Shown: positions 1-53,744 of the stretch, piece after piece
Layout of the letters: every line of letters begins with the position of its first letter
How positions within the stretch are numbered: the stretch's first letter is position 1
Position numbers and translations under genes: made by a program
Source of the DNA: a virus
IMG/VR virus record: IMGVR_UViG_3300009507_000024
Location: 1-53,744 of that record
DNA length: 53,744 nucleotides
Direction: 5' to 3' (one strand)
Notes under the pieces: model-generated
What the model was told of the DNA's origin: nothing
The model's database searches: none
The model's input: the letters and a program-made list of their open reading frames with translations, nothing else

Positions 1-76
1 GCTCTGATTCATTTAGTTGCTGTTTTGCTTCGTTTTCTAGATCCGTCATACGCTGGATCATATCTTTCATATTCAT
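1..76 (-). CDS. 5' end of a small unknown phage protein (cut by window edge)
   Basis: An open frame starts at an ATG two bases after the stop of the upstream gene and runs off the window. The visible N-terminus begins MNMKDMIQRMTDLENEAKQQ, which is polar, charged and probably helical. A GGGAGTTAA-like stretch upstream can serve as ribosome binding site. The gene is the next member of the gp4-gp16-unknown minus-strand run and is therefore probably a small head-assembly or virion protein. That is inference from position only, since too little is visible for any function. Confidence 0.55.
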   Translation of the reverse strand, partial: MNMKDMIQRMTDLENEAKQQLNESE

Positions 77-78
77 GA

Positions 79-636
79 TTAACTCCCTATCGGTGATTTT
101 GCATTTTCACTATCGTCAATGTCTTTTGATTCGCCTACAGGTGCGCCATCCATAGGATCGTTATCTCTTTCTTTACGAGCAGTTTCAAGCTCTTTTAAAA
201 GACTCATTACTCTTGCACCGGCAACATCTTCTTGTGCTGACTCTCCGCCCATGTCTTCTTTATCTAACATTGTTTCGTATGGGGTATCGTCTTTTGTTTC
301 TTGATATTCTTCTCTTGGATCGTTTGCGCCACGCACAATAATATGACTTTGATCAATACTGCAACATTTACCGATATATTCTTGTAGTATTTGACTAGTT
401 GTAGGATACTGTAAATCTACTTCCCAATAAGTAACTTCCATGTTTTGCAACTGTGGAAAATCTAATGGACGTTCTTGTATTGGTGTTTTCTTTCCTGATG
501 TAATATTACCGACTTCAAATTTTTTCAAGCAAGTCTTAATACTTTCTTCGCAGCCTTCTGGTAAATCACCAGCTACTCCTATTTTAAAAGGATAGACTTT
601 TTTAGATTCTGTTAGTATATCTTTAAATGATCTCAT
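79..636 (-). CDS. conserved T4-like marine phage protein downstream of gp16, function unknown
   Basis: This 185-residue protein has an ordered N-terminal half (roughly residues 1-110) of mixed alpha/beta character, which includes the segment PLDFPQLQNMEVTYWEVDLQ. The acidic C-terminal tail has two features: an MGGESAQEDVAGARVMSLL segment and a predicted helix rich in E, K and R. I recognise the overall pattern from T4-like cyanophages and pelagiphages, where such proteins are annotated as hypothetical or virion structural. No enzymatic motif is visible. It lies 26 bases after gp16 and has its own late promoter at 664-671. That pattern supports late expression and a head-assembly or structural role, by inference. 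Confidence 0.7.
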   Translation of the reverse strand: MRSFKDILTESKKVYPFKIGVAGDLPEGCEESIKTCLKKFEVGNITSGKKTPIQERPLDFPQLQNMEVTYWEVDLQYPTTSQILQEYIGKCCSIDQSHIIVRGANDPREEYQETKDDTPYETMLDKEDMGGESAQEDVAGARVMSLLKELETARKERDNDPMDGAPVGESKDIDDSENAKSPIGS

Positions 637-662
637 TGCGCAATGACCTTATATCTTATATA

Positions 663-1163
663 TTATTTATCTTTATCGAGACCTTTAAGGCGCTCTAGTA
701 GGCTATTCCGGTCTGTGACAACATACCCTTCGCCTTCGATCATACCATCGCCTTGGGGCTTTAAGTCTTTGTCTTGTTTTTCTTTTTTAAGTTGTAGTTC
801 AACCATTTTAAGCTTTTTATCTAGTTTAGCAACTTTAGCATCTAAACTAGTTTTAAGCATTCCGCCTGCAACTTCAAAAACTCTACCGCTATAGCGACTT
901 TCGACATTCATACCTAAGTCCATTAAATCTTCGTATGCACTCATAGCTTTGTCTGCAACTTCATTTAACTCTTTATCGGCCATTTCGCCTAGGCCTTTGA
1001 CTTGAGGTAGTGCAGCGGTTATTTTGTCAAACTCTGCCATATCTCGCAGTGTTTCTGCTTGTTCAATTTCGTATTGTTTTTGTTCTTCTTCTTGTTGTTC
1101 TGCATTATCTATTAGTTCTTTAGACTCAGGCAAATTTAACAAGTCTTCTAATTTTCTAGTCAT
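663..1163 (-). CDS. gp16: small terminase subunit (T4 gp16-like)
   Basis: The 166-residue protein matches T4-like small terminases. It opens with a LEDLLNLPESKELID-type N-terminus, followed by a long helical, Glu/Gln-rich region. The central block (about residues 80-135) contains RYSGRVFEVAGGMLKTSLDA and then a Lys-rich coiled coil, LDKKLKMVELQLKKEKQD. In this family the subunit forms a ring that recognises DNA and stimulates the gp17 packaging ATPase. The size is close to T4 gp16 (164 aa). It is preceded by a late promoter at 1190-1197. gp17 is not in the window, unlike the usual 16-17 adjacency in T4. Confidence 0.85.
   Translation of the reverse strand: MTRKLEDLLNLPESKELIDNAEQQEEEQKQYEIEQAETLRDMAEFDKITAALPQVKGLGEMADKELNEVADKAMSAYEDLMDLGMNVESRYSGRVFEVAGGMLKTSLDAKVAKLDKKLKMVELQLKKEKQDKDLKPQGDGMIEGEGYVVTDRNSLLERLKGLDKDK
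664..671 (-). promoter_or_regulatory. T4-type late promoter octamer
   Basis: GATAAATA on the minus strand, 28 bases before the 79-636 gene. It overlaps the last codons of gp16. It matches the T4 late consensus TATAAATA at 7 of 8 bases. Confidence 0.7.
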
Positions 1164-1189
1164 TTTAACTTTCCATTATATGCTACTAT

Positions 1190-1197
1190 TATTTATC
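1190..1197 (-). promoter_or_regulatory. T4-type late promoter octamer
   Basis: GATAAATA on the minus strand, about 27 bases before the gp16 start. It overlaps the end of gp4. Confidence 0.75.
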
Positions 1198-1633
1198 GTC
1201 TTGTACCATTATGGAAAATATCATCTTCTGTAACAATTCTAAATGTTATTTTATTTTGCTTACACCATGCCCTAGCAGCTTCCCACTTGGCTTGATTTAT
1301 AATATAATGGGCTTGATTATGTTTTGATTTGCCCAACTTTTCTTTTACAGCTTGATTTTTAGGTTTTACTTCTATAAGTTCTACACGCTGACTGCCTTTT
1401 TGATCGTTATATACAATAAAGAAATCAGGCACATATATAGTTTGTTTGCCGCTTAACGGATTACGATACGGAATACGTATTGCTTCGCTTGCCCACTGTG
1501 CTATTGCAGGATGTTCGTCGCAGAATTTCATAAAAGTAAATTCCCATCCTGACCTATATGTAGGATGTTTTTTACCTACATATTTTTCTGGATTTTTTAA
1601 AGTAAATTTACCTGATGCATATTTTCGACTCAT
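1193..1633 (-). CDS. gp4: head completion protein (T4 gp4/gp50-like, TnsA/PD-(D/E)xK fold)
   Basis: At 146 residues this is almost the length of T4 gp4 (150 aa). The family pattern is clear: GWEFTFMKFCDEHPAIAQW near the N-terminus, then YVPDFFI, then ELIEVKPK. The spacing E...PDF...ExK is the nuclease-like core seen in TnsA-type endonucleases. In T4 the protein acts after packaging, before the tail is attached to the filled head. The start overlaps the stop of the preceding gene by 4 bases (ATGA), which indicates translational coupling. The identity is confident. Whether the nuclease-like site is catalytically used cannot be judged from sequence. Confidence 0.85.
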   Translation of the reverse strand: MSRKYASGKFTLKNPEKYVGKKHPTYRSGWEFTFMKFCDEHPAIAQWASEAIRIPYRNPLSGKQTIYVPDFFIVYNDQKGSQRVELIEVKPKNQAVKEKLGKSKHNQAHYIINQAKWEAARAWCKQNKITFRIVTEDDIFHNGTRR

Positions 1634-1995
1634 GACATTATATTGCGTTGCTCTAGTTGTAATCCGCTAAATTCAGTTTTGTATCCTAATTGACTTATTT
1701 TAGGTCTATTAATATTTAAAATAGTACCCACTGCGTTGTTCAACTTTACATCGGTTAAACCGTCCAATGTATCAATAAGTTTTTGTACATTAATATTATC
1801 TCTTTTAGCTTGTTCTAATAAAACACCGGCAGTATTAATTGCACTAACTTCGCTGAAGCCTCTTTTTAAGAAATACCCGATAACTGCATCTACTTCATTT
1901 GACTTATACGATAACGATGCTTGATTGTATGTATTAAAAAATTTTCTAACTCTATCTGCACTGTCTGAAGGAGTATTTTTTGGGAGATTTGACAT
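1630..1995 (-). CDS. conserved T4-like phage protein preceding gp4, unknown function
   Basis: The 121-residue helical protein has a core reading NEVDAVIGYFLKRGFSEVSA, then repeated short helices (residues about 45-95) and a C-terminus EFSGLQLEQRNIMS. I recognise the pattern as a small protein conserved in T4-like cyanophages, often next to tail or head-completion genes, where it is annotated as hypothetical or structural. There is no catalytic motif, signal peptide or membrane segment. It starts 9 bases after the tube-fold gene and overlaps gp4 by 4 bases, so it should be made together with both and probably acts in head or tail completion. That last point is inference. Confidence 0.7.
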   Translation of the reverse strand: MSNLPKNTPSDSADRVRKFFNTYNQASLSYKSNEVDAVIGYFLKRGFSEVSAINTAGVLLEQAKRDNINVQKLIDTLDGLTDVKLNNAVGTILNINRPKISQLGYKTEFSGLQLEQRNIMS

Positions 1996-2004
1996 AATAA
2001 ATCC

Positions 2005-3474
2005 TTATGTATAATTTTGATTATATTGTTTTCGTTGTGCTTGTATTTTAAGCACAGCGTTTCTTTTTTGTGTTGGAGACAAGTTAGAGTCTAATATATC
2101 TTGTTCAGTTGCTACACCTAGTCCGGGAACATTAGCTGTTTCAGCAGCTAAAAATGCTTTAGATTGATCAGTTGTTGTTCCCAAGTCTTGTAATCTATTT
2201 ACAAGGTCTTGTGCTTGTGCTGCACTCTGTACTCTAAGTCCGGTAAGATTAGGTTCCGAAGCAGTTTTAGTTATTTTTCTAGGTTCAGCAACTGAGTCTA
2301 ATACTAAACTAGCAAGATTTACTAGTTGTCTATTATTTCCTAGACCAATAGAATCCAATAACGAGCTTGTAATTGCGTCTTTAGCAACATCTTCTAACGA
2401 GTTATATTCTGTTATTGAATTAACTCCTAGATTTGTTGCATTTCCTGTTCCTACAATTTGTCTAACAACACTATTTGTTAAACTTTTGTTATTCAATAAT
2501 ATTCCTACTACATCACTGCCGTCACGTATCCTTGAAGATGTTTGCTGTGATGTTGCTTCTTGTCCTTGAGATAATCCCGGAAACAATAATCCAGCAAGGC
2601 CACCAGGACTAAAAATATTATTATTTTGTATTTGGCCTTGACCAGGAATACTAAATGGATTTTGTGACATAGAAACAGATGGTACAAAACCAGGAGTTGC
2701 TTGGTTTTCTAATACATAATTAGATTGCTGATTAGGATAAAGATCTTGAGTTCCTAGTGGGCTCGGTGTAACATCGTAACCTGTGCGAGATGATCCAAAT
2801 GTTTTAGGATCTCCGTTTTCTCCTAGTTCAATTTCTCCATGATCGTATATTACACCTTCGTACATTATTGTCATAGTATTTTCAGCTATGCCAGTTCCGT
2901 CAGAAGAATCCATTGTATCGTGTTGGAATCTTTCAACAATAGGATTAATAAGTGTAAAACTGTTCCATTTATTTCTACTCATTTGAAAGATTTTAATTTC
3001 TTTAAAAAATGGTATAAGTGTTCCGTTGTCTAATCCATAGCTAGGAACTGTGTCTTTATATTTGTCTCTAGGACCATATGTTTGTCCTAACGCACTGCCC
3101 GAACCATTATTATAATTACCGTCTTTAAAATAGTATGTATAATATTCTTGTAACAGGCTCATTGTAACACCAGCATTATCGTCGTGCCACTTAATAGTTA
3201 TAGGATCGTAATCTATTCTTGTTTGAATATTTTTCTTCCTATTATACTGTTGTCTAGTTTCAATACTAGCAGAATAACTAGGCAAATCTACACTTTTTAC
3301 AAGCACATTCACTAACGGTTCTTCTTGTACGGAAATTTTAGCATGTTCTCTTGCTGCTGTTGTAAGTTCAAATACACAATGGTATAACCATTTTACTTTT
3401 GGCGAAAAATTCATACGCTGTTGCGTATATAATCTATGAGCGTGTTGATAATCTCGCATTGTTGTATCTGCCAT
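2005..3474 (-). CDS. tail-tube-fold baseplate protein, candidate gp54-like tube initiator
   Basis: This 489-residue protein has an N-terminal half (about residues 25-230) that looks like a tail-tube fold. Typical segments are LVKSVDLPSYSASIETRQQY and IDYDPITIKWHDDNAG. The C-terminal half is low complexity (Gln, Asn, Ser, Gly), followed by helices, and looks like a flexible or scaffold-contacting extension. Tube-fold proteins other than gp19 in T4-like phages are the baseplate tube proteins gp48 and gp54. Marine relatives are longer than T4 gp54 (320 aa). I prefer a gp54-like initiator, but a gp48-like cap is possible. It has its own late promoter (3492-3499), separated from gp19 by a terminator. 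Confidence 0.6.
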   Translation of the reverse strand: MADTTMRDYQHAHRLYTQQRMNFSPKVKWLYHCVFELTTAAREHAKISVQEEPLVNVLVKSVDLPSYSASIETRQQYNRKKNIQTRIDYDPITIKWHDDNAGVTMSLLQEYYTYYFKDGNYNNGSGSALGQTYGPRDKYKDTVPSYGLDNGTLIPFFKEIKIFQMSRNKWNSFTLINPIVERFQHDTMDSSDGTGIAENTMTIMYEGVIYDHGEIELGENGDPKTFGSSRTGYDVTPSPLGTQDLYPNQQSNYVLENQATPGFVPSVSMSQNPFSIPGQGQIQNNNIFSPGGLAGLLFPGLSQGQEATSQQTSSRIRDGSDVVGILLNNKSLTNSVVRQIVGTGNATNLGVNSITEYNSLEDVAKDAITSSLLDSIGLGNNRQLVNLASLVLDSVAEPRKITKTASEPNLTGLRVQSAAQAQDLVNRLQDLGTTTDQSKAFLAAETANVPGLGVATEQDILDSNLSPTQKRNAVLKIQAQRKQYNQNYT

Positions 3475-3491
3475 GGTACTCTCCTATATAT

Positions 3492-3499
3492 TATTTATC
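3492..3499 (-). promoter_or_regulatory. T4-type late promoter octamer
   Basis: GATAAATA on the minus strand, 18 bases before the tube-fold baseplate gene start. It lies just downstream of the gp19 terminator. Confidence 0.8.
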
Positions 3500-3516
3500 A
3501 GTAAAAATCGGCCACA

Positions 3517-3545
3517 AAAAAATAGGGGACAAACCCCTATTTTTT
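3517..3545 (-). terminator. rho-independent terminator after gp19
   Basis: A 12-base-pair stem (A6TAGGGG with CCCCTAT6) and a 5-base loop follow gp19, with A and T runs on both sides. It can terminate in either direction. Confidence 0.85.
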
Positions 3546-3566
3546 GTTCAAACGCCAAACTAATTA

Positions 3567-4217
3567 TTATTCAGGAGTTGGACCTTCTGAAGTATTAATT
3601 GTAGTACTTGCAGTACTTCTACCTACACTAGTACCTAGTCCGGCTGTTCTAGTTACGCCATCCTCTTCAGTTTGAATTGCGTTATCGTAACGAATTGATA
3701 ATGTAATTGTTACTGGATCATTTGTTGAATATGATAGCGAATTATAGTTTGCTGATTCAATATAGCACCCTACTAAGTTAATTCTATCTAACACATTAGT
3801 GTCAAACTGACCATTGCCGCCATCGAGTACTTCGATAGACATCTGGAACTTGTAGCTGCCGCCTGATGCTGCCGATGCTTGTTCGTAAAAATCATATTGT
3901 TTCTGCAACTGTTCGCCAACTAGACGTTGTACTCTGTTATTAACATCTTCACGTAATGTTAGTGTAACAGGTTCCCATGTGTGCTTACCAGCAAGATAAC
4001 TTCTTGAGTTGTAAGCGTCGATTGTAATTTGTTCAAATGTTAAATTTGGTCTTGTTACATCAACTGTTTGTTTTGTCAGTTCTGTTAAGTCTGTTGAATT
4101 ACCAAAGTTTGATAATACCGTTCTAAAACGATATTGTAGTTTTGGCATCAACAGCGTAGCGTTTTTCTGTCCGTCATTAACAGGAACCGAAATATTTTTT
4201 AGTGAATTAATTGGCAT
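3567..4217 (-). CDS. gp19: tail tube protein (T4 gp19-like)
   Basis: The 216-residue protein carries the marine T4-like gp19 signature: TRPNLTFEQITIDAYNSRSY followed by LAGKHTWEPVTLTLREDVNN. It then has a beta-rich C-terminal half ending in a Ser/Thr-rich tail. gp19 hexamers stack to form the inner tail tube through which DNA leaves the head. The protein is longer than T4 gp19 (163 aa), mainly because of the middle YEQASAASGG insertion and the C-terminal tail. It sits directly downstream of sheath gp18, as in T4. A late promoter lies at 4237-4244 and a strong terminator at 3517-3545 follows the gene, so gp19 can be made as a separate abundant transcript. Confidence 0.9.
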   Translation of the reverse strand: MPINSLKNISVPVNDGQKNATLLMPKLQYRFRTVLSNFGNSTDLTELTKQTVDVTRPNLTFEQITIDAYNSRSYLAGKHTWEPVTLTLREDVNNRVQRLVGEQLQKQYDFYEQASAASGGSYKFQMSIEVLDGGNGQFDTNVLDRINLVGCYIESANYNSLSYSTNDPVTITLSIRYDNAIQTEEDGVTRTAGLGTSVGRSTASTTINTSEGPTPE

Positions 4218-4236
4218 TTGATATCCTCTCTAATAG

Positions 4237-4244
4237 TATTTATC
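4237..4244 (-). promoter_or_regulatory. T4-type late promoter octamer
   Basis: GATAAATA on the minus strand, 20 bases before gp19. Confidence 0.8.
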
Positions 4245-4250
4245 ATCATT

Positions 4251-4272
4251 GGGGGGTATTTTTCTACCCCCC
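4251..4272 (-). terminator. hairpin between gp18 and gp19
   Basis: An 8-base-pair stem, GGGGGGTA with TACCCCCC, and a 6-base loop. A T run follows only on the plus-strand side, so for gp18 messages it may attenuate or stabilise the 3' end rather than fully terminate. Confidence 0.6.
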
Positions 4273-4285
4273 ATATTTTTGATGA

Positions 4286-7200
4286 TTAAGCTCCTAACTC
4301 AGCTATCTCGCCTGTGTTTTTAATTCTCAATGGAATATAAATGAATTCAATAGCTTTAACTGGCTCAATAGCAATATCAATCCAAAGTTCATTTCTATCA
4401 ATTCTTGTAGGCGTATTGTTTGATTCGTCGCACACTACAACATAGTCATAAAGTGCTCTTAAACTTGCTAACTCTAACAAGAAGCCTTCTGCTGCCTGTT
4501 TGATTTGATCTCTTGTGATCTTATCATTTGGCTCAAACAAGTATGGTCTTGCAAGTTGTTCCAGCTGTGTTCTCATGTAAATTACAAGTCTTACAACATT
4601 AATTCTGTCTAGCGCACTTGCATTTCTTGCACGAGTCTTCTGTCCAAATACTGTAATACCAGATCCTGCAATAAACGATATAGGGTTAATATTATTCAAA
4701 TACATCGTGTCACGCTGTCCAGTGTTAAGCGAAATACTTCTAAATTCGCCTTCTGCTGTAACGTAACCTGTTGCTGTTGAATTAGTAACTCCGCCGCGTC
4801 TTGTACCTGCAGGTGCAAACCATGGATAGCTAACTTGATCACTTAGTATGATTGTTCTAAGTGCCATGTGACTCGGAGGAACAACAATGTTGTTGCCTAA
4901 ATTATCGCTTGTAAATCCTGATGGATAATACATTGCCATATATTCATCTCTACTTGGAGCACCATTTTCGTTATCTTCTACAGCAAGATTAGCATTTGAT
5001 GCCCATTCTTGTAATGTAGTTGCATCTGGTGTTAATCTAAATGGTGTATCTCCTACAACAAACCCTGTTAGTCTGCGTGTGTAGTTAAGATCAATCATTT
5101 CGCCAATTAGCTCAGGATATCCAGGTGTTGCCATTAAGTTAAATCTAATTAGTTCTTCGTCTCGAATATCTAAGTTACTATTAACCATAGCTTGTAGTTT
5201 TTGTACAACTGCCTTACGTTGTGCAAAACGTCCAAATGTACCTGAACCATCTTCATTGTTACCTGATTCAGTAACCCAACGATGTGGATAATAACCGTCC
5301 ATTGATTCATCGTTATTACGAATGTTGTCGTCTGTTGTATCGATCCAGTTACGCTCAAAACGCTTAACATTAAATCCGCTTCTACGTAGATTCCATAACA
5401 ACATGCCTCTCGGATATAGTGCTGGATCTGGAGCATCTGGATCCAAATAGTTACTTACTAATAGATCTTCAATGTCTGCTGCATCAATATCACTTCCTGC
5501 TGTTCCCCAACGAGCTTCGTCAAATAGAACACCGTTTTCAGAAGTTTGGTCTGTTGTATCAAGTAGTACCCATGTAGCAAGTGTAACACTATAACGATAA
5601 ATTGTTGGATAGTTGTCTAAATCTGATGTATCAATCCATAGATCGTTATCAACTAAAGCACTACCGTCTGACTGTTGTATAGGCTGTGTAGCACTAACAA
5701 TTGGGCCAGCTGGCGATGTATCTGGATATACATTTAGATAACCTTGCCAGCCATTAGTAGGTCCATCATGTACCATGATATCTACTTCGTCGATGATTGA
5801 ACTATACCATAGTTCTCCGTCAGCAGTCAATGAAGTTGGTGCATCAGGTGATGGTGTATAATCTAGTACTTTCCAATTTGACAGTAAGTATGTACCATCT
5901 ATTGCTGATACATCTCCATCTACAGCTGACACTGTAGTTACAGCATCAGCTGTAACTTGTGCTGGTGCTGCATAGAAGTTTGCAGTTGTTGTAGCATCAT
6001 CGGCATCATATACTGCATATCCTAAGTCTGCAAGTAATCCGTCGATATCATAAACAATAACATCTCCGCCTGTTGCATGTTTTAGTAAAATTCTGTTTTG
6101 TGCGTTAATTTCTGCTGTAACATTTGTTAATCCTGCACTATTAATTGCGCCTGCAACGTCATCAGCTACTCCTGATGTTGCTGGATTAGTAATTGTTACA
6201 GTAGCAACTTTTGGTGCTGCAAATTCACTACTATTAACTTTAGTTTCTGCAAACGCAATTTTAAAGCTGCCTGCACCTAATGTTGTTCCTGTGATTTTTT
6301 CGCTTGAAGCAATTGTTGCACCATTAAGGTTTCTTTTAAAGAATTTAAAGTTAGCAATGTTTGGTTCTGTAACTTCTTCAACATTTGTCTTTACATAAAG
6401 TTCGCCAATTCTTAAGTTTTCGCCGCCACCTGTTCTGTCTAACTCGTATAATGCTTCTGCACTTGTTTGATATACCGGTGTCGAAATTGTTCCCCAAAGC
6501 TGTGTATCTTCATTATACTGCTTAATTCTATAGTCCATTCCGCCGTTTGGTTCTGTAGTCTTGTACCAAATTGAACCAGTCGGTTTTGGAGCAGTATCTC
6601 CTGACTTAAATTCAGGAACATCAGTATGTGGCGATACTTGTAGTGCAGGTGAATAATATGTTCCTGCTGTAATACCAAACTCGCTCATTGCTGATCCACT
6701 GATTGTCATAGAATCATTTGTTGTATAAATTTCTAATTCGCCATCAACTACATTTGCACTTACTCCGGAAATTTCCTCTCCGTTAATTTCTTGTGCTAGT
6801 GTAAGAACGTTTGTACCTATTCTAGTAACAGTTGTTCCGTCGATAATAAATGTGTTTGTTGGATCAAAGGTTGTCGTGCTAGCAATTTCACTTCTTAGTG
6901 TCGGCCAACTACCTTTCCAATTATTAGATCCTACTTCTACCCAAGTACCAGTATTTGACTCTTTTGCTGCAATACTTGCACCGTATCCTGGCGACTTGTA
7001 ATAAAGTCTGTTTAATGTTGTAATTGCAACAACAGCATAATCGCCAACTTGTCCTACTGACTTTTTAGGAGCGCCTGGTGCAGTTAAGCTTTCGCCTGTA
7101 GTTCTTGCTACATCGCTAGGAGTTAATACAATAGGAGTTTTTGTTGTAAATGATTGTCCGCCTACAACTCTTACAGATGCACCGTTCCACTCTGTAATAC

Positions 7201-7633
7201 CAAAATCTGTTGATTCTACATCAAACCAATATGTATTATCTGCAGGTTCTCCGCCTGGAGGAGTAGCACTTGCTTCTAATTTTGCAAGGTCAATATCTGC
7301 TCTTGCAACATATACTCTATTAGTTACACCTAATAGTGAGTATGCTGTTTGTAATCCGTATTCGTTTAATTCACCGCCGTGAATCATATTGCCATTACCA
7401 TCATTCATAAACAGAGGATCACCAAATAGTTCTCCTAGTTCTCTTTGTGAAGTTAATAAGTAAGGCTTCTCTGCGTTTGCTTTTAGTGTCCCTTCGGCTA
7501 GACCTGATCCTGCGGAATTCGTTTTGTTTTCTTTCGATGCCACAAAGACCATTGGTACAGTACCAGCAGCCGCCGGAGTATAAAAACTCTCGTCGATTAC
7601 ATTGACTTCTACACCTGGTGAAAATAATGCCAT
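4286..7633 (-). CDS. gp18: contractile tail sheath protein (T4 gp18-like), with large inserted middle region
   Basis: The 1115-residue protein begins MALFSPGVEVNVIDESFYTP, a standard sheath N-terminus. It ends with the conserved C-terminal sheath core, for example ASALDRINVVRLVIYMRTQL and EPVKAIEFIYIPLRI. Sheath subunits polymerise round the gp19 tube and contract to drive injection. T4 gp18 is 659 aa. The extra roughly 450 residues lie between about residues 150 and 700, are rich in Ala, Thr, Gly and Asp, and contain repeated short beta motifs such as LWYSS, IWYKT and LWIDT. The insert probably forms surface domains on the sheath. A Shine-Dalgarno AGGAG lies 8-12 bases before the ATG and a late promoter at 7667-7674. 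Confidence 0.93.
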   Translation of the reverse strand: MALFSPGVEVNVIDESFYTPAAAGTVPMVFVASKENKTNSAGSGLAEGTLKANAEKPYLLTSQRELGELFGDPLFMNDGNGNMIHGGELNEYGLQTAYSLLGVTNRVYVARADIDLAKLEASATPPGGEPADNTYWFDVESTDFGITEWNGASVRVVGGQSFTTKTPIVLTPSDVARTTGESLTAPGAPKKSVGQVGDYAVVAITTLNRLYYKSPGYGASIAAKESNTGTWVEVGSNNWKGSWPTLRSEIASTTTFDPTNTFIIDGTTVTRIGTNVLTLAQEINGEEISGVSANVVDGELEIYTTNDSMTISGSAMSEFGITAGTYYSPALQVSPHTDVPEFKSGDTAPKPTGSIWYKTTEPNGGMDYRIKQYNEDTQLWGTISTPVYQTSAEALYELDRTGGGENLRIGELYVKTNVEEVTEPNIANFKFFKRNLNGATIASSEKITGTTLGAGSFKIAFAETKVNSSEFAAPKVATVTITNPATSGVADDVAGAINSAGLTNVTAEINAQNRILLKHATGGDVIVYDIDGLLADLGYAVYDADDATTTANFYAAPAQVTADAVTTVSAVDGDVSAIDGTYLLSNWKVLDYTPSPDAPTSLTADGELWYSSIIDEVDIMVHDGPTNGWQGYLNVYPDTSPAGPIVSATQPIQQSDGSALVDNDLWIDTSDLDNYPTIYRYSVTLATWVLLDTTDQTSENGVLFDEARWGTAGSDIDAADIEDLLVSNYLDPDAPDPALYPRGMLLWNLRRSGFNVKRFERNWIDTTDDNIRNNDESMDGYYPHRWVTESGNNEDGSGTFGRFAQRKAVVQKLQAMVNSNLDIRDEELIRFNLMATPGYPELIGEMIDLNYTRRLTGFVVGDTPFRLTPDATTLQEWASNANLAVEDNENGAPSRDEYMAMYYPSGFTSDNLGNNIVVPPSHMALRTIILSDQVSYPWFAPAGTRRGGVTNSTATGYVTAEGEFRSISLNTGQRDTMYLNNINPISFIAGSGITVFGQKTRARNASALDRINVVRLVIYMRTQLEQLARPYLFEPNDKITRDQIKQAAEGFLLELASLRALYDYVVVCDESNNTPTRIDRNELWIDIAIEPVKAIEFIYIPLRIKNTGEIAELGA

Positions 7634-7666
7634 TGTTTATCTCCTATGAAATTGCTTATTCATTAG

Positions 7667-7674
7667 TATTTATT
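7667..7674 (-). promoter_or_regulatory. T4-type late promoter octamer (AATAAATA variant)
   Basis: AATAAATA on the minus strand, 34 bases before gp18, upstream of a good AGGAG ribosome binding site. Confidence 0.7.
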
Positions 7675-7741
7675 AATAAAAAAGAAAAAGGGCTAGTTAA
7701 TACCTATAAAAAAGGGGCGAAAAAGGTATGGTAAATACAAT

Positions 7742-8080
7742 ATGAGACCATTATGCATATGCGGGCACCGTCCGGCAGCTATAAATTACAAAAAAGACAA
7801 TAAAACTTACTATAGAAAGAAGTGTGAAATATGTTTAAAGCACGGGGGCGTTGGTCACGGCATTCCTAAGTGGAAGCAAGCAGGATACGAAAAAAAAGAC
7901 TATTGTGAAAAATGTGGATATAAATCTAAGCACTCTGAACAATTTAATGTGTTTCATACGGATGGTAATTTAGAAAACTGTCGACCTAGTAACTTAAAAA
8001 CAATTTGTGCTAACTGTCAAAGAACGTTACAACGAGATGGAGTAAAGTGGAAACAAGGTGACCTACGACCTGACTTCTGA
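7742..8080 (+). CDS. small zinc-ribbon/HNH-like protein, possibly degenerate endonuclease
   Basis: The 112-residue protein has Cys pairs CICG (residue 5), CEIC, CEKCG and CANC. The last two frame an HNH-like segment, NVFHTDGNLENCRPSNLKTI. Compared with standard HNH nucleases, the residue before the catalytic His is Phe instead of His or Asp, and the final His after the last Cys pair is Gln. Metal binding at the active site is therefore doubtful. Similar proteins occur between structural genes in T4-like marine phages. It may be a remnant or a DNA-binding relative of a mobile endonuclease. It is the only plus-strand gene in this stretch, has no clear ribosome binding site, and overlaps the convergent kinase gene by 18 bases. 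Confidence 0.65.
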   Translation: MRPLCICGHRPAAINYKKDNKTYYRKKCEICLKHGGVGHGIPKWKQAGYEKKDYCEKCGYKSKHSEQFNVFHTDGNLENCRPSNLKTICANCQRTLQRDGVKWKQGDLRPDF

Positions 8081-8587
8081 TGCACTATAAGGATCAATAT
8101 ACTCAATAAGTTGAGCTAGGTTAAATTCTAATTCTTCAAGTGTGCCATTGTTGTCAATAGTATAGTCTGCCATCCATTGCTCGAGACTCATTGACTTTGC
8201 TGATTCGGGCATTAAGTATTTGCTACGATCTACCCAAATAGCTTTATCAAATACACCAGTATTCTTCATAGCATGAAATTCACGCTTGTTGCGTAGTCCG
8301 CAATAGATGTCGTGTTCTTTGAATATTTCTCTACCCAATGTACCTGCATCAGGAACATTATAATTACAGATAGCTTCGTACCATTCTTGTCTGTGATTGT
8401 GCCTATCTGCATAACACTCTTCTTCACTAGCGTAGCTGTATTTGTCTTTTAACTGATTGTAAATAAACAACTTTGAACAAAACTTACTACTACTTTCAAA
8501 AGTGTAGCCATATCTGTCTCGAAGCATTTCAGAGACAGTATCTTTACCGTGGCGGCCGTGACCTATGATCAATAACTTTAATTTCAT
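8063..8587 (-). CDS. deoxynucleoside monophosphate kinase-like P-loop kinase (T4 gp1-like)
   Basis: The 174-residue protein opens with a P-loop, IIGHGRHGKDT (G9 to T17), the pattern of phage dNMP kinases. It has a helical lid/NMP-binding middle region with Arg, Tyr and His residues, and a C-terminal VDRSKY segment. The family phosphorylates dNMPs to dNDPs in the cytoplasm for phage DNA synthesis. T4 gp1 is longer (241 aa), so this is a compact version. Unlike its structural neighbours it has no late promoter. Instead a near-consensus sigma70 promoter lies immediately upstream, fitting early expression of a nucleotide-metabolism gene. A different small-molecule kinase remains possible. Confidence 0.75.
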   Translation of the reverse strand: MKLKLLIIGHGRHGKDTVSEMLRDRYGYTFESSSKFCSKLFIYNQLKDKYSYASEEECYADRHNHRQEWYEAICNYNVPDAGTLGREIFKEHDIYCGLRNKREFHAMKNTGVFDKAIWVDRSKYLMPESAKSMSLEQWMADYTIDNNGTLEELEFNLAQLIEYIDPYSASEVRS

Positions 8588-8593
8588 ATTTTA

Positions 8594-8622
8594 AATATAG
8601 CATCTAATACTATATTTGTCAA
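8594..8622 (-). promoter_or_regulatory. sigma70-type promoter of the dNMP kinase gene, leaderless arrangement
   Basis: On the minus strand, TTGACA (8617-8622), a 17-base spacer and TATATT (8594-8599) form a near-consensus promoter. Only 6 bases separate the -10 box from the ATG at 8587, so transcription should begin at or next to the start codon. No Shine-Dalgarno is visible. Confidence 0.75.
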
Positions 8623-8625
8623 GTA

Positions 8626-9384
8626 TTAACCTATAGTAAATCCATAGCCTGTGCCGCCCGGTACTGCCATACTCACTTCAGTCTCAAGTTTTTCCATTTC
8701 GGTCTGGGCTTCTGCTTTTAATGTATCGCCGTTGAGTGTTGATCCGCCTTGTGGTCCAGCAATAGTAGCAAACTTTGAACGTGCTTCGCCTAACATATAC
8801 TTACATGCTGCTAATGTATAATCTTTAATCCATTGCTTTGATAAGTAATCGCTCATTAACTCTGTATCAGGTCTGTAATTATAGCAATATAATAAAAGAG
8901 TCTCTTCAGCTCTAGGACGTTGTAATAGAGTAAGTTTCTTGCTATTTGAGTTCCACTTAAATTCAATAAAGCTGCCAAACATTCTACCTACTAGTTCTTG
9001 ATATTGAGAAAACATATCATAGGTTGCAAGTCCGCCCATATTAGAACTTGACAGCAAATAAGTATTTGTATAGGCAAGATTAAAGGGTTCAAATAGTGTT
9101 CCGCCATCGCCGCCGCCAGAACGTGAGCCAATTGATCTGCGGAAGAGCTGTCTAACTTCCATTACTTCATTAGGAAGTATGTATTCGTTCTGATCTATTA
9201 TAGTAGGCATAAACAAATATGATTCTTCAACACTATAGTCTGATCTCTGTCTATATCTAGTTAAAGCCTTTGTAAGTGCTGTTTCATAATGAACAGGATC
9301 AAGTTCTACATCTACCATTCCTCCACCAAGGAATGTATGCACATAGTCAAATATTTCTTGCTTTTGTGTTTTTAAATCTGCCAT
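8626..9384 (-). CDS. gp13: neck protein (T4 gp13-like)
   Basis: The 252-residue protein resembles marine gp13 neck proteins. It has IFDYVHTFLGGGMVDVELDP at the N-terminus, followed by the helical ALTKALTRYRQRSDYSVEES segment. A beta-rich middle includes QNEYILPNEVMEVRQLFRRS, and a C-terminal helical block contains YTLAACKYMLGEARSKFATI. In T4, gp13 and gp14 form the neck that closes the packaged head and allows tail joining. A Gly-rich loop (SRSGGGDGGT) is a local addition. Its late promoter (9401-9408) lies back-to-back with that of gp14, so the two partners are transcribed divergently, unlike T4 where they are co-directional. Confidence 0.8.
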   Translation of the reverse strand: MADLKTQKQEIFDYVHTFLGGGMVDVELDPVHYETALTKALTRYRQRSDYSVEESYLFMPTIIDQNEYILPNEVMEVRQLFRRSIGSRSGGGDGGTLFEPFNLAYTNTYLLSSSNMGGLATYDMFSQYQELVGRMFGSFIEFKWNSNSKKLTLLQRPRAEETLLLYCYNYRPDTELMSDYLSKQWIKDYTLAACKYMLGEARSKFATIAGPQGGSTLNGDTLKAEAQTEMEKLETEVSMAVPGGTGYGFTIG

Positions 9385-9400
9385 ATTGGTTCTCCAATAG

Positions 9401-9408
9401 TATTTATC
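9401..9408 (-). promoter_or_regulatory. T4-type late promoter octamer, divergent pair (gp13 side)
   Basis: GATAAATA on the minus strand, 17 bases before gp13. It stands back-to-back with the gp14 promoter at 9415-9422, with 6 bases between them. Confidence 0.8.
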
Positions 9409-9414
9409 GGTTGC

Positions 9415-9422
9415 GATAAATA
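9415..9422 (+). promoter_or_regulatory. T4-type late promoter octamer, divergent pair (gp14 side)
   Basis: GATAAATA on the plus strand, 29 bases before the proposed gp14 start at 9451. It is the only late promoter I see on the plus strand, and drives gp14-gp15-Nudix-cupin. Confidence 0.8.
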
Positions 9423-9450
9423 TGTATAGCTATATTACAGGAGAAGACTT

Positions 9451-10614
9451 ATTCCTCGCTTATCATTATATAAACCAGAACGCGGCAATGACTACGAATT
9501 TCTTGACAGACAAATCGAGGAAATGTTTATTGTCGGCGGCACTGATATTAATATTCACAAGTACCTCGGTGCAGATAACCCTGCCGAGGGAGAAGGCACT
9601 GCTGATCAACCTACGTATGATGCTGTAAAAGAAACTAACATACAAGACTTGCTGTTTCTTGAAAATAGAGATAGAAAGTATGATCAAGATGTTTATACAC
9701 ATAGAGCAATATATAATGTTCAAGATATAGATTTTGATTTAAGTCAATTTGGATTGTTCTTAAGTAATGATACTCTGTTTATGACTGTGCATATTAGAAG
9801 TATTGTAAAAACAATAGGAAGAAAACCGTTGGCCGGTGATGTTATAGAACTTCCACATTTAAAAGACGAATACGCACTAAATGATTATGATATTGCATTA
9901 AAAAGATTTTATGTTATTGAAGATATTAATAGAGCAGCTGAAGGATTTAGTCAAACTTGGTATCCTCACTTATATAGATTAAAATTAAAACAAATATACG
10001 ACGGGCAGGAATATAAAGATATTCTAGACTTACCAGCAAATGAAGAAGAGCCGGGCGGAAATACACTAAGAGACTTACTATCTTCTTACGAAACCGAAAT
10101 GCAAATAAACAATGCAGTAGTGCAGCAAGCCGAAGTAGATGCAGCAAAAAGTGGATACGATGTAAGTCATTTATATACTATGGCATATAATGAAGATGGC
10201 ACAGTTGCACTTCATACAGCAGACGATACTGATATAGATGCAAGTGCTATATCTCAGTATGCTGACGAAATTGATAATGCACCTAATAGACCAGGGTATA
10301 AAGGATACCTTGTAGGAATTGCAGATACTCCGAACGGTGCTCCTTTTGGTAGCGGAATCCAATTTCCGCGAGATAATATGGAAGGTGATTATTTTTTAAG
10401 AACAGACTTCTTACCAAATAGATTATTTAGATATGACGGAACACGTTGGGTAAAAGTACAAGACGATGTAAGAGAAACACTTACAAATACAAATACAAGA
10501 AATACACAAAAAACTTCTTTTGTTAATAACACAAACTCTAGTACAATCGACGGCGAAGTTGTTGAAGAACGTCAAAGTCTTTCTAACGCACTTAGACCTA
10601 AGGCAGATAACTAA
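9451..10614 (+). CDS. gp14: neck protein (T4 gp14-like), probable ATT start codon
   Basis: The conserved gp14 core is clear: GRKPLAGDVIELPHLKDEYA, then RFYVIEDINRAAEGFSQTWY and PHLYRLKLKQIYDGQEYKDI. gp14 joins gp13 in the head-tail connector. The first in-frame ATG is at 9523, but the frame is open back to 9430 and the upstream residues PRLSLYKPERGNDYEFLDRQ look like the family N-terminus. A good Shine-Dalgarno, AGGAGA (9439-9444), stands 7 bases before an ATT at 9451. No ATG, GTG, TTG or CTG occurs in frame between them. I therefore place the start at ATT 9451 (387 residues). The ATG start would give 363. The stop overlaps the gp15 start (TAATG). Confidence 0.85.
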   Translation: MPRLSLYKPERGNDYEFLDRQIEEMFIVGGTDINIHKYLGADNPAEGEGTADQPTYDAVKETNIQDLLFLENRDRKYDQDVYTHRAIYNVQDIDFDLSQFGLFLSNDTLFMTVHIRSIVKTIGRKPLAGDVIELPHLKDEYALNDYDIALKRFYVIEDINRAAEGFSQTWYPHLYRLKLKQIYDGQEYKDILDLPANEEEPGGNTLRDLLSSYETEMQINNAVVQQAEVDAAKSGYDVSHLYTMAYNEDGTVALHTADDTDIDASAISQYADEIDNAPNRPGYKGYLVGIADTPNGAPFGSGIQFPRDNMEGDYFLRTDFLPNRLFRYDGTRWVKVQDDVRETLTNTNTRNTQKTSFVNNTNSSTIDGEVVEERQSLSNALRPKADN

Positions 10615-12032
10615 TGCAACATTTTTACGATGGACAAATACGCAGATATATAACTCAGATGATTAGAATGATGAGTAACTTTCCTGTAAAAGATAGCAGT
10701 GGAAGTTTAAAACAAGTTCCTGTATTGTATGGCGATCTAACAAGGCAAGTTGCAAATATTATTAGAGAAAATTCAGAAAATAAGTTACCAAGTGCTCCTA
10801 GAATTAGTTTATATGTTACTGGACTAGAAATGGACAGAGACAGAATACAAGATCCTAGTTTTGTCCGAAAACAAAATGTTATTGAACGTGCATATGACGA
10901 AGACGGTAATGAATATTTGAATACTCAAGGTCGAAATTACACTGTAGAAAAAATGATGCCTACTCCTTATAAGCTAACAGTTAATGCTGATATATGGAGT
11001 TCTAATACAGATCAAAAGTTACAAATTTTAGAACAAATATTAATTTACTTTGATCCTAGTTTAGAAATACAAACTACTGATAACTATATCGATTGGGCAA
11101 GTTTAACTGTTGTTAATTTAGAAAATGTAAATTGGAGTAATAGAAGTGTTCCAATAGGTGTTGATTCAGAAATCGATATTGCCACGCTTACATTTAGCAC
11201 TCCAATATATCTAAGTCCTCCAGTTAAAGTTAAACGCTTGGGTGCAATAACAAATATCATTACAAGTATTTTCAATGAAGATACTGGAGATATCGATCTA
11301 GGCCTAGCAAGACCAGAATTAGAAAGATGGGACGATTATGCAGTTCCTGGACGTACAAGGAGCCCAGAAAAAGCAGCAACTACTAGCAATGATCAGCAAG
11401 CAAATGTTAATGACGGAATGTACGGTGTATATATCGAAGGCAATACAGCACAGATATACGGCAGAGGTGCGATAGGTACTGTAAATTGGAGAGATAATTT
11501 TTACAAATATCCAGGTACATATCAAGCAGGTATTAGCAGAATATATCTAACAGATCTAGATAATGATGCAACAGTTACTGGTACATTTACAATAAATGAA
11601 TTAAATGAAACTGTTATGTTAATTGACTGGGACACTGATAGTTTTCCTGATGACGATATCATATCCGGACCGAGTGGCGATAGAACAAGTATAGATTTTA
11701 TCATTGATCCTACAAAAAATAATCCTACAAATATTAAAACTGTAGGTGCTAGAATATTATTGTTAGAAGATGTAAGCAGTGACGAAGCAACACAATATCC
11801 AGAAGCGTGGAAAAACAACGACGGTAGTGGATTGATTGCTAATGCAAATGATATTGTTGAATGGGATGGTACAAAATGGGTTGTAATTTTTGACTCTCAA
11901 AATACCACATCTACAACATATATAACAAATCTTACTACCGGAAAACAATATAAGTTTAGCAATAGTGAGTGGTTACTAAGTGTTGAAGGTGAATATCCAG
12001 TTGGCACATGGAGACTCGACCTCTACGGCTAA
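10614..12032 (+). CDS. gp15: tail completion / sheath terminator protein (T4 gp15-like)
   Basis: The 472-residue protein carries the gp15 core over about residues 1-205: YDGQIRRYITQMIRMMSNFP, YGDLTRQVANIIRENSENK, ISLYVTGLEMDRDR and the repeated-looking TPYKLTVNADIWSSNTDQK. The segment IDIATLTFSTPIYLSPPVKV closes the core. gp15 caps the tail tube and sheath and binds the neck. T4 gp15 is 272 aa. The extra C-terminal 200 residues are beta-rich, Asp/Asn/Thr-rich and end in WRLDLYG, resembling a fibre-like appendage. It is translationally coupled to gp14 through TAATG, and a Nudix gene follows 8 bases after its stop. Confidence 0.88.
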   Translation: MQHFYDGQIRRYITQMIRMMSNFPVKDSSGSLKQVPVLYGDLTRQVANIIRENSENKLPSAPRISLYVTGLEMDRDRIQDPSFVRKQNVIERAYDEDGNEYLNTQGRNYTVEKMMPTPYKLTVNADIWSSNTDQKLQILEQILIYFDPSLEIQTTDNYIDWASLTVVNLENVNWSNRSVPIGVDSEIDIATLTFSTPIYLSPPVKVKRLGAITNIITSIFNEDTGDIDLGLARPELERWDDYAVPGRTRSPEKAATTSNDQQANVNDGMYGVYIEGNTAQIYGRGAIGTVNWRDNFYKYPGTYQAGISRIYLTDLDNDATVTGTFTINELNETVMLIDWDTDSFPDDDIISGPSGDRTSIDFIIDPTKNNPTNIKTVGARILLLEDVSSDEATQYPEAWKNNDGSGLIANANDIVEWDGTKWVVIFDSQNTTSTTYITNLTTGKQYKFSNSEWLLSVEGEYPVGTWRLDLYG

Positions 12033-12040
12033 TTATTTTT

Positions 12041-12484
12041 ATGAACAAGATAATTTGCAGTGGTGCTCTCTTTTATACCCTAGATACTAATCGATTCTTA
12101 TTTTTGCATAGAGCAATTAAGAAGAAAAATCTATGGGGATTAGTCGGCGGAACAACTGAAGGTAGCGAAACGCCGTGGGAAGGATTAATACGAGAAATAA
12201 ACGAAGAAATAGGTTTTTTACCAGATATTAAAAAAACTATTCCTTTAGAAACTTTTATTTCTTACGACGAACATTTTCATTTTCATACATACCTATGTGT
12301 TATTAAAGAAGAGTTTATACCTCAACTAAACGAAGAGCATGACGGTTATGCATGGGTTAGTTTTAGTAAATGGCCAAAACCCTTGCACGAAGGCCTGAGA
12401 AACACTTTGCAAAGTAAGATCAATCTAAAAAAATTAGAAACAGTATTTCAAGTAATTAATGCAATTGGAGATATAGATGGCTGA
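12041..12484 (+). CDS. Nudix hydrolase
   Basis: The protein is 147 residues from the ATG at 12041. An upstream in-frame ATG at 12008 lies inside gp15 and would only add a short, unlikely tail. The Nudix box is complete: G37, then E43, then R51-E52, E55-E56 and G58, fitting GX5EX7REUXEEXGU. Such enzymes cleave nucleoside diphosphates linked to another moiety, using divalent metal. Candidate substrates are NDP-sugars, dinucleotide cofactors and damaged dNTPs, and the sequence does not choose between them. The gene lies in the gp14-gp15 late operon and overlaps the next gene by 8 bases. T4 also encodes a Nudix enzyme (NudE), but this one is not clearly its orthologue. Confidence 0.88.
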   Translation: MNKIICSGALFYTLDTNRFLFLHRAIKKKNLWGLVGGTTEGSETPWEGLIREINEEIGFLPDIKKTIPLETFISYDEHFHFHTYLCVIKEEFIPQLNEEHDGYAWVSFSKWPKPLHEGLRNTLQSKINLKKLETVFQVINAIGDIDG

Positions 12485-12839
12485 AGAAAACGTAATTCGT
12501 CATGACTGGGGTATAGAAGTTGCATGGGCAGACTTTGAAACATTCGGTGCAAAAATGCTTTTATTTACAAAAGCAGGAAATAGAACAGATATGCAATTTC
12601 AAGACAAAACTGATAAATCATTTTTTGTTAGCTGTGGTCAATTTATAATAAGATATGTTGATACCGAAACAGGGCAAACTTTTTCTAAAGATTTAGCCGA
12701 AGGCGGAGTTTATAATGTTCCAAGACTGTCGCCAGTTTCTATCGAAGCAGTTGTTGAAGGTTCTACTATATCAGAAGTAAATAATGGTATAAGAACTGAC
12801 GATGTATATATTGTTTGTCCAAAGGAAAGGCTAGATTAA
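12477..12839 (+). CDS. cupin-fold protein lacking metal-binding histidines
   Basis: The 120-residue protein has a cupin-like strand pattern. It begins with a DWGIEV segment that parallels the GWGSET of the better preserved cupin at 19302-19661. Where that protein has the metal motif HxHx4Ex6G, this one reads TDMQFQDKTDKSFFVSCG, so both histidines are absent. The second cupin motif reads NVPRLSPVSIEAV and also lacks His. It is therefore likely non-enzymatic, perhaps a sugar-binding or structural protein. It is embedded between the Nudix gene (8-base overlap) and the next gene (stop TAA immediately followed by ATG), downstream of gp15. Function not assigned. Confidence 0.6.
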   Translation: MAEENVIRHDWGIEVAWADFETFGAKMLLFTKAGNRTDMQFQDKTDKSFFVSCGQFIIRYVDTETGQTFSKDLAEGGVYNVPRLSPVSIEAVVEGSTISEVNNGIRTDDVYIVCPKERLD

Positions 12840-13094
12840 ATGTTACCTAAGTTATCAAATTCAGAAAAACTAGTTAGTGAATTAAAATTCTTTGAAGCAA
12901 AAAGTAAATCATTATCCGAAGATGATCAAAAATACATTAAAAAAAGAATTATTAGAATAAAAGAATTATCAAATAATATAGATAATGCACACGATGTAAG
13001 ATTAAATGGATTTGTAAGCCCGAGTCTCATAGGAGATTCAAGACTTGAATTAAATCAAGCAAGGTATGAAATTTTTAAAAAATTACAGGACTGA
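12840..13094 (+). CDS. small helical protein, unknown
   Basis: The 84-residue protein is rich in Lys, Glu and Leu and is predicted to be nearly all helix. The C-terminal motif LNQARYEIFKKLQD follows a short linker, NGFVSPSLIGDSRLE. The start codon follows the cupin stop with no gap (TAAATG). The 3' end overlaps the convergent fibre gene by 12 bases. I do not recognise a family. It is the last gene of the gp14-gp15 late operon, so it should be a late product and could be an assembly factor. That is inference. Confidence 0.65.
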   Translation: MLPKLSNSEKLVSELKFFEAKSKSLSEDDQKYIKKRIIRIKELSNNIDNAHDVRLNGFVSPSLIGDSRLELNQARYEIFKKLQD

Positions 13095-13907
13095 TAAACG
13101 CTTTACAGTTATTTGACCAACCATTCCTGAATGTACTTGGCATTGGTATCTATATGTGCCAGAAATACTTTCTTGAACTCTCCAGTATAATGTTCCTTGA
13201 TCTTTACCTTGAGCAAGTGCTCCTTCACTAACTGTGCCGTCTATATCTACATGTACTAATCCAACGTTATAAGCATTTCCTACTGCATTTTGGATTTCTA
13301 AAGGATGCCCAGATATTCCTGCAAGATTAAATGCAATTGTAGTTCCTGCTATTACTACTATACTTGGATTATTTCCAGCATAGTGACTAGGAATTGTATA
13401 AGCGATAGTGCCATCATTGTCAAATTGATACATTGCTATTGCCGGTTCATATATTTTATCTACAGTAAGTCCAGTTGGTATATCAGTAAGCTCAGTAAAG
13501 GCACTACTGCCTCCGGCACCTGTAGCATCTGCTGCATTTGCCCACTGGATTCCGTCCCATTTTAAAACTTGTCCTGTTTGTATTGCATCAATTGTAACAT
13601 CATCTAAGTCAGCAAGTGACCCAGCACCGCCTCCGCCTCCAGCGACTGATGTAAAGCTAAACGAACCTGCGCCGTTGGTTGTTAAAACTTGACCATCTGT
13701 CCCGTCTTCGATTCCTAGGTCTAATAAATCATTAGGAATTATACCAGTAGTATCTGTAAGATCACTTATGTCACTTGGTATTTCGCCTGCGCCTGTATCA
13801 AACGCCGCAGATATTATATTCCAAGTTGTGCCATTCCACTTCCAAGTATTGCCACTACTTGTATATACATCATCCGGTGCTGGATTTATTGGAAAATTTA
13901 GTGCCAT
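13083..13907 (-). CDS. virion fibre-type protein with C-terminal cupredoxin-like domain
   Basis: This protein has 274 residues. The N-terminal part (1-35) is a short PDDVYTSSGNTWKWNGTTWN chip typical of marine phage fibres. Residues 60-96 form a hinge, DLLDLGIEDGTDGQVLTTNG, ending in a Gly run; it is followed by Gly/Ser-rich repeats with WKWDGIQWAN-like motifs. The last 100 residues look like a cupredoxin. H201 lies in the segment SGHPLEIQ, and the terminal YRYQCQVHSGMVGQITV gives C256, H259 and M262. The C-x2-H-x2-M spacing is that of amicyanin-type blue copper sites. All four copper ligands are thus present. The gene has its own late promoter (13927-13934), and it pairs with the cupredoxin-carrying protein at 15976-17229. 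Confidence 0.75.
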   Translation of the reverse strand: MALNFPINPAPDDVYTSSGNTWKWNGTTWNIISAAFDTGAGEIPSDISDLTDTTGIIPNDLLDLGIEDGTDGQVLTTNGAGSFSFTSVAGGGGGAGSLADLDDVTIDAIQTGQVLKWDGIQWANAADATGAGGSSAFTELTDIPTGLTVDKIYEPAIAMYQFDNDGTIAYTIPSHYAGNNPSIVVIAGTTIAFNLAGISGHPLEIQNAVGNAYNVGLVHVDIDGTVSEGALAQGKDQGTLYWRVQESISGTYRYQCQVHSGMVGQITVKRLSVL

Positions 13908-13926
13908 ATTTGCTTACCTCTACTCA

Positions 13927-13934
13927 TATTTATT
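13927..13934 (-). promoter_or_regulatory. T4-type late promoter octamer (AATAAATA variant)
   Basis: AATAAATA on the minus strand, 20 bases before the 274-residue cupredoxin-tailed protein. It overlaps the last base of the protease gene. Confidence 0.65.
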
Positions 13935-15967
13935 CATTTATTAAATCTTAATGTTAAACCATTTGTAAGTGCTATAGATGCAGTAACAGCTTGTCTCGGT
14001 CCTGGTATAAATCTAGCATCAAAAGGCCCTGGATACAGTACCCTTGCTGGGCCGCCTTCTAAACTATTATAGTCTAACCAGTTTGCATCGTTAGCTGTTG
14101 TGCTTTCAACTCCGTAATAAAAATCTGTAGGATCTTGCACATCAAGAGATGCTATCCAATTTTGTACTTCTTGATAAGTCCAATCTCTATTATGTTCTAG
14201 TATTGTAGCTAAAAATCCTGCTACTATAGGACATGCTGCACTAGTGCCGCTAAATGCACAGTCGTATGCAGGAATTTCTAATGTGTCATAAGTATCTGCA
14301 CGTATTCCTTCGTTTAGATAATTTTTGTTAGCTGCTAGTGTTCCATCGGCAGCAGCATACACATCAATTCCATTTCCTCTGTCACTATAATTCACTTTAC
14401 GTTCTAAATTTCCAACTGCATAGTCATCATCTAATGCACCGATGTTTATAGTTTTGTATGTGACTTCTCCGGTCCCCCCGTCAATAGCTTTGCCACCTTG
14501 TTGTGGAAATCCACGTCTATTGGTTGTGCCGGTTACTGCAACACCAAATTCACTATAATTACTTTCTTCTAATGTATCGTCACTATTGGCACTAATATAA
14601 TTATCAAAATCTGGATGGCCCCAATTAACTTGCTTTTGATTACTATTTCCTGAAGCAACAACAAATAATACACCGCTATCAATAAGTTCGTCTAGTGCAG
14701 TTGTAAGTGAGTTAGTTTTCATTTCACTTTTCCAGCGCCCACCGTCACCTGTTACGCCCATATTAGAAATAAAATTTGGTTCATTTTCAATACCGTTGTA
14801 TGTAACTGCTAGATCGTTTCTAAAATGATACCATCCTGGGTTATCACCTTTGCTTGAACGATAACCCCAACTATTTGAACTTATTGTAGGATTTCTATTT
14901 CCAAATTGTGGATTAATAGGCTTATATAAATGAAAAGCTTTTTGTATATCGAAACCTGTTTCGATACCTGCGCCGTAAGAGCCGTATAAATCTAGCATCC
15001 ATTTATTAGCATTATACGCCCAGCCTTGTGTTCTTCCGTATGTTAAAGCACAACATGGTGTTCCGTGCTGTCCTTCACTATTTGGATTAGGCTGTAAAGT
15101 GTTATCACCTTGTGTATTATTTCTAGTATAAAGCGGCGATACAGATATAGAACCGATAGGAATAAACTGCGGACTTCTGTTTCCTGGATTTAGCCACCAT
15201 TGTCTTGCTTCTGCTTCAGTGGGCACAATAGTGCCATCAAATCGTGTAGTTAGCCGGGTGCCAGGATCTTCATTAAACCAGTCAGGGTCTATATAATACG
15301 GTCCGTCTAAATATACATCTAAAATATCACAAGTACCATTTCCTGGTAGAAGATTGCCGCCTACATAGTCTGCAGGTGATTCAATTGCAGATCCGTCTTG
15401 CTCTAGTCTTACATTATTTTGGAATTCTGGATGCCCTATCCAACAGCCTTCGTCGGCAACTATTACATCGATATTTTTTCCACTACCGTATTGAGAAATT
15501 GTAGCTTCAGGAACAGCATTATCTGCTAAACTATTATCTACCCATGGATCTAAAAACTGTTGGTGTCTATATAATTGATATCCAGATCTGTTAGCATCTG
15601 TCGAATCAGTATTAACCGGAAGTGTATTGCTAGTTTCAAACTCTCGATAATTTTTTATTGTGCCGGTATATCTTTGAACTAAGATAGGTCTAATACTTTG
15701 AAGTTCATCTTGTGGTGGCTTATATTCATCATACATAGAATAATCTATATTAATAAATTTAATTCTGCTGTCACTCTTTAGTAGATTAGCTTCAGTGTCT
15801 GTTAATAAAAAAGTTCCTCTAGTAGGACTGTGCAGTTTATCATCATAACATGTACATTCTCTATCCGGAATATAATCTTCACTAGTTTTAGCACATAACA
15901 AGTCATGTACTTCTACAAACTGTTCAGCTGTATGTGTTCCTAATTGATAGTATTTTTCTTCGGACAT
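13934..15967 (-). CDS. subtilisin-like serine protease (S8 family), likely virion-associated
   Basis: The 677-residue protein has all subtilase landmarks. Asp172 lies in DVIVADEGCWIGHPEF, His301 in QHGTPCCALTYG, the oxyanion Asn441 in LFVVASGNSNQ, and the nucleophile Ser576 in CAFSGTSAACPIVAGF. It has no signal peptide. The N-terminal 150 residues resemble a pro-region or virion-anchoring part rather than a secretion signal. The family hydrolyses peptide bonds in proteins. Located between two cupredoxin-bearing virion proteins and read from their late promoter (17252-17259, gap 8 bases), it is likely packaged in, or processes, the virion. A role in degrading host surface protein is an alternative. 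The active site is complete, so activity is expected. Confidence 0.88.
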   Translation of the reverse strand: MSEEKYYQLGTHTAEQFVEVHDLLCAKTSEDYIPDRECTCYDDKLHSPTRGTFLLTDTEANLLKSDSRIKFINIDYSMYDEYKPPQDELQSIRPILVQRYTGTIKNYREFETSNTLPVNTDSTDANRSGYQLYRHQQFLDPWVDNSLADNAVPEATISQYGSGKNIDVIVADEGCWIGHPEFQNNVRLEQDGSAIESPADYVGGNLLPGNGTCDILDVYLDGPYYIDPDWFNEDPGTRLTTRFDGTIVPTEAEARQWWLNPGNRSPQFIPIGSISVSPLYTRNNTQGDNTLQPNPNSEGQHGTPCCALTYGRTQGWAYNANKWMLDLYGSYGAGIETGFDIQKAFHLYKPINPQFGNRNPTISSNSWGYRSSKGDNPGWYHFRNDLAVTYNGIENEPNFISNMGVTGDGGRWKSEMKTNSLTTALDELIDSGVLFVVASGNSNQKQVNWGHPDFDNYISANSDDTLEESNYSEFGVAVTGTTNRRGFPQQGGKAIDGGTGEVTYKTINIGALDDDYAVGNLERKVNYSDRGNGIDVYAAADGTLAANKNYLNEGIRADTYDTLEIPAYDCAFSGTSAACPIVAGFLATILEHNRDWTYQEVQNWIASLDVQDPTDFYYGVESTTANDANWLDYNSLEGGPARVLYPGPFDARFIPGPRQAVTASIALTNGLTLRFNK

Positions 15968-15975
15968 TTTTTACC

Positions 15976-17229
15976 TTAAACTATTGGAGTTGTGTCTATA
16001 CTTGCCCATGCGCCATTTACATATGCTTCTAATCTATTATTAGTAGTGTTATAAATCATGTCTCCATTTTCAGCAATTAATGCGTCACGACCTGTGTCAT
16101 CGAAACTTGCTAATTTAAAAGGAGTAGTTGTAATACTTACTCGAGTAGTACCTGTCAATAATATTTCATTATCAGATACAAGTTCTGGAGTTCCAGAGCC
16201 CGATGTTATAATATCACCTGTTGCAAGAGTCAAATCGCCACTTAATAAAAGATTTGGAGTTATAGTAATGTCACTAGCATCTGATGTGTTTATAATGCTG
16301 TCTGTAAATGTAACATTTCCAGTGTCGCCGCCTCCGCCGCTTTGATTTATAAATTCAAATGTTCCATCGGCATTGGTTGAAAGTACTTGCCCGGCAACCC
16401 CATCAGTAATGCCTAAGTCTAATAAACTATCTGCAATCGGAATCGAAGGTTGTACCCATTGACCGCTATCAACATCTACCAAATATACATATAATGCACC
16501 GGAACTAGCATTAAACCAAACACTTCCGTTTTCCGGTTCTTCTGGCGGTGTTGCACTTGCTGTAACACTAGCACTTCCCGACCCAGTGCCAGGTAGGGCA
16601 GTTGTAATTTCAGCTCCCATTCCTGTATGATTTGAGCAATAATAATATAATGTTTCAGAAGTTGCAATATCAATATTAATTAATACTTTTCGCACTGTTG
16701 CTCTTTGAAATCCACTTTCATATTCAACTCGCGATACTTCAATATCATCTAGTATATACCTTACACCTAAGGTGTATTCTGTGCCCGATCCAGTATCTCC
16801 GTTAGGATCATCTGCACTAAAGAATAAAGGATGTTGATTGTTTGCGCCGCCTGTTTCGTTAGGATAAAACACATTAGTAGGATCAGATTGATCAAACACA
16901 TATGTGTAGCCCTTTACAAAATTTAAATCTGGCTTATACTCAGAATTTATATAAAATTTATTACCGGTATCGTCGCCTTGTGCTGCCCCAACAGTTACAG
17001 GATATGTTATAGCAGCAATGTTAGCAGAACTTGAATTTCTTACAAAACTACTGTCTGTAACAACTTCAAATCCGCCACGATTAATTGTTCTTCCGCTAAA
17101 AAGTCTTAGTGTGTTGGTTTCTTTTGAAAAGAATACTTCGCCACTAGACCCACTAGCTCTATCTAAGAATTCTTTAGCTCTTGGAATGATCCTTATGCGA
17201 TCAACAATAGGTGCGTTTGTACCAGCCAT
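15976..17229 (-). CDS. virion protein with N-terminal cupredoxin-like domain and fibre-type C-terminus
   Basis: The 417-residue protein has a beta-rich N-terminal part. Over residues about 95-215 it contains a cupredoxin-like domain: H133 in NNQHPLFFSAD and the end motif LYYYCSNHTGMGAEITT with C198, H201 and M204 (C-x2-H-x2-M). A hinge, SLLDLGITDGVAGQVLSTNA (about residue 268), matches the hinge of the 13083-13907 protein, but here it lies after the cupredoxin, not before. The C-terminus is a fibre chip, MIYNTTNNRLEAYVNGAWAS. It is probably a late virion component. The late promoter CATAAATA (17252-17259) stands 22 bases before the start and overlaps the divergent hldD promoter region. Confidence 0.75.
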   Translation of the reverse strand: MAGTNAPIVDRIRIIPRAKEFLDRASGSSGEVFFSKETNTLRLFSGRTINRGGFEVVTDSSFVRNSSSANIAAITYPVTVGAAQGDDTGNKFYINSEYKPDLNFVKGYTYVFDQSDPTNVFYPNETGGANNQHPLFFSADDPNGDTGSGTEYTLGVRYILDDIEVSRVEYESGFQRATVRKVLINIDIATSETLYYYCSNHTGMGAEITTALPGTGSGSASVTASATPPEEPENGSVWFNASSGALYVYLVDVDSGQWVQPSIPIADSLLDLGITDGVAGQVLSTNADGTFEFINQSGGGGDTGNVTFTDSIINTSDASDITITPNLLLSGDLTLATGDIITSGSGTPELVSDNEILLTGTTRVSITTTPFKLASFDDTGRDALIAENGDMIYNTTNNRLEAYVNGAWASIDTTPIV

Positions 17230-17251
17230 TACTTATCTCTCCATTATATAC

Positions 17252-17259
17252 TATTTATG
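17252..17259 (-). promoter_or_regulatory. T4-type late promoter octamer (CATAAATA variant)
   Basis: CATAAATA on the minus strand, 23 bases before the 417-residue virion protein gene. It lies next to the divergent hldD sigma70 promoter. Confidence 0.6.
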
Positions 17260-17260
17260 C

Positions 17261-17289
17261 TTGACTGTTGTGAAAAAATGTTATATAAT
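17261..17289 (+). promoter_or_regulatory. sigma70-type promoter of the hldD operon, leaderless arrangement
   Basis: TTGACT (17261-17266), a 17-base spacer and a perfect TATAAT (17284-17289) precede hldD. The ATG at 17295 is 5 bases after the -10 box, so the mRNA should start at the start codon. This is a host-type promoter, unlike the late promoters of the virion genes. Confidence 0.78.
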
Positions 17290-17294
17290 AAGAT

Positions 17295-18170
17295 ATGAAA
17301 TATTTGGTTACAGGCGCTGCTGGATTCATCGGCAGCAATTTAGTTAAAAAACTAAACACAGAAGGACACACAGACATTGTTTGTGTTGATGATCTTTCGC
17401 AAAATAATATTCAAAACATACAAGGGCTATCATATTCAGACTTTGTTTCAAAAGAAGACATAGAAAGAATATTTCATAAAGAATTTGATACTGTATTTCA
17501 CTTAGGCGCTGTTTCAAATACAAGAGCATCTAACTGGGATGAAATATATCAAAACAATATTGTTTTTACAAAGCAACTTTTTGATATGACACGTCATAGA
17601 AACTTTGTTTTTGCTAGTAGTGCTAGTGTATATGGAGACAGTAAGAATACACTAGAAACATCAACTAATGAAGCACCTAAAAATCTTTATGCTGCTAGTA
17701 AGTTGATCTGCGATAATTGGTTAAGACATCAAGGATGTCAGTATCAAAGTTGGAGATTTTTTAATGTGTATGGAAGTAGAGAAACAAGCAAGTTAGAATC
17801 AAACAGTAGTAGTCCATACACAACATTTAAGCAACAAGCATTAGAAAAGGGCGTAATAAAAATATTCGAAGGTAGTGATAAAATATTGCGTGACTTTATT
17901 AGTGTAGATGATGTAGTAGAAGTTATCTATCGTAAGCATTCTGACAATGATACATTTGTTAGTAATTTGGGCACAGGAAAACCTTCTAGTTTTAGTAACT
18001 GGGCAGGATTAATTGCTTCTAAATATAACGCTAAAATTGAACTCACTGAATTTCCTAATGATCTAAAGAAAGGCTATCAGTATTACACTTGTAGCAACAA
18101 TTCTACTTTAAATACCCTTATAGACTATAAGTTCAAAACACCTGAGGAATGGTTTAACAAATATGACTAA
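17295..18170 (+). CDS. hldD: NAD(P)-dependent epimerase, ADP-L-glycero-D-manno-heptose 6-epimerase-like
   Basis: The 291-residue extended short-chain dehydrogenase has the nucleotide motif TGAAGFIGSN (G7, G10, G13). Its catalytic segment FASSASVYGDS is followed by Y132-x3-K136. The middle RFFNVYGSRE and the downstream DKILRDFISVDDVV are typical of HldD (E. coli protein 310 aa). HldD converts ADP-D-glycero-beta-D-manno-heptose to the L-glycero form, the last step of ADP-heptose supply for LPS. The assignment is strengthened by the adjacent hldE, which overlaps by 8 bases. A sigma70-type promoter lies at once upstream, and no Shine-Dalgarno is visible. Another NDP-sugar epimerase cannot be fully excluded. 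Confidence 0.85.
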   Translation: MKYLVTGAAGFIGSNLVKKLNTEGHTDIVCVDDLSQNNIQNIQGLSYSDFVSKEDIERIFHKEFDTVFHLGAVSNTRASNWDEIYQNNIVFTKQLFDMTRHRNFVFASSASVYGDSKNTLETSTNEAPKNLYAASKLICDNWLRHQGCQYQSWRFFNVYGSRETSKLESNSSSPYTTFKQQALEKGVIKIFEGSDKILRDFISVDDVVEVIYRKHSDNDTFVSNLGTGKPSSFSNWAGLIASKYNAKIELTEFPNDLKKGYQYYTCSNNSTLNTLIDYKFKTPEEWFNKYD

Positions 18171-19305
18171 AGTTCTAGTAATAGGCGATATAATCATTGA
18201 CAAATATATTTACGGTACAAGTACTCGGATAAGTCCCGAAGCTCCTGTTCCTGTAATTACATATAAGCGTGAAGTTGAAACACTTGGCGGTGCAGGACTT
18301 GTATATGAGAATCTTAAAAGTTTAGGTGTTGATGTTGAACTAGTTGATATCTTCGACAAAGTAAGTGTTAAGACTAGAGTAATTTGTGACGGACATTATA
18401 TTACACGCATTGACGAAGATTATCACGCAGACAGCAAACAATTACTTGATTATATTCTATCACGAGATTTTAGTGATTACGAGTATGTTATCCTAAGTGA
18501 CTACAACAAAGGCACATTAGACGAATCTTTAAAAATTATCGAACATCTAAACACATTTGGTTGTAAGGTAATTGTAGATCCTAAAGAACACGCAAATCAT
18601 TATAAAGGTGCTTGGCTTGTAAAACCTAACTACAAAGAGTTTGGAGACTTTGGATTTACTAACTGGGGCGGAAATATCATCACTACTAATGCTGGCGATA
18701 ATGTTGTTGCACTTATAGACAGCAAAGTGTATGACATTCCTGTAGATAATCTAGAAGTAGCAGATGTTACAGGAGCAGGCGATTGTTTCTTGGCAGCATT
18801 TGTGTATGGATTAACTAGAGGATATGACTATAAAAAATCATTAGAAGTAGCAGTCAAAGGTTCTACACAAAGTGTAAAACACAGCGGCACTTATATTCTA
18901 AACACAAATGACCTAGAAGAACGTGTAATTTTTACTAACGGTGTATTTGATATATTACACAAGGGGCATTTTAAATTGCTTAACGAAGCTCGCAGTTTAG
19001 GCGATAAACTAATTGTAGGTATTAACAGCGATGCTAGTGTAAAAAGATTAAAAGGTGAAACACGCCCTATTAATAATCAAATGAAACGTATCAGTCAGCT
19101 AGAAATTTTACCATGGGTAGATCAAGTAGTTGTATTCAACGAAGATACACCTTACGAATTAATTAAAGAATTAAAGCCGCATGTAATTGTAAAAGGCGGC
19201 GACTACACAATAGAAACAGTTGTTGGGCACGATTTAGCTGATGTACATCTAGTACAAACTGTAGAAGGTTATTCAACAACAAGCATTATAGAGGCATCAC
19301 AATGA
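18163..19305 (+). CDS. hldE: bifunctional heptose 7-phosphate kinase / heptose 1-phosphate adenylyltransferase
   Basis: The 380-residue protein fuses both HldE activities. Residues 1-250 form a pfkB/ribokinase-type kinase. The substrate loop is LGGAGLVYENLKSLG (HldE usually reads GGAANVA), and the catalytic motif is DVTGAGD (D201-D207). Residues 254-380 are a nucleotidyltransferase with IFTNGVFDILHKGHFKLLNE (HKGH at 266-269), INSDASVKRLKGETRPI and VKGGDY. The reactions are heptose 7-phosphate to the 1,7-bisphosphate, and heptose 1-phosphate plus ATP to ADP-heptose. E. coli HldE has 477 aa, so the kinase lobe is trimmed by about 80 residues. GmhA (isomerase) and GmhB (phosphatase) are not in the window and may come from the host. 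Start and stop overlap both neighbours. Confidence 0.9.
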   Translation: MTKVLVIGDIIIDKYIYGTSTRISPEAPVPVITYKREVETLGGAGLVYENLKSLGVDVELVDIFDKVSVKTRVICDGHYITRIDEDYHADSKQLLDYILSRDFSDYEYVILSDYNKGTLDESLKIIEHLNTFGCKVIVDPKEHANHYKGAWLVKPNYKEFGDFGFTNWGGNIITTNAGDNVVALIDSKVYDIPVDNLEVADVTGAGDCFLAAFVYGLTRGYDYKKSLEVAVKGSTQSVKHSGTYILNTNDLEERVIFTNGVFDILHKGHFKLLNEARSLGDKLIVGINSDASVKRLKGETRPINNQMKRISQLEILPWVDQVVVFNEDTPYELIKELKPHVIVKGGDYTIETVVGHDLADVHLVQTVEGYSTTSIIEASQ

Positions 19306-19661
19306 CAAGACTAGAAGGCGAAGTAAAAAAAGGTTGGGGCAGTGAAACTATTTTCGCTACTAATGATCTATATTGCGGTAAGCTACTAAACTTTAACAAA
19401 GGCGCAAAATTTAGTATGCACCTCCATAAAGAAAAAGATGAAACTTGGTACGCACTTAGTGGAAAGTATTTAATTACTATTATTAATACTAAAGATGCTA
19501 GTCAAAAAGAATTTACATTTAATCAAGGCGAAACGTGGCGCAACGAACCAATGCTGCCTCATCAAATTATGTGTATTGAAGCAGGTACAATTATTGAAGT
19601 AAGCACACCGGACAGTGTAGAGGACAATTACAGAGTAGGAAAAGGTGACAGTCAAAGATGA
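19302..19661 (+). CDS. cupin-domain protein (sugar-nucleotide isomerase-like)
   Basis: The 119-residue single cupin domain has an intact first motif: FSMHLHKEKDETWYALSG gives HxHx4Ex6G. The second motif reads MLPHQIMC, with one His after Pro. This is the mannose-6-phosphate isomerase-like / NDP-sugar isomerase cupin pattern. Such proteins bind a divalent metal and often isomerise or epimerise sugar phosphates or NDP-sugars. Its position inside the hldD-hldE operon, with 4-base ATGA overlaps on both sides, argues for a role with heptose phosphates or their derivative. The exact reaction cannot be read from sequence. It is a better preserved relative of the cupin at 12477-12839. Confidence 0.8.
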   Translation: MTRLEGEVKKGWGSETIFATNDLYCGKLLNFNKGAKFSMHLHKEKDETWYALSGKYLITIINTKDASQKEFTFNQGETWRNEPMLPHQIMCIEAGTIIEVSTPDSVEDNYRVGKGDSQR

Positions 19662-20407
19662 GTAATTTATGGGTATTCGGTGACAGTTATACTGTACATA
19701 GTGATAAAAATAAAGATCTGTTATGGCCTTCTAAATTAGCAAAAAAGTTAGATGTTAAAAATTTTAATAATTGGAGTCAATATGGTGTATCAAACGAATA
19801 TATTTCATCCGGATTTAATTTACACTCCCGTAACATACAAAAAGATGACTACATTATTTTTATAGTTACCTGGAAAGGAAGAAATTGGTTCTTTGAAGAT
19901 CATCCCGAAATGTCTAACTTAAATATGGTAAATTCAGACGCTATAGTTAATAAAAAATACGGCCGAGAGGCTAAAAAAGCAGTAAAGTATTTTGAACAAT
20001 ATTTAGAAAGCGAACGGCTTGCAAATATAAAATTACAGTGGTATTACGGTTATCTTCAGTATTTAGAAACAATATTTCCAAACTTAATGATTATTCCTGC
20101 ATTTAATAACGAATTTCATTATGATAATAATTTCGAAGTAAAAGGGACTCTATTTGACATAGGATTTGACGAATACAAAACTGAAGAAATTGGAGAAGAA
20201 ATTTTTTTAAAAAAATGGAAAAGATTTGATATGAGAGCCGGACATATGTCAGTTGTAAATCATGATATTATGTGCAAAAAAATCTACGACACATTTACAA
20301 AAAATGTGCCGCTGGATTTAGATTCTGGATTTGAAAAAAACTTTATTAATTTACAAAACTATAATGAATTCGAAACAGTCGATAGAACTCATTTATTAGA
20401 TTTATAA
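19658..20407 (+). CDS. SGNH/GDSL-like hydrolase
   Basis: The 249-residue protein starts MSNLWVFGDSYTVHSD, giving the block-I nucleophile Ser10 in GDS. Near the C-terminus, DMRAGHMSVVNHDIM supplies the likely acid/His pair. The N-terminal segment lacks a signal peptide. SGNH enzymes are esterases, and many act as O-acetyl or other O-acyl transferases or esterases on sugars. As the last gene of the heptose operon (4-base overlap with the cupin gene), it may modify or strip acyl groups on the phage-made sugar or host polysaccharide. That is inference. Its 3' end overlaps the convergent gene by 19 bases. Confidence 0.7.
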   Translation: MSNLWVFGDSYTVHSDKNKDLLWPSKLAKKLDVKNFNNWSQYGVSNEYISSGFNLHSRNIQKDDYIIFIVTWKGRNWFFEDHPEMSNLNMVNSDAIVNKKYGREAKKAVKYFEQYLESERLANIKLQWYYGYLQYLETIFPNLMIIPAFNNEFHYDNNFEVKGTLFDIGFDEYKTEEIGEEIFLKKWKRFDMRAGHMSVVNHDIMCKKIYDTFTKNVPLDLDSGFEKNFINLQNYNEFETVDRTHLLDL

Positions 20408-21369
20408 GGATCGTAATCTGGATCATCATCCCATACTGGTTTAGATGCTAGACCGTCTCTTAAATCTTCCCAATTTGACGGCCTTCCTTTTTCCGGACGG
20501 AGATATAGATCTTCAGGTTTAAAATCAGGGTTGTCTCTAGGATCAGGCAATTCTGATTCAGCTTTTTCCCACGAAATATGATAGATTTGTTTTAACTTTA
20601 TTGTAACCCATTCTTTGTCATCATCATTCCATAATGTAATAAGTGATTCAGGATCATTTCTAGCCGACTGTGGTTCTTCTGGAGCCATATCTTGTACAGG
20701 GGGTTCTGGTACAACATCAGACTTTAATGTCATATTGACTTTGTACTTTACCTTATGATTTGCCATTTGAACACTTTCTCTAGCAGGAAATCTTTCAGGC
20801 ATGTCTTCTTCATCAACAAAATAATCTACTTCTGCATAATATTTTGAAAATTTATACAACAGCCAATGCTGATTGGCATACCATTTTTTTAAGTTCATGT
20901 TAAACATATGATGTATTCTCCGTATATTAACTGGTTCCCATTCTTCGTCATCAGCATCCCATACTGTAATTGTAGCTTCAGAACTATCAGGATCATTAGA
21001 TGGTGCGTTGCCGCCGCATGGAACTATGTCAGGACGTAAAGTCATAACATAAGACTTTACAGTGTCGGCTGGATGATTTACACGTAGATCACTAGGAACT
21101 TGTCCTCCGCCTTTTCTTTGAGGGATGTGTCCTCCAGTTTCTATGTAGCATATATTGTTTTCTAGAAGGTATAAAAAATGCGGTTTCATCATTTTTACTT
21201 CTTCATCGGTAAGATATTCTTCTGCCGATTCTGGATACTTTGCTGCCCACTCAGCATCGCTCATTACTTTTAAATCTTCGTCCATTTGTTTTGAGATAGG
21301 ATCTTGTTCTAACTCGTTTAGTCTTCTTGTGTATAGATCAACTTCTTCTTCTTCATTACTATATTTCAT
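20389..21369 (-). CDS. acidic protein with two tandem WYL_2/Sm-like (DUF2693-type) domains
   Basis: The 326-residue acidic protein contains two similar domains. The first (about 105-154) has YVMTLRPDIVPC and then ITVWDADDEEWEPVNIRRIH. The second (about 207-265) has VNMTLKSDVVPE and ITLWNDDDKEWVTIKLKQIY. This resembles the small SH3/Sm-like domain found singly in many phages. The N-terminal 100 residues and the Asp/Pro-rich C-terminus are low complexity. No catalytic motif is seen. It starts 8 bases after the second carbamoyltransferase and is the last gene of that run. A scaffold or protein-interaction role is only a guess. Confidence 0.65.
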   Translation of the reverse strand: MKYSNEEEEVDLYTRRLNELEQDPISKQMDEDLKVMSDAEWAAKYPESAEEYLTDEEVKMMKPHFLYLLENNICYIETGGHIPQRKGGGQVPSDLRVNHPADTVKSYVMTLRPDIVPCGGNAPSNDPDSSEATITVWDADDEEWEPVNIRRIHHMFNMNLKKWYANQHWLLYKFSKYYAEVDYFVDEEDMPERFPARESVQMANHKVKYKVNMTLKSDVVPEPPVQDMAPEEPQSARNDPESLITLWNDDDKEWVTIKLKQIYHISWEKAESELPDPRDNPDFKPEDLYLRPEKGRPSNWEDLRDGLASKPVWDDDPDYDPYKSNK

Positions 21370-21377
21370 TTGTTTTC

Positions 21378-23003
21378 CTACAATAATTTATTTTCATCTA
21401 CAAAATATAAGTGATTTAACTCACTGTTATTTAATACTTCTAATGCTTGTAATTTTGTTTGCACCAACGGCTGTCCTGCTAGATTAAAACTAGTATTAAG
21501 TAACATCGGACAGCCTGTTAATTTATAAAATTCTTGTAATAAATCATATAAAAATCCATTATTTACTGTTTGTATTCTGCATGTTGAATCTACATGTACT
21601 ATACCAGGAACCATATTTAAAGTATGAGGTTTAGCATTGAAATTTATAGTCATGTATTCTGATTTCTGATATCCCAATGTATCAAAATATTCTTCAAAAT
21701 ATTCTTCTAATATTACGCCTGCAAATGGCCTATACCATTCTCTATTTTTAATTCTATTAACTATTTCTTTAGTGTCAGCATTTCTAGGATCAAACAATAT
21801 CGATCTATGTCCTAAAGCCCTTGGACCTGCTTCTGGACTACCGTTAAAAACAGCTAAAGATTTTTTATTAATTAGTATATCACATAGCTCTTTTATATTT
21901 GTTGTACTTCCCTTATTTACTACAGTGTCATTGTAGTAATGATAAAAATTGTTATCAACACCTTCTACCCAAGTATTAGTGTTTTCATATTGTTTTAATA
22001 TAGTAGCACCTAAACTTATTCCTGTATCGTCAGCATTAGGTTCAAAATAGAAATTTACATCAGGTAAATTTTTAATATAGAAATTATTAGCTACTACATT
22101 TAACCCGTATCCTCCTACTATACATACATTTTTTACACCAGTCTCATTAACATATTTTTTTATCAACGATAACATTTCATTTTGAGTTTCTACTTGTACT
22201 TGTTTAGCTTTATCAGCATAGTACATGTAGTTATTTTCATTAACATCATCAGTGATGTAATTTATACTATCGGAAAAAGTTACTCCTAACTCATTTCCAA
22301 TATAGCCAGTAAATTTTTCACTAATAGGCATATTATCAACAAATAAGTTTTCAAAATTATCTTTTGTGCTATACGAAGATAATCCCATAGTTTTACCATT
22401 TTCTAAAGGATGTTGTCCTATTAGTGTAGTTGCAGCTTCATATACTTTAACAACCGAATACTCACTATCACAAACTACTTTGCAGTCATAATATTCCTGT
22501 ATATTATTCTTAATAATATGTTTTTGATTTGTTGGACCTGTTATAAAAAAGTTTTTTTGTAAATGATTAATACTATCTTTATTAACTCTATACACGCTTT
22601 CACATTCTCTTGCAACATCGTGACCATCTATATAAAAAGACGAGCCGTTTCTATCAACAACAAACACTAATGCTTCATCAAAGTTACTATTTGAATATGC
22701 TAAAGCCATATGACAATCATGATGTTTTAAATCAGAATAATTTTCCATTCTTTTATCAAAAATTTTATTAATATACATTGATAAAATACCTTCAACATCA
22801 TGTTGAGAATTTGAAGGAGTGCAATAAAGGACATGATCTATGTGTTTTGTGTTAAGAGACCGAAACAACTCTAAAGATTTAAAAGGTACTTGATCTCTTT
22901 TTACACCAGTAAGGCGTTCTTCCTTACAAAAGAACTCTATCTTTCCGTTGTCAATACAACATACTGACGAATCGTGTGCAACAGAAAATGCAAGTATTCT
23001 CAT
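21378..23003 (-). CDS. NodU/TobZ-family carbamoyltransferase (copy 2)
   Basis: The 541-residue protein has an N-terminal ASKHA-type ATP/carbamoyl-adenylate domain with the metal motif LKHHDCHMALAY (H94, H95, H98) and FVVDRNGS. The C-terminal domain has GPRALGHRSILFDPR, NREWYRPFAGVILEEYF, DSTCRIQTV and GCPMLLNTSFNLAGQPLV. Family members transfer a carbamoyl group from carbamoyl phosphate, via carbamoyl-AMP, to hydroxyl groups of sugars or antibiotics. It begins at the base after the stop of the other carbamoyltransferase (TAA then ATG), so the two are translationally coupled. The two differ clearly in length and sequence, so they may use different positions or acceptors. All key motifs are present. 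Confidence 0.9.
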   Translation of the reverse strand: MRILAFSVAHDSSVCCIDNGKIEFFCKEERLTGVKRDQVPFKSLELFRSLNTKHIDHVLYCTPSNSQHDVEGILSMYINKIFDKRMENYSDLKHHDCHMALAYSNSNFDEALVFVVDRNGSSFYIDGHDVARECESVYRVNKDSINHLQKNFFITGPTNQKHIIKNNIQEYYDCKVVCDSEYSVVKVYEAATTLIGQHPLENGKTMGLSSYSTKDNFENLFVDNMPISEKFTGYIGNELGVTFSDSINYITDDVNENNYMYYADKAKQVQVETQNEMLSLIKKYVNETGVKNVCIVGGYGLNVVANNFYIKNLPDVNFYFEPNADDTGISLGATILKQYENTNTWVEGVDNNFYHYYNDTVVNKGSTTNIKELCDILINKKSLAVFNGSPEAGPRALGHRSILFDPRNADTKEIVNRIKNREWYRPFAGVILEEYFEEYFDTLGYQKSEYMTINFNAKPHTLNMVPGIVHVDSTCRIQTVNNGFLYDLLQEFYKLTGCPMLLNTSFNLAGQPLVQTKLQALEVLNNSELNHLYFVDENKLL

Positions 23004-24863
23004 TTACTTTTCCTGATTTTTTATATAAATTAGTTTTTTATATTCAGGAAGATACAAGTATTCAATATCACTCTTATCTAGTGTATGAAAGGCGTCTTCA
23101 AGTGTTTCCACTAAAGGATCTCCTCCGAGATTAAAACTAGTATTAAAAATAATAGGGCATCCTGTTTTTTCATAAAATGCCTTTATCAACTTATAATAGT
23201 TTGGATTTTCATCTTCTGTAACAGTTTGAATCCGGCAAGTTCCATCAACATGAATGATACTAGGAATTTTTTCTTGTATTCCAGGTTGGCAATTTACAGC
23301 ATACATCATATGAGGAGTCTCGTCTATACCTCTTAGATCGAACCATTCATGTACATGTTCTTTAAGAATTGATCCTGCAAAAGGCCTAAAGTATTCTCTC
23401 TTCTTAACTGTATTAACAAAATCTTTCCCATTTGGATCTGTTGGATCATACATAATACTTCTATTACCTAAAGCTCTCGGACCATTTTCACATCTTCCTT
23501 GGAATATAGTTACAATATTCTTGTCAGTTATTAAATCTACAATTTCCGAATCTGTAATGTCATTAGTAACTGTTGCGTTATATTTCGAACCTAAGATATC
23601 GAAATCAGAGTCTAAATAATTATACTCTGGTCCCAAGTATAATGTAGAATCTAGATTTTCAACATTTCCAGTACTTAAATAATACGCCCAATATGCAGCG
23701 CCTAATGCTGTGCCCGCATCATTTGATATAGGTTCGATATACAGTTCTATGCCTTCATCTTTTAGTTCTTCTAAATAATGATAGTTAGCAACACAATTTA
23801 ATCCATAGCCACCAGTAATTACAACTTTTTTATTTCCAGTCATTTCTACTGATTTTCTAATCATATCTAAAACAGCATCTTGTGATTGTGTTTGACAAGC
23901 ATATGCAATATCTTTTGATATTGAATAATCGTAGGTTTTCTTTCCTTCTGCATACTCTTCATGGTTTATATTTTTATCTATATAAAGCTCTTCGTTTAGA
24001 GATGCTCCATTTGGATATTTTGGAATAACCCAATTGTTATTAACTAACGGCCAATGGGTAAAGTCTTTATCATAAAAGCTAGGAATATCTTTGTTTTCTT
24101 TACCGTAGGGAAATAATCCCATGGTCTTTCCTGCTTCAATACTTTGCCAGCCACAATACAATGTAGAAGCTTCATATGCTTTTACAGTTCCGGCTCGATT
24201 TGTAAGTAACGAAGTAAATTTTGCATTTGGTTCAAATTCTAACATATGTCCGAGAACAGTTGCATCTACAGTATCTAATATTCCTGTAATAGATTCTCGT
24301 GTTCCAATATGCTTGAATACAGTATGTATAACACCATCTGACTTAATATCACCTCTATATACAGACTCAACTTCGTAACCCACAAATTGTTCACCGCCCA
24401 TTGTAAGAGGTATAAATGTTCCTGCACCATCTACTACTAAAATTGTAGCATCTTCCCAGCCACTCCTTAATAGTCCGCACCATGCATGTAATTTATGATG
24501 CTCCATTGCAAAATCAAATACTTGACTATGATTTTGCGGAACACGACTATTTTCTGGTTCGTGTTTAATTAGCCCTAACTTTCGCAAAATTCCCATATAT
24601 GTGTTATCACCACACCATTCGAGATTGTTTGTAGGACCGTTTCTTCCGTCTAATGTTTGTGTATGAGCAAAGGCTACATAGTCTAGTTTATCAGTATAAT
24701 CTAAAATACGTTGTATCGCAGCAAAAGGTGCGCCGTCGTACTTGTATCTAGTAAAACGTTCTTCTTCTATGCTAAAAACTATTTTGCCATTTTTTAATAA
24801 ACAGACGCCGCCGTTGTGACCTCTAGTTATTCCAGCAATCCAAATATCTTTATTTTTTTCCAT
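23004..24863 (-). CDS. NodU/TobZ-family carbamoyltransferase (copy 1)
   Basis: The 619-residue protein starts with the family N-terminus ITRGHNGGVCLLKNGKIVFS and EEERFTRYKYDG. Metal motif EHHKLHAWCG has H122, H123 and H126, followed by LVVDGAGTF. The C-terminal motifs are GPRALGNRSIMYDPT, KREYFRPFAGSILKEH, DGTCRIQTV and GCPIIFNTSFNLGGDPLVET. The reaction is O-carbamoylation of a sugar-like acceptor using carbamoyl phosphate and ATP. The gene overlaps the GT9-like gene by 14 bases and is followed without gap by the second copy, forming a glycosyltransferase-carbamoyltransferase-carbamoyltransferase unit. It is about 80 residues longer than copy 2, mainly in the N-terminal half. Confidence 0.92.
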   Translation of the reverse strand: MEKNKDIWIAGITRGHNGGVCLLKNGKIVFSIEEERFTRYKYDGAPFAAIQRILDYTDKLDYVAFAHTQTLDGRNGPTNNLEWCGDNTYMGILRKLGLIKHEPENSRVPQNHSQVFDFAMEHHKLHAWCGLLRSGWEDATILVVDGAGTFIPLTMGGEQFVGYEVESVYRGDIKSDGVIHTVFKHIGTRESITGILDTVDATVLGHMLEFEPNAKFTSLLTNRAGTVKAYEASTLYCGWQSIEAGKTMGLFPYGKENKDIPSFYDKDFTHWPLVNNNWVIPKYPNGASLNEELYIDKNINHEEYAEGKKTYDYSISKDIAYACQTQSQDAVLDMIRKSVEMTGNKKVVITGGYGLNCVANYHYLEELKDEGIELYIEPISNDAGTALGAAYWAYYLSTGNVENLDSTLYLGPEYNYLDSDFDILGSKYNATVTNDITDSEIVDLITDKNIVTIFQGRCENGPRALGNRSIMYDPTDPNGKDFVNTVKKREYFRPFAGSILKEHVHEWFDLRGIDETPHMMYAVNCQPGIQEKIPSIIHVDGTCRIQTVTEDENPNYYKLIKAFYEKTGCPIIFNTSFNLGGDPLVETLEDAFHTLDKSDIEYLYLPEYKKLIYIKNQEK

Positions 24864-25863
24864 TTTTTGTTCCTAGTCCAGAAAGATTTGGTAATGATTT
24901 TACATTTGATTGTGTTTTTACTGTTGTCGGTGTTCTTTTTTCTATTGATTTATAAATTTTACTATACACATCTTTTCTATCGCCGATTTTCATACATCTA
25001 TCATTATTACGTTCAATTTCTTCATCCATTGCAATTCGTATAGGTGAATAACGTTTATTGCCTTCGTCTATGTCAATTATATCTACGTTACTACTATTAA
25101 CATACGATGTATTAATAGCAAATGTAGATCCTAAAACAACAGTAGTAGGTGTATCTAATGAATGAGCAAGATGTTGCCCTACACTATCACAACCTAAAAA
25201 ATGATCTGAATTTTTTATAATACCGGACCACTCTCTAAGTCCTATATTTTGAGGATGACTTACAGGTTCTTTGCATCCTAGATCGCTAAAGGGAACACTA
25301 AACTCGCTCATTAGCATAATAGCATAACCTTTTTCTTGTAGCTTAGAAGCTATTTCGGCAGCTTCCATAACATCAAAACTTCTGCCGCCTGAATCATAAA
25401 CAAACCCATTAACATTGTTACTACTTCTGCCAAATGGCTGAAATACAATTACTTTGTCTTTTTTAGTTTTTTCTCTAACTTCTTTAACAGCAAGAAACCC
25501 TTTTACATCTTCGTCAGTGTTTAACTCAAGTGTAGATTTTGGTAATTCTCGTATGCCTTTATTATTAATTTGTATATCAAATGCTTGAGCAAGGCTGCAC
25601 TCTTGATTATAATATTCCCATACCCTGTATGGTTCTGTTGATACACAATTTCTTTGTTTTATTTTTTCTTCGAAAAGCCCTTTGTGATTTACATCATAGC
25701 AGCGAGAATGTAACACGGAATGATTTTTGAACATATCCATTCCGCCTTCGCAAATAATGATAAAATCGTCATCTGGATTTTCTTTAGCAAAAAGTTCGAG
25801 CGCTGGAATAGAGCTTATTACTCTTCCAGCGCCTCCGTTGATAAAAAATGCTGAGCTTCTCAT
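24850..25863 (-). CDS. GT9-like (ADP-heptose:LPS heptosyltransferase-like) glycosyltransferase
   Basis: The 337-residue protein has a two-lobe GT-B pattern. The N-terminus FFINGGAGRVISSIPALELF corresponds to the GxGD...PAL segment of heptosyltransferases. The C-terminal lobe has IGLREWSGIIKNSDHFLGCD, SVGQHLAHSLDTPTTVVLGS and the VFQPFGRSSNN strand-loop. GT9 enzymes move L-glycero-D-manno-heptose from ADP-heptose to an acceptor. In E. coli WaaC the base Asp13 follows the Gly of this N-terminal loop; here that place is Arg14, so activity or mechanism may differ. The Thr/Lys-rich C-terminal tail (about residues 310-337) looks disordered. The upstream gap (25864-25928) holds no late promoter. With hldD/hldE nearby, heptose is the likely donor sugar. 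Confidence 0.75.
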   Translation of the reverse strand: MRSSAFFINGGAGRVISSIPALELFAKENPDDDFIIICEGGMDMFKNHSVLHSRCYDVNHKGLFEEKIKQRNCVSTEPYRVWEYYNQECSLAQAFDIQINNKGIRELPKSTLELNTDEDVKGFLAVKEVREKTKKDKVIVFQPFGRSSNNVNGFVYDSGGRSFDVMEAAEIASKLQEKGYAIMLMSEFSVPFSDLGCKEPVSHPQNIGLREWSGIIKNSDHFLGCDSVGQHLAHSLDTPTTVVLGSTFAINTSYVNSSNVDIIDIDEGNKRYSPIRIAMDEEIERNNDRCMKIGDRKDVYSKIYKSIEKRTPTTVKTQSNVKSLPNLSGLGTKNGKK

Positions 25864-25928
25864 GATTTTCCTTTATAACAATTATAACAATACTTATATT
25901 GTTGGTTTAAAAGGAAATTTAAAAGCGG

Positions 25929-26627
25929 TTAGCTTACGTCACGTTCTCTAAATGAACCACCTAATTCTATATCTACAATATTAGGAATAGTAAGCTTATG
26001 CCTCGGAACAGTTGTAAGCAAATCGTCTTTAATCCAATTACATATTTCCGAATGTCTTTTCCATAACTTAGTTTCTGCAACAGTATTTGCATTGTCGCCG
26101 TGATCCCAAGATCTTTGAGCTGCTCGTGTTAATGCATGTATTAACTCTTCGTCAGTGTTATTGTCTTGCTCTCTAAAGTTATAACTTATTACATTTTCAG
26201 GATTTATTCTAATACTATCGGCATCGATTATCTGCTGAGGGTCAATAGGATTGTCTTCTTCATGCTTTAATTCAAAAGTTGAATCGTCGCTAAATGTATA
26301 AGTTGCAATAGTTTCAGTTATAGGATTGATATTCTCTTCTACTGTTTCTCCTGCAAGGACTTGCATAATAACAATATGATCATCATTGCTTGCATTAAGT
26401 ACCATGTATCTATCAGTAGTTTCCGGATCATCGTCGATAGGACCTTCTTCAATATCCTCCCAATCATCATCTTCAAGAGGCAAATGCTCTATACTGACAC
26501 GTTCATCGTGTGATATTACAACTAATAACTTTTGCGGACCAGTATATGTACAAGTTACAGTTTCTTCTGCACTTGTTACATCTAACAGTTCCGAAGGTTT
26601 TTTATATGTATAAGTTTTTGTTATCAT
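25929..26627 (-). CDS. acidic protein downstream of the Cys/Gly-rich gene, unknown
   Basis: The 232-residue protein is very acidic, with the run EDDDWEDIEEGPIDDDPETT at about residue 72. The N-terminal half is beta-rich (residues 1-70). The C-terminal half, about 150-232, is helical and contains ALTRAAQRSWDHGDNANTVA and ends in FRERDVS. I do not recognise a family. It lies 10 bases after the Cys/Gly-rich gene and 65 bases before the glycosyltransferase gene, all co-directional. A chaperone or assembly partner of the Cys/Gly-rich protein is a guess from adjacency. Confidence 0.6.
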   Translation of the reverse strand: MITKTYTYKKPSELLDVTSAEETVTCTYTGPQKLLVVISHDERVSIEHLPLEDDDWEDIEEGPIDDDPETTDRYMVLNASNDDHIVIMQVLAGETVEENINPITETIATYTFSDDSTFELKHEEDNPIDPQQIIDADSIRINPENVISYNFREQDNNTDEELIHALTRAAQRSWDHGDNANTVAETKLWKRHSEICNWIKDDLLTTVPRHKLTIPNIVDIELGGSFRERDVS

Positions 26628-26637
26628 TTTTTATCCT

Positions 26638-27570
26638 TTATGTGTCGATCGAGGTGATAATAAGACCAGCTGATCCACGTCCGCCATAGCAGCAAGGGCC
26701 GCCACAGGCACCACCGTTTGAGCCGCCTCCGCCTGGAACAAAACCAACACATCCATGTCTTGCATATGAACTTGTACCCCAGCATTTGCCATGGCCGCCG
26801 CCTGCGTAAGATGCACCGCCTACACCGTGACAACAGTTTTGTCTTGAACCGCAGCTCCAGCCGTTGGTGCCTCCACCTACACTATTTTCAACTAAGTATG
26901 CACAATGACCGATTCCATTCCATGGACCGCATGTACAAGGTGTTAGACAGAATTTATCTAATATAGCAACACCACTACCACCGCCGCTACCTCCTATTGT
27001 TCCACCTGGATCGAACTGACATACACTGTCGCTGTGATTACAGTTTTGACTAATACCACTTGAGCCACCACTGGTTTGCCCTTCTTCAATACTTGCTGTA
27101 CTAATCCAACAATCGTTACAGGTGTTATCTGTAATAACATACCAACACTCTGTGCCGCCTGGAAGGCAGCCACCGCCTTGTATTGAACAGTGTCCTAGAC
27201 CACATATGCACATTCTACTAAACTGACCGCAGTGTCCGCAGCAACCATCTGTGTCGCCGCAACAGTAACAGTAACATGCACAGAAACATAGTTGTCTGTT
27301 TGAGCTACATGCTAAGTAACTGATTCTTACACCTGAATAACCTGATGCTGCACCTCCATCTACGCCGCCTTGGCAGCAAAATGCTGGGGCACCACCGCCA
27401 CCTTGACCCCACATTTCATATGCGTAATAGTCAGTGCTGGTTGGAATACACTGGCAGCAGCTTGAACAACAACTAAATGTCCATTTTTGGTATGTTGAGC
27501 CGTGTGTAATTCTTTCAGGTTCTGCGGATGATCCAAAGGATCTCTCGAAAAAATCTTTAATTGATGCCAT
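26638..27570 (-). CDS. cysteine- and glycine-rich probable adhesin/fibre-tip protein
   Basis: The 310-residue protein has 38 cysteines (12%) by direct count, with dense clusters such as FSCCSSCCQC (about residue 33) and LCFCACYCYCC (about residue 93), and many GGGG or GGxGG runs. The N-terminus, MASIKDFFERSFGSS, is not a signal peptide. Glycine-run motifs resemble those of T-even receptor-binding gp38-type adhesins, which fold as polyglycine-II sandwiches. The cysteines might form disulphides after lysis, or bind metal. It sits at the start of the fibre island after the 338-residue fibre. The function is inferred from composition and position only. Confidence 0.65.
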   Translation of the reverse strand: MASIKDFFERSFGSSAEPERITHGSTYQKWTFSCCSSCCQCIPTSTDYYAYEMWGQGGGGAPAFCCQGGVDGGAASGYSGVRISYLACSSNRQLCFCACYCYCCGDTDGCCGHCGQFSRMCICGLGHCSIQGGGCLPGGTECWYVITDNTCNDCWISTASIEEGQTSGGSSGISQNCNHSDSVCQFDPGGTIGGSGGGSGVAILDKFCLTPCTCGPWNGIGHCAYLVENSVGGGTNGWSCGSRQNCCHGVGGASYAGGGHGKCWGTSSYARHGCVGFVPGGGGSNGGACGGPCCYGGRGSAGLIITSIDT

Positions 27571-27589
27571 GTCTGTTTCCTATTTCCTA

Positions 27590-28606
27590 TTATAGTATGT
27601 TAGTTATCCACCAGCCGGTGCCAGTTATATATACTAATTCTAAATTAATTTCATTTACATCCAGAGTTAAATTATCTGCTACACCCATGATGTTTTGACC
27701 ATTTCTAGAAACTGTACAAGCATTAGTTCCAAAGTTTCTAGCATAATCAACTATTCTAATTCTTGTTCCGGCTGCTGGGGAAGACGGTAGTGTCATTGTA
27801 ATTGCAGCAGATCCTGTATTTACAAAGTATCCATATTGCGGGGTCATTGTAGTATTAGTTGTAACTAGTGTCCAATCTAGACCGCCTACTAAATCTGCAT
27901 AATTTTTATTTGCAGCATCGGTATCACTCGATACAGTATCAACACCTTGAATTCTACCAGTTCCGCTTAATACAAGACTACCGTTTCCGATTGTTACTGT
28001 GCCGCCGGTTCTTATTTGCTTTGCTACTCCAATACCACCTGGTACAACTAAAGCACCATTTCCGGTGCCAGAAGTGTCAGTTGTTGCAGTTAGTATTACT
28101 TCACTATTAGTATTTTGTCCTAATCTGATGTTTCCGCCACCGTTTGGATAAATTCTAATATCTTGTCCAGAACCATCTAAAATAGTAATTGTACCACTGT
28201 TTGATCCGGCATTTGTGCTTAATGTTAAATCGCCCGTACCCCAAGTAGTAAGTGTAGTGTTTGCGTTTTGGTCACCTATTCTAGTTGTATCTGCGTTTAA
28301 ACGTACATCGCCTGTACCGCTAGGTGTTATAGTAATACTTTGGTTGTTACCATCTGGAATAGTAATTGTACCACTATTTGAACCTGCGTTAGTATGAATG
28401 GTAAGATCGCCTGTACCCCAAGTAGTAAGTATAGCGTTTCCGTTTTGGTCACCTATTCGTAATGTATCCGTACCTAAATTCACATTGCCTGTACCATTAG
28501 GCATGATCATTATATCTTCGTTTGGTATGATAGAGTTAAAGGTATTGTCAATAATTTGTAATCGACTAATTTCACCAATTCTACCAGGGTTAAACTTTCT
28601 TGCCAT
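27590..28606 (-). CDS. tail-fibre-type protein with two 59-residue repeats
   Basis: The 338-residue protein has a beta-rich N-terminus, then two near-identical 59-residue repeats (residues 50-108 and 109-167). Each opens RIGDQN and contains LTTWGTGDLT, NAGSNSGTITI and a GTGD or GGGN turn. The middle DTVSSDTDAANKNYADL is the tail-fibre motif of the Phage_fiber type. The C-terminal roughly 100 residues form a globular end with TMTLPSSPAAGTRIRIVDYA. It likely forms a slender trimeric fibre. The gene follows the 107-residue protein by 12 bases and belongs to the minus-strand fibre run. Confidence 0.75.
   Translation of the reverse strand: MARKFNPGRIGEISRLQIIDNTFNSIIPNEDIMIMPNGTGNVNLGTDTLRIGDQNGNAILTTWGTGDLTIHTNAGSNSGTITIPDGNNQSITITPSGTGDVRLNADTTRIGDQNANTTLTTWGTGDLTLSTNAGSNSGTITILDGSGQDIRIYPNGGGNIRLGQNTNSEVILTATTDTSGTGNGALVVPGGIGVAKQIRTGGTVTIGNGSLVLSGTGRIQGVDTVSSDTDAANKNYADLVGGLDWTLVTTNTTMTPQYGYFVNTGSAAITMTLPSSPAAGTRIRIVDYARNFGTNACTVSRNGQNIMGVADNLTLDVNEINLELVYITGTGWWITNIL
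28106..28459 (-). repeat. two tandem 177-bp DNA repeats in the 338-residue fibre gene
   Basis: Units at 28283-28459 and 28106-28282 encode 59 residues each (RIGDQN to the Thr/Asn-rich end). Stretches are nearly identical at DNA level as well as protein level, for example the segment around CGCCTGTACCCCAAGTAGTA versus CGCCCGTACCCCAAGTAGTA, which suggests a recent in-frame duplication. Confidence 0.85.
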
Positions 28607-28618
28607 TTTTCTTCCTTT

Positions 28619-28942
28619 TTACGCCGCTGTAGATGTTTCTATACCATATACTACAGCATTTGTATCTGTACTATTAGCATAGCAAACAATCCTTTGTCCT
28701 GCTGATAATACAATACCTGTTCTTTCTAAAACACCATTTGCTAGTAATTCAACATCGTATTCAATGTATTCAGCAGTTGAAGGGCTACCTGAGGTAGCCA
28801 CTGCAACTCTAACATCTCTAGATGTAGTCGCTCTATTCACTAAATTGACTGTTACTACTGCGAATGTGTCAGCTGGGCATGTATATACAGTTGTATTTGA
28901 TGCTGCACCTAATGTGCTTGCCCCTAGTCTTCCATTTGCCAT
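28619..28942 (-). CDS. small beta-rich virion protein
   Basis: The 107-residue protein starts MANGRLGASTLGAASNTTVY and consists almost wholly of beta-strand-like stretches with Thr, Val and Ala. Similar 105-125-residue beta proteins occur at 42242-42571, 50888-51265 and 51265-51636 in the same fibre region, so a family of small decoration or fibre-hub proteins seems likely. No enzyme motif is visible. A late-promoter-like octamer lies 87 bases upstream inside the giant fibre gene. Confidence 0.65.
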   Translation of the reverse strand: MANGRLGASTLGAASNTTVYTCPADTFAVVTVNLVNRATTSRDVRVAVATSGSPSTAEYIEYDVELLANGVLERTGIVLSAGQRIVCYANSTDTNAVVYGIETSTAA

Positions 28943-28957
28943 TCTATATTACTCCTA

Positions 28958-31900
28958 TTATCTTAACATATAGTTAATTGCTAGTGGCAGTCCTGTAATA
29001 CCGCCGGTGAAATTTACTCTACTGTTTATATTTATCACTTGTCCTTCAACAGTAGTAATAACGTTACTACTTATGAAAACATCACCTGCTGTAATACTAT
29101 TAACGTTAAGCGATGCACCGCCGCCGCCAATTTGTGCTTCAATATAAGCTTTAATTGCACGTTGTGTAGGAACAACAGTATCTGAATTTGCAGTAAAGAA
29201 CGGGTCTGTACTAAATTCTGCAATACTTGCTGAGTTGCCGCCTAGTGTAACTTCACCTAGTGAAAGTTCTTGCAAACCTGCAATATTAAATGCTTCTGCG
29301 TTCAATGTTGCAACACCAGTTGATTGTTCCACACTAAAGACCGGACCAACTCTAAAGTTACCATCTTGGTCAGTAGCAGTAAAGAATACTCGTCCGCCGT
29401 CATTATCAACAGTTTCATTTGCTTGATTTGGTGCAATTAATGGTATTCCTGGATAGTTAGTAGTTGTAAATCCACCTGTGCCGATATCTAGGAAATCGTG
29501 TCCAGTAAGTCTTACTTGTGAGAATCTAATACGTATTGTTACATCTTCGGCATCTGCTGGACTATCTGGTATTGGCATTTCTGGAGATACTTGCAAGAAT
29601 GCTGTATATGAACCGTCATCTTCACCAATAAATGATATAGTATTAACTAGTTTGAAGATCTGATCCGGCAAGCTATCAAATATAACGTTAGAACCACTTA
29701 CTGGTCTTGTTGTAAGTCTTCTTACAGCAATAAAATCTCCTGATTGTAAGAAGTCTGCAAAGCCATTACTTCCTGCTGCATTAATAGATGCATTTGCTAG
29801 CTCAAACTGTGTTCCTCTACTATAGAAGCTAGGTTGTGCTAATGCGCCTTTACCAGTTCTTACAACAAATGTAACATCATAAATGTTACCCGGATCAACT
29901 ATACCACATCTCGGGTAGTATGCACTTGCAGGACTGCTAGGATAATTAGCACCTGGTTCAGTTAGTCTTACTTCGAACACTCTTGAACTTGCAACACCTG
30001 CTCTACCTTTTGCTCTAGCACCTACATATATCTTATGAGCGCCAGTAGTTGAGCCTGTTGGAATAGTTAAGAATGTTCCAGTTTTATTTGGATTACCAAA
30101 ACTAATTAAATCTAACGAAGGTGTTCCAGTTAAATCGGTTGCAGCATAAGTTTGCCAGTTATATCCGTCTTGTGTATAAGCAACAGTTTCAGCTGTAGTT
30201 GATGTCATTACAAATATACCATTACCAAAAGTAATATGTCTTGCAGTTAATGGCAGGGTAGTCTGTGTCCATGTAATACCATCTGACGATACTGCGCCTA
30301 CATTATTTGTACTAGCAATTGCTATAAACATATTTGCACCGTAAGTAATATCTACCCAAGTCTCATTAGATCCAGGTAGTGTAGCTGTAGTCCAGTTATT
30401 ACCGTTATCAATAGAATATGCAACATCATTAGTGCCGCTGCGTATAGCAACAAACTTTCCTGCTCCAAATGTTAGAGCATTATATCCAATTGATGGTAAA
30501 GTTCCGATACTAGACCAGTTTTGTCCGCCGTCTGAACTTCGAACTGCTTCGTTACCTGCTGCGTCAATTTTCAAGAAGTTGTTTGCACCAAATGCAATAC
30601 TTGGTGTTCCGGTTCCTCCTGGCATTGTTCCACTTGTCCAATTAATACCGTTTTGTGAATACACATAACTTGTATTTGCATCAGCAACAGCAACAATATA
30701 TTTTTGTTCTATTAGTGTAGAACCGTCGTCAATTGAGCCGCTTGCAATTTTATACCAGCCATTGCCGCCTGCTGGAGGCATTGTCATACTTGACCATGTT
30801 GTACCATCAGCACTTATGTTTGCTGCTGTTCCAGCACTTAGTGCAATCCATACACCAGTTTGTGCATCGCCTGATTGATCAAATGCAACAACTTCTCCGT
30901 TGTCGCCAACACTCGTTACTGTTAATATTAAATCGTTTGTAACATTCTGGCCACCTAGTGTTGAACCATTAATTGTAATAGTGTCAAGTCTGGCATATCC
31001 AGTGCCTTGTATAGTAGCAGGACCACCGTCATCTAGTGTTGCTGTAACAATATACTTACTACCTACTTTTTCAATATCAAACTGTGCGCCACTTCCTGAC
31101 CCAGATGTACTATCTTGTGTAACTGTAGCATAAGATGCATTTGTGATAAAGTATTCTGAATCTACCCAATCATTTGCACTATTAAACGATGCAGTAACAG
31201 CTGATCTCGGAGGAGCACTAAACAATACATTAGGTTCAATTTCATATGTTGTTGAAGCATTCGGAGCAACTGGATCTCTTCCTAGTGCAAATGTTTCCCA
31301 TCCTGCTTCAACAAGTACTGCTCTACCTGTTCCTGATCCTGCGCCTGTAGCTGTAAATAATTGTCCTACAAAGTTAGGTGTAGGGGCGCCAATAGCTGCC
31401 CAATCAGTAGTACCTACATATTCAATTAGATACTGGCTTGATCCACTAAAGCTTCCTGCATCAACAGTTTCTACTTCTCTAACAACTGTTGCTTGTTTAG
31501 TACCGGAATCATATGTATCAATAATGCCAAATTGTCCTGCTCCAGTGCCGCCTGTTAAAACAATTTTCATACCGATATATGCAGTAGAAATACTACCATC
31601 TGTGGCAGCAAGTGTAATTTGACTTGTAGTTCCCGACTGTGCTGTATTTTGTGCAACAGTATATCCTTCACCACCAGCCGTAGCAGCAGTACTATCGCCA
31701 CCTTCTTCAGTAACTCTTACTTCAAATACAGAACCATCTCTAAAATCAGTATCGTCATAAACAACTTCTTCGTTATCACCTGCACCAAATACTTCTGCTA
31801 ATGCTTCAGTGTATTCATTTCCAGCATGTGAATATTCAAATGCAAGAAGATTATTTTGGTCAGTTGAAACATTATTAATAACAGCATTATACTGTAATCT

Positions 31901-34900
31901 ATTATCAACAATTGCTTTTACTGGAATTTCAGTAGCATCAACACCTTCTGCAACTGATCCAAATGTACCATACGAGTTGTTGCCGTTCGTAGCACGAGCT
32001 CTACCGCCTGATTCACATAAGTAACCAATATGTGCATAGTAAGTAAAGACAGACACCATTTCAGCTCTACCATTATTTAATAGCCATGCACCAATTCCGT
32101 CACTGATAACTTGTGTAAAGTCATTACTAACAATTGAGTCATTGCCGCCGTCATGTAAATCACCGTCAATTTTTTGACCAACTGCTGCGTTTCCGAACGT
32201 TGTACAGTTTTGTACATAAGGCGATCTTGCTGTAATCCAAGCTCTTTTATCCTTAGGTCCCCAACCTGGATCTAGACTTGCATAGGCGCCTGCTGTAACA
32301 CGTCTTGTTCCAAATTGATTTTCCGGAGTAAGATCTCCGTTAAGACCTTCCATTGTTTGTAGTCTTAAGCCAGTACCGTTACGTAAGTAATAGAAGTCTT
32401 CTTCTTGACAACCTAATACACTGTTTGCATAGTATCTTGCAGCATATTTTGTTTTGTAGTTACTTGGCATTACAACTTTAATATTATCAGTGTATTCTCT
32501 AATAAAGTCTCTTGGATAAATTAAATCCCATTTAACTGCATCAAGATATGCTGTAACATCTCTTGCACAAATAGATTCACTATAATCATACACTGCTTGA
32601 ACATTCATTGAACTTTCGTGTGTTTCAATGTTTTGTGTCGGTCCGTTAGCTGTAAGAGATATTTGAAATTGTGTATCGCTTAAAATGTTTCTTACATAAT
32701 ATGTTGTATCATCTACAAGACCTGCGTTTTCTACTGAATTTGTAGAATCTTCTGTGTCTGTAAATTTAATTGGCATATTAATTGATAGCCAAGATGTATC
32801 ACTCATAGTAAGGATTTCTGTTGGACCATCTGTTGCTGTTACTACCCCTGAAAAGTAATCATCAATATATGCATGTACTTCTGCAATAATAAAATCTTTG
32901 TTAAGTTCTATTTGTCTATTTGCATGCCAGTTGTTTGGATCTGCAACCTGTTTGTTAGAACCTTCATTCACAGTTGCTATAAAGATCATATCGTTTGCAT
33001 ACTGATATGCAAAGTCAATTGCTGCGTCAGCTGATGCTTCTGATGCATTTGCTTTTACTTGCTCTGCTGCATATAAGTTTGCAGCAATTGTTGCTTCAGC
33101 TTGGTCGCCATATACTTTTGCTGACGAAGATCTTCTATATGCATATCCTGCAATCATACTTGCAAAGTTTGATCCAAGTGCTGCATCGTATGCTGCGGCT
33201 GTAGCAATTAATTCAATGTCTCTTTCACATTTAGCTTGTTCATATACTAAGTTCGGAAAATTATTTGTAATAAATGTAATTACATTTGATTTTACTGTTG
33301 TTAAATTTCCTGCATTAATAATTGCTGCATGATCTGCTTGTAATCCTGCACTTGCACCTGTGATATCAGGATAAACTGTTGCAGGTGCATTATCTGGACC
33401 TAGGTTAATTATTGTAATAATATCATTTACATTGTTTGTAATAAGAGATGCAGCGGCTGCTGATCCAGCTTCGCCGTTAAATTGAGTTTTTACAGTTTGT
33501 TCTACAGGAGAAACAGCAATACTTCTTGATATCGGTGCAAGTATATCTCTCAAGTAGCCATAAGCAGCAAGTGTTGCTGTCTTTTCTTCTGAATCAATTT
33601 GGAATGGACTATCTGATGCTGTTCCGGCATAATATGCTAATCCGGCATTAATACTTTGCCAATTGCCGCCATATGTTAAATCATAACCTAACGCATCGAC
33701 AATGTACCCAACGTCTTGCTTACATTTTGTTCTACTATAATTTAAGCTTGAATAGTTATTAGTAATATATGCAATAACTTCTGCTCTAATAAAGTCGATA
33801 TTTTTAAGTATTAGATCTCTCGCATAACCAAATTCTGCATCAAATCCTGAAGGATTTGGAATTGTTCTTTCATGCTTTGTACCTAATCTAAAATCAATGT
33901 CTTTTCTAATTGTGCGTACAGCTTGCTTTGTACCAGTTGCAGTTGATTCAACTGCAAACGGAAACTCTCTGCTCTGTGCAACTAAGTTGTTTGTACTCGG
34001 AGTTACTGCTATACCTTGTACAACATCGCCTATAATATCTTCGATTCTTTGAGTAGCAGCATAACTAAACTGACTATCAAAAATATCAACTAATGTATAA
34101 TTAGAATCTTTTCTAGGTTGTACATTCGTTGAACGTAGTTCGTCGCCGATAATACAACATTCTGCAGGAACTATAATTGGTAGATTTTCATAATATTTTC
34201 CAGTTGAAACTTTAATTAAAACAGTTCTAATTAGTCTAGCTGGAATATTTTCATCTGTACCTTCTGTGATTGCATCTGTAATTATGCCAACTAATGATGT
34301 AATGTCGGCTAATACATTTTCGGCTTGCAACCCATCTTCAAAATATTGTTCAACTACTGCGGTTGAATTATCACCGTTAGTAACTTGATAATTTACATCT
34401 GGTGCAGTTTGTGCAATAACATTTGCTATTACACTTAGGCCATATGTAATCGATGCAACAGTTTCTTCCTCTTGACCTAATGTGTAGAATTTAGATGCAT
34501 TATTAACATACTCCAACGCTGCTTCTCTCGATTTAACATTTCCGCCATGTGTGATATCATAAATGAGTGCATCTACAATATAACCCATATCGCGCTCGCA
34601 TTTTGCCGAATCATACTCAAAGTTAATATTAAACGGTAAAGCCCCTGTCGTAACTTGATTATCTGTCCATTCAACAATTTCTCTTTGTATAAAGTATCTA
34701 TTAAGTTCTAGTAATCTTTTTGCATTTGGATTCTTAGTACCGTTTTCTACTTGCTCACACGCATATCTAATGCTTTTCCACGGTTTGTCTAGACCTTTAC
34801 CATGCACAGGTGCAGGACCATCAGTCCCGTGTTCTGCTACATAATAAACATCTTCAGTTTGACCTCTAAATGCCCATTCAGGTATTCCTTCTGGACTTAC

Positions 34901-36259
34901 TTCTAATACTTGACCTTCAATACCTACTGGCAATCTTGCCGGACCAGCGCCTGCATAATAGACCAAATCACCAGTTGTGTTAAGAACTGATTCTTCACTA
35001 CCGATACTTAATACATTCCAGTATGTAGCATTAATATCTAAGTCAGGACGAGAATTTTCGTTGCCGCCGCCTTGGCCAAGCTCTGGTTGTACTGACGAAA
35101 AGTCGTCGCCTTCCGAAAAGTGAGTTAGAACACATACATATGAGTTATCACCGAAGCGTATAACATCACCTTCTAAGTATTCTTGATCATCTAGCCATAC
35201 ACCTCTCCAACGCAAGCCTGTATTTAATAGCTGCCATTCGTGAGCTTCTGGATCAGCTGGTGACGACTCAGGTTCTACATCAGTATTCTTAGTTTTTGCA
35301 ATGTAAGTAAAGCCGCCCCTAGTAACTAGTTCGCCAGCATTATATTCTACACTAGAATCTTCGTTCCATTCTCCTAAGAATTTAATACCTTGTATAAACA
35401 GTGTCCAATTTGTTCCGTCGTCAGTTTGCGGATCAGAACCACTATGTGTTTTAACTGCAATATACTGATTACCTCCTGAAACAACAATGTCGCCTGACTG
35501 GTATTTTTTAAACGGAGACCATTCGCCTTCAAACTCAAAACCATCAACTAGTTTTGTCCAGTAATCTTCGTCAGTAACAAAGCTGTTTGTAGATGTGTGC
35601 GGAGTGACACAAATATAAAGGCCTGCACCAAATTGTACAATATCATTTACTTTATATCTTACATCGGATGACCAACTTTGTTTGTAGTCTAACCCTTGAT
35701 TAAAAACATCCCAGTTTGCTGCATCTGCTTCTAAACCTAACGCTGTTGTAGCAGATGATGTATGTAATGATTTAGAAACATATGTGGCGGAGCCATACTT
35801 AACAAAGTCATTAATTCTATATCTTGTACTAGGTGTCCAATTACCCTTCCAATCTAAACCTTCGGCATATATATCCCATTTAGAACCTGTTGTTGGTTTT
35901 CCTGCAGAATCAAAATTAATATCGTTTTCAATTCCAAAAGTTGGTTCAACTAAATCTTCAGTTGAAAGATGTACTTCTGTACAAATGTAAAGTCTAGCAC
36001 CGTAGCTTACAATATCGTCTAAAACATATCTTACATCAGGTACCCATATACCTCTGTAGTTTTGACCATCTGAAACTAGGTTCCATTTTGGTGGTGAAAT
36101 TTGAAAATCTGTAAAGAAATCTGGGGATGATGTGTGCCCAATTACACAAATATATACTTTGCCGCCAACTGCAACAACGTCATCTTTGTAGTAAGTATCT
36201 CCTGTTGCCCAGTCGCCTTTCCAAACAAATCTAATTCTACCTAACTTAAATTCTGCCAT
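28958..36259 (-). CDS. giant modular tail-fibre/spike protein (2433 aa): CBM-like repeats, beta-helix, beta-propeller
   Basis: The modules run in this order. Residues 1-420 hold seven roughly 50-residue repeats of the CBM5/12 pattern (W....Y..GD.V..G..Y.C...HTS). A bridge GDLVYYAGAGPARLPVGIEG follows. From about 470, a beta-helix starts with VYYVAEHGTDG and is interrupted by four copies of an alpha-helical unit with C-x2-D-x6-DA (about 515-575, 815-870, 985-1045, 1115-1255). The spike core is at 1310-1500 (SPYVQNCTTFG...). A propeller-like region with Asp boxes (SADGTTW, SSDGGQNW, SSDGITW) lies at about 1802-2075. The terminal chip GGRVFFTATDQDGNFRVG ends the protein. It shares N-terminal, core and C-terminal modules with the next gene. 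It is probably a trimeric tailspike binding or cleaving host glycans; no catalytic residue set is identified. Confidence 0.8.
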   Translation of the reverse strand: MAEFKLGRIRFVWKGDWATGDTYYKDDVVAVGGKVYICVIGHTSSPDFFTDFQISPPKWNLVSDGQNYRGIWVPDVRYVLDDIVSYGARLYICTEVHLSTEDLVEPTFGIENDINFDSAGKPTTGSKWDIYAEGLDWKGNWTPSTRYRINDFVKYGSATYVSKSLHTSSATTALGLEADAANWDVFNQGLDYKQSWSSDVRYKVNDIVQFGAGLYICVTPHTSTNSFVTDEDYWTKLVDGFEFEGEWSPFKKYQSGDIVVSGGNQYIAVKTHSGSDPQTDDGTNWTLFIQGIKFLGEWNEDSSVEYNAGELVTRGGFTYIAKTKNTDVEPESSPADPEAHEWQLLNTGLRWRGVWLDDQEYLEGDVIRFGDNSYVCVLTHFSEGDDFSSVQPELGQGGGNENSRPDLDINATYWNVLSIGSEESVLNTTGDLVYYAGAGPARLPVGIEGQVLEVSPEGIPEWAFRGQTEDVYYVAEHGTDGPAPVHGKGLDKPWKSIRYACEQVENGTKNPNAKRLLELNRYFIQREIVEWTDNQVTTGALPFNINFEYDSAKCERDMGYIVDALIYDITHGGNVKSREAALEYVNNASKFYTLGQEEETVASITYGLSVIANVIAQTAPDVNYQVTNGDNSTAVVEQYFEDGLQAENVLADITSLVGIITDAITEGTDENIPARLIRTVLIKVSTGKYYENLPIIVPAECCIIGDELRSTNVQPRKDSNYTLVDIFDSQFSYAATQRIEDIIGDVVQGIAVTPSTNNLVAQSREFPFAVESTATGTKQAVRTIRKDIDFRLGTKHERTIPNPSGFDAEFGYARDLILKNIDFIRAEVIAYITNNYSSLNYSRTKCKQDVGYIVDALGYDLTYGGNWQSINAGLAYYAGTASDSPFQIDSEEKTATLAAYGYLRDILAPISRSIAVSPVEQTVKTQFNGEAGSAAAASLITNNVNDIITIINLGPDNAPATVYPDITGASAGLQADHAAIINAGNLTTVKSNVITFITNNFPNLVYEQAKCERDIELIATAAAYDAALGSNFASMIAGYAYRRSSSAKVYGDQAEATIAANLYAAEQVKANASEASADAAIDFAYQYANDMIFIATVNEGSNKQVADPNNWHANRQIELNKDFIIAEVHAYIDDYFSGVVTATDGPTEILTMSDTSWLSINMPIKFTDTEDSTNSVENAGLVDDTTYYVRNILSDTQFQISLTANGPTQNIETHESSMNVQAVYDYSESICARDVTAYLDAVKWDLIYPRDFIREYTDNIKVVMPSNYKTKYAARYYANSVLGCQEEDFYYLRNGTGLRLQTMEGLNGDLTPENQFGTRRVTAGAYASLDPGWGPKDKRAWITARSPYVQNCTTFGNAAVGQKIDGDLHDGGNDSIVSNDFTQVISDGIGAWLLNNGRAEMVSVFTYYAHIGYLCESGGRARATNGNNSYGTFGSVAEGVDATEIPVKAIVDNRLQYNAVINNVSTDQNNLLAFEYSHAGNEYTEALAEVFGAGDNEEVVYDDTDFRDGSVFEVRVTEEGGDSTAATAGGEGYTVAQNTAQSGTTSQITLAATDGSISTAYIGMKIVLTGGTGAGQFGIIDTYDSGTKQATVVREVETVDAGSFSGSSQYLIEYVGTTDWAAIGAPTPNFVGQLFTATGAGSGTGRAVLVEAGWETFALGRDPVAPNASTTYEIEPNVLFSAPPRSAVTASFNSANDWVDSEYFITNASYATVTQDSTSGSGSGAQFDIEKVGSKYIVTATLDDGGPATIQGTGYARLDTITINGSTLGGQNVTNDLILTVTSVGDNGEVVAFDQSGDAQTGVWIALSAGTAANISADGTTWSSMTMPPAGGNGWYKIASGSIDDGSTLIEQKYIVAVADANTSYVYSQNGINWTSGTMPGGTGTPSIAFGANNFLKIDAAGNEAVRSSDGGQNWSSIGTLPSIGYNALTFGAGKFVAIRSGTNDVAYSIDNGNNWTTATLPGSNETWVDITYGANMFIAIASTNNVGAVSSDGITWTQTTLPLTARHITFGNGIFVMTSTTAETVAYTQDGYNWQTYAATDLTGTPSLDLISFGNPNKTGTFLTIPTGSTTGAHKIYVGARAKGRAGVASSRVFEVRLTEPGANYPSSPASAYYPRCGIVDPGNIYDVTFVVRTGKGALAQPSFYSRGTQFELANASINAAGSNGFADFLQSGDFIAVRRLTTRPVSGSNVIFDSLPDQIFKLVNTISFIGEDDGSYTAFLQVSPEMPIPDSPADAEDVTIRIRFSQVRLTGHDFLDIGTGGFTTTNYPGIPLIAPNQANETVDNDGGRVFFTATDQDGNFRVGPVFSVEQSTGVATLNAEAFNIAGLQELSLGEVTLGGNSASIAEFSTDPFFTANSDTVVPTQRAIKAYIEAQIGGGGASLNVNSITAGDVFISSNVITTVEGQVININSRVNFTGGITGLPLAINYMLR
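29029..29036 (-). promoter_or_regulatory. possible intragenic late promoter octamer
   Basis: GATAAATA on the minus strand inside the end of the 2433-residue gene, 87 bases before the 107-residue protein gene. It may be chance, because it encodes part of VININSR. Confidence 0.35.
35000..36259 (-). repeat. seven CBM5/12-like repeats at the N-terminus of the 2433-residue fibre
   Basis: The repeats have spaced Trp residues (about W13, W71, W137, W196, W245, W298, W351). Each is followed by Y..GD.V, G..Y.C and often HTS. They are diverged at DNA level, so they are old repeats. They resemble chitin-binding CBM5/12 modules, which bind polysaccharide through surface aromatics. Confidence 0.7.
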
Positions 36260-36283
36260 TTTATTTTAACTCCGCGTTAGTAT

Positions 36284-36291
36284 TATTTATC
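36284..36291 (-). promoter_or_regulatory. T4-type late promoter octamer
   Basis: GATAAATA on the minus strand, 25 bases before the 2433-residue fibre gene. It gives the following run, down to the sugar-transfer genes, a late start. Confidence 0.8.
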
Positions 36292-36303
36292 TTAACTAAA
36301 AAT

Positions 36304-39300
36304 TTACTCTGCATTCCTAAAGAAAAAGTCATATGCAAGCATACTTCCTGATATACCCATAGTCTCGGGTTCATTTCCTTCAAAGTTCATTCGTCTTGGT
36401 AACTCTAATACGCCGTCACCGGCAATATCAATTCTATTTGTTTCTGTACCAACTAGAACAACACCTGCTTGTAAATTATTAGTAGCAATTTCTGAACCAC
36501 CTTGGCTCAATCTATTATTAAAGAATGTTGCAATTGCACGTTGTGTAGGAACAACATTATTCGAGTCTTCAGTAAAGTTAATATCTGTACTAAATTCTCT
36601 AACAACTGTACCAGATCCGCCCAATCTAACACCACCTAGTGCAAGTTCTGAAAGACCATCTAATTCAAAAAATTCAGCACTAATGGTAACAATACCAGTT
36701 GCTTGTTCAACACTGAACAATTCTCCTGCTCTAAAGTTACCGTCTTGATCGGTACTTGCATAGAATACTCTACCACCATTTAATTCTCTAACTTCGTTTT
36801 CTGGAGAAGCAGTAAAAAAGTTTCCACTTGCATAAATCTGAGGATAATTTGTATCTTCAAAATTTCCTGTTCCAATATCTAAGAAGTCGTGTCCAGTAAT
36901 ACGACACTGTGAGTAGTTTTCACGTATTTCTACAGTAGTTCCGGTTTCCAATCCGTACTCAATTTCTAAACTAGGAGTAATTCTAAACTTAACCAATCTA
37001 GTTCCGCCGTTTGTTCCGTCATCTCCTAAATCGTCGATTGTACTTACTGTAAAGATTAACTTATCGTCAGGATCCTCTGTTTCGGGATCGCCAATTGATG
37101 CAAATCTAAACTGAGCACCGGGTCCAGGAAGAACACTCACACCTTTAAGAGTTACGAAACTTCCTTCTGGAATAATATCAGCAAATCCGTCTCCTGTAAT
37201 TTCCACTCTAGTGCTACTTGTTCTGTAACCAATACCTCTATTTAAAAAAGTAGGCTGTCCAATAACACCATTGCCTAATCTCAATTTATATAAAACAGCA
37301 CTTGTAAATGTGTTATCTATAATTTCTAAAATAGGATCGTTTATACCTGCTACATAGCCGCTGCCTGGATCCCAAATTTTCATTTCACTAATTTGAGAAC
37401 CTGTTACAACAGCTCTCAATTTTGCTCTTGCACCAGTAGTAACAACTGTGACGCCGCCTGTTTGTCTCAAGTCTGCTAAAACATACCATCTTGGTCTGTT
37501 ATTAACTGTTGCATGAGTTAGAGCAACATAGTCTTGCTCGAATTCAAACTCACGATCTTCCCAGTACCAACCGTCACTAGACGTAGCACAGTATGTAGTG
37601 AATCCAGTCGGCGGTGTTGGATCATCGCCCATATCTTTGCCGCCTGTATTGCAAACGCCAAACCATAGACCGTTTTCATATTTTACAGAATTCCATACCA
37701 TTGATGTTGAACCATCTTGACTAGGCATTTCTCTTCCTTCTGCCCAAGTTGCACCATTATCGAGACTTTGTACAGTTAAGCCGTCTTTGTCAAAACCTAT
37801 AAATCTATTTTTACCGAATGTTAAACTAATAAAATCATAATCTAAATCTGGCAATGCATTATCAATTCTTGTCCATGATGAACCATTTGCATTTGATGTT
37901 GCAACTGCTCTATCACCACTTGATATTGCAACAAACTTTCCTGCGCCGTATGTAACAGCTTGCCATTGACTTGCTGCTGAATCTCCAACTGTGTCATCAG
38001 GTACTGAACTTGAAGCCCATGTTACTCCGTCAATACTTCTTAAAACTGTGTTGCTATTTTCAGCAATCATAACAAAGTATCCATTACCAAATGTAATATC
38101 CGACCATGATTCGTTTGCTGGTAGTGATACAATTGTCCATTCTTCACCGTCACTTGAGATAGCTACCTCGTCGTGTTGATTTGCGATTACAACAAAAATA
38201 CCATTACCATTTACAACTTTAAACCAATCTGCAACACTTACTAAAAATGTTTCTTCCCAATTTTGACCGTCAGTACTATACCCAATAAAGTTTGGCTCAG
38301 CAATGCCGACAAATTTACCAGACAAGCCAACACCTTCTGTAACAAATCCAGTAACAGCGTTTGTTGAGTCATCAGTTGTAGCAGTAACAACAATAGTTAA
38401 GTTGTTAGCAGGTGCAGCGCCTCCGAGCTCTGTACCTAGAATTGTAATTCTATCATTAACTTTATATCCTGCGCCACCTGTTACTACAGTTACATTGTAT
38501 TCTGATCCTACTCTTTCAACATCAAATGTAGCAGCAGTTCTAGTAACACTCTCATCTACAGCACCAGTACCTTCAGTTCCTTCTACATCTTCATATGTAG
38601 CACTTGTATCACCGTGTGTGACATCTTTCCACGGTCTTGCATTAGGCAAATCATATACTACAGGCGTAAAACCTGGATCGCTAACAGTTATTCTTGGTTC
38701 AATTCTATAAACAGTATTAGTACTTAATGAAGCAACAATATCAGTTCCAGGAACAATATGATCCCATCCAGGACTTCCGTCTGACTCTTTAACTACAGTT
38801 ATTTCTTTACTAATTGGATTAAACGAATTAATAATACCGTACTGTCCTGTACCATCACCTGAGGTAATAATAATTCTCATATCTTTATACACAGCTTCGC
38901 TGCCTGCTGTGTCAGAATTTGCTATTCTAATAATTGTAGTGTTGCCGCTTTGAGCATTGTTTCCTACTTGTGCATAACCTGATCCACCTGAGTTTCCAGA
39001 TCCTTCATTTAATAGTCTTGACTGAAATATCGATCCATCAAAGAATTCTTCGTATGCAATTCTTGCATTTGCGCCTGATCCAATTACGCCTCCTGACGCT
39101 TGCGTATATTCTTGGCCGCAATGAGTATATTCAAATAAGAAAATTTCATCTTGGAACTCTCCAGCAAATGCACTTCTTACTAACGCTTCGTTTTGTGTGT
39201 TATCAACAATTGCAGTTCTTGGAATTTCGTCTGGATCAATACCAGTAGATATTGCTCCAAAAGAACCATATGAACAGTTACCATTTGTTGCACGTATAAC

Positions 39301-41781
39301 GCCGCCGCCTTCAGATAAGTATCCAATTTGTGCATAGTATGTAAAGACAGACACAAGTTCTGCTCTTGCTCCGTTAGTTACCCATGCACCGATTCCGTCA
39401 CTGATAACTTGTGTAAAGTCGTTTGATACAAATGATTTATTTCCGCCATTATGTAGAGCACCGTCAATTTTTTGTCCGATTGCTCTATTTCCCAAAGTAG
39501 TAACACCCTGAATATAAGGTGATCTATTTACAATCCATGTACTAGTATCAGCAGGTCCCCAACCTGGATCTAAAGCACAATATGCGCCGCCGGTTGGTCT
39601 TTGGAATAATTCAAATACACCTGGAGGATTTAAGCGACCGTTCATTCCATCAACTGTACATTGTCTTAAACCGCAAGTATCTCTGAGTAAGAACATATCT
39701 TGATCTAATTTACTTCCTACACGCTTACTATAATAAACATTAGCAATTCTTAAACTTCTTGCATTTCCTGGATATTTAATATCATAAACTAATGCACGTA
39801 ACCACTTTTTCATTTGGCGTCTAACTTTACTTTCGTTGCTGCTTATATTAATACTCAGTTGATATAAAGTTAAATCTTCTGCAAGGAAGTTAATATTAGC
39901 TTCTATAATTTTATAAGCATTAATTAATGAAGTTGTGGTTGTAGCATCGTTAGACCCTGTTATAATTGCATCGTCATCCGCTAAATCTAATCTAAAATTG
40001 ATATAGTCTTTGACATCGTCAATCGGTTTAACACAAGTTACTACTGCTTCTACACTAGATTCTGGCAACGACACATCTTGTATAAATGTATTTGCCGGAT
40101 AACTTTCTATTGGATTATTTTCGATTAGATTAGGAATTACAGCACGTAATCTACTTAAAGATTCTGAAGTAAATGCCCAATCGTTTGCATAATCCGGATC
40201 TGGGTCACTTGCTGTAATGGTAGTAGATCTTAGTTCGTCTCCCATTATAACACACCCTGCCGGAACAGTTATAGGAAGATGTTCTTCATAACGACCTGTA
40301 CTAATTTTAACTTTTAACGGAGTAAGTGGATCATAATTATAAAATGCATATTCTGTAGCAGCTTCTATTGTTCTAAACGGCTTTTCGGGATCTAATCCGT
40401 AGCCGTCTTCATCAACACCGTGCTGTGCAACATATATAACATCACTATCTTGTACAAAATTTCTATAATATAAATCGTATTCAGCACTTACTGAAAGTAG
40501 TTGTCCTTCTTCTCCGATAGGAATACTAGTTAATCCTAATGACGATCCGTCTCCGATATTAGTTCTATTTAGACCGTAAGTTAATAGATCGCCTCGTGTT
40601 TCCATACCAGCTGGAATACCTGCTTGAATAAAGACTTCCCAAAAATCATATCCACTTCCGTTATCACCTGGAAAGTTGTTAAATGCACTCGTGTGCTGCT
40701 CAACACATCTCCATGCAGTACCTGCATGATACACTATGTCATTTGGATAAAATTGTATATTAATATCCCATGTATTTTCCCATTTTACACCCGGCTTTAG
40801 TAATTCCCATTTTGAAAGATCTAAGAAATCTGTAGTACTGCCGTCGCCTTCATCAACTTCACCAACAGCAACATATAGATCACCGCCACGTTGAATAATA
40901 TCTCCTGGACGATAGTTTTGAGCTACGTCATAATTTCCTAAAAAGTTATATGCTTCTGTAAATAATTTCCAGTCACCGGTTCGTTCATCTGGTTCAGTAG
41001 CAATATTATTTGTTACAGAATAATAAACATTACCTCTGAATAGTGCAGTATCACCTACATTATAGTATGTTTCTTCATTCCAAAGACCTTCAAATTGAAA
41101 ACCTGGTATAAACAATTCAAATTTTGCAGCGTCATCGCCTGAAGGTTCGTCGCTAGACGTATGTGTTTCTTTAACTTTAAATACAGTTCCGCCGTATCTT
41201 ACTAGGTCATTTTTTCTATATATTGTTGATTGTTGCCATGCACCGCGGTACTCAACGCCTTCATGAAAGATATTCCACTTATTGCTGTCGTCTTCTAGTA
41301 TTGTTGAAGATGTATGAGGTGTTACACAAATATAAACAATACCATTATATTTTACAAGTGCGCCGGCGCCGTATCCTGTATTCTGTGCCCATGCTTTTTT
41401 ATATTCAATATGAGGACCAAAAGATGTCCAGTTAGCAATATCATCTCCAAATGTAGTACTTGAATGATCTGTTGCACATGTATAAAGACTACCATCATAA
41501 AATATAATATCGCCTAGATCATAAGCAACACCAGTTTCCCATGTTCCTCTAAATGAACGAGAACTTGTCATAACTCTCCATCTAGGCTGTGGTTGCGGGG
41601 GATTTGATTCTGGTAATATTGCATTTAGATCTGTTCTAAATATTGCATCTGCTGTGTGTCCAATTAAACATACATATGTCTTACCTTTAACTCGTACAAC
41701 ATCGTCTCGATTATAGACTCTAGCAGTAGTCCATTCACCGCGCCATGTATATTTAAAACGATCTAACTTAAATTCTGCCAT
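36304..41781 (-). CDS. giant modular tail-fibre/spike protein (1825 aa), paralogue of the 2433-aa protein
   Basis: It starts MAEFKLDRFKYTWRGEWTTA, close to the start of the 2433-residue protein, and also has seven CBM5/12-like repeats over residues 1-390. A bridge (RGDLLTYGLNRTNIGDGSS) leads to a beta-helix beginning VIYVAQHGVDEDG at about 448. The spike core at about 750-860 shares SNDFTQVISDGIGAW with the 2433-residue protein. Six Asp-box-like motifs (STDGQNW 1168, SSDGEEW 1209, SIDGVTW 1249 and others) mark a propeller at about 1153-1445. The C-terminus has the shared GGRVFYASTDQDGNFRAG chip. It lacks the fourfold helical insertions of its larger paralogue. The role is host-surface binding by analogy. 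It is co-transcribed from the 46430 promoter through 42582-46325 and two small genes. Confidence 0.8.
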   Translation of the reverse strand: MAEFKLDRFKYTWRGEWTTARVYNRDDVVRVKGKTYVCLIGHTADAIFRTDLNAILPESNPPQPQPRWRVMTSSRSFRGTWETGVAYDLGDIIFYDGSLYTCATDHSSTTFGDDIANWTSFGPHIEYKKAWAQNTGYGAGALVKYNGIVYICVTPHTSSTILEDDSNKWNIFHEGVEYRGAWQQSTIYRKNDLVRYGGTVFKVKETHTSSDEPSGDDAAKFELFIPGFQFEGLWNEETYYNVGDTALFRGNVYYSVTNNIATEPDERTGDWKLFTEAYNFLGNYDVAQNYRPGDIIQRGGDLYVAVGEVDEGDGSTTDFLDLSKWELLKPGVKWENTWDINIQFYPNDIVYHAGTAWRCVEQHTSAFNNFPGDNGSGYDFWEVFIQAGIPAGMETRGDLLTYGLNRTNIGDGSSLGLTSIPIGEEGQLLSVSAEYDLYYRNFVQDSDVIYVAQHGVDEDGYGLDPEKPFRTIEAATEYAFYNYDPLTPLKVKISTGRYEEHLPITVPAGCVIMGDELRSTTITASDPDPDYANDWAFTSESLSRLRAVIPNLIENNPIESYPANTFIQDVSLPESSVEAVVTCVKPIDDVKDYINFRLDLADDDAIITGSNDATTTTSLINAYKIIEANINFLAEDLTLYQLSINISSNESKVRRQMKKWLRALVYDIKYPGNARSLRIANVYYSKRVGSKLDQDMFLLRDTCGLRQCTVDGMNGRLNPPGVFELFQRPTGGAYCALDPGWGPADTSTWIVNRSPYIQGVTTLGNRAIGQKIDGALHNGGNKSFVSNDFTQVISDGIGAWVTNGARAELVSVFTYYAQIGYLSEGGGVIRATNGNCSYGSFGAISTGIDPDEIPRTAIVDNTQNEALVRSAFAGEFQDEIFLFEYTHCGQEYTQASGGVIGSGANARIAYEEFFDGSIFQSRLLNEGSGNSGGSGYAQVGNNAQSGNTTIIRIANSDTAGSEAVYKDMRIIITSGDGTGQYGIINSFNPISKEITVVKESDGSPGWDHIVPGTDIVASLSTNTVYRIEPRITVSDPGFTPVVYDLPNARPWKDVTHGDTSATYEDVEGTEGTGAVDESVTRTAATFDVERVGSEYNVTVVTGGAGYKVNDRITILGTELGGAAPANNLTIVVTATTDDSTNAVTGFVTEGVGLSGKFVGIAEPNFIGYSTDGQNWEETFLVSVADWFKVVNGNGIFVVIANQHDEVAISSDGEEWTIVSLPANESWSDITFGNGYFVMIAENSNTVLRSIDGVTWASSSVPDDTVGDSAASQWQAVTYGAGKFVAISSGDRAVATSNANGSSWTRIDNALPDLDYDFISLTFGKNRFIGFDKDGLTVQSLDNGATWAEGREMPSQDGSTSMVWNSVKYENGLWFGVCNTGGKDMGDDPTPPTGFTTYCATSSDGWYWEDREFEFEQDYVALTHATVNNRPRWYVLADLRQTGGVTVVTTGARAKLRAVVTGSQISEMKIWDPGSGYVAGINDPILEIIDNTFTSAVLYKLRLGNGVIGQPTFLNRGIGYRTSSTRVEITGDGFADIIPEGSFVTLKGVSVLPGPGAQFRFASIGDPETEDPDDKLIFTVSTIDDLGDDGTNGGTRLVKFRITPSLEIEYGLETGTTVEIRENYSQCRITGHDFLDIGTGNFEDTNYPQIYASGNFFTASPENEVRELNGGRVFYASTDQDGNFRAGELFSVEQATGIVTISAEFFELDGLSELALGGVRLGGSGTVVREFSTDINFTEDSNNVVPTQRAIATFFNNRLSQGGSEIATNNLQAGVVLVGTETNRIDIAGDGVLELPRRMNFEGNEPETMGISGSMLAYDFFFRNAE
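40610..41781 (-). repeat. seven CBM5/12-like repeats at the N-terminus of the 1825-residue fibre
   Basis: The first repeat is close to that of the 2433-residue protein (MAEFKLDRFKYTW versus MAEFKLGRIRFVW). The sixth lacks the usual Trp. Order and number parallel those of the larger paralogue. Confidence 0.7.
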
Positions 41782-41796
41782 TATTTGCTCCTAGAC

Positions 41797-42231
41797 TTAA
41801 TAGTCACTTCCACCTTCATTTTGTTTTATAACTTGATTTTCTACCACTTCACCGTATCCTGGAGAACTAATACCTTCCGGAAAATCATAACCTTCTGACA
41901 CTCTTAATGTAAATTCACCTGATTCAGGATCAATAAAGTATGTAATACTTCTACCTTCCCATTTAATTTGAGGATATCTTAAATTGCCATAAACAATATT
42001 ATGATCTTCATCAATACCGTCTAAGAAATCAATACCTTCTTCAAAATCTGGAAAGTTATCTTCAGCTTCACCGATGTCGTTAATAACAACTGGATTATCT
42101 TGCCCTGCTGCTAATTGATCAGATCTAATAAGGTACAACTCGCCGTCAATATTTCTACGCAAGCCGACAAAATATCTTTTAATAATACCTGCTAAAACGT
42201 CTTGTGGTGTATTACCTACATAATGTGTCAT
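41797..42231 (-). CDS. small virion structural protein (marine T4-like family)
   Basis: This 144-residue protein starts MTHYVGNTPQDVLAGIIKRY. A middle DQLAAGQDNPVVINDIGEAE leads to a C-terminal half with GRSITYFIDPESGEFTLRVS. I recognise the general pattern from marine T4-like phages, where it is called structural. No catalytic features are seen. It lies between the 109-residue protein (10-base gap) and the 1825-residue fibre (15-base gap), so it is probably a fibre-associated or hub component. That is inference. Confidence 0.65.
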   Translation of the reverse strand: MTHYVGNTPQDVLAGIIKRYFVGLRRNIDGELYLIRSDQLAAGQDNPVVINDIGEAEDNFPDFEEGIDFLDGIDEDHNIVYGNLRYPQIKWEGRSITYFIDPESGEFTLRVSEGYDFPEGISSPGYGEVVENQVIKQNEGGSDY

Positions 42232-42241
42232 TGTTTGTTCC

Positions 42242-42571
42242 TTATGTTATCTCAACGTAACTTATAATTACATCGACAGAATCAGTCAAATTTGAACTTA
42301 CAAGCAATTTATTTTCAGGCGCAATAATTAATTTTTCACCTTGCTGTACTGCTCGCAAACTTGTATTAGCAGGAAGTAGTGTATCTTTTAAATAAAATCC
42401 TGTAACACTTGTATTGTCTTCTATTAGTATATTTACATAAACAAAGTCTGTAGTGAGATTAGTAAGGCTAAGGCCAATTACTGTAAATCTATTTGTAGTG
42501 TCAGTTGATACAATTTCAACCGGAGTTCTTCCTACATTCTTAATAACTTTGTTTCTAAAAAACGTTGCCAT
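42242..42571 (-). CDS. small beta-rich virion protein
   Basis: The 109-residue protein is beta-rich throughout, with GLSLTNLTTDFVYVNILIED and the end DVIISYVEIT. The same C-terminal VSYLEIT-type ending occurs in the 123-residue protein at 51265-51636, and layout and length agree, so the two appear paralogous. It is separated by only 10 bases from each neighbour in the fibre operon. It might form a small fibre-attachment or decoration subunit; no direct evidence beyond position. Confidence 0.65.
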   Translation of the reverse strand: MATFFRNKVIKNVGRTPVEIVSTDTTNRFTVIGLSLTNLTTDFVYVNILIEDNTSVTGFYLKDTLLPANTSLRAVQQGEKLIIAPENKLLVSSNLTDSVDVIISYVEIT

Positions 42572-42581
42572 TTATCTTTCC

Positions 42582-45500
42582 TTAACCTATAATTAACGCT
42601 GTAACAATTGCAATTTCTTCTGCATCAACTCTTGTAATTGAACCAGTTGCACCTGCAACTGAACCCCATTGTGCTCCGTCATATGCTTCAACGCGACCGT
42701 CTGCTGTGTTAAATCTTAACATTCCGACTTCTGTAAATGCCGGGTCTGGTCTGTTTAAACTTGTTCCTACAGGAAGTACAAATCCGTTTGATCCAGCAAT
42801 TTTTACATAACCGTTATTAGTATTTACAAAAGTTGTAACACTGTCTGCTACAGTATTTGTAATAGTATTTTCTCTAAATCCAAAGTTTTCAAGTAATACA
42901 CTACCTGTACCTTGTGCTTCAAATATTAAATCAGTATCAGTGTTTATAGTTTGAATGACATTAGTGTCAATTTCAATATCATCAACAGTAACTCTTATTA
43001 CATCAAATTTTGTATCATCTAATGTTGCAACAGTTGTTCCGGCAACGTCAAATCTAATAACATCGTCATTTGCGCCTTGTGTTAATTCAGCTGTTATTTT
43101 AGTATCACCGTCCAAGTCTTGGACACCGTGTAACTGAATCCAGTCACTTCCGTCATAACCTTCAAATCTTGTTAAAGTTGAATTATATCTTACAATACCT
43201 GCTTCTTCAGTAGGGCGTTCTAATGTAGTACCTACCGGTAATCTAATAGCACCTGTACTATCAACTTTAAAAAACTCACTGCCCGGTGCAACAACCATAT
43301 CTGTATCAGTTGATGATATTGTGAAATTGTCAATATTAAGATTGTCAATTACAATATACCCTGCACCATTTGCTCTTAATTCTAAGTTTGCATTCGAAGT
43401 AGTTGTTTGTATGTAGTTATCAGTTATTAATATATCATCGATATATGCACTTTCAACCCATAAATTATTCCATAGTCTATTAGATAGACCTAAATTAAAT
43501 TCACTGTTTATTGATGGTTTTATATCTGATGCAATTCCTGCAACAAACTCAATACTATCTGTAATTTCATCACCGATTGTAATGTTTCCGCCGATAGTTA
43601 CATTACCTGTAACATCCAAGTTACCGTCAATATTAACATTATTATTAAGATTAATTTGGTCGCTAGCTGCGGTAAAATTAACATCGCCTGATAAACTTTC
43701 AATAGTGTTTCCGCTAATGCGTAAATTGCCTGTATCAATTCTATCTGATTCAACTACAGTTGTATTAACACCATCTGTAAATGTTAATCCTGTGTCAGTA
43801 TCAACATTAAAATTTGCTGCTGTAAATGTAACTTGTCCAGTTTCTTGATTTATATAAAATAAATCGCCAACTCTGAAGTCACCTCTGTGATCAACTGAGT
43901 TATATCTAACTCTGGCATTGTTTAATTCTACAACTTCGTTTTCTTGTATAACTGTTGTTGCATCATTAGTAACTTCTTTACCATTACCGATATATGCTAG
44001 GTTCTGTCCAATAGCATAAACAATAACACCTGGGCCATTGCCCCAAATACCATAGTTACCATATACACTAGCACTACCAATCATACGCACTTCTGCGCCA
44101 AAGTCTGTGTAGTCTGCTAGATCAATTTTAGTAGCAGTTGCTCCGCCGCTGAATCTAATATCTTGTTCATATACTACTTCGTCTTCAATAACGTTTGAAC
44201 TATCATCACCGTTCATTCTTAGTAGTAGGACAGTTTCAGGTGTAGCATAAAGTTGTGTAATAGGAACACTAAAGTTTGTTGTGTATTGTGCAGTACCTTT
44301 GATAACTCTTACATCATCAATGTTACCTTCTAGTACATTGTTACCTGCATAATCACCGCCTATTGTAAGTGGTTTTGCAAGTCCGTAGTTAGTTGAGTCT
44401 GCCCAAGTACCTACACTAGTACCGTTTAAGTATAGTGTTGTAGTTGCACCGTCTCTTGCTAGTGCAACGTGTGCCCAAGTTTCTGCTGTAATTGCAGTGC
44501 CCGATGTAATAACTGTTGAGCCATTTACATATAGTTCAGGCTGATTACTTGCATTAATTTGAAGTAGTGCTGCTGTGTCAGGTTCTGTTGCAGCTCTAAA
44601 ATCAAATATTGTTCCTACACCTGTTGAGTCAGGTCCAATATAAACCCATGCTTCTACAGTAAAGTCACCTGTACTAAATCCAAAATCATTTTGCGGTGCA
44701 ACTCTTGCATAATCACCAGTAGCATATAATGCTAAACTAGATGTACCAAACTTTTTACGTCCGTTATCTAAACTTGCATTACCAAATGCAGTTACCACTT
44801 TACCTGTTCTAGATTCAGCAGTTTCAAAACCTATTTGTTTTCCAGTTACATATATTTTTCCTGTAGCATCAATATTATCAATAGTACCGCTAGCTATTAA
44901 AGTAACTCCGTCGGTATCGTAGTAACTTATAATTTCACCGGCAACAAAAGTACCTGTGATGTCACTTACTCTAAGTGCAGTAGTACCTTGACCAGATTTA
45001 CCTGCGGTGCCGTCTATGCAATATACACCTCTATTTGCAAAATATGTGAAGCAATTTAACCATTCAATTCTAACACCGTTAGTGAATGTAACTGAATCAA
45101 CGCCTGGAGTAATAAATGTAACAGCATGAAACAAGCAAGCTGCTTCTCTTGAACTAGGATCAACTACACTACCGTCTAGATATGCACCTTTGCCTGCATC
45201 TCCTGCATTAAACCCTCTTGGGTCACTTGCATCTAACGGATCTGCTGTACTACCTTTAGTTAATACAGTTACATTTCTAATATAAGGTGACCTACTAGTA
45301 ACAGTCATTCCAGGTGCAAATTTAAATGCATAACCAGTATCGTCGTCGCTATTATAATAAAAGTTTCCTACTGACAATTCTTCAATAGTACATTGTCCGT
45401 TTAGTAAAAATGCATCTTTATCTTGTGTTGCAACTGATGGTTGTATAAACACACTTCTAATTGCATGACCTTTTATAGTAACGCCTTCTGGAACAGTCAT

Positions 45501-46325
45501 TGGAAATGCTTCTGTATAAACACCTGGATATACATGAATAGTGTCGCCGTCACTTGCTTGAGATAATGCATATTTTAAACTAGCATACGGATCTTGTGGA
45601 TGTGTTCCTGAATGAGCATCGTCGCCATTTTCTGCAATATAAAAAATATTACCCTGACGTAGATTTAAATCAATCTGATCTACTATAATTGCACTTGTAT
45701 CAATTGCATTTGCAAAAAGTGTATCTGTATAGATATCTGCCCAAGCTTTGCCGCCTGTATCAGGATCACTACCTAATGTATAAGCATTATTTGTATCAGG
45801 AATAATGTTACTTGCTAGTTCGGACTGAAATTCAATAAAATCAGTGTCTTCGTCACCAATTGTAATTGTTCCGTCAGCAGTAATATTACCAGTTACATAT
45901 ACATCACCAGTTACATTCATATCAGAGTGTATTTCTACTCTGCCTGTTCCATTTGGAGAAAGTTCGATATTAGCATTAGAATCATTACTACTAATTCTAT
46001 TACCTTCGATGTCAATTGAATCAATTCTTAATTTGTTTTGATAAACAACATTATCCATTGTTCCTAGTGCTAAAATACTAGATTCACTTCTAATAGTATT
46101 TCCACTAATTACAACATCGCCTATTTGAGCAATATTAGTTACTTCTAAATTAGGCGCTCTAGTTGTTCCGTTAATGTCTAAGTCGTACTGAGGATTTACA
46201 GTATTAATACCGATACGCTGGTTATTAACATCTAAGTACAGAAGATCCGTCTCAAAAGCTAGATCTACTCCTTCACGAAGTAGGTTTTGCTTTAAGAGCG
46301 GACCTGATATGCGACCAACAGCCAT
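42582..46325 (-). CDS. beta-helix fibre protein (1247 aa) with inserted LamG-type domain
   Basis: The N-terminus (about 1-225) is a fibre shaft (RIGINTVNPQYDLDINGTTR, then GNITADGTITIGDEDTDFIE). At about 227 a beta-helix starts with NIFYIAENGDDAHSGTHPQD and continues through SPYIRNVTVLTKG. Between RGVYC (436) and DFGAEVRMIGSASVYGN (about 742) it carries about 300 extra residues that the 1299-residue paralogue lacks. Part of these (about 515-712) is a LamG/concanavalin-type jellyroll: FTVEAWVYIGPDSTGVG, ETWAHVALARDG and GNIDDVRVIKGTAQY. The C-terminal half repeats the shaft motif and ends with GMLRFNTADGRVEAYDGAQW. It is probably a long fibre binding glycans through LamG. A late promoter (46430-46437) drives it. 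Confidence 0.8.
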   Translation of the reverse strand: MAVGRISGPLLKQNLLREGVDLAFETDLLYLDVNNQRIGINTVNPQYDLDINGTTRAPNLEVTNIAQIGDVVISGNTIRSESSILALGTMDNVVYQNKLRIDSIDIEGNRISSNDSNANIELSPNGTGRVEIHSDMNVTGDVYVTGNITADGTITIGDEDTDFIEFQSELASNIIPDTNNAYTLGSDPDTGGKAWADIYTDTLFANAIDTSAIIVDQIDLNLRQGNIFYIAENGDDAHSGTHPQDPYASLKYALSQASDGDTIHVYPGVYTEAFPMTVPEGVTIKGHAIRSVFIQPSVATQDKDAFLLNGQCTIEELSVGNFYYNSDDDTGYAFKFAPGMTVTSRSPYIRNVTVLTKGSTADPLDASDPRGFNAGDAGKGAYLDGSVVDPSSREAACLFHAVTFITPGVDSVTFTNGVRIEWLNCFTYFANRGVYCIDGTAGKSGQGTTALRVSDITGTFVAGEIISYYDTDGVTLIASGTIDNIDATGKIYVTGKQIGFETAESRTGKVVTAFGNASLDNGRKKFGTSSLALYATGDYARVAPQNDFGFSTGDFTVEAWVYIGPDSTGVGTIFDFRAATEPDTAALLQINASNQPELYVNGSTVITSGTAITAETWAHVALARDGATTTLYLNGTSVGTWADSTNYGLAKPLTIGGDYAGNNVLEGNIDDVRVIKGTAQYTTNFSVPITQLYATPETVLLLRMNGDDSSNVIEDEVVYEQDIRFSGGATATKIDLADYTDFGAEVRMIGSASVYGNYGIWGNGPGVIVYAIGQNLAYIGNGKEVTNDATTVIQENEVVELNNARVRYNSVDHRGDFRVGDLFYINQETGQVTFTAANFNVDTDTGLTFTDGVNTTVVESDRIDTGNLRISGNTIESLSGDVNFTAASDQINLNNNVNIDGNLDVTGNVTIGGNITIGDEITDSIEFVAGIASDIKPSINSEFNLGLSNRLWNNLWVESAYIDDILITDNYIQTTTSNANLELRANGAGYIVIDNLNIDNFTISSTDTDMVVAPGSEFFKVDSTGAIRLPVGTTLERPTEEAGIVRYNSTLTRFEGYDGSDWIQLHGVQDLDGDTKITAELTQGANDDVIRFDVAGTTVATLDDTKFDVIRVTVDDIEIDTNVIQTINTDTDLIFEAQGTGSVLLENFGFRENTITNTVADSVTTFVNTNNGYVKIAGSNGFVLPVGTSLNRPDPAFTEVGMLRFNTADGRVEAYDGAQWGSVAGATGSITRVDAEEIAIVTALIIG
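44102..45005 (-). other. LamG-containing insertion within the 1247-residue fibre
   Basis: This part encodes roughly residues 441-741, absent from the 1299-residue paralogue at the matching place. The jellyroll itself is near residues 515-712 (about 44192-44783). It includes FTVEAWVYIG, LYLNGTSVGTW and IDDVRVIKG. Confidence 0.7.
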
Positions 46326-46429
46326 CTCTTCTCCTCAACACGGGGATCCCGTCCCTCCAGCCACTTTACATTGCGGGCTGTGCCACAGTTTGTCCTGAAC
46401 AACAATCGGTCTCTGCTGCACATTAATAG
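46326..46429 (-). promoter_or_regulatory. long, GC-rich 5' leader of the 1247-residue fibre gene
   Basis: About 100 bases between late promoter and start, clearly more GC-rich than its surroundings. It includes the inverted repeat CTGTGGCACAG (46397 region), the palindrome GGGATCCC (46344 region) and a GAGGAG ribosome binding site next to the ATG. No reading frame is apparent. It may fold and control translation. Confidence 0.45.
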
Positions 46430-46437
46430 TATTTATC
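46430..46437 (-). promoter_or_regulatory. T4-type late promoter octamer
   Basis: GATAAATA on the minus strand. The leader to the 1247-residue fibre start is unusually long, about 95-100 bases. Confidence 0.75.
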
Positions 46438-46448
46438 AATTTAAATGA

Positions 46449-49400
46449 TTATCCAAGTACAAGACTATATAATCCAACCAATTCTTGCATAAATTCTTCA
46501 GTTACTGGATCTTCTATGATTCCGGTTGCAGGTATCCAAATTGTTCCATTCCATACTTCGCATTGTGCAGTAACAGGATCAAATCTAAACGTACCTAAAG
46601 GAGCAGGCGACTCGGTATCTCTCACAATTGTAAATTGTAAATCTGCTATTGCAAATGAGTTTTCTCCTAGCCTGCCGCCGTTCGGCTGCGCAATTCTAAA
46701 TTTAAGATTATTAAAATCAACTAATGTACTATCTACAAATTCAAAATTAATTTCAAACTCTGTCCATATACCGTAGGATGCAAATTCATTTGCATCAACA
46801 ATAGTTGCTATTGTTGTCATACCTGTATCATTTGTTCCATCATCAGAGTATTGTAGTAGAATGTCTTGTCCAGAATATAATCCAGAACCATTAGTGTCAC
46901 TTCCTAATATAACTTTACCTCTTAATCTTGCTCTCGAAAAATCAGGTTCAAATTGTGTTTCAGTTACAATATATCTATCTTTGTCGGATAAGTTTGTGCT
47001 GTCTTGATCAAAAATATAATAATAATTATTTGTAGTAACATTGTATTGATCAAATTTATTATTAATAGTAATATATCTATAACTTATTTCAATTTCCCAA
47101 TTGTTTGTCATACCAGCGGGTGCTGTAGTAATACTTGTTGGTACATCTATGCTAATGTTTATGCCGTAGCTGCCGCCACTTTGTATTACTTGTGTTTCAA
47201 AACTTGTTTTTGTAGATCCTGTATGAACATATAATCTGTCAGATAGAGGTACAGCATTAAATACTAAAGAATTAGTATATGTACTTGTACTACCTGAGTC
47301 TTCAAATTCACCTATTCGAGATGTATATGTAGTTGCACCTGGTTCAGGAAAAATAATATCAACAAATTGAGCATCTGTATCAAAATCACCTCTAAATCTT
47401 ATACCTGTAATCTCTACTTCATAAATGTTTGTTATATCAGATATATCAAAATCTAAGAAATAGTTTTGGACGCCTGTTGAAGTTGATCCAAACACTTTAG
47501 TTCCTGTTGTTGTGAATTCTCCGTCACCTGTCGGAGACACAATTGCTTGATCTATTCTACTTGCATTATCTGTCAAGAATAAATTAGAGCCGCTTACATC
47601 TGTACCTATACTTAAAGAATTTATATTTTCAGTAATAACATTACCTGTTGTACCTAGAATAGCACCGTATGTGCCATCAATTTTAACATATCCGCGGCCA
47701 GTAGATTCAATCGTTAGTGCAGTTTCTTCTGCAGAATTAGTCCAAGTGTTATCTCTAAAATATTCTTGACTATTAAGAGTAACTTGTCCTGTTCCTTTTC
47801 TTCTTATCCAAAGATCGGCATTTGATTCAGAACTTGTAATAAGATTATTATTAATTAAAACACTATCACTTTGTAGTCCATGTAGTGTAAAACCTTCATT
47901 ATTAATTTCTCCGACTTTTAAGTTATCAATTGTTATATCGATCGAATCGTCAGTTTTGTTTGCAATAATACTTGTTCTTCTATCACTAGAATATACTCCG
48001 CCAAAAGAAATTCGGGCATCGCCCCAACCTTCAAACAGATTATCTTGTGTTGAGAATCGCAAAGAACCCGATGTTTCAACTCTTTCAAGATTTGTACCTC
48101 TGCTAACAATTAATCCTTGTGCGCTATTAACATATAAATTACCGTCAGTCTTAAAAACAATATCACTATCTATAGTACTAATAGTATCATTTTGCCAAAG
48201 CAGCCCTTCTGTTTCAACAAATCCTGTTTGATTACTTTTAAATTCTAGATTAGCACTTGAGACTGTAGTAGTAATGACATTATCAAATATCTTAATATCA
48301 TCAAAGTTAGCTTCATCTGTATAAACATCATTCCAAACTTTAGTGCTAGAGCCTAAGCTATGAACTCTATCTACCTCAGGATAAAAATCTTGTTCTATAT
48401 CGACATTTAGATCTACAGTATCATTTGGATTATTACCAAATGTATTTAATGTACCACCAATTGTTATATTGCCTGTGATATCAACATCTTTTTCCATTAA
48501 TACATTACTATTAAAATTAGTATCTGTAGAAACTGCATCGATATTTAAATCACTTATTAAACTAAAGACACTATTTCCTGCAAATCTAATATTTCCTGTT
48601 TGAACAAAACTATCATTAAGAATAGATTGATCTTCGCCTGTTCCGATTATAATTTGAGACAATCCGTCTAGTGCAACACCTTCAGTAGCAATGCTTGTTT
48701 CACCTGTTTCTAAATCTACAAAAAAATCATTACCAACTTTAAATTTACCTAACTGGTCTGTGTTTTGCACATAAACTCTGCCGCCGTTAATTTCAACCCA
48801 TTGATTATCTTCTATTACTAAAGTAGCATCATTAGTAGTATCGTTTCCAGTGCCAATATATGCAAAATTATGATTAATAAGATACATAACACAATTTGCA
48901 CCATCAGCTTCTGCACCTATGTTACCATAAACACTAGCAGATCCAATACTACGAATTTCAGCACCATAATTAAGTGTAGATCCGTCTGTACTTAAATGAC
49001 CTGTAGATCCTTGTTTTGCATATAACCCTCTATTTGCAAAATATGTAAATGAATTTAACCATTCTACTCTTACACCATTAGTCATTGTAATTGCATCAAC
49101 ACCGGGTGTTAAAAATGTTGCAGCATGGAAAAGCAAACTAGCATTCCTACTATTAGGATCAACAGCGGCGCCGTCAATGAGAGCACCTTTACCAGCATCG
49201 CCCGAAGCATACCCTCTAGGATCATCGTCGGTAATTGTTGTTCCTTTTGTAATTACTGTTACGTTTTGTATATACGGTGATCTTGTAGATATAATTGCAT
49301 TTGGAGCAAAACGAAATGCGTACCCTGTGTCGTTTATACTATCATAATAAAAATCGGCAATAGTAATATTTTCAATAGTTGTTTCACCATTCATTAAGAA

Positions 49401-50348
49401 TACGTCTTCCGATTGTGACGATGTATCTGGCTTAATTATAACATTTCTTAAATCTTCGCCAACAATACTAGTGTTAGTAGGAATTGTAAGAGGCAACTCT
49501 TCTTGATAATCTCCTGGAGTAACATAAACTGTAACTGGGCCTGCATCACTTCCGTCTGCAAATTCTAATGCACGTTTAATTGTTCTAAATGGGCCTTGTG
49601 GATGGTCACCTCTATTACCGTCGTCGCCATTTACTGAAACATAGATACTATTTCCTGCGCGATGATCTAACTGTACGCCGTCGAGGGTTGCTGTCTGTGC
49701 ATTTACTAGATCGCCATTCATTAAGTATGTGTGTATTTCGCTTAGTCGTTTTTCGTTATTACCAAGATTATATGTACTAGTTATGTCAGGAATAATTCCA
49801 CTAGCTAAAGGAGCATCAAATATAATTTTATCAGGATTATTTGGTCCTTCTCCGAATATTAAATTGCCGCCTAGAGAAATATTTCCAGTATTACTTAAAT
49901 TACCGTAAATGTCTATACTTTTAAGAAACTCAACTGTACCTGTTCCGTTAGGTATTAAATCTAAGTTTGCATTACTATTATATGTTGTAATTTTTTCATT
50001 GTCAATTAAAATATCATCAGTACTTAATGCACTTAGTTGTATTATGTCAGATGCTTTTAAATATATTTCGCCGTTATTTGCAACTATTTCACTATTTCGA
50101 ATAGTATATATAGGAAGTTCAACAATTTCACTAATACTATTTACAGATTGTATTTTTGTTTTTACTGTTAAATCTCTACTAGGATTTTCAAGATCTACAC
50201 CTATTCGATTATTAACTGCATCAAAGTGCAGAAGCGATGTATCTCCTGATTCGCTTCTAATCGAAAGGAACTCTTTACCTGAATTATCTTGAAAAAGTTT
50301 TAGATTGTCTTGTAAGACCCCGCCGCCAATTCTACCAACTTGTGCCAT
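46449..50348 (-). CDS. beta-helix fibre protein (1299 aa)
   Basis: The fibre has a shaft-like N-terminus (RIGVDLENPSRDLTVKTKIQ). A beta-helix begins with NSIYVSVNGDDGNRGDHPQG at about 233 and includes SPYIQNVTVITKG, GVDAITMTNGVRVEWLNSFT and the SIGSASVYGNIGAEA turn. A GGRVYVQNTDQLGKFKVG chip lies at about 523. It then continues with a second shaft and a long beta-rich C-terminus (about 900-1299) ending TFRFDPVTAQCEVWNGTIW and a helix. It is parallel in order to the 1247-residue protein except for the LamG insertion, so one derives from the other or from a common ancestor. A late promoter at 50369-50376 precedes it. Confidence 0.8.
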   Translation of the reverse strand: MAQVGRIGGGVLQDNLKLFQDNSGKEFLSIRSESGDTSLLHFDAVNNRIGVDLENPSRDLTVKTKIQSVNSISEIVELPIYTIRNSEIVANNGEIYLKASDIIQLSALSTDDILIDNEKITTYNSNANLDLIPNGTGTVEFLKSIDIYGNLSNTGNISLGGNLIFGEGPNNPDKIIFDAPLASGIIPDITSTYNLGNNEKRLSEIHTYLMNGDLVNAQTATLDGVQLDHRAGNSIYVSVNGDDGNRGDHPQGPFRTIKRALEFADGSDAGPVTVYVTPGDYQEELPLTIPTNTSIVGEDLRNVIIKPDTSSQSEDVFLMNGETTIENITIADFYYDSINDTGYAFRFAPNAIISTRSPYIQNVTVITKGTTITDDDPRGYASGDAGKGALIDGAAVDPNSRNASLLFHAATFLTPGVDAITMTNGVRVEWLNSFTYFANRGLYAKQGSTGHLSTDGSTLNYGAEIRSIGSASVYGNIGAEADGANCVMYLINHNFAYIGTGNDTTNDATLVIEDNQWVEINGGRVYVQNTDQLGKFKVGNDFFVDLETGETSIATEGVALDGLSQIIIGTGEDQSILNDSFVQTGNIRFAGNSVFSLISDLNIDAVSTDTNFNSNVLMEKDVDITGNITIGGTLNTFGNNPNDTVDLNVDIEQDFYPEVDRVHSLGSSTKVWNDVYTDEANFDDIKIFDNVITTTVSSANLEFKSNQTGFVETEGLLWQNDTISTIDSDIVFKTDGNLYVNSAQGLIVSRGTNLERVETSGSLRFSTQDNLFEGWGDARISFGGVYSSDRRTSIIANKTDDSIDITIDNLKVGEINNEGFTLHGLQSDSVLINNNLITSSESNADLWIRRKGTGQVTLNSQEYFRDNTWTNSAEETALTIESTGRGYVKIDGTYGAILGTTGNVITENINSLSIGTDVSGSNLFLTDNASRIDQAIVSPTGDGEFTTTGTKVFGSTSTGVQNYFLDFDISDITNIYEVEITGIRFRGDFDTDAQFVDIIFPEPGATTYTSRIGEFEDSGSTSTYTNSLVFNAVPLSDRLYVHTGSTKTSFETQVIQSGGSYGINISIDVPTSITTAPAGMTNNWEIEISYRYITINNKFDQYNVTTNNYYYIFDQDSTNLSDKDRYIVTETQFEPDFSRARLRGKVILGSDTNGSGLYSGQDILLQYSDDGTNDTGMTTIATIVDANEFASYGIWTEFEINFEFVDSTLVDFNNLKFRIAQPNGGRLGENSFAIADLQFTIVRDTESPAPLGTFRFDPVTAQCEVWNGTIWIPATGIIEDPVTEEFMQELVGLYSLVLG

Positions 50349-50368
50349 TAACTATACTCCTAGTATAG

Positions 50369-50376
50369 TATTTATT
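50369..50376 (-). promoter_or_regulatory. T4-type late promoter octamer (AATAAATA variant)
   Basis: AATAAATA on the minus strand, 21 bases before the 1299-residue fibre gene. Confidence 0.65.
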
Positions 50377-50378
50377 GC

Positions 50379-50888
50379 TTATTTGTCGAAATTATGTATG
50401 ACTGTTATAAATTTATCAAACGGCACTGCTGTTCCAAATCTAATATACCAACCAGGTGCTTTTCCGTCTGGATTTTGCACAAGTGTGTAATTTGTATTAG
50501 GTAATTGGAAAACATTTTCTACAAATACTAAAATGTTTTGTTCTGCTGCCGGAATTGGAAAGTCTGTGTCTCCACTATTTAAAATTCCAAAGTCAGTTTC
50601 AATTGCGTCTCCAGGACCAAAAGTTTGTATTACAATACCAGGATCTTGATTAGGTTCTTTGAAGCGTATTTCTCTCCAAGCACCGTTTTGATATGCTTCT
50701 AATTGTTCGTCGTCAGTATTATATCTTACATATCCATTTACGGGATAGAAAGGACGTTCTGCTTCTGCACCTCTAGGCATTTGCACACCTGTGTTTGAGT
50801 ACATTATAATCTGATCATTTACATCGTATGATACGCCTCTGCCAGTTATACTTCTTGCATTTGTTGTTTGTCTTTTAATTAATCTCAT
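50379..50888 (-). CDS. small fibre-type structural protein
   Basis: I take the start at 50888 (MRLIKRQTTNARSITGRGVS), because this ATG overlaps the upstream stop by one base as TAATG, the same arrangement used by the next gene pair. An earlier ATG at 50903 would add 5 residues. The 169-residue protein has the fibre chip YVRYNTDDEQLEAYQNGAWR in the first half. Beta-rich segments with FPIPAAEQNILVFVENVFQL follow in the C-terminal half. Similar proteins occur in marine T4-like phages as structural. Its role is probably in a fibre or collar. Confidence 0.7.
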   Translation of the reverse strand: MRLIKRQTTNARSITGRGVSYDVNDQIIMYSNTGVQMPRGAEAERPFYPVNGYVRYNTDDEQLEAYQNGAWREIRFKEPNQDPGIVIQTFGPGDAIETDFGILNSGDTDFPIPAAEQNILVFVENVFQLPNTNYTLVQNPDGKAPGWYIRFGTAVPFDKFITVIHNFDK

Positions 50889-51265
50889 TACACTACCATC
50901 CAACTTGCTGTAGCACTTAGGTTAGTAGGAGATTCTCCTAACACATCAATCTTATCTCCTGATTCTAAAACAATTTTTTCTGAATCAAAAGTAAAAGTTT
51001 CTCCTGCAGGCAATTGTACAGCATTAATAATTTGATTTTTAGGGCCGCGAGCTTCGCCTCTTTTGATTATAAACAAATCAAATCCAGTAACACCGTCTTC
51101 TTCGTGACCAGGATTAGGTGTTGAGTTGTTGCAAACCATAATCGATGTTATTGCATATCTAACAGGCGGAACATCACTACTTGGATCCCATCCTACAATC
51201 GGATCTGGTACTTCTACTAAAGACGTAGAACCTAAAATATCTACTGCTTTGCTTGCTAATGCCAT
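50888..51265 (-). CDS. small beta-rich virion protein, tandem paralogue 2
   Basis: The 125-residue beta-rich protein shares with its upstream neighbour the block AGETFTFDSEKIVLESGDKI (the neighbour has FTFDSEKIILSEGEKI). They are a tandem duplication joined by TAATG overlaps. A loop with NNSTPNPGHEEDGVTG is specific to this copy. No enzyme motif is visible. Together with the 109- and 107-residue proteins it may form small collar or fibre-hub subunits. The assignment to virion structure is from position and family resemblance in marine phages. Confidence 0.7.
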   Translation of the reverse strand: MALASKAVDILGSTSLVEVPDPIVGWDPSSDVPPVRYAITSIMVCNNSTPNPGHEEDGVTGFDLFIIKRGEARGPKNQIINAVQLPAGETFTFDSEKIVLESGDKIDVLGESPTNLSATASWMVV

Positions 51266-51636
51266 TATGTAATCTCCAAATAACTTACTAGTACAGACAA
51301 AGATGTATTTCCTAATAATGCACCCGGAGAAGCATCTTGCGGTGTTGCTATTGCGTATATCTTCTCACCTTCAGATAAAATAATTTTTTCTGAATCGAAA
51401 GTGAAAGTTTCGCCTGCTTGCAATTCTAAACCATTTATTACTCTATTAACGTCTGTAGCAGATGCGCCGTCTTGCAATAAATGTAAATCAAAGGAAGCTT
51501 TTCCTACTTGATCATCAGTTGGATCAACAGCAAAGGTATTGCAAATAATAATTGTCGTTATAGCCCAATTTTCACTAGAAGGTACAGTAACTAAATCTGT
51601 TCCGGTTGTTTCTATAAAGCTGCTTTTGATTGCCAT
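51265..51636 (-). CDS. small beta-rich virion protein, tandem paralogue 1
   Basis: The 123-residue protein is all beta by appearance and shares GETFTFDSEKI with the next gene and the ending SVLVSYLEIT with the 109-residue protein at 42242-42571. It therefore links these small proteins into one family. It follows the 340-residue protein by 9 bases and overlaps the next start by one base. Function is unknown. A decoration, collar or fibre-adaptor role is inferred from the setting. Confidence 0.7.
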   Translation of the reverse strand: MAIKSSFIETTGTDLVTVPSSENWAITTIIICNTFAVDPTDDQVGKASFDLHLLQDGASATDVNRVINGLELQAGETFTFDSEKIILSEGEKIYAIATPQDASPGALLGNTSLSVLVSYLEIT

Positions 51637-51645
51637 TCTTTATCC

Positions 51646-52668
51646 TTAAAAAATCATACTATAAACAAGTGTTCTATTATTACTTATAATTTCATCTCTA
51701 ACAGTATCGTCATGAACGAAATATATTCCAGTGCCGCCTTGGCCTCTGTCAGCTATATAAAGTCTTGCTCCGTTAGTCGGAACAGTTGGCTGCAAACTTG
51801 GATCATCTAGTGTAGGCTGTTTGCTAATTTCTAATACATCTCTTACACTAACTGTACCAGTGCCTGGTGCGCTTAGAATAAGATCTTCGTTACTTGTAGT
51901 TGTTTCAATTCTTGTATCAAAAAATCTTAAATTATTTAATTCAATTTTGTCTGACTGAAATTCTGCAACTACAACATCATCAACTCCAATTTTAACTAAA
52001 CTAGGAAGTCCTGTTTCTTCTCTGTCCTGTGCTTCAACAAATGTCTTTGTTAATGTACCTTCTTCGATTCTATCTTGGAAAACACCTGCAAAGTAACTAT
52101 CAACATAATCAATAATAGATTTTGAATTAGGTATAGTGTCATCGTCTCGTGCTCCTAATGTAACATCGATACTATTAGCAACTGGATCGTCATAAAAGAA
52201 AACTTGTTGTTCATAATTGTATGCAGGATCAACTTTAACTGTATATAATCCACTATTATAAAGATGTATATTTTGACCTTTTGAATCGATATAGTTAGTA
52301 ACTAATCCAACACTAAACCTGCCACCGCCATTTTCTTCAGTAAGCTGAAACATTCCAGGAAGTTCGAACAATCTATCGGTCATGTTTTCATTATAAACAA
52401 ATTGAGAGTTACTAAATGAACCTCTATCAATTTCAATACCAGATGTGTTTAGTGTAATTCCAGCGCCTGATTCGCCGTCATTTAATACAAGAATATTATC
52501 ATCAACGGTAACTTCTGTAGAATTTACAGTAGTCGTAGTTCCTAGAACAGTTAAGTCGCCTGTAATAACAACTTCCCCTGTTTCTGTACCGGTATCTAAT
52601 GTAATTAATCCACCGTCTTGAACTTGTATTTTATAGTTACCGTATGGAATTCTTAAATATTTTGACAT
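51646..52668 (-). CDS. fibre-type structural protein (340 aa)
   Basis: It begins MSKYLRIPYGNYKIQVQDGG, then a shaft segment GEVVITGDLTVLGTTTTVNS and the DDNILVLNDGESGAGITLN motif. These are common in marine phage fibres. A middle domain (about 90-200) is followed by a C-terminal beta region with TSNEDLILSAPGTGTVSVRD and a final YIADRGQGGTGIYFVHDDTV. The shaft pattern also appears in the large 1247- and 1299-residue proteins (NANLELRANGAG, NANLDLIPNGTG). It is likely part of a fibre or the shaft-base. No catalytic signature is seen. A hairpin at 52685-52702 separates it from the preceding small gene. Confidence 0.75.
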   Translation of the reverse strand: MSKYLRIPYGNYKIQVQDGGLITLDTGTETGEVVITGDLTVLGTTTTVNSTEVTVDDNILVLNDGESGAGITLNTSGIEIDRGSFSNSQFVYNENMTDRLFELPGMFQLTEENGGGRFSVGLVTNYIDSKGQNIHLYNSGLYTVKVDPAYNYEQQVFFYDDPVANSIDVTLGARDDDTIPNSKSIIDYVDSYFAGVFQDRIEEGTLTKTFVEAQDREETGLPSLVKIGVDDVVVAEFQSDKIELNNLRFFDTRIETTTSNEDLILSAPGTGTVSVRDVLEISKQPTLDDPSLQPTVPTNGARLYIADRGQGGTGIYFVHDDTVRDEIISNNRTLVYSMIF

Positions 52669-52684
52669 GCTTATATCCTAATAA

Positions 52685-52702
52685 TGGGGGTCTAAGCCCC
52701 CA
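52685..52702 (-). terminator. hairpin between the small structural gene and the 340-residue protein gene
   Basis: TGGGGG and CCCCCA form a 6-base-pair stem with a 6-base loop just after the stop of the 52710-53102 gene. The following T run is weak (ATTATT). Confidence 0.55.
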
Positions 52703-52709
52703 CTAAACT

Positions 52710-53102
52710 TTAACTAATTGGTGTTAAAACAATGTAGTCATTAGACGAATCGTTTTCTAATGCCCATGTATATCTGTTGTCATTCCAATCAGTAGCAACA
52801 CGCTTTGTAATCTTTGCTAGATTAACACGCTCACCACCGTTTGTTGGATTCCATCCAAACAAACTCATTTCACCGTTTGATGCTGGTGTTCCTGAAACTA
52901 GTGTATATGGTAAAAATTTTGTGCTGTCTGCTAAATCACCAACTCTACAAGCTTGGAAAGTTCTTGCACCACGTTGTTTTAAAATAACACCGTCTGTTCT
53001 TAACGATCCGTCGTGTAGTTCGATACGCACACCTGTTGCAGCATCTACATATGTATTAATTGCATCTACACCTAATACATCTTTTCTTAATGGTCTTCCC
53101 AT
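52710..53102 (-). CDS. small virion structural protein downstream of gp23
   Basis: The start is taken at 53102, because AAGGAG lies 9 bases before this ATG and the protein then opens MGRPLRKDVLGVDAINTYVD, as in marine T4-like relatives I recognise. The longer upstream reading covers a non-coding leader and is unlikely. The 130-residue product is beta-rich with KQRGARTFQACRVGDLADST and a C-terminal RYTWALENDSSNDYIVLTPI. Similar small proteins in cyanophages are labelled structural. Located after gp23 with its own late promoter (53197-53204), it might be a capsid decoration or other abundant virion protein. That is inference. Confidence 0.7.
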   Translation of the reverse strand: MGRPLRKDVLGVDAINTYVDAATGVRIELHDGSLRTDGVILKQRGARTFQACRVGDLADSTKFLPYTLVSGTPASNGEMSLFGWNPTNGGERVNLAKITKRVATDWNDNRYTWALENDSSNDYIVLTPIS

Positions 53103-53196
53103 TTGTTTTCTCCTTTTTAGAAGTCCTATCCGGGTTCTAACCGGTACGCTGTGGGTACAGCATAAGTCTGCCTTGCAGCACACTATCTGACACATG
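53103..53196 (-). promoter_or_regulatory. long structured 5' leader of the small gene after gp23
   Basis: Three consecutive short hairpins can be drawn: CTGC/GCAG (53168-53178), GCTGT/ACAGC (53148-53161) and CCGG/CCGG (53130-53144). They are followed by the AAGGAG site and the ATG at 53102. The leader does not code. Confidence 0.45.
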
Positions 53197-53204
53197 TATT
53201 TATC
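53197..53204 (-). promoter_or_regulatory. T4-type late promoter octamer
   Basis: GATAAATA on the minus strand. The leader to the small structural gene start at 53102 is long (about 85-95 bases) and contains possible hairpins. Confidence 0.75.
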
Positions 53205-53223
53205 AAATAATAAAAAAGTCAAA

Positions 53224-53249
53224 AAAATAGGCCCCGAAGGGCCTATTTT
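53224..53249 (-). terminator. strong rho-independent terminator after gp23, UUCG tetraloop
   Basis: An 11-base-pair perfect stem (AAAATAGGCCC with GGGCCTATTTT) is closed by a TTCG loop on the transcribed minus strand and followed by T residues. It begins 20 bases after the gp23 stop. Confidence 0.92.
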
Positions 53250-53269
53250 AGTTTAGTCGTTAAACTATC

Positions 53270-53744
53270 TTATGAGAAGCTTACGTTGCCGCTTTCGATG
53301 CCAACGTTAGCTAAGTAATCAGCTGCGTTACCTAGTGACGAAGCAGTATTCGATAGCTCAACATATCCATAACGTGTCATGAACGAAACTGTTGGCTCGA
53401 ATGTGCCTGGATCTAGGACAACACCTGAACTCATTAGTGGGATATATGGGCAGTAGAACGCTGGTGCGTCTGACTCTGATGTACCTTTGTATCCAACTAG
53501 TACTGATGTTGCATCTCCTGCATATGTATCAACATATACTTTCATTGCATTGTTTAGAGTACCTACAAACTTAGTGTTTGTTGGTGCTTCAAATGTACCT
53601 TCTGTTGTACGTGCAAATGCTGAAGTTGTAGCACTTTGTAGAACTGTTAGGATTGCTGGAGATACAACCGCCCAGTTACCTGCGCCACGGCGTGTACGCT
53701 GTGCAATGCGGTTAGCTGCACGGTTAACTAGTACTGCAAGTGCA
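53270..53744 (-). CDS. gp23: major capsid protein, C-terminal part (T4 gp23-like), cut by window edge
   Basis: About 157 C-terminal residues are visible, translated through the window edge. They include ALAVLVNRAANRIAQRTRRG, GNWAVVSPAILTVLQSA, FVGTLNNAMKVYVDTY and FYCPYIPLMSSGVVLDPGTF, then TRYGYVELSNTASSLGN. This is the gp23 C-terminal region of T4-like phages, HK97 fold. The start is outside the window. gp23 forms the head shell after cleavage by the gp21 protease. A strong terminator with a UUCG loop ends the gene (53224-53249), which fits a very abundant, separately controlled message. Confidence 0.92.
   Translation of the reverse strand, partial: ALAVLVNRAANRIAQRTRRGAGNWAVVSPAILTVLQSATTSAFARTTEGTFEAPTNTKFVGTLNNAMKVYVDTYAGDATSVLVGYKGTSESDAPAFYCPYIPLMSSGVVLDPGTFEPTVSFMTRYGYVELSNTASSLGNAADYLANVGIESGNVSFS

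Follow-up and report, generated by a model that had tools for sequence, protein, structure and literature searches.

Complete predicted type 1 copper sites are present in two proteins encoded among the tail genes of a marine virus (IMG/VR record IMGVR_UViG_3300009507_000024, positions 1 to 53,744; this whole stretch of 53,744 nucleotides is referred to as the window). We propose that the two proteins, p274 and p417, would be distal tail proteins of the fibre or baseplate type, each with one intact type 1 cupredoxin module. Bound copper would clamp the loop between the final two beta-strands, and the module would be shown on the tail exterior as an exchangeable domain with a part in host-surface contact. 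A tail-associated subtilase of the same operon may work alongside it. We give this proposal as a whole, a copper-clamped type 1 beta-sandwich on the distal tail that is used in host contact, a probability of roughly 55%. Its computed parts are the fold, the ligand conservation, the tail-protein context, the linkage to a protease and the wide spread in aquatic phages.

The features discussed here are listed below; the profile matches refer to two family alignments, A1 (15 sequences, including the p274 domain and without the p417 domain) and A2 (13 sequences).

13083-13907, minus strand: p274, a 274-amino-acid fibre-type protein with an N-terminal W-x-WNGT-x-W fibre segment, a Gly-rich linker with a LLDLGI-DG--GQVL repeat and a C-terminal cupredoxin.
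13086-13427, minus strand: predicted cupredoxin domain of p274, residues 161-274 (A1 profile match at 13089-13433, E 7.6e-39; AlphaFold2 pLDDT 86.8; Foldseek match to amicyanin, 1.4e-5).
13305-13307, minus strand: His201 of p274, first predicted copper ligand (translation and alignment).
13122-13142, minus strand: predicted ligand loop of p274, Cys256-x2-His259-x2-Met262 (translation and alignment).
13934-15967, minus strand: subtilisin-family (S8) protease of 677 amino acids, between both cupredoxin genes (PF00082, E 2.6e-19; phrog_9158, 1e-96).
15976-17229, minus strand: p417, a 417-amino-acid fibre-type protein with an internal cupredoxin and C-terminal fibre segments.
16594-17031, minus strand: predicted cupredoxin domain of p417, residues 67-212, a long form with a helical insert (A1 match at 16600-16962, E 3e-12; AlphaFold2 pLDDT 84.6).
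16831-16833, minus strand: His133 of p417, first predicted copper ligand (translation and alignment).
16618-16638, minus strand: predicted ligand loop of p417, Cys198-x2-His201-x2-Met204 (translation and alignment).

The order on the minus strand is p417, subtilase, p274, with gaps of 8 and 26 bases and plus-strand genes on both flanks, and by this layout the three genes look like a single operon. The original prediction, made from the letters of the window, had placed the two domains in a tail component, and PHROG searches agree. Residues 17-269 of p274 match phrog_677 (gp9 baseplate wedge-tail fibre connector, E 2e-21), and p274 also matches the C-terminus of phrog_9158. Residues 70-208 of p417 match phrog_708 (baseplate wedge subunit, E 1e-15), with further matches to phrog_3304 and phrog_9729 (tail fibre). 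We infer from this tail and baseplate context that both proteins are located in the virion.

The A1 profile matched exactly two places in the whole window, the domains of p274 (E 7.6e-39) and p417 (E 3.0e-12); only the p417 match is independent, since A1 contains the p274 domain and not the p417 domain. AlphaFold models built from the A1 and A2 alignments reached mean pLDDT values of 86.8 for p274 and 84.6 for p417, and the strand layout of the p274 model agrees with that of cupredoxins. With the p274 model, Foldseek retrieved amicyanin (1.4e-5), followed by AcoP, rusticyanin, plastocyanin and laccases; with the p417 model, the best matches were a multicopper oxidase (6e-4) and rusticyanin (8.5e-4). 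VIA-align superposed p274 on a cupredoxin domain of a copper nitrite reductase with a Z score of 11.3 and 2.7 A over 112 residues (the top row for p274 has a Z score of 11.7, but at 6.4 A over 125 residues), and p417 likewise on a nitrite reductase cupredoxin domain with a Z score of 8.4 and 2.8 A over 102 residues. The modelled structural match of p417 is weaker than that of p274, and its fold call leans also on the profile evidence.

Searched against the PDB, the two profiles reached plastocyanins at 5e-7 (A1) and 2e-5 (A2), in alignments that pair His, Cys, His and Met with the copper ligands, and they matched each other with a probability of 99.9%, both alignments having some rows in common. 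The Pfam family PF00127 (Copper-bind) scored p274 at 17.4 bits (19.3 for the domain alone), below the curated cut-off of 21.2, and did not match p417; among the A1 relatives it matched 9 of 15 at E values up to 0.1 (best 6.8e-8). Cupredoxin_1 (PF13473) had no match in the window, and phmmer with p417 alone retrieved nothing from the PDB up to an E value of 10. Structural matches dominated by copper proteins, together with profiles that reach PDB plastocyanins, bear out the cupredoxin fold suggested earlier. We conclude that both window domains are real cupredoxins, with a predicted Greek-key beta-sandwich like that of the solved ones.

His-Cys-His-Met is the type 1 copper set. The residues named in the original prediction are found exactly in the translations (H201, C256, H259 and M262 in p274; H133, C198, H201 and M204 in p417), as is the C-x2-H-x2-M ligand loop of amicyanin in both proteins. 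His, Tyr, Cys, His and Met are the only invariant columns of A1 and A2, in which mean column identity is 37-39%. We collected 224 unique related domains from bacterial genomes, isolated phages and IMG/VR. In this set, the four ligands and a Tyr at Cys-2 rank as the top five columns by conservation: Tyr, Met, His and Cys are each present in 99.1%, the first His in 98.7% and Gly, the next column, in 95.5%. Loss of ligand conservation across the family, the outcome that could have overturned the claim of a type 1 set, did not occur. After clustering at 50% identity (26 representatives) the ligands are kept in 92-96%. An artefact of the search is countered by 47 alignable domains without a search seed around Cys-His, 45-46 of which keep the ligands, although profile-based collection still favours ligand-bearing members. 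The ligand is the single Cys of the domain in 216 of the 224. Domains of the p274 and p417 type thus very likely bind copper, a strongly supported prediction, and copper would be their native metal.

The ligands have been lost in a few relatives: P-SS2, L195 and the second copy in L117. A large protein adjoining gp9 in Syn9, P-SSM4, S-RIM8 and S-MbCM6 carries, in one chain, a first cupredoxin with Cys-His-Met and then a motif-less copy; in P-SSM4 and S-MbCM6 this second cupredoxin-like copy lacks the Cys-His-Met motif, and the Syn9 and S-RIM8 counterparts were partly read. Such copies would fit a domain that has given up its metal and serves as a plain beta-sandwich adhesin, as the original prediction had allowed. 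For the window domains this is very unlikely, as both keep all ligands, and in the family the ligands stand out as the top columns against the low mean column identity. The losses elsewhere show that nothing prevents the ligands from changing once they are dispensable, and their retention in other domains carries more weight for that reason. Given the ligand-less copies in virion proteins, the fold can also do its work without metal.

The established roles of cupredoxins are those of electron carriers and oxidase domains. The nearest solved relatives of the phage domains are electron-transfer cupredoxins, and the complete ligand set with its conserved axial Met would be consistent with a Cu(I)/Cu(II) cycle that serves to detect the host envelope or to remove harmful oxidants. 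The axial Gln variant of one phage, as in stellacyanin, points the same way. We nevertheless consider a redox role improbable: the module recurs with a protease and with no other partner, neither a redox partner nor a second copper centre is linked to it, and a virion has no known electron source. Structural stiffness, redox sensing and host-surface binding had all been raised earlier; the placement of the domains favours host contact over redox sensing, and the metal probably serves stability or binding, not electron transfer.

Two further features of the site vary. The axial Met is replaced by Gln in Cyanophage P-RSM6 (L093; C-H-H-H-T-G-Q), a stellacyanin-type substitution. Pro follows the first His in 91% of the 224 domains, at a position where plastocyanin and azurin have Asn. 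In a type 1 site, such a change would alter the backbone hydrogen bond to the Cys sulphur. With His-Pro instead of His-Asn the second shell differs, so the potential and colour of the phage sites may be unusual.

The module is widespread. Among isolated phages, one family query matches 349 records, mostly Synechococcus and Prochlorococcus phages, and gp9 is the common annotation among the matches listed. In IMG/VR, two subfamily queries have relatives in at least 587 and at least 560 stretches, two sets that may overlap. A cupredoxin annotation is almost absent among the matching phage records and IMG/VR stretches. The C-terminus of gp9 has the full motif in Syn9, P-SSM4, S-RIM8, S-MbCM6 and ACG-2014d. 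Tail fibres with the module occur in Methylophilales phage Melnitz and Pelagibacter phage Mosig, and a putative tail fibre carries it in Pelagibacter phage Baldr. In loci from SAR11 assemblies, the carrier protein has a T7-type fibre N-terminus (PF03906, 7.5e-33) and the cupredoxin near its C-terminus. The structure matches in BFVD come from the same kinds of protein (gp9, S8 peptidases and fibres), most of which are not named as cupredoxins. Judged from sequence, the cupredoxin is a shuffled module of aquatic phage tail proteins. Many phage tails probably carry copper, because the domain is common in the tail and baseplate proteins of ocean phages and its ligands are the most conserved positions.

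Where the module sits bears on what the metal does. The domain ends within 15 residues of the C-terminus in 90 of 184 complete carrier proteins. It is also found inside gp7-type baseplate proteins, deep within very large ones, and as a connector-type domain. These internal positions, and the persistence of ligand-less copies within the same proteins, would suit copper as a purely structural clamp that stiffens a linker or spacer beta-sandwich and has no direct host-binding role. Such a clamp should be replaceable by a disulphide or a hydrophobic core, yet conservation is about 99% across the full set, even at the weak axial Met, and in fibres and gp9 the module lies near the C-terminus. We regard the purely structural clamp as possible but the less likely account. 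For the copper-clamped module on the tail exterior, participation in host contact is suggested by placement only, and we rate it as an even chance.

The subtilase encoded between p417 and p274 carries the Asp, His and Ser motifs of subtilases near residues 172, 301 and 576. Its homologues occur in four arrangements: with adjoining cupredoxin genes (the window and L026), with a cupredoxin inserted near residue 500 (L042, L049 and L064), with a C-terminal cupredoxin fusion (S-H9-1 and ACG-2014e) and without a cupredoxin. The family phrog_9158 is a subtilase-cupredoxin fusion; the window instead has two separate adjacent genes that match its N- and C-terminal parts. The recurrent pairing of protease and cupredoxin points to a shared site of action in the tail. 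The subtilase (13934-15967) is itself conserved across many marine phage contigs, directly after a fibre gene whose C-terminus is of the p417 type, and its homologues have one or two insertion points that are occupied by a cupredoxin or by other segments.

Two family members are linked to purified or annotated virions. About nine peptides of P-SS2 ORF080 (63255-63593) were detected by mass spectrometry of purified particles (PMC2784084). By its coordinates (match at 63264-63578 of GQ334450) this protein belongs to the family, and it is one of those that have lost the ligands. The S-SCSM1 protein gp141 has the full ligands, and its record carries the note ‘virion protein’; the S-SCSM1 paper gives a total of 45 virion proteins detected by mass spectrometry (PMC9602691).

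In the tree, a long branch supported at 100/100 separates the p274 domain from the p417 domain. The p274 domain groups with the subtilase-linked domains, and the p417 half holds phage domains together with cellular relatives. We rejected a recent duplication, given these two deep, separate subfamilies and an identity of 21-26% between the p417 domain and p274-type domains. Some of the matches in genome assemblies look like cellular proteins. In SAR86 (L125 and L128) these are proteins of 160-180 amino acids with an intact predicted cupredoxin, lipobox-like N-termini (by eye) and a conserved chromosomal neighbourhood. The Opitutia relative is a secreted protein with TSP3 repeats and full ligands, and the Flavobacteriaceae relatives are giant surface proteins. 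By profile, all belong to the same family as the phage domains, with full ligands in SAR86 and Opitutia; they differ in that they are cellular, with N-termini that resemble signal peptides or lipoboxes by eye, and are not virion parts.

Marine bacteria have family members that are secreted or lipoprotein-like, which would be in keeping with a Trojan horse, in which the tail cupredoxin mimics a host copper carrier and docks on an outer-membrane copper receptor. A loose precedent is azurin, which reportedly leaves the cell through a contractile type VI system and binds OprC, a copper transporter of the outer membrane (PMC6907878); a parallel has also been published for phage tail fibres that carry iron (PMC11705849). 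However, the azurin-OprC complex was not reproduced by another group (PMC8610252), no receptor is known for these phages, and the module spans phages of very different hosts. We consider such mimicry unlikely. Similarly speculative is the broader idea that marine phage tail cupredoxins are metal lures that mimic bacterial copper carriers and dock on host copper-uptake receptors, with copper-dependent adsorption and with particles forming a marine pool of protein-bound copper.

The copper-clamped tail module resembles several known systems in part. Amicyanin, plastocyanin and rusticyanin (PF00127) are its best solved matches and share its fold, the His...Cys-x2-His...Met order and an aromatic residue two before Cys, and the C-x2-H-x2-M spacing is that of amicyanin. 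Unlike these soluble electron carriers, the phage domain is a module of larger tail proteins, has His-Pro in place of His-Asn, is only about 15-28% identical to solved proteins in the Foldseek alignments and stays under the Pfam cut-off. Cyanomyovirus gp9 (phrog_677), to which p274 aligns over residues 17-269, has a C-terminal cupredoxin with full ligands that is itself without annotation in the cyanomyovirus records. Compared with gp9, p274 is shorter and adjoins a subtilase instead of standing in a gp7-gp9-gp8 array. Ig-like accessory domains of tailed phages are shuffled beta-sandwich modules on many virion proteins. They have no metal site, whereas the metal ligands of the phage cupredoxin are its most conserved positions.

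A type 1 copper protein, petE, is found in the same phages, where it acts as a host-type plastocyanin in the electron flow of photosynthesis (PMC3037559; PMC2984593). We rejected a simple petE of host photosynthesis for the window, as its cupredoxins are parts of tail (structural) proteins. The HxH fibre tips of the T4 gp37 type likewise place a metal in a phage tail fibre (PMC11705849). They hold iron in an octahedral sphere of paired histidines (PMC11705849), whereas each window domain has one predicted type 1 copper site.

The fold and the site are already known; what is new is their use as a widespread tail module, which is undescribed in the open-access literature searched. Within that open-access scope, we found nothing that links ‘cupredoxin’ with phage tails or virions. 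An intact predicted copper site appears to be a standard building block in much-studied ocean phages, in cyanomyovirus gp9 and in pelagiphage fibres. If copper is bound, there may be many copper ions per particle, and adsorption could depend on copper. Viruses would then enter marine copper cycling, as has been proposed for iron-carrying phages in iron cycling.

Other genes of the window also merit mention. The last 100 residues of a 1115-amino-acid protein (4286-7633, minus strand) match the tail sheath C-terminal domain, and the protein is unusually long for a sheath-like one. A 158-amino-acid protein among the tail genes (12008-12484, plus strand) is Nudix hydrolase-like by eye. A sugar-type gene cluster lies within the tail region (17295-25863) and encodes a carbamoyltransferase (1e-51), a weak match to glycosyltransferase family 9 and, by eye, epimerase-like and bifunctional kinase/nucleotidyltransferase-like proteins. 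A 1247-amino-acid protein (42582-46325, minus strand) has a Laminin-G-type lectin domain (4.5e-22) and is another likely host-binding virion protein.

Follow-up and report, generated by a model that had tools for sequence, protein, structure and literature searches.

Glycosyltransferase, carbamoyltransferase and heptose genes beside the tail fibre genes of a T4-like phage: a possible fibre-decoration module

The closest described counterparts of the locus analysed here are cyanophage islands. Sullivan et al. 2010 (PMC3037559) reported for P-SSM2, S-SM2 and S-SSM7 that the clusters T4-GC 304, 305, 307 and 308 occur together and probably have a functional link. That study treated the genes as "LPS" or possible stuffer DNA and named neither heptose nor a glycosyltransferase (GT) nor carbamoylation. 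The four clusters correspond to HldC, HldA, cupin and HldD, respectively, in the present analysis, and the cyanophage gene order is fibre, GT, carbamoyltransferase (CT), HldC/HldA, small HAD, cupin, HldD and neck, with insertions in some genomes. This type of island was named the host recognition cluster in pelagimyophages (PMC7029224). Two further systems concern single enzymes. TibC heptosylates Ser residues of adhesins, and its family (BAHT) is marked by an N-terminal beta-barrel (residues 1–97) and a four-Cys iron finger (PMC4358343), while a carbamoyltransferase acting on 5-hydroxymethylcytosine (5hmC) was proven from a phage-like contig (PMC8670742).

The preliminary description of this DNA considered the gene set to be undescribed. 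That claim has to be withdrawn, as the cassette is already annotated in P-SSM2, S-SSM7, S-CAM1, S-CAM3 and Sf-FS3; its enzyme assignments and the association with fibre genes were retained. An open-licence PMC search returned no paper joining the GT, CT, heptose and fibre genes. The remark in the preliminary description that 7-O-carbamoyl heptose occurs in the LPS core of Pseudomonas aeruginosa could not be backed from PMC, where a search on this sugar together with a carbamoyltransferase and that species also found no paper. The gene set itself is known; what is new here is its module structure (GT, CT and fibre tip) with the heptose genes as a second block. We read the locus as a fibre-decoration module in the variable fibre-neck island of a large T4-like phage, with a probability of roughly 0.5.

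Gene content of the island

The window, which is the whole stretch analysed, covers 53.7 kb of a T4-like phage genome as one linear fragment (virus record G000). Its tail sheath stabiliser was closest to those of the jumbo phages Phosso (Sinorhizobium), PA5oct (Pseudomonas) and Atu_ph07 (Agrobacterium), with 32–34% identity. A variable, fibre-bearing island is located between the neck-side genes gp13 and gp15 on one side and the fibre and baseplate wedge genes (28958–50348) on the other, which is the layout of a host recognition cluster. All genes named in the preliminary description were present as intact open frames in the arrangement claimed (Table 1). The plus-strand operon consisted of four overlapping genes, HldD, HldE, cupin and SGNH. 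The minus-strand operon consisted of GT, CT1, CT2 and the gene of an acidic protein; GT and CT1 overlap, CT1 abuts CT2, and a gap of 8 nt separates CT2 from the acidic protein gene. This last gene was absent from the earlier account of the minus-strand set.

Table 1. Features of the island and its borders, with window positions
Feature	Position	Strand	Basis or remark
gp13	8626–9384		Neck side of island
gp15	10614–12032		Neck side of island
Sigma70-like promoter of Hld operon, TTGACT-17-TATAAT	17261–17289	+	Consensus match only
HldD-like ADP-heptose 6-epimerase	17295–18170	+	Profile and PDB matches
HldE-like fused heptose-7-P kinase (shortened) and heptose-1-P adenylyltransferase	18163–19305	+	Profile and PDB matches
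Cupin, phrog_7851	19302–19661	+	HxH...E...H; accompanies Hld genes in relatives
SGNH-fold protein	19658–20407	+	Motif residues and moderate model
Acidic protein, function unassigned	20389–21369	-	Also in two close relatives (L011, L013)
CT2, NodU/TobZ-type carbamoyltransferase	21378–23003	-	Looks like a separate recruitment
CT1, NodU/TobZ-type carbamoyltransferase	23004–24863	-	GT partner
GT, GT9-fold glycosyltransferase (phrog_8954)	24850–25863	-
c6 family counterpart (tail assembly chaperone-like)	25929–26627	-	Immediately upstream of GT; profile comparison 97.7%
c0 family counterpart, Gly/Cys/Ser-rich	26638–27570	-	Candidate acceptor; profile comparison 99%
Tail-protein-like fibre companion	27590–28606	-
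Small fibre companion	28619–28942	-	PSSM2_302 homologue
Tail fibre, 2433 aa	28958–36259	-	CBM_5_12 matches

Contig L179 of IMG/VR, which comes from another dataset, had an identical gene order and a CT2 with 100% identity; the arrangement is therefore unlikely to be an assembly artefact. The same direction of the minus-strand set and the fibre genes, which the preliminary description had noted, could be confirmed in this phage but is not a general rule, since the set is inverted in three relatives (L012, L021 and L040). Tryptophan halogenase, denV, bilin reductase and 2OG oxygenase genes are also held by such islands, and the island is a hotspot that includes unrelated metabolic genes.

Assignment of the enzymes

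The best matches of HldD and HldE were heptose enzymes, in agreement with the original assignment. HldD scored 222 bits against TIGR02197 (cut-off 274.6), its best PDB match was E. coli HldD (1eq2, E=2e-40), and the YxxxK motif and second Lys of the 6-epimerase aligned with 1eq2. Both rfaE domains were detected in HldE together with the family motifs of the kinase and the adenylyltransferase, and its best PDB matches were a putative cytidylyltransferase (5x9q) and a heptose-7-phosphate kinase (4e84). The kinase half lacks approximately 35 residues of E. coli HldE, as in the phage relatives, and the GAGD motif is kept. The scores of both proteins fall under the equivalog cut-offs because the proteins are divergent. 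A search of the 53.7 kb fragment revealed neither GmhA nor GmhB, so the precursors would have to be supplied by the host or by genes in the part of the genome that is missing here. Relatives carry small HAD or GmhB-like genes.

No Pfam match was obtained for the SGNH protein. The GDS block and the conserved Gly, Asn and His were present, and the best PDB matches of its moderate model (pLDDT 73) were nearly all SGNH/GDSL enzymes. The protein may thus be considered a candidate SGNH-fold hydrolase at moderate model confidence.

The GT scored 18.5 bits against Pfam GT9, below the cut-off of 22, and a sequence search against the PDB gave no useful match, so that only the fold search was informative. 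The AlphaFold model had a pLDDT of 92.8, and 30 of the top 31 matches were GT9 enzymes or heptosyltransferases (3tov, TibC, WaaF and WaaC); two alignment rows from the phage collection were left out of the input to this model. The predicted GT-B fold was nearest to GT9 structures and the D-S/T-x-G-x-H motif was present, while an N-terminal GGxGR and the DSxGQH motif were invariant in an alignment of 63 GT sequences. The "GT9-like" label of the preliminary description was thus borne out by the predicted fold, though not by the Pfam score, and we infer from the model a GT9-fold enzyme, for which ADP-heptose would be the donor. The GT family has approximately 50% identity across phages and is nearly absent from cells, as only seven strong matches were observed among 84,980 cellular genomes, all on MAG contigs with phage neighbours.

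CT1 and CT2 could both be confirmed as NodU-type carbamoyltransferases. Carbam_trans_N and a full Carbam_trans_C were found in each, and the HxxxH and Asp residues, which we take to be the metal ligands of TobZ, were invariant between CT1, CT2 and their cyanophage relatives. In the tree, CT1 fell within the clade of GT-linked CTs, whereas CT2 clustered with cyanophage CTs found near psbA/psbD-type and 2OG oxygenase genes and stood apart from the second CTs that other cassettes carry in tandem. Because of this grouping, CT2 looks like a separate recruitment.

Membership of the superfamily would also allow the CTs to act on modified cytosine of the phage DNA, as does the enzyme proven from a phage-like contig (PMC8670742), and the separate lineage of CT2 could be read in the same direction. 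That enzyme has only 23% identity to CT1 and to CT2, sits on a distant branch and did not cluster with either of them. Neither thymidylate synthase nor hydroxymethylase was present in the cassette or elsewhere among the window proteins scanned, and CT1 is tied to the glycosyltransferase and fibre genes. On the tree and the low identity we reject DNA carbamoylation by CT1, and for the CTs as a whole this function is very improbable.

Linkage to fibre genes and promoter types

In each scan the best 80 matches were retained, so that the counts describe close relatives rather than the whole family, and these related phages are not independent. Among the best 80 IMG/VR loci fetched by GT, 79 also had a CT, which lay without exception on the strand of GT and no more than approximately 2 kb downstream. 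In 59 of these 80 loci the gene immediately upstream of GT, in the same orientation, was c6, and c0 or c6 was within 6 kb of GT in 74. When c6 was used as the bait, GT was present in 72 of 78 loci among the best matches, and in 52 of the 53 whose flanks were complete; CT was present in 70 of the 78. All 11 annotated isolate records with the c6 query likewise carried GT. The c6 protein is similar to a tail assembly chaperone (PF16778), and c0 to a protein with a glycine-rich domain (PF21722); our reading of them as "fibre-tip" genes is drawn from position and composition. These counts make the association with fibre genes proposed in the preliminary description much firmer than a single genome could, and the lock of GT and CT to one fibre-tip family suggests that the phages decorate their own fibres. 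The absence of c0 and c6 from 59 of 59 HldD loci without GT was set aside, as a long fibre gene may exceed the 10 kb flank.

The heptose genes behaved differently from the GT-CT pair. Hld genes occurred within 10 kb of GT in 29 of the best 80 GT loci. The best 80 loci fetched by HldD contained HldE or HldA in 77, the cupin in 76 and gp15 in 73. Whole-contig searches found GT in 14 of 20 HldD contigs; five of the six others are contigs of 35 kb or less, and in the sixth HldD lies at the contig end, the contig stopping 2.6 kb after the point where the fetched HldD locus starts to run out. In the opposite direction, HldD was found in only 11 of 24 GT contigs, and contigs of 165 and 223 kb were without it. 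The co-occurrence expected from the preliminary description therefore stood for GT with CT and for the linkage to fibres, while the Hld operon proved separable. On the GT tree the Hld block was the common state, with approximately three changes against 8.6 for shuffled labels; only nine GT genes could be given the label of lacking Hld, all from contigs of approximately 50 kb or longer. GT, CT and the fibre-tip genes constitute one module, which is usually supplied by the heptose block.

Separability would also follow if the genes were independent passengers of the hotspot, with the Hld products feeding another glycan and GT-CT acting on another sugar. Hld genes without this GT were found in P-TIM68, S-SM2, S-T4 and Sf-CH5/8, and in P-TIM68 they lie in a sugar island with other glycosyltransferases, where they probably do feed another glycan; the unrelated metabolic genes of the islands point the same way. 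As a general explanation this is improbable, since long HldD contigs nearly all carry GT and CT, the presence of Hld tracks the GT tree, and the fold of the GT is that of ADP-heptose enzymes.

Promoter calls, which are consensus matches and not transcripts, revealed a division within the cassette. The T4-type late motif (G/A/C)ATAAATA was found 24–41 nt upstream of approximately 10 window genes, mostly structural. With one mismatch allowed, the whole window contained 210 sites against 191 by chance, which is little excess, and only the exact motif before gene starts was taken as informative. In relatives, among genes with intergenic room, the late motif preceded p302 in 13 of 13, c6 in 22 of 26, gp18 in 19 of 23 and gp13 in 16 of 20 cases (expected 1–2), and sigma70-like sites were almost absent from these tail, neck and sheath genes. 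Leading Hld genes had a strong sigma70-like site in 12 of 21 cases for HldD and 10 of 15 for HldE (expected approximately 1); a late motif was present before three HldD and one HldE genes. The 82 GT upstream regions, with corrected starts, were mixed, as 28 had a late motif, 23 a sigma70-like site (one with both) and 32 neither. In the window, the hldD promoter ends 5 nt ahead of the ATG and is the sole 11/12 match within 12000–29500, while upstream of GT only TATAAGTA could be found, at approximately 28 nt. This split weakens co-direction with the fibres as an argument and is compatible with the host-surface reading.

According to that reading, which is the published one for such islands of pelagimyophages (PMC7029224), LPS or another envelope glycan of the host would be heptosylated and carbamoylated, and thereby receptors would be masked and other phages excluded. 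The sigma70-like rather than late promoters of Hld and part of the GT genes are consistent with it, and the nearest solved relatives of the GT include LPS core enzymes. The two-way tie of GT-CT to the fibre-tip genes argues against it, and so does the conservation of the GT across diverse phages while host glycans vary; such conservation is easier to reconcile with an acceptor encoded by the phage than with the variable LPS of hosts. We consider modification of the host surface the main rival and, on this evidence, rather unlikely. The LPS of marine Synechococcus is not known to contain heptose, a point that could count for or against this reading.

Proposed role and comparison with known systems

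For decoration of the fibres, the following route may be envisaged. Sedoheptulose-7-P derivatives of the host would be converted into ADP-heptose by HldE and HldD, and the GT would transfer heptose to Ser/Thr of the fibre-tip proteins in the cytosol, in the manner of TibC. CT1, perhaps also CT2, would then O-carbamoylate the heptose, to which the SGNH protein may add an acyl group or from which it may remove one. Tips carrying this sugar could differ in receptor binding, or the decoration could shield the fibre. Where the Hld block is missing, the phage would draw on the ADP-heptose of its host. The Ser-, Gly- and Cys-rich c0 protein, encoded close by, is a candidate acceptor.

Decoration of the virion is supported by the two-way linkage of c6 and GT, the conservation of the GT, its near-absence from cells, the neighbouring acceptor candidate and the precedent of TibC. 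It is opposed by the sigma70-like Hld promoters, the mixed GT promoters, the failure to find GmhA and GmhB in the fragment, the hotspot character of the island with its unrelated metabolic genes, and the occurrence of Hld without GT and of GT-CT without Hld, and on balance we hold it at about even odds. A more tentative proposal is that T4-like and jumbo phages possess a dedicated protein O-heptosylation and O-carbamoylation for their own receptor-binding tips, a viral counterpart of adhesin heptosylation. The module would then be a widespread one, possibly built of a phage-specific GT9-fold clade, acceptor genes and a sugar-tailoring carbamoyltransferase.

A concrete candidate for the acceptor follows from the two-way linkage by which one fibre-tip family is joined to the carbamoyltransferase and the phage-specific GT9-fold enzyme, and the question of the acceptor can be tested on the cultured phages P-SSM2, S-CAM1 and S-SSM7. 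If the proposal is true, phage adhesins bear their own carbamoylated sugar, which would matter for host range, for the stability of virions at sea and for surface-based exclusion.

Among the known systems, TibC/AAH (BAHT) shares the GT9 fold, and the heptose donor with an adhesin-like protein acceptor is the analogy proposed here. TibC uses ADP-D,D-heptose, whereas the window phage also encodes the epimerase HldD. The phage GT itself does not belong to the TibC family, as its model starts at the GT-B lobe, with no beta-barrel and no Cys pattern. WaaC/WaaF also have the GT9 fold, and ADP-L,D-heptose would be the natural donor; however, the phage GT is only 9–12% identical to them, is phage-restricted and adjoins fibre genes and a carbamoyltransferase. 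NodU/TobZ enzymes have both Pfam domains and the HxxxH and Asp residues in common with the phage proteins, of which the phage carries two divergent copies. The metaGPA 5hmC carbamoyltransferase shares the superfamily and phage origin but has other neighbours. The nearest systems are the cyanophage islands (P-SSM2, S-SSM7, S-CAM1, S-CAM3 and Sf-FS3; T4-GC 302–308), where GT, CT, HldC/HldA or HldE, cupin and HldD recur at the equivalent site, flanked by fibre and neck genes. In comparison with these, the window phage has no HAD gene in the window and possesses a fused HldE, two CTs of different clades, an SGNH gene, an acidic protein and a tail sheath stabiliser that is closest to jumbo phages.

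SGNH-related family within the glycosyltransferase–carbamoyltransferase module

Profile comparison revealed a second family, c16, tied to the SGNH protein of the window. Its members were located between the GT9-fold glycosyltransferase and the carbamoyltransferase in the related phage loci L012, L021, L040 and further loci (45 proteins), and some loci carried two copies. Given this position, the module may routinely include acyl chemistry.

Features of the window and its close relatives

Only 5 nt separated the end of the -10 box from the ATG in the predicted hldD promoter; if this promoter is used, the hldD transcript would be leaderless. Another cupin from the family of the cassette cupin lay immediately after the NUDIX gene; in this second copy the metal-binding His residues were gone. 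A subtilase-domain protein was present amid the tail and fibre genes, and the 2433-aa fibre contained CBM_5_12 carbohydrate-binding matches. In the close relatives L091, L099 and L100, the corresponding island carried, between gp15/nudix and hldD, a ferredoxin-dependent bilin reductase and, as judged by eye, an ALA-synthase-like gene.

Positions of the features described (window unless stated)
Feature	Position	Match
hldD promoter to ATG	17261-17297	
Second cupin	12477-12839	
Subtilase-domain protein	13934-15967	phrog_9158, Peptidase_S8
Fibre	28958-36259	CBM_5_12
T4-GC 306 (P-SSM2, L005)	L005:15113-15457	

Heptose-related genes in cyanophages

T4-GC 306 of P-SSM2, also present in the related loci L006, L007 and L009, is annotated as phosphoheptose isomerase (GmhA). 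The product of approximately 110 aa has a DIDGTIC motif and weak, entirely sub-threshold HAD matches; on this sequence evidence it looks like a small HAD-type protein, and the public GmhA label is therefore doubtful. Hld genes were present in cyanophages P-TIM68, S-SM2, S-T4 and Sf-CH5/8 without a match to the window-type glycosyltransferase, and those of P-TIM68 (L010) lay within a large sugar island alongside other glycosyltransferases.
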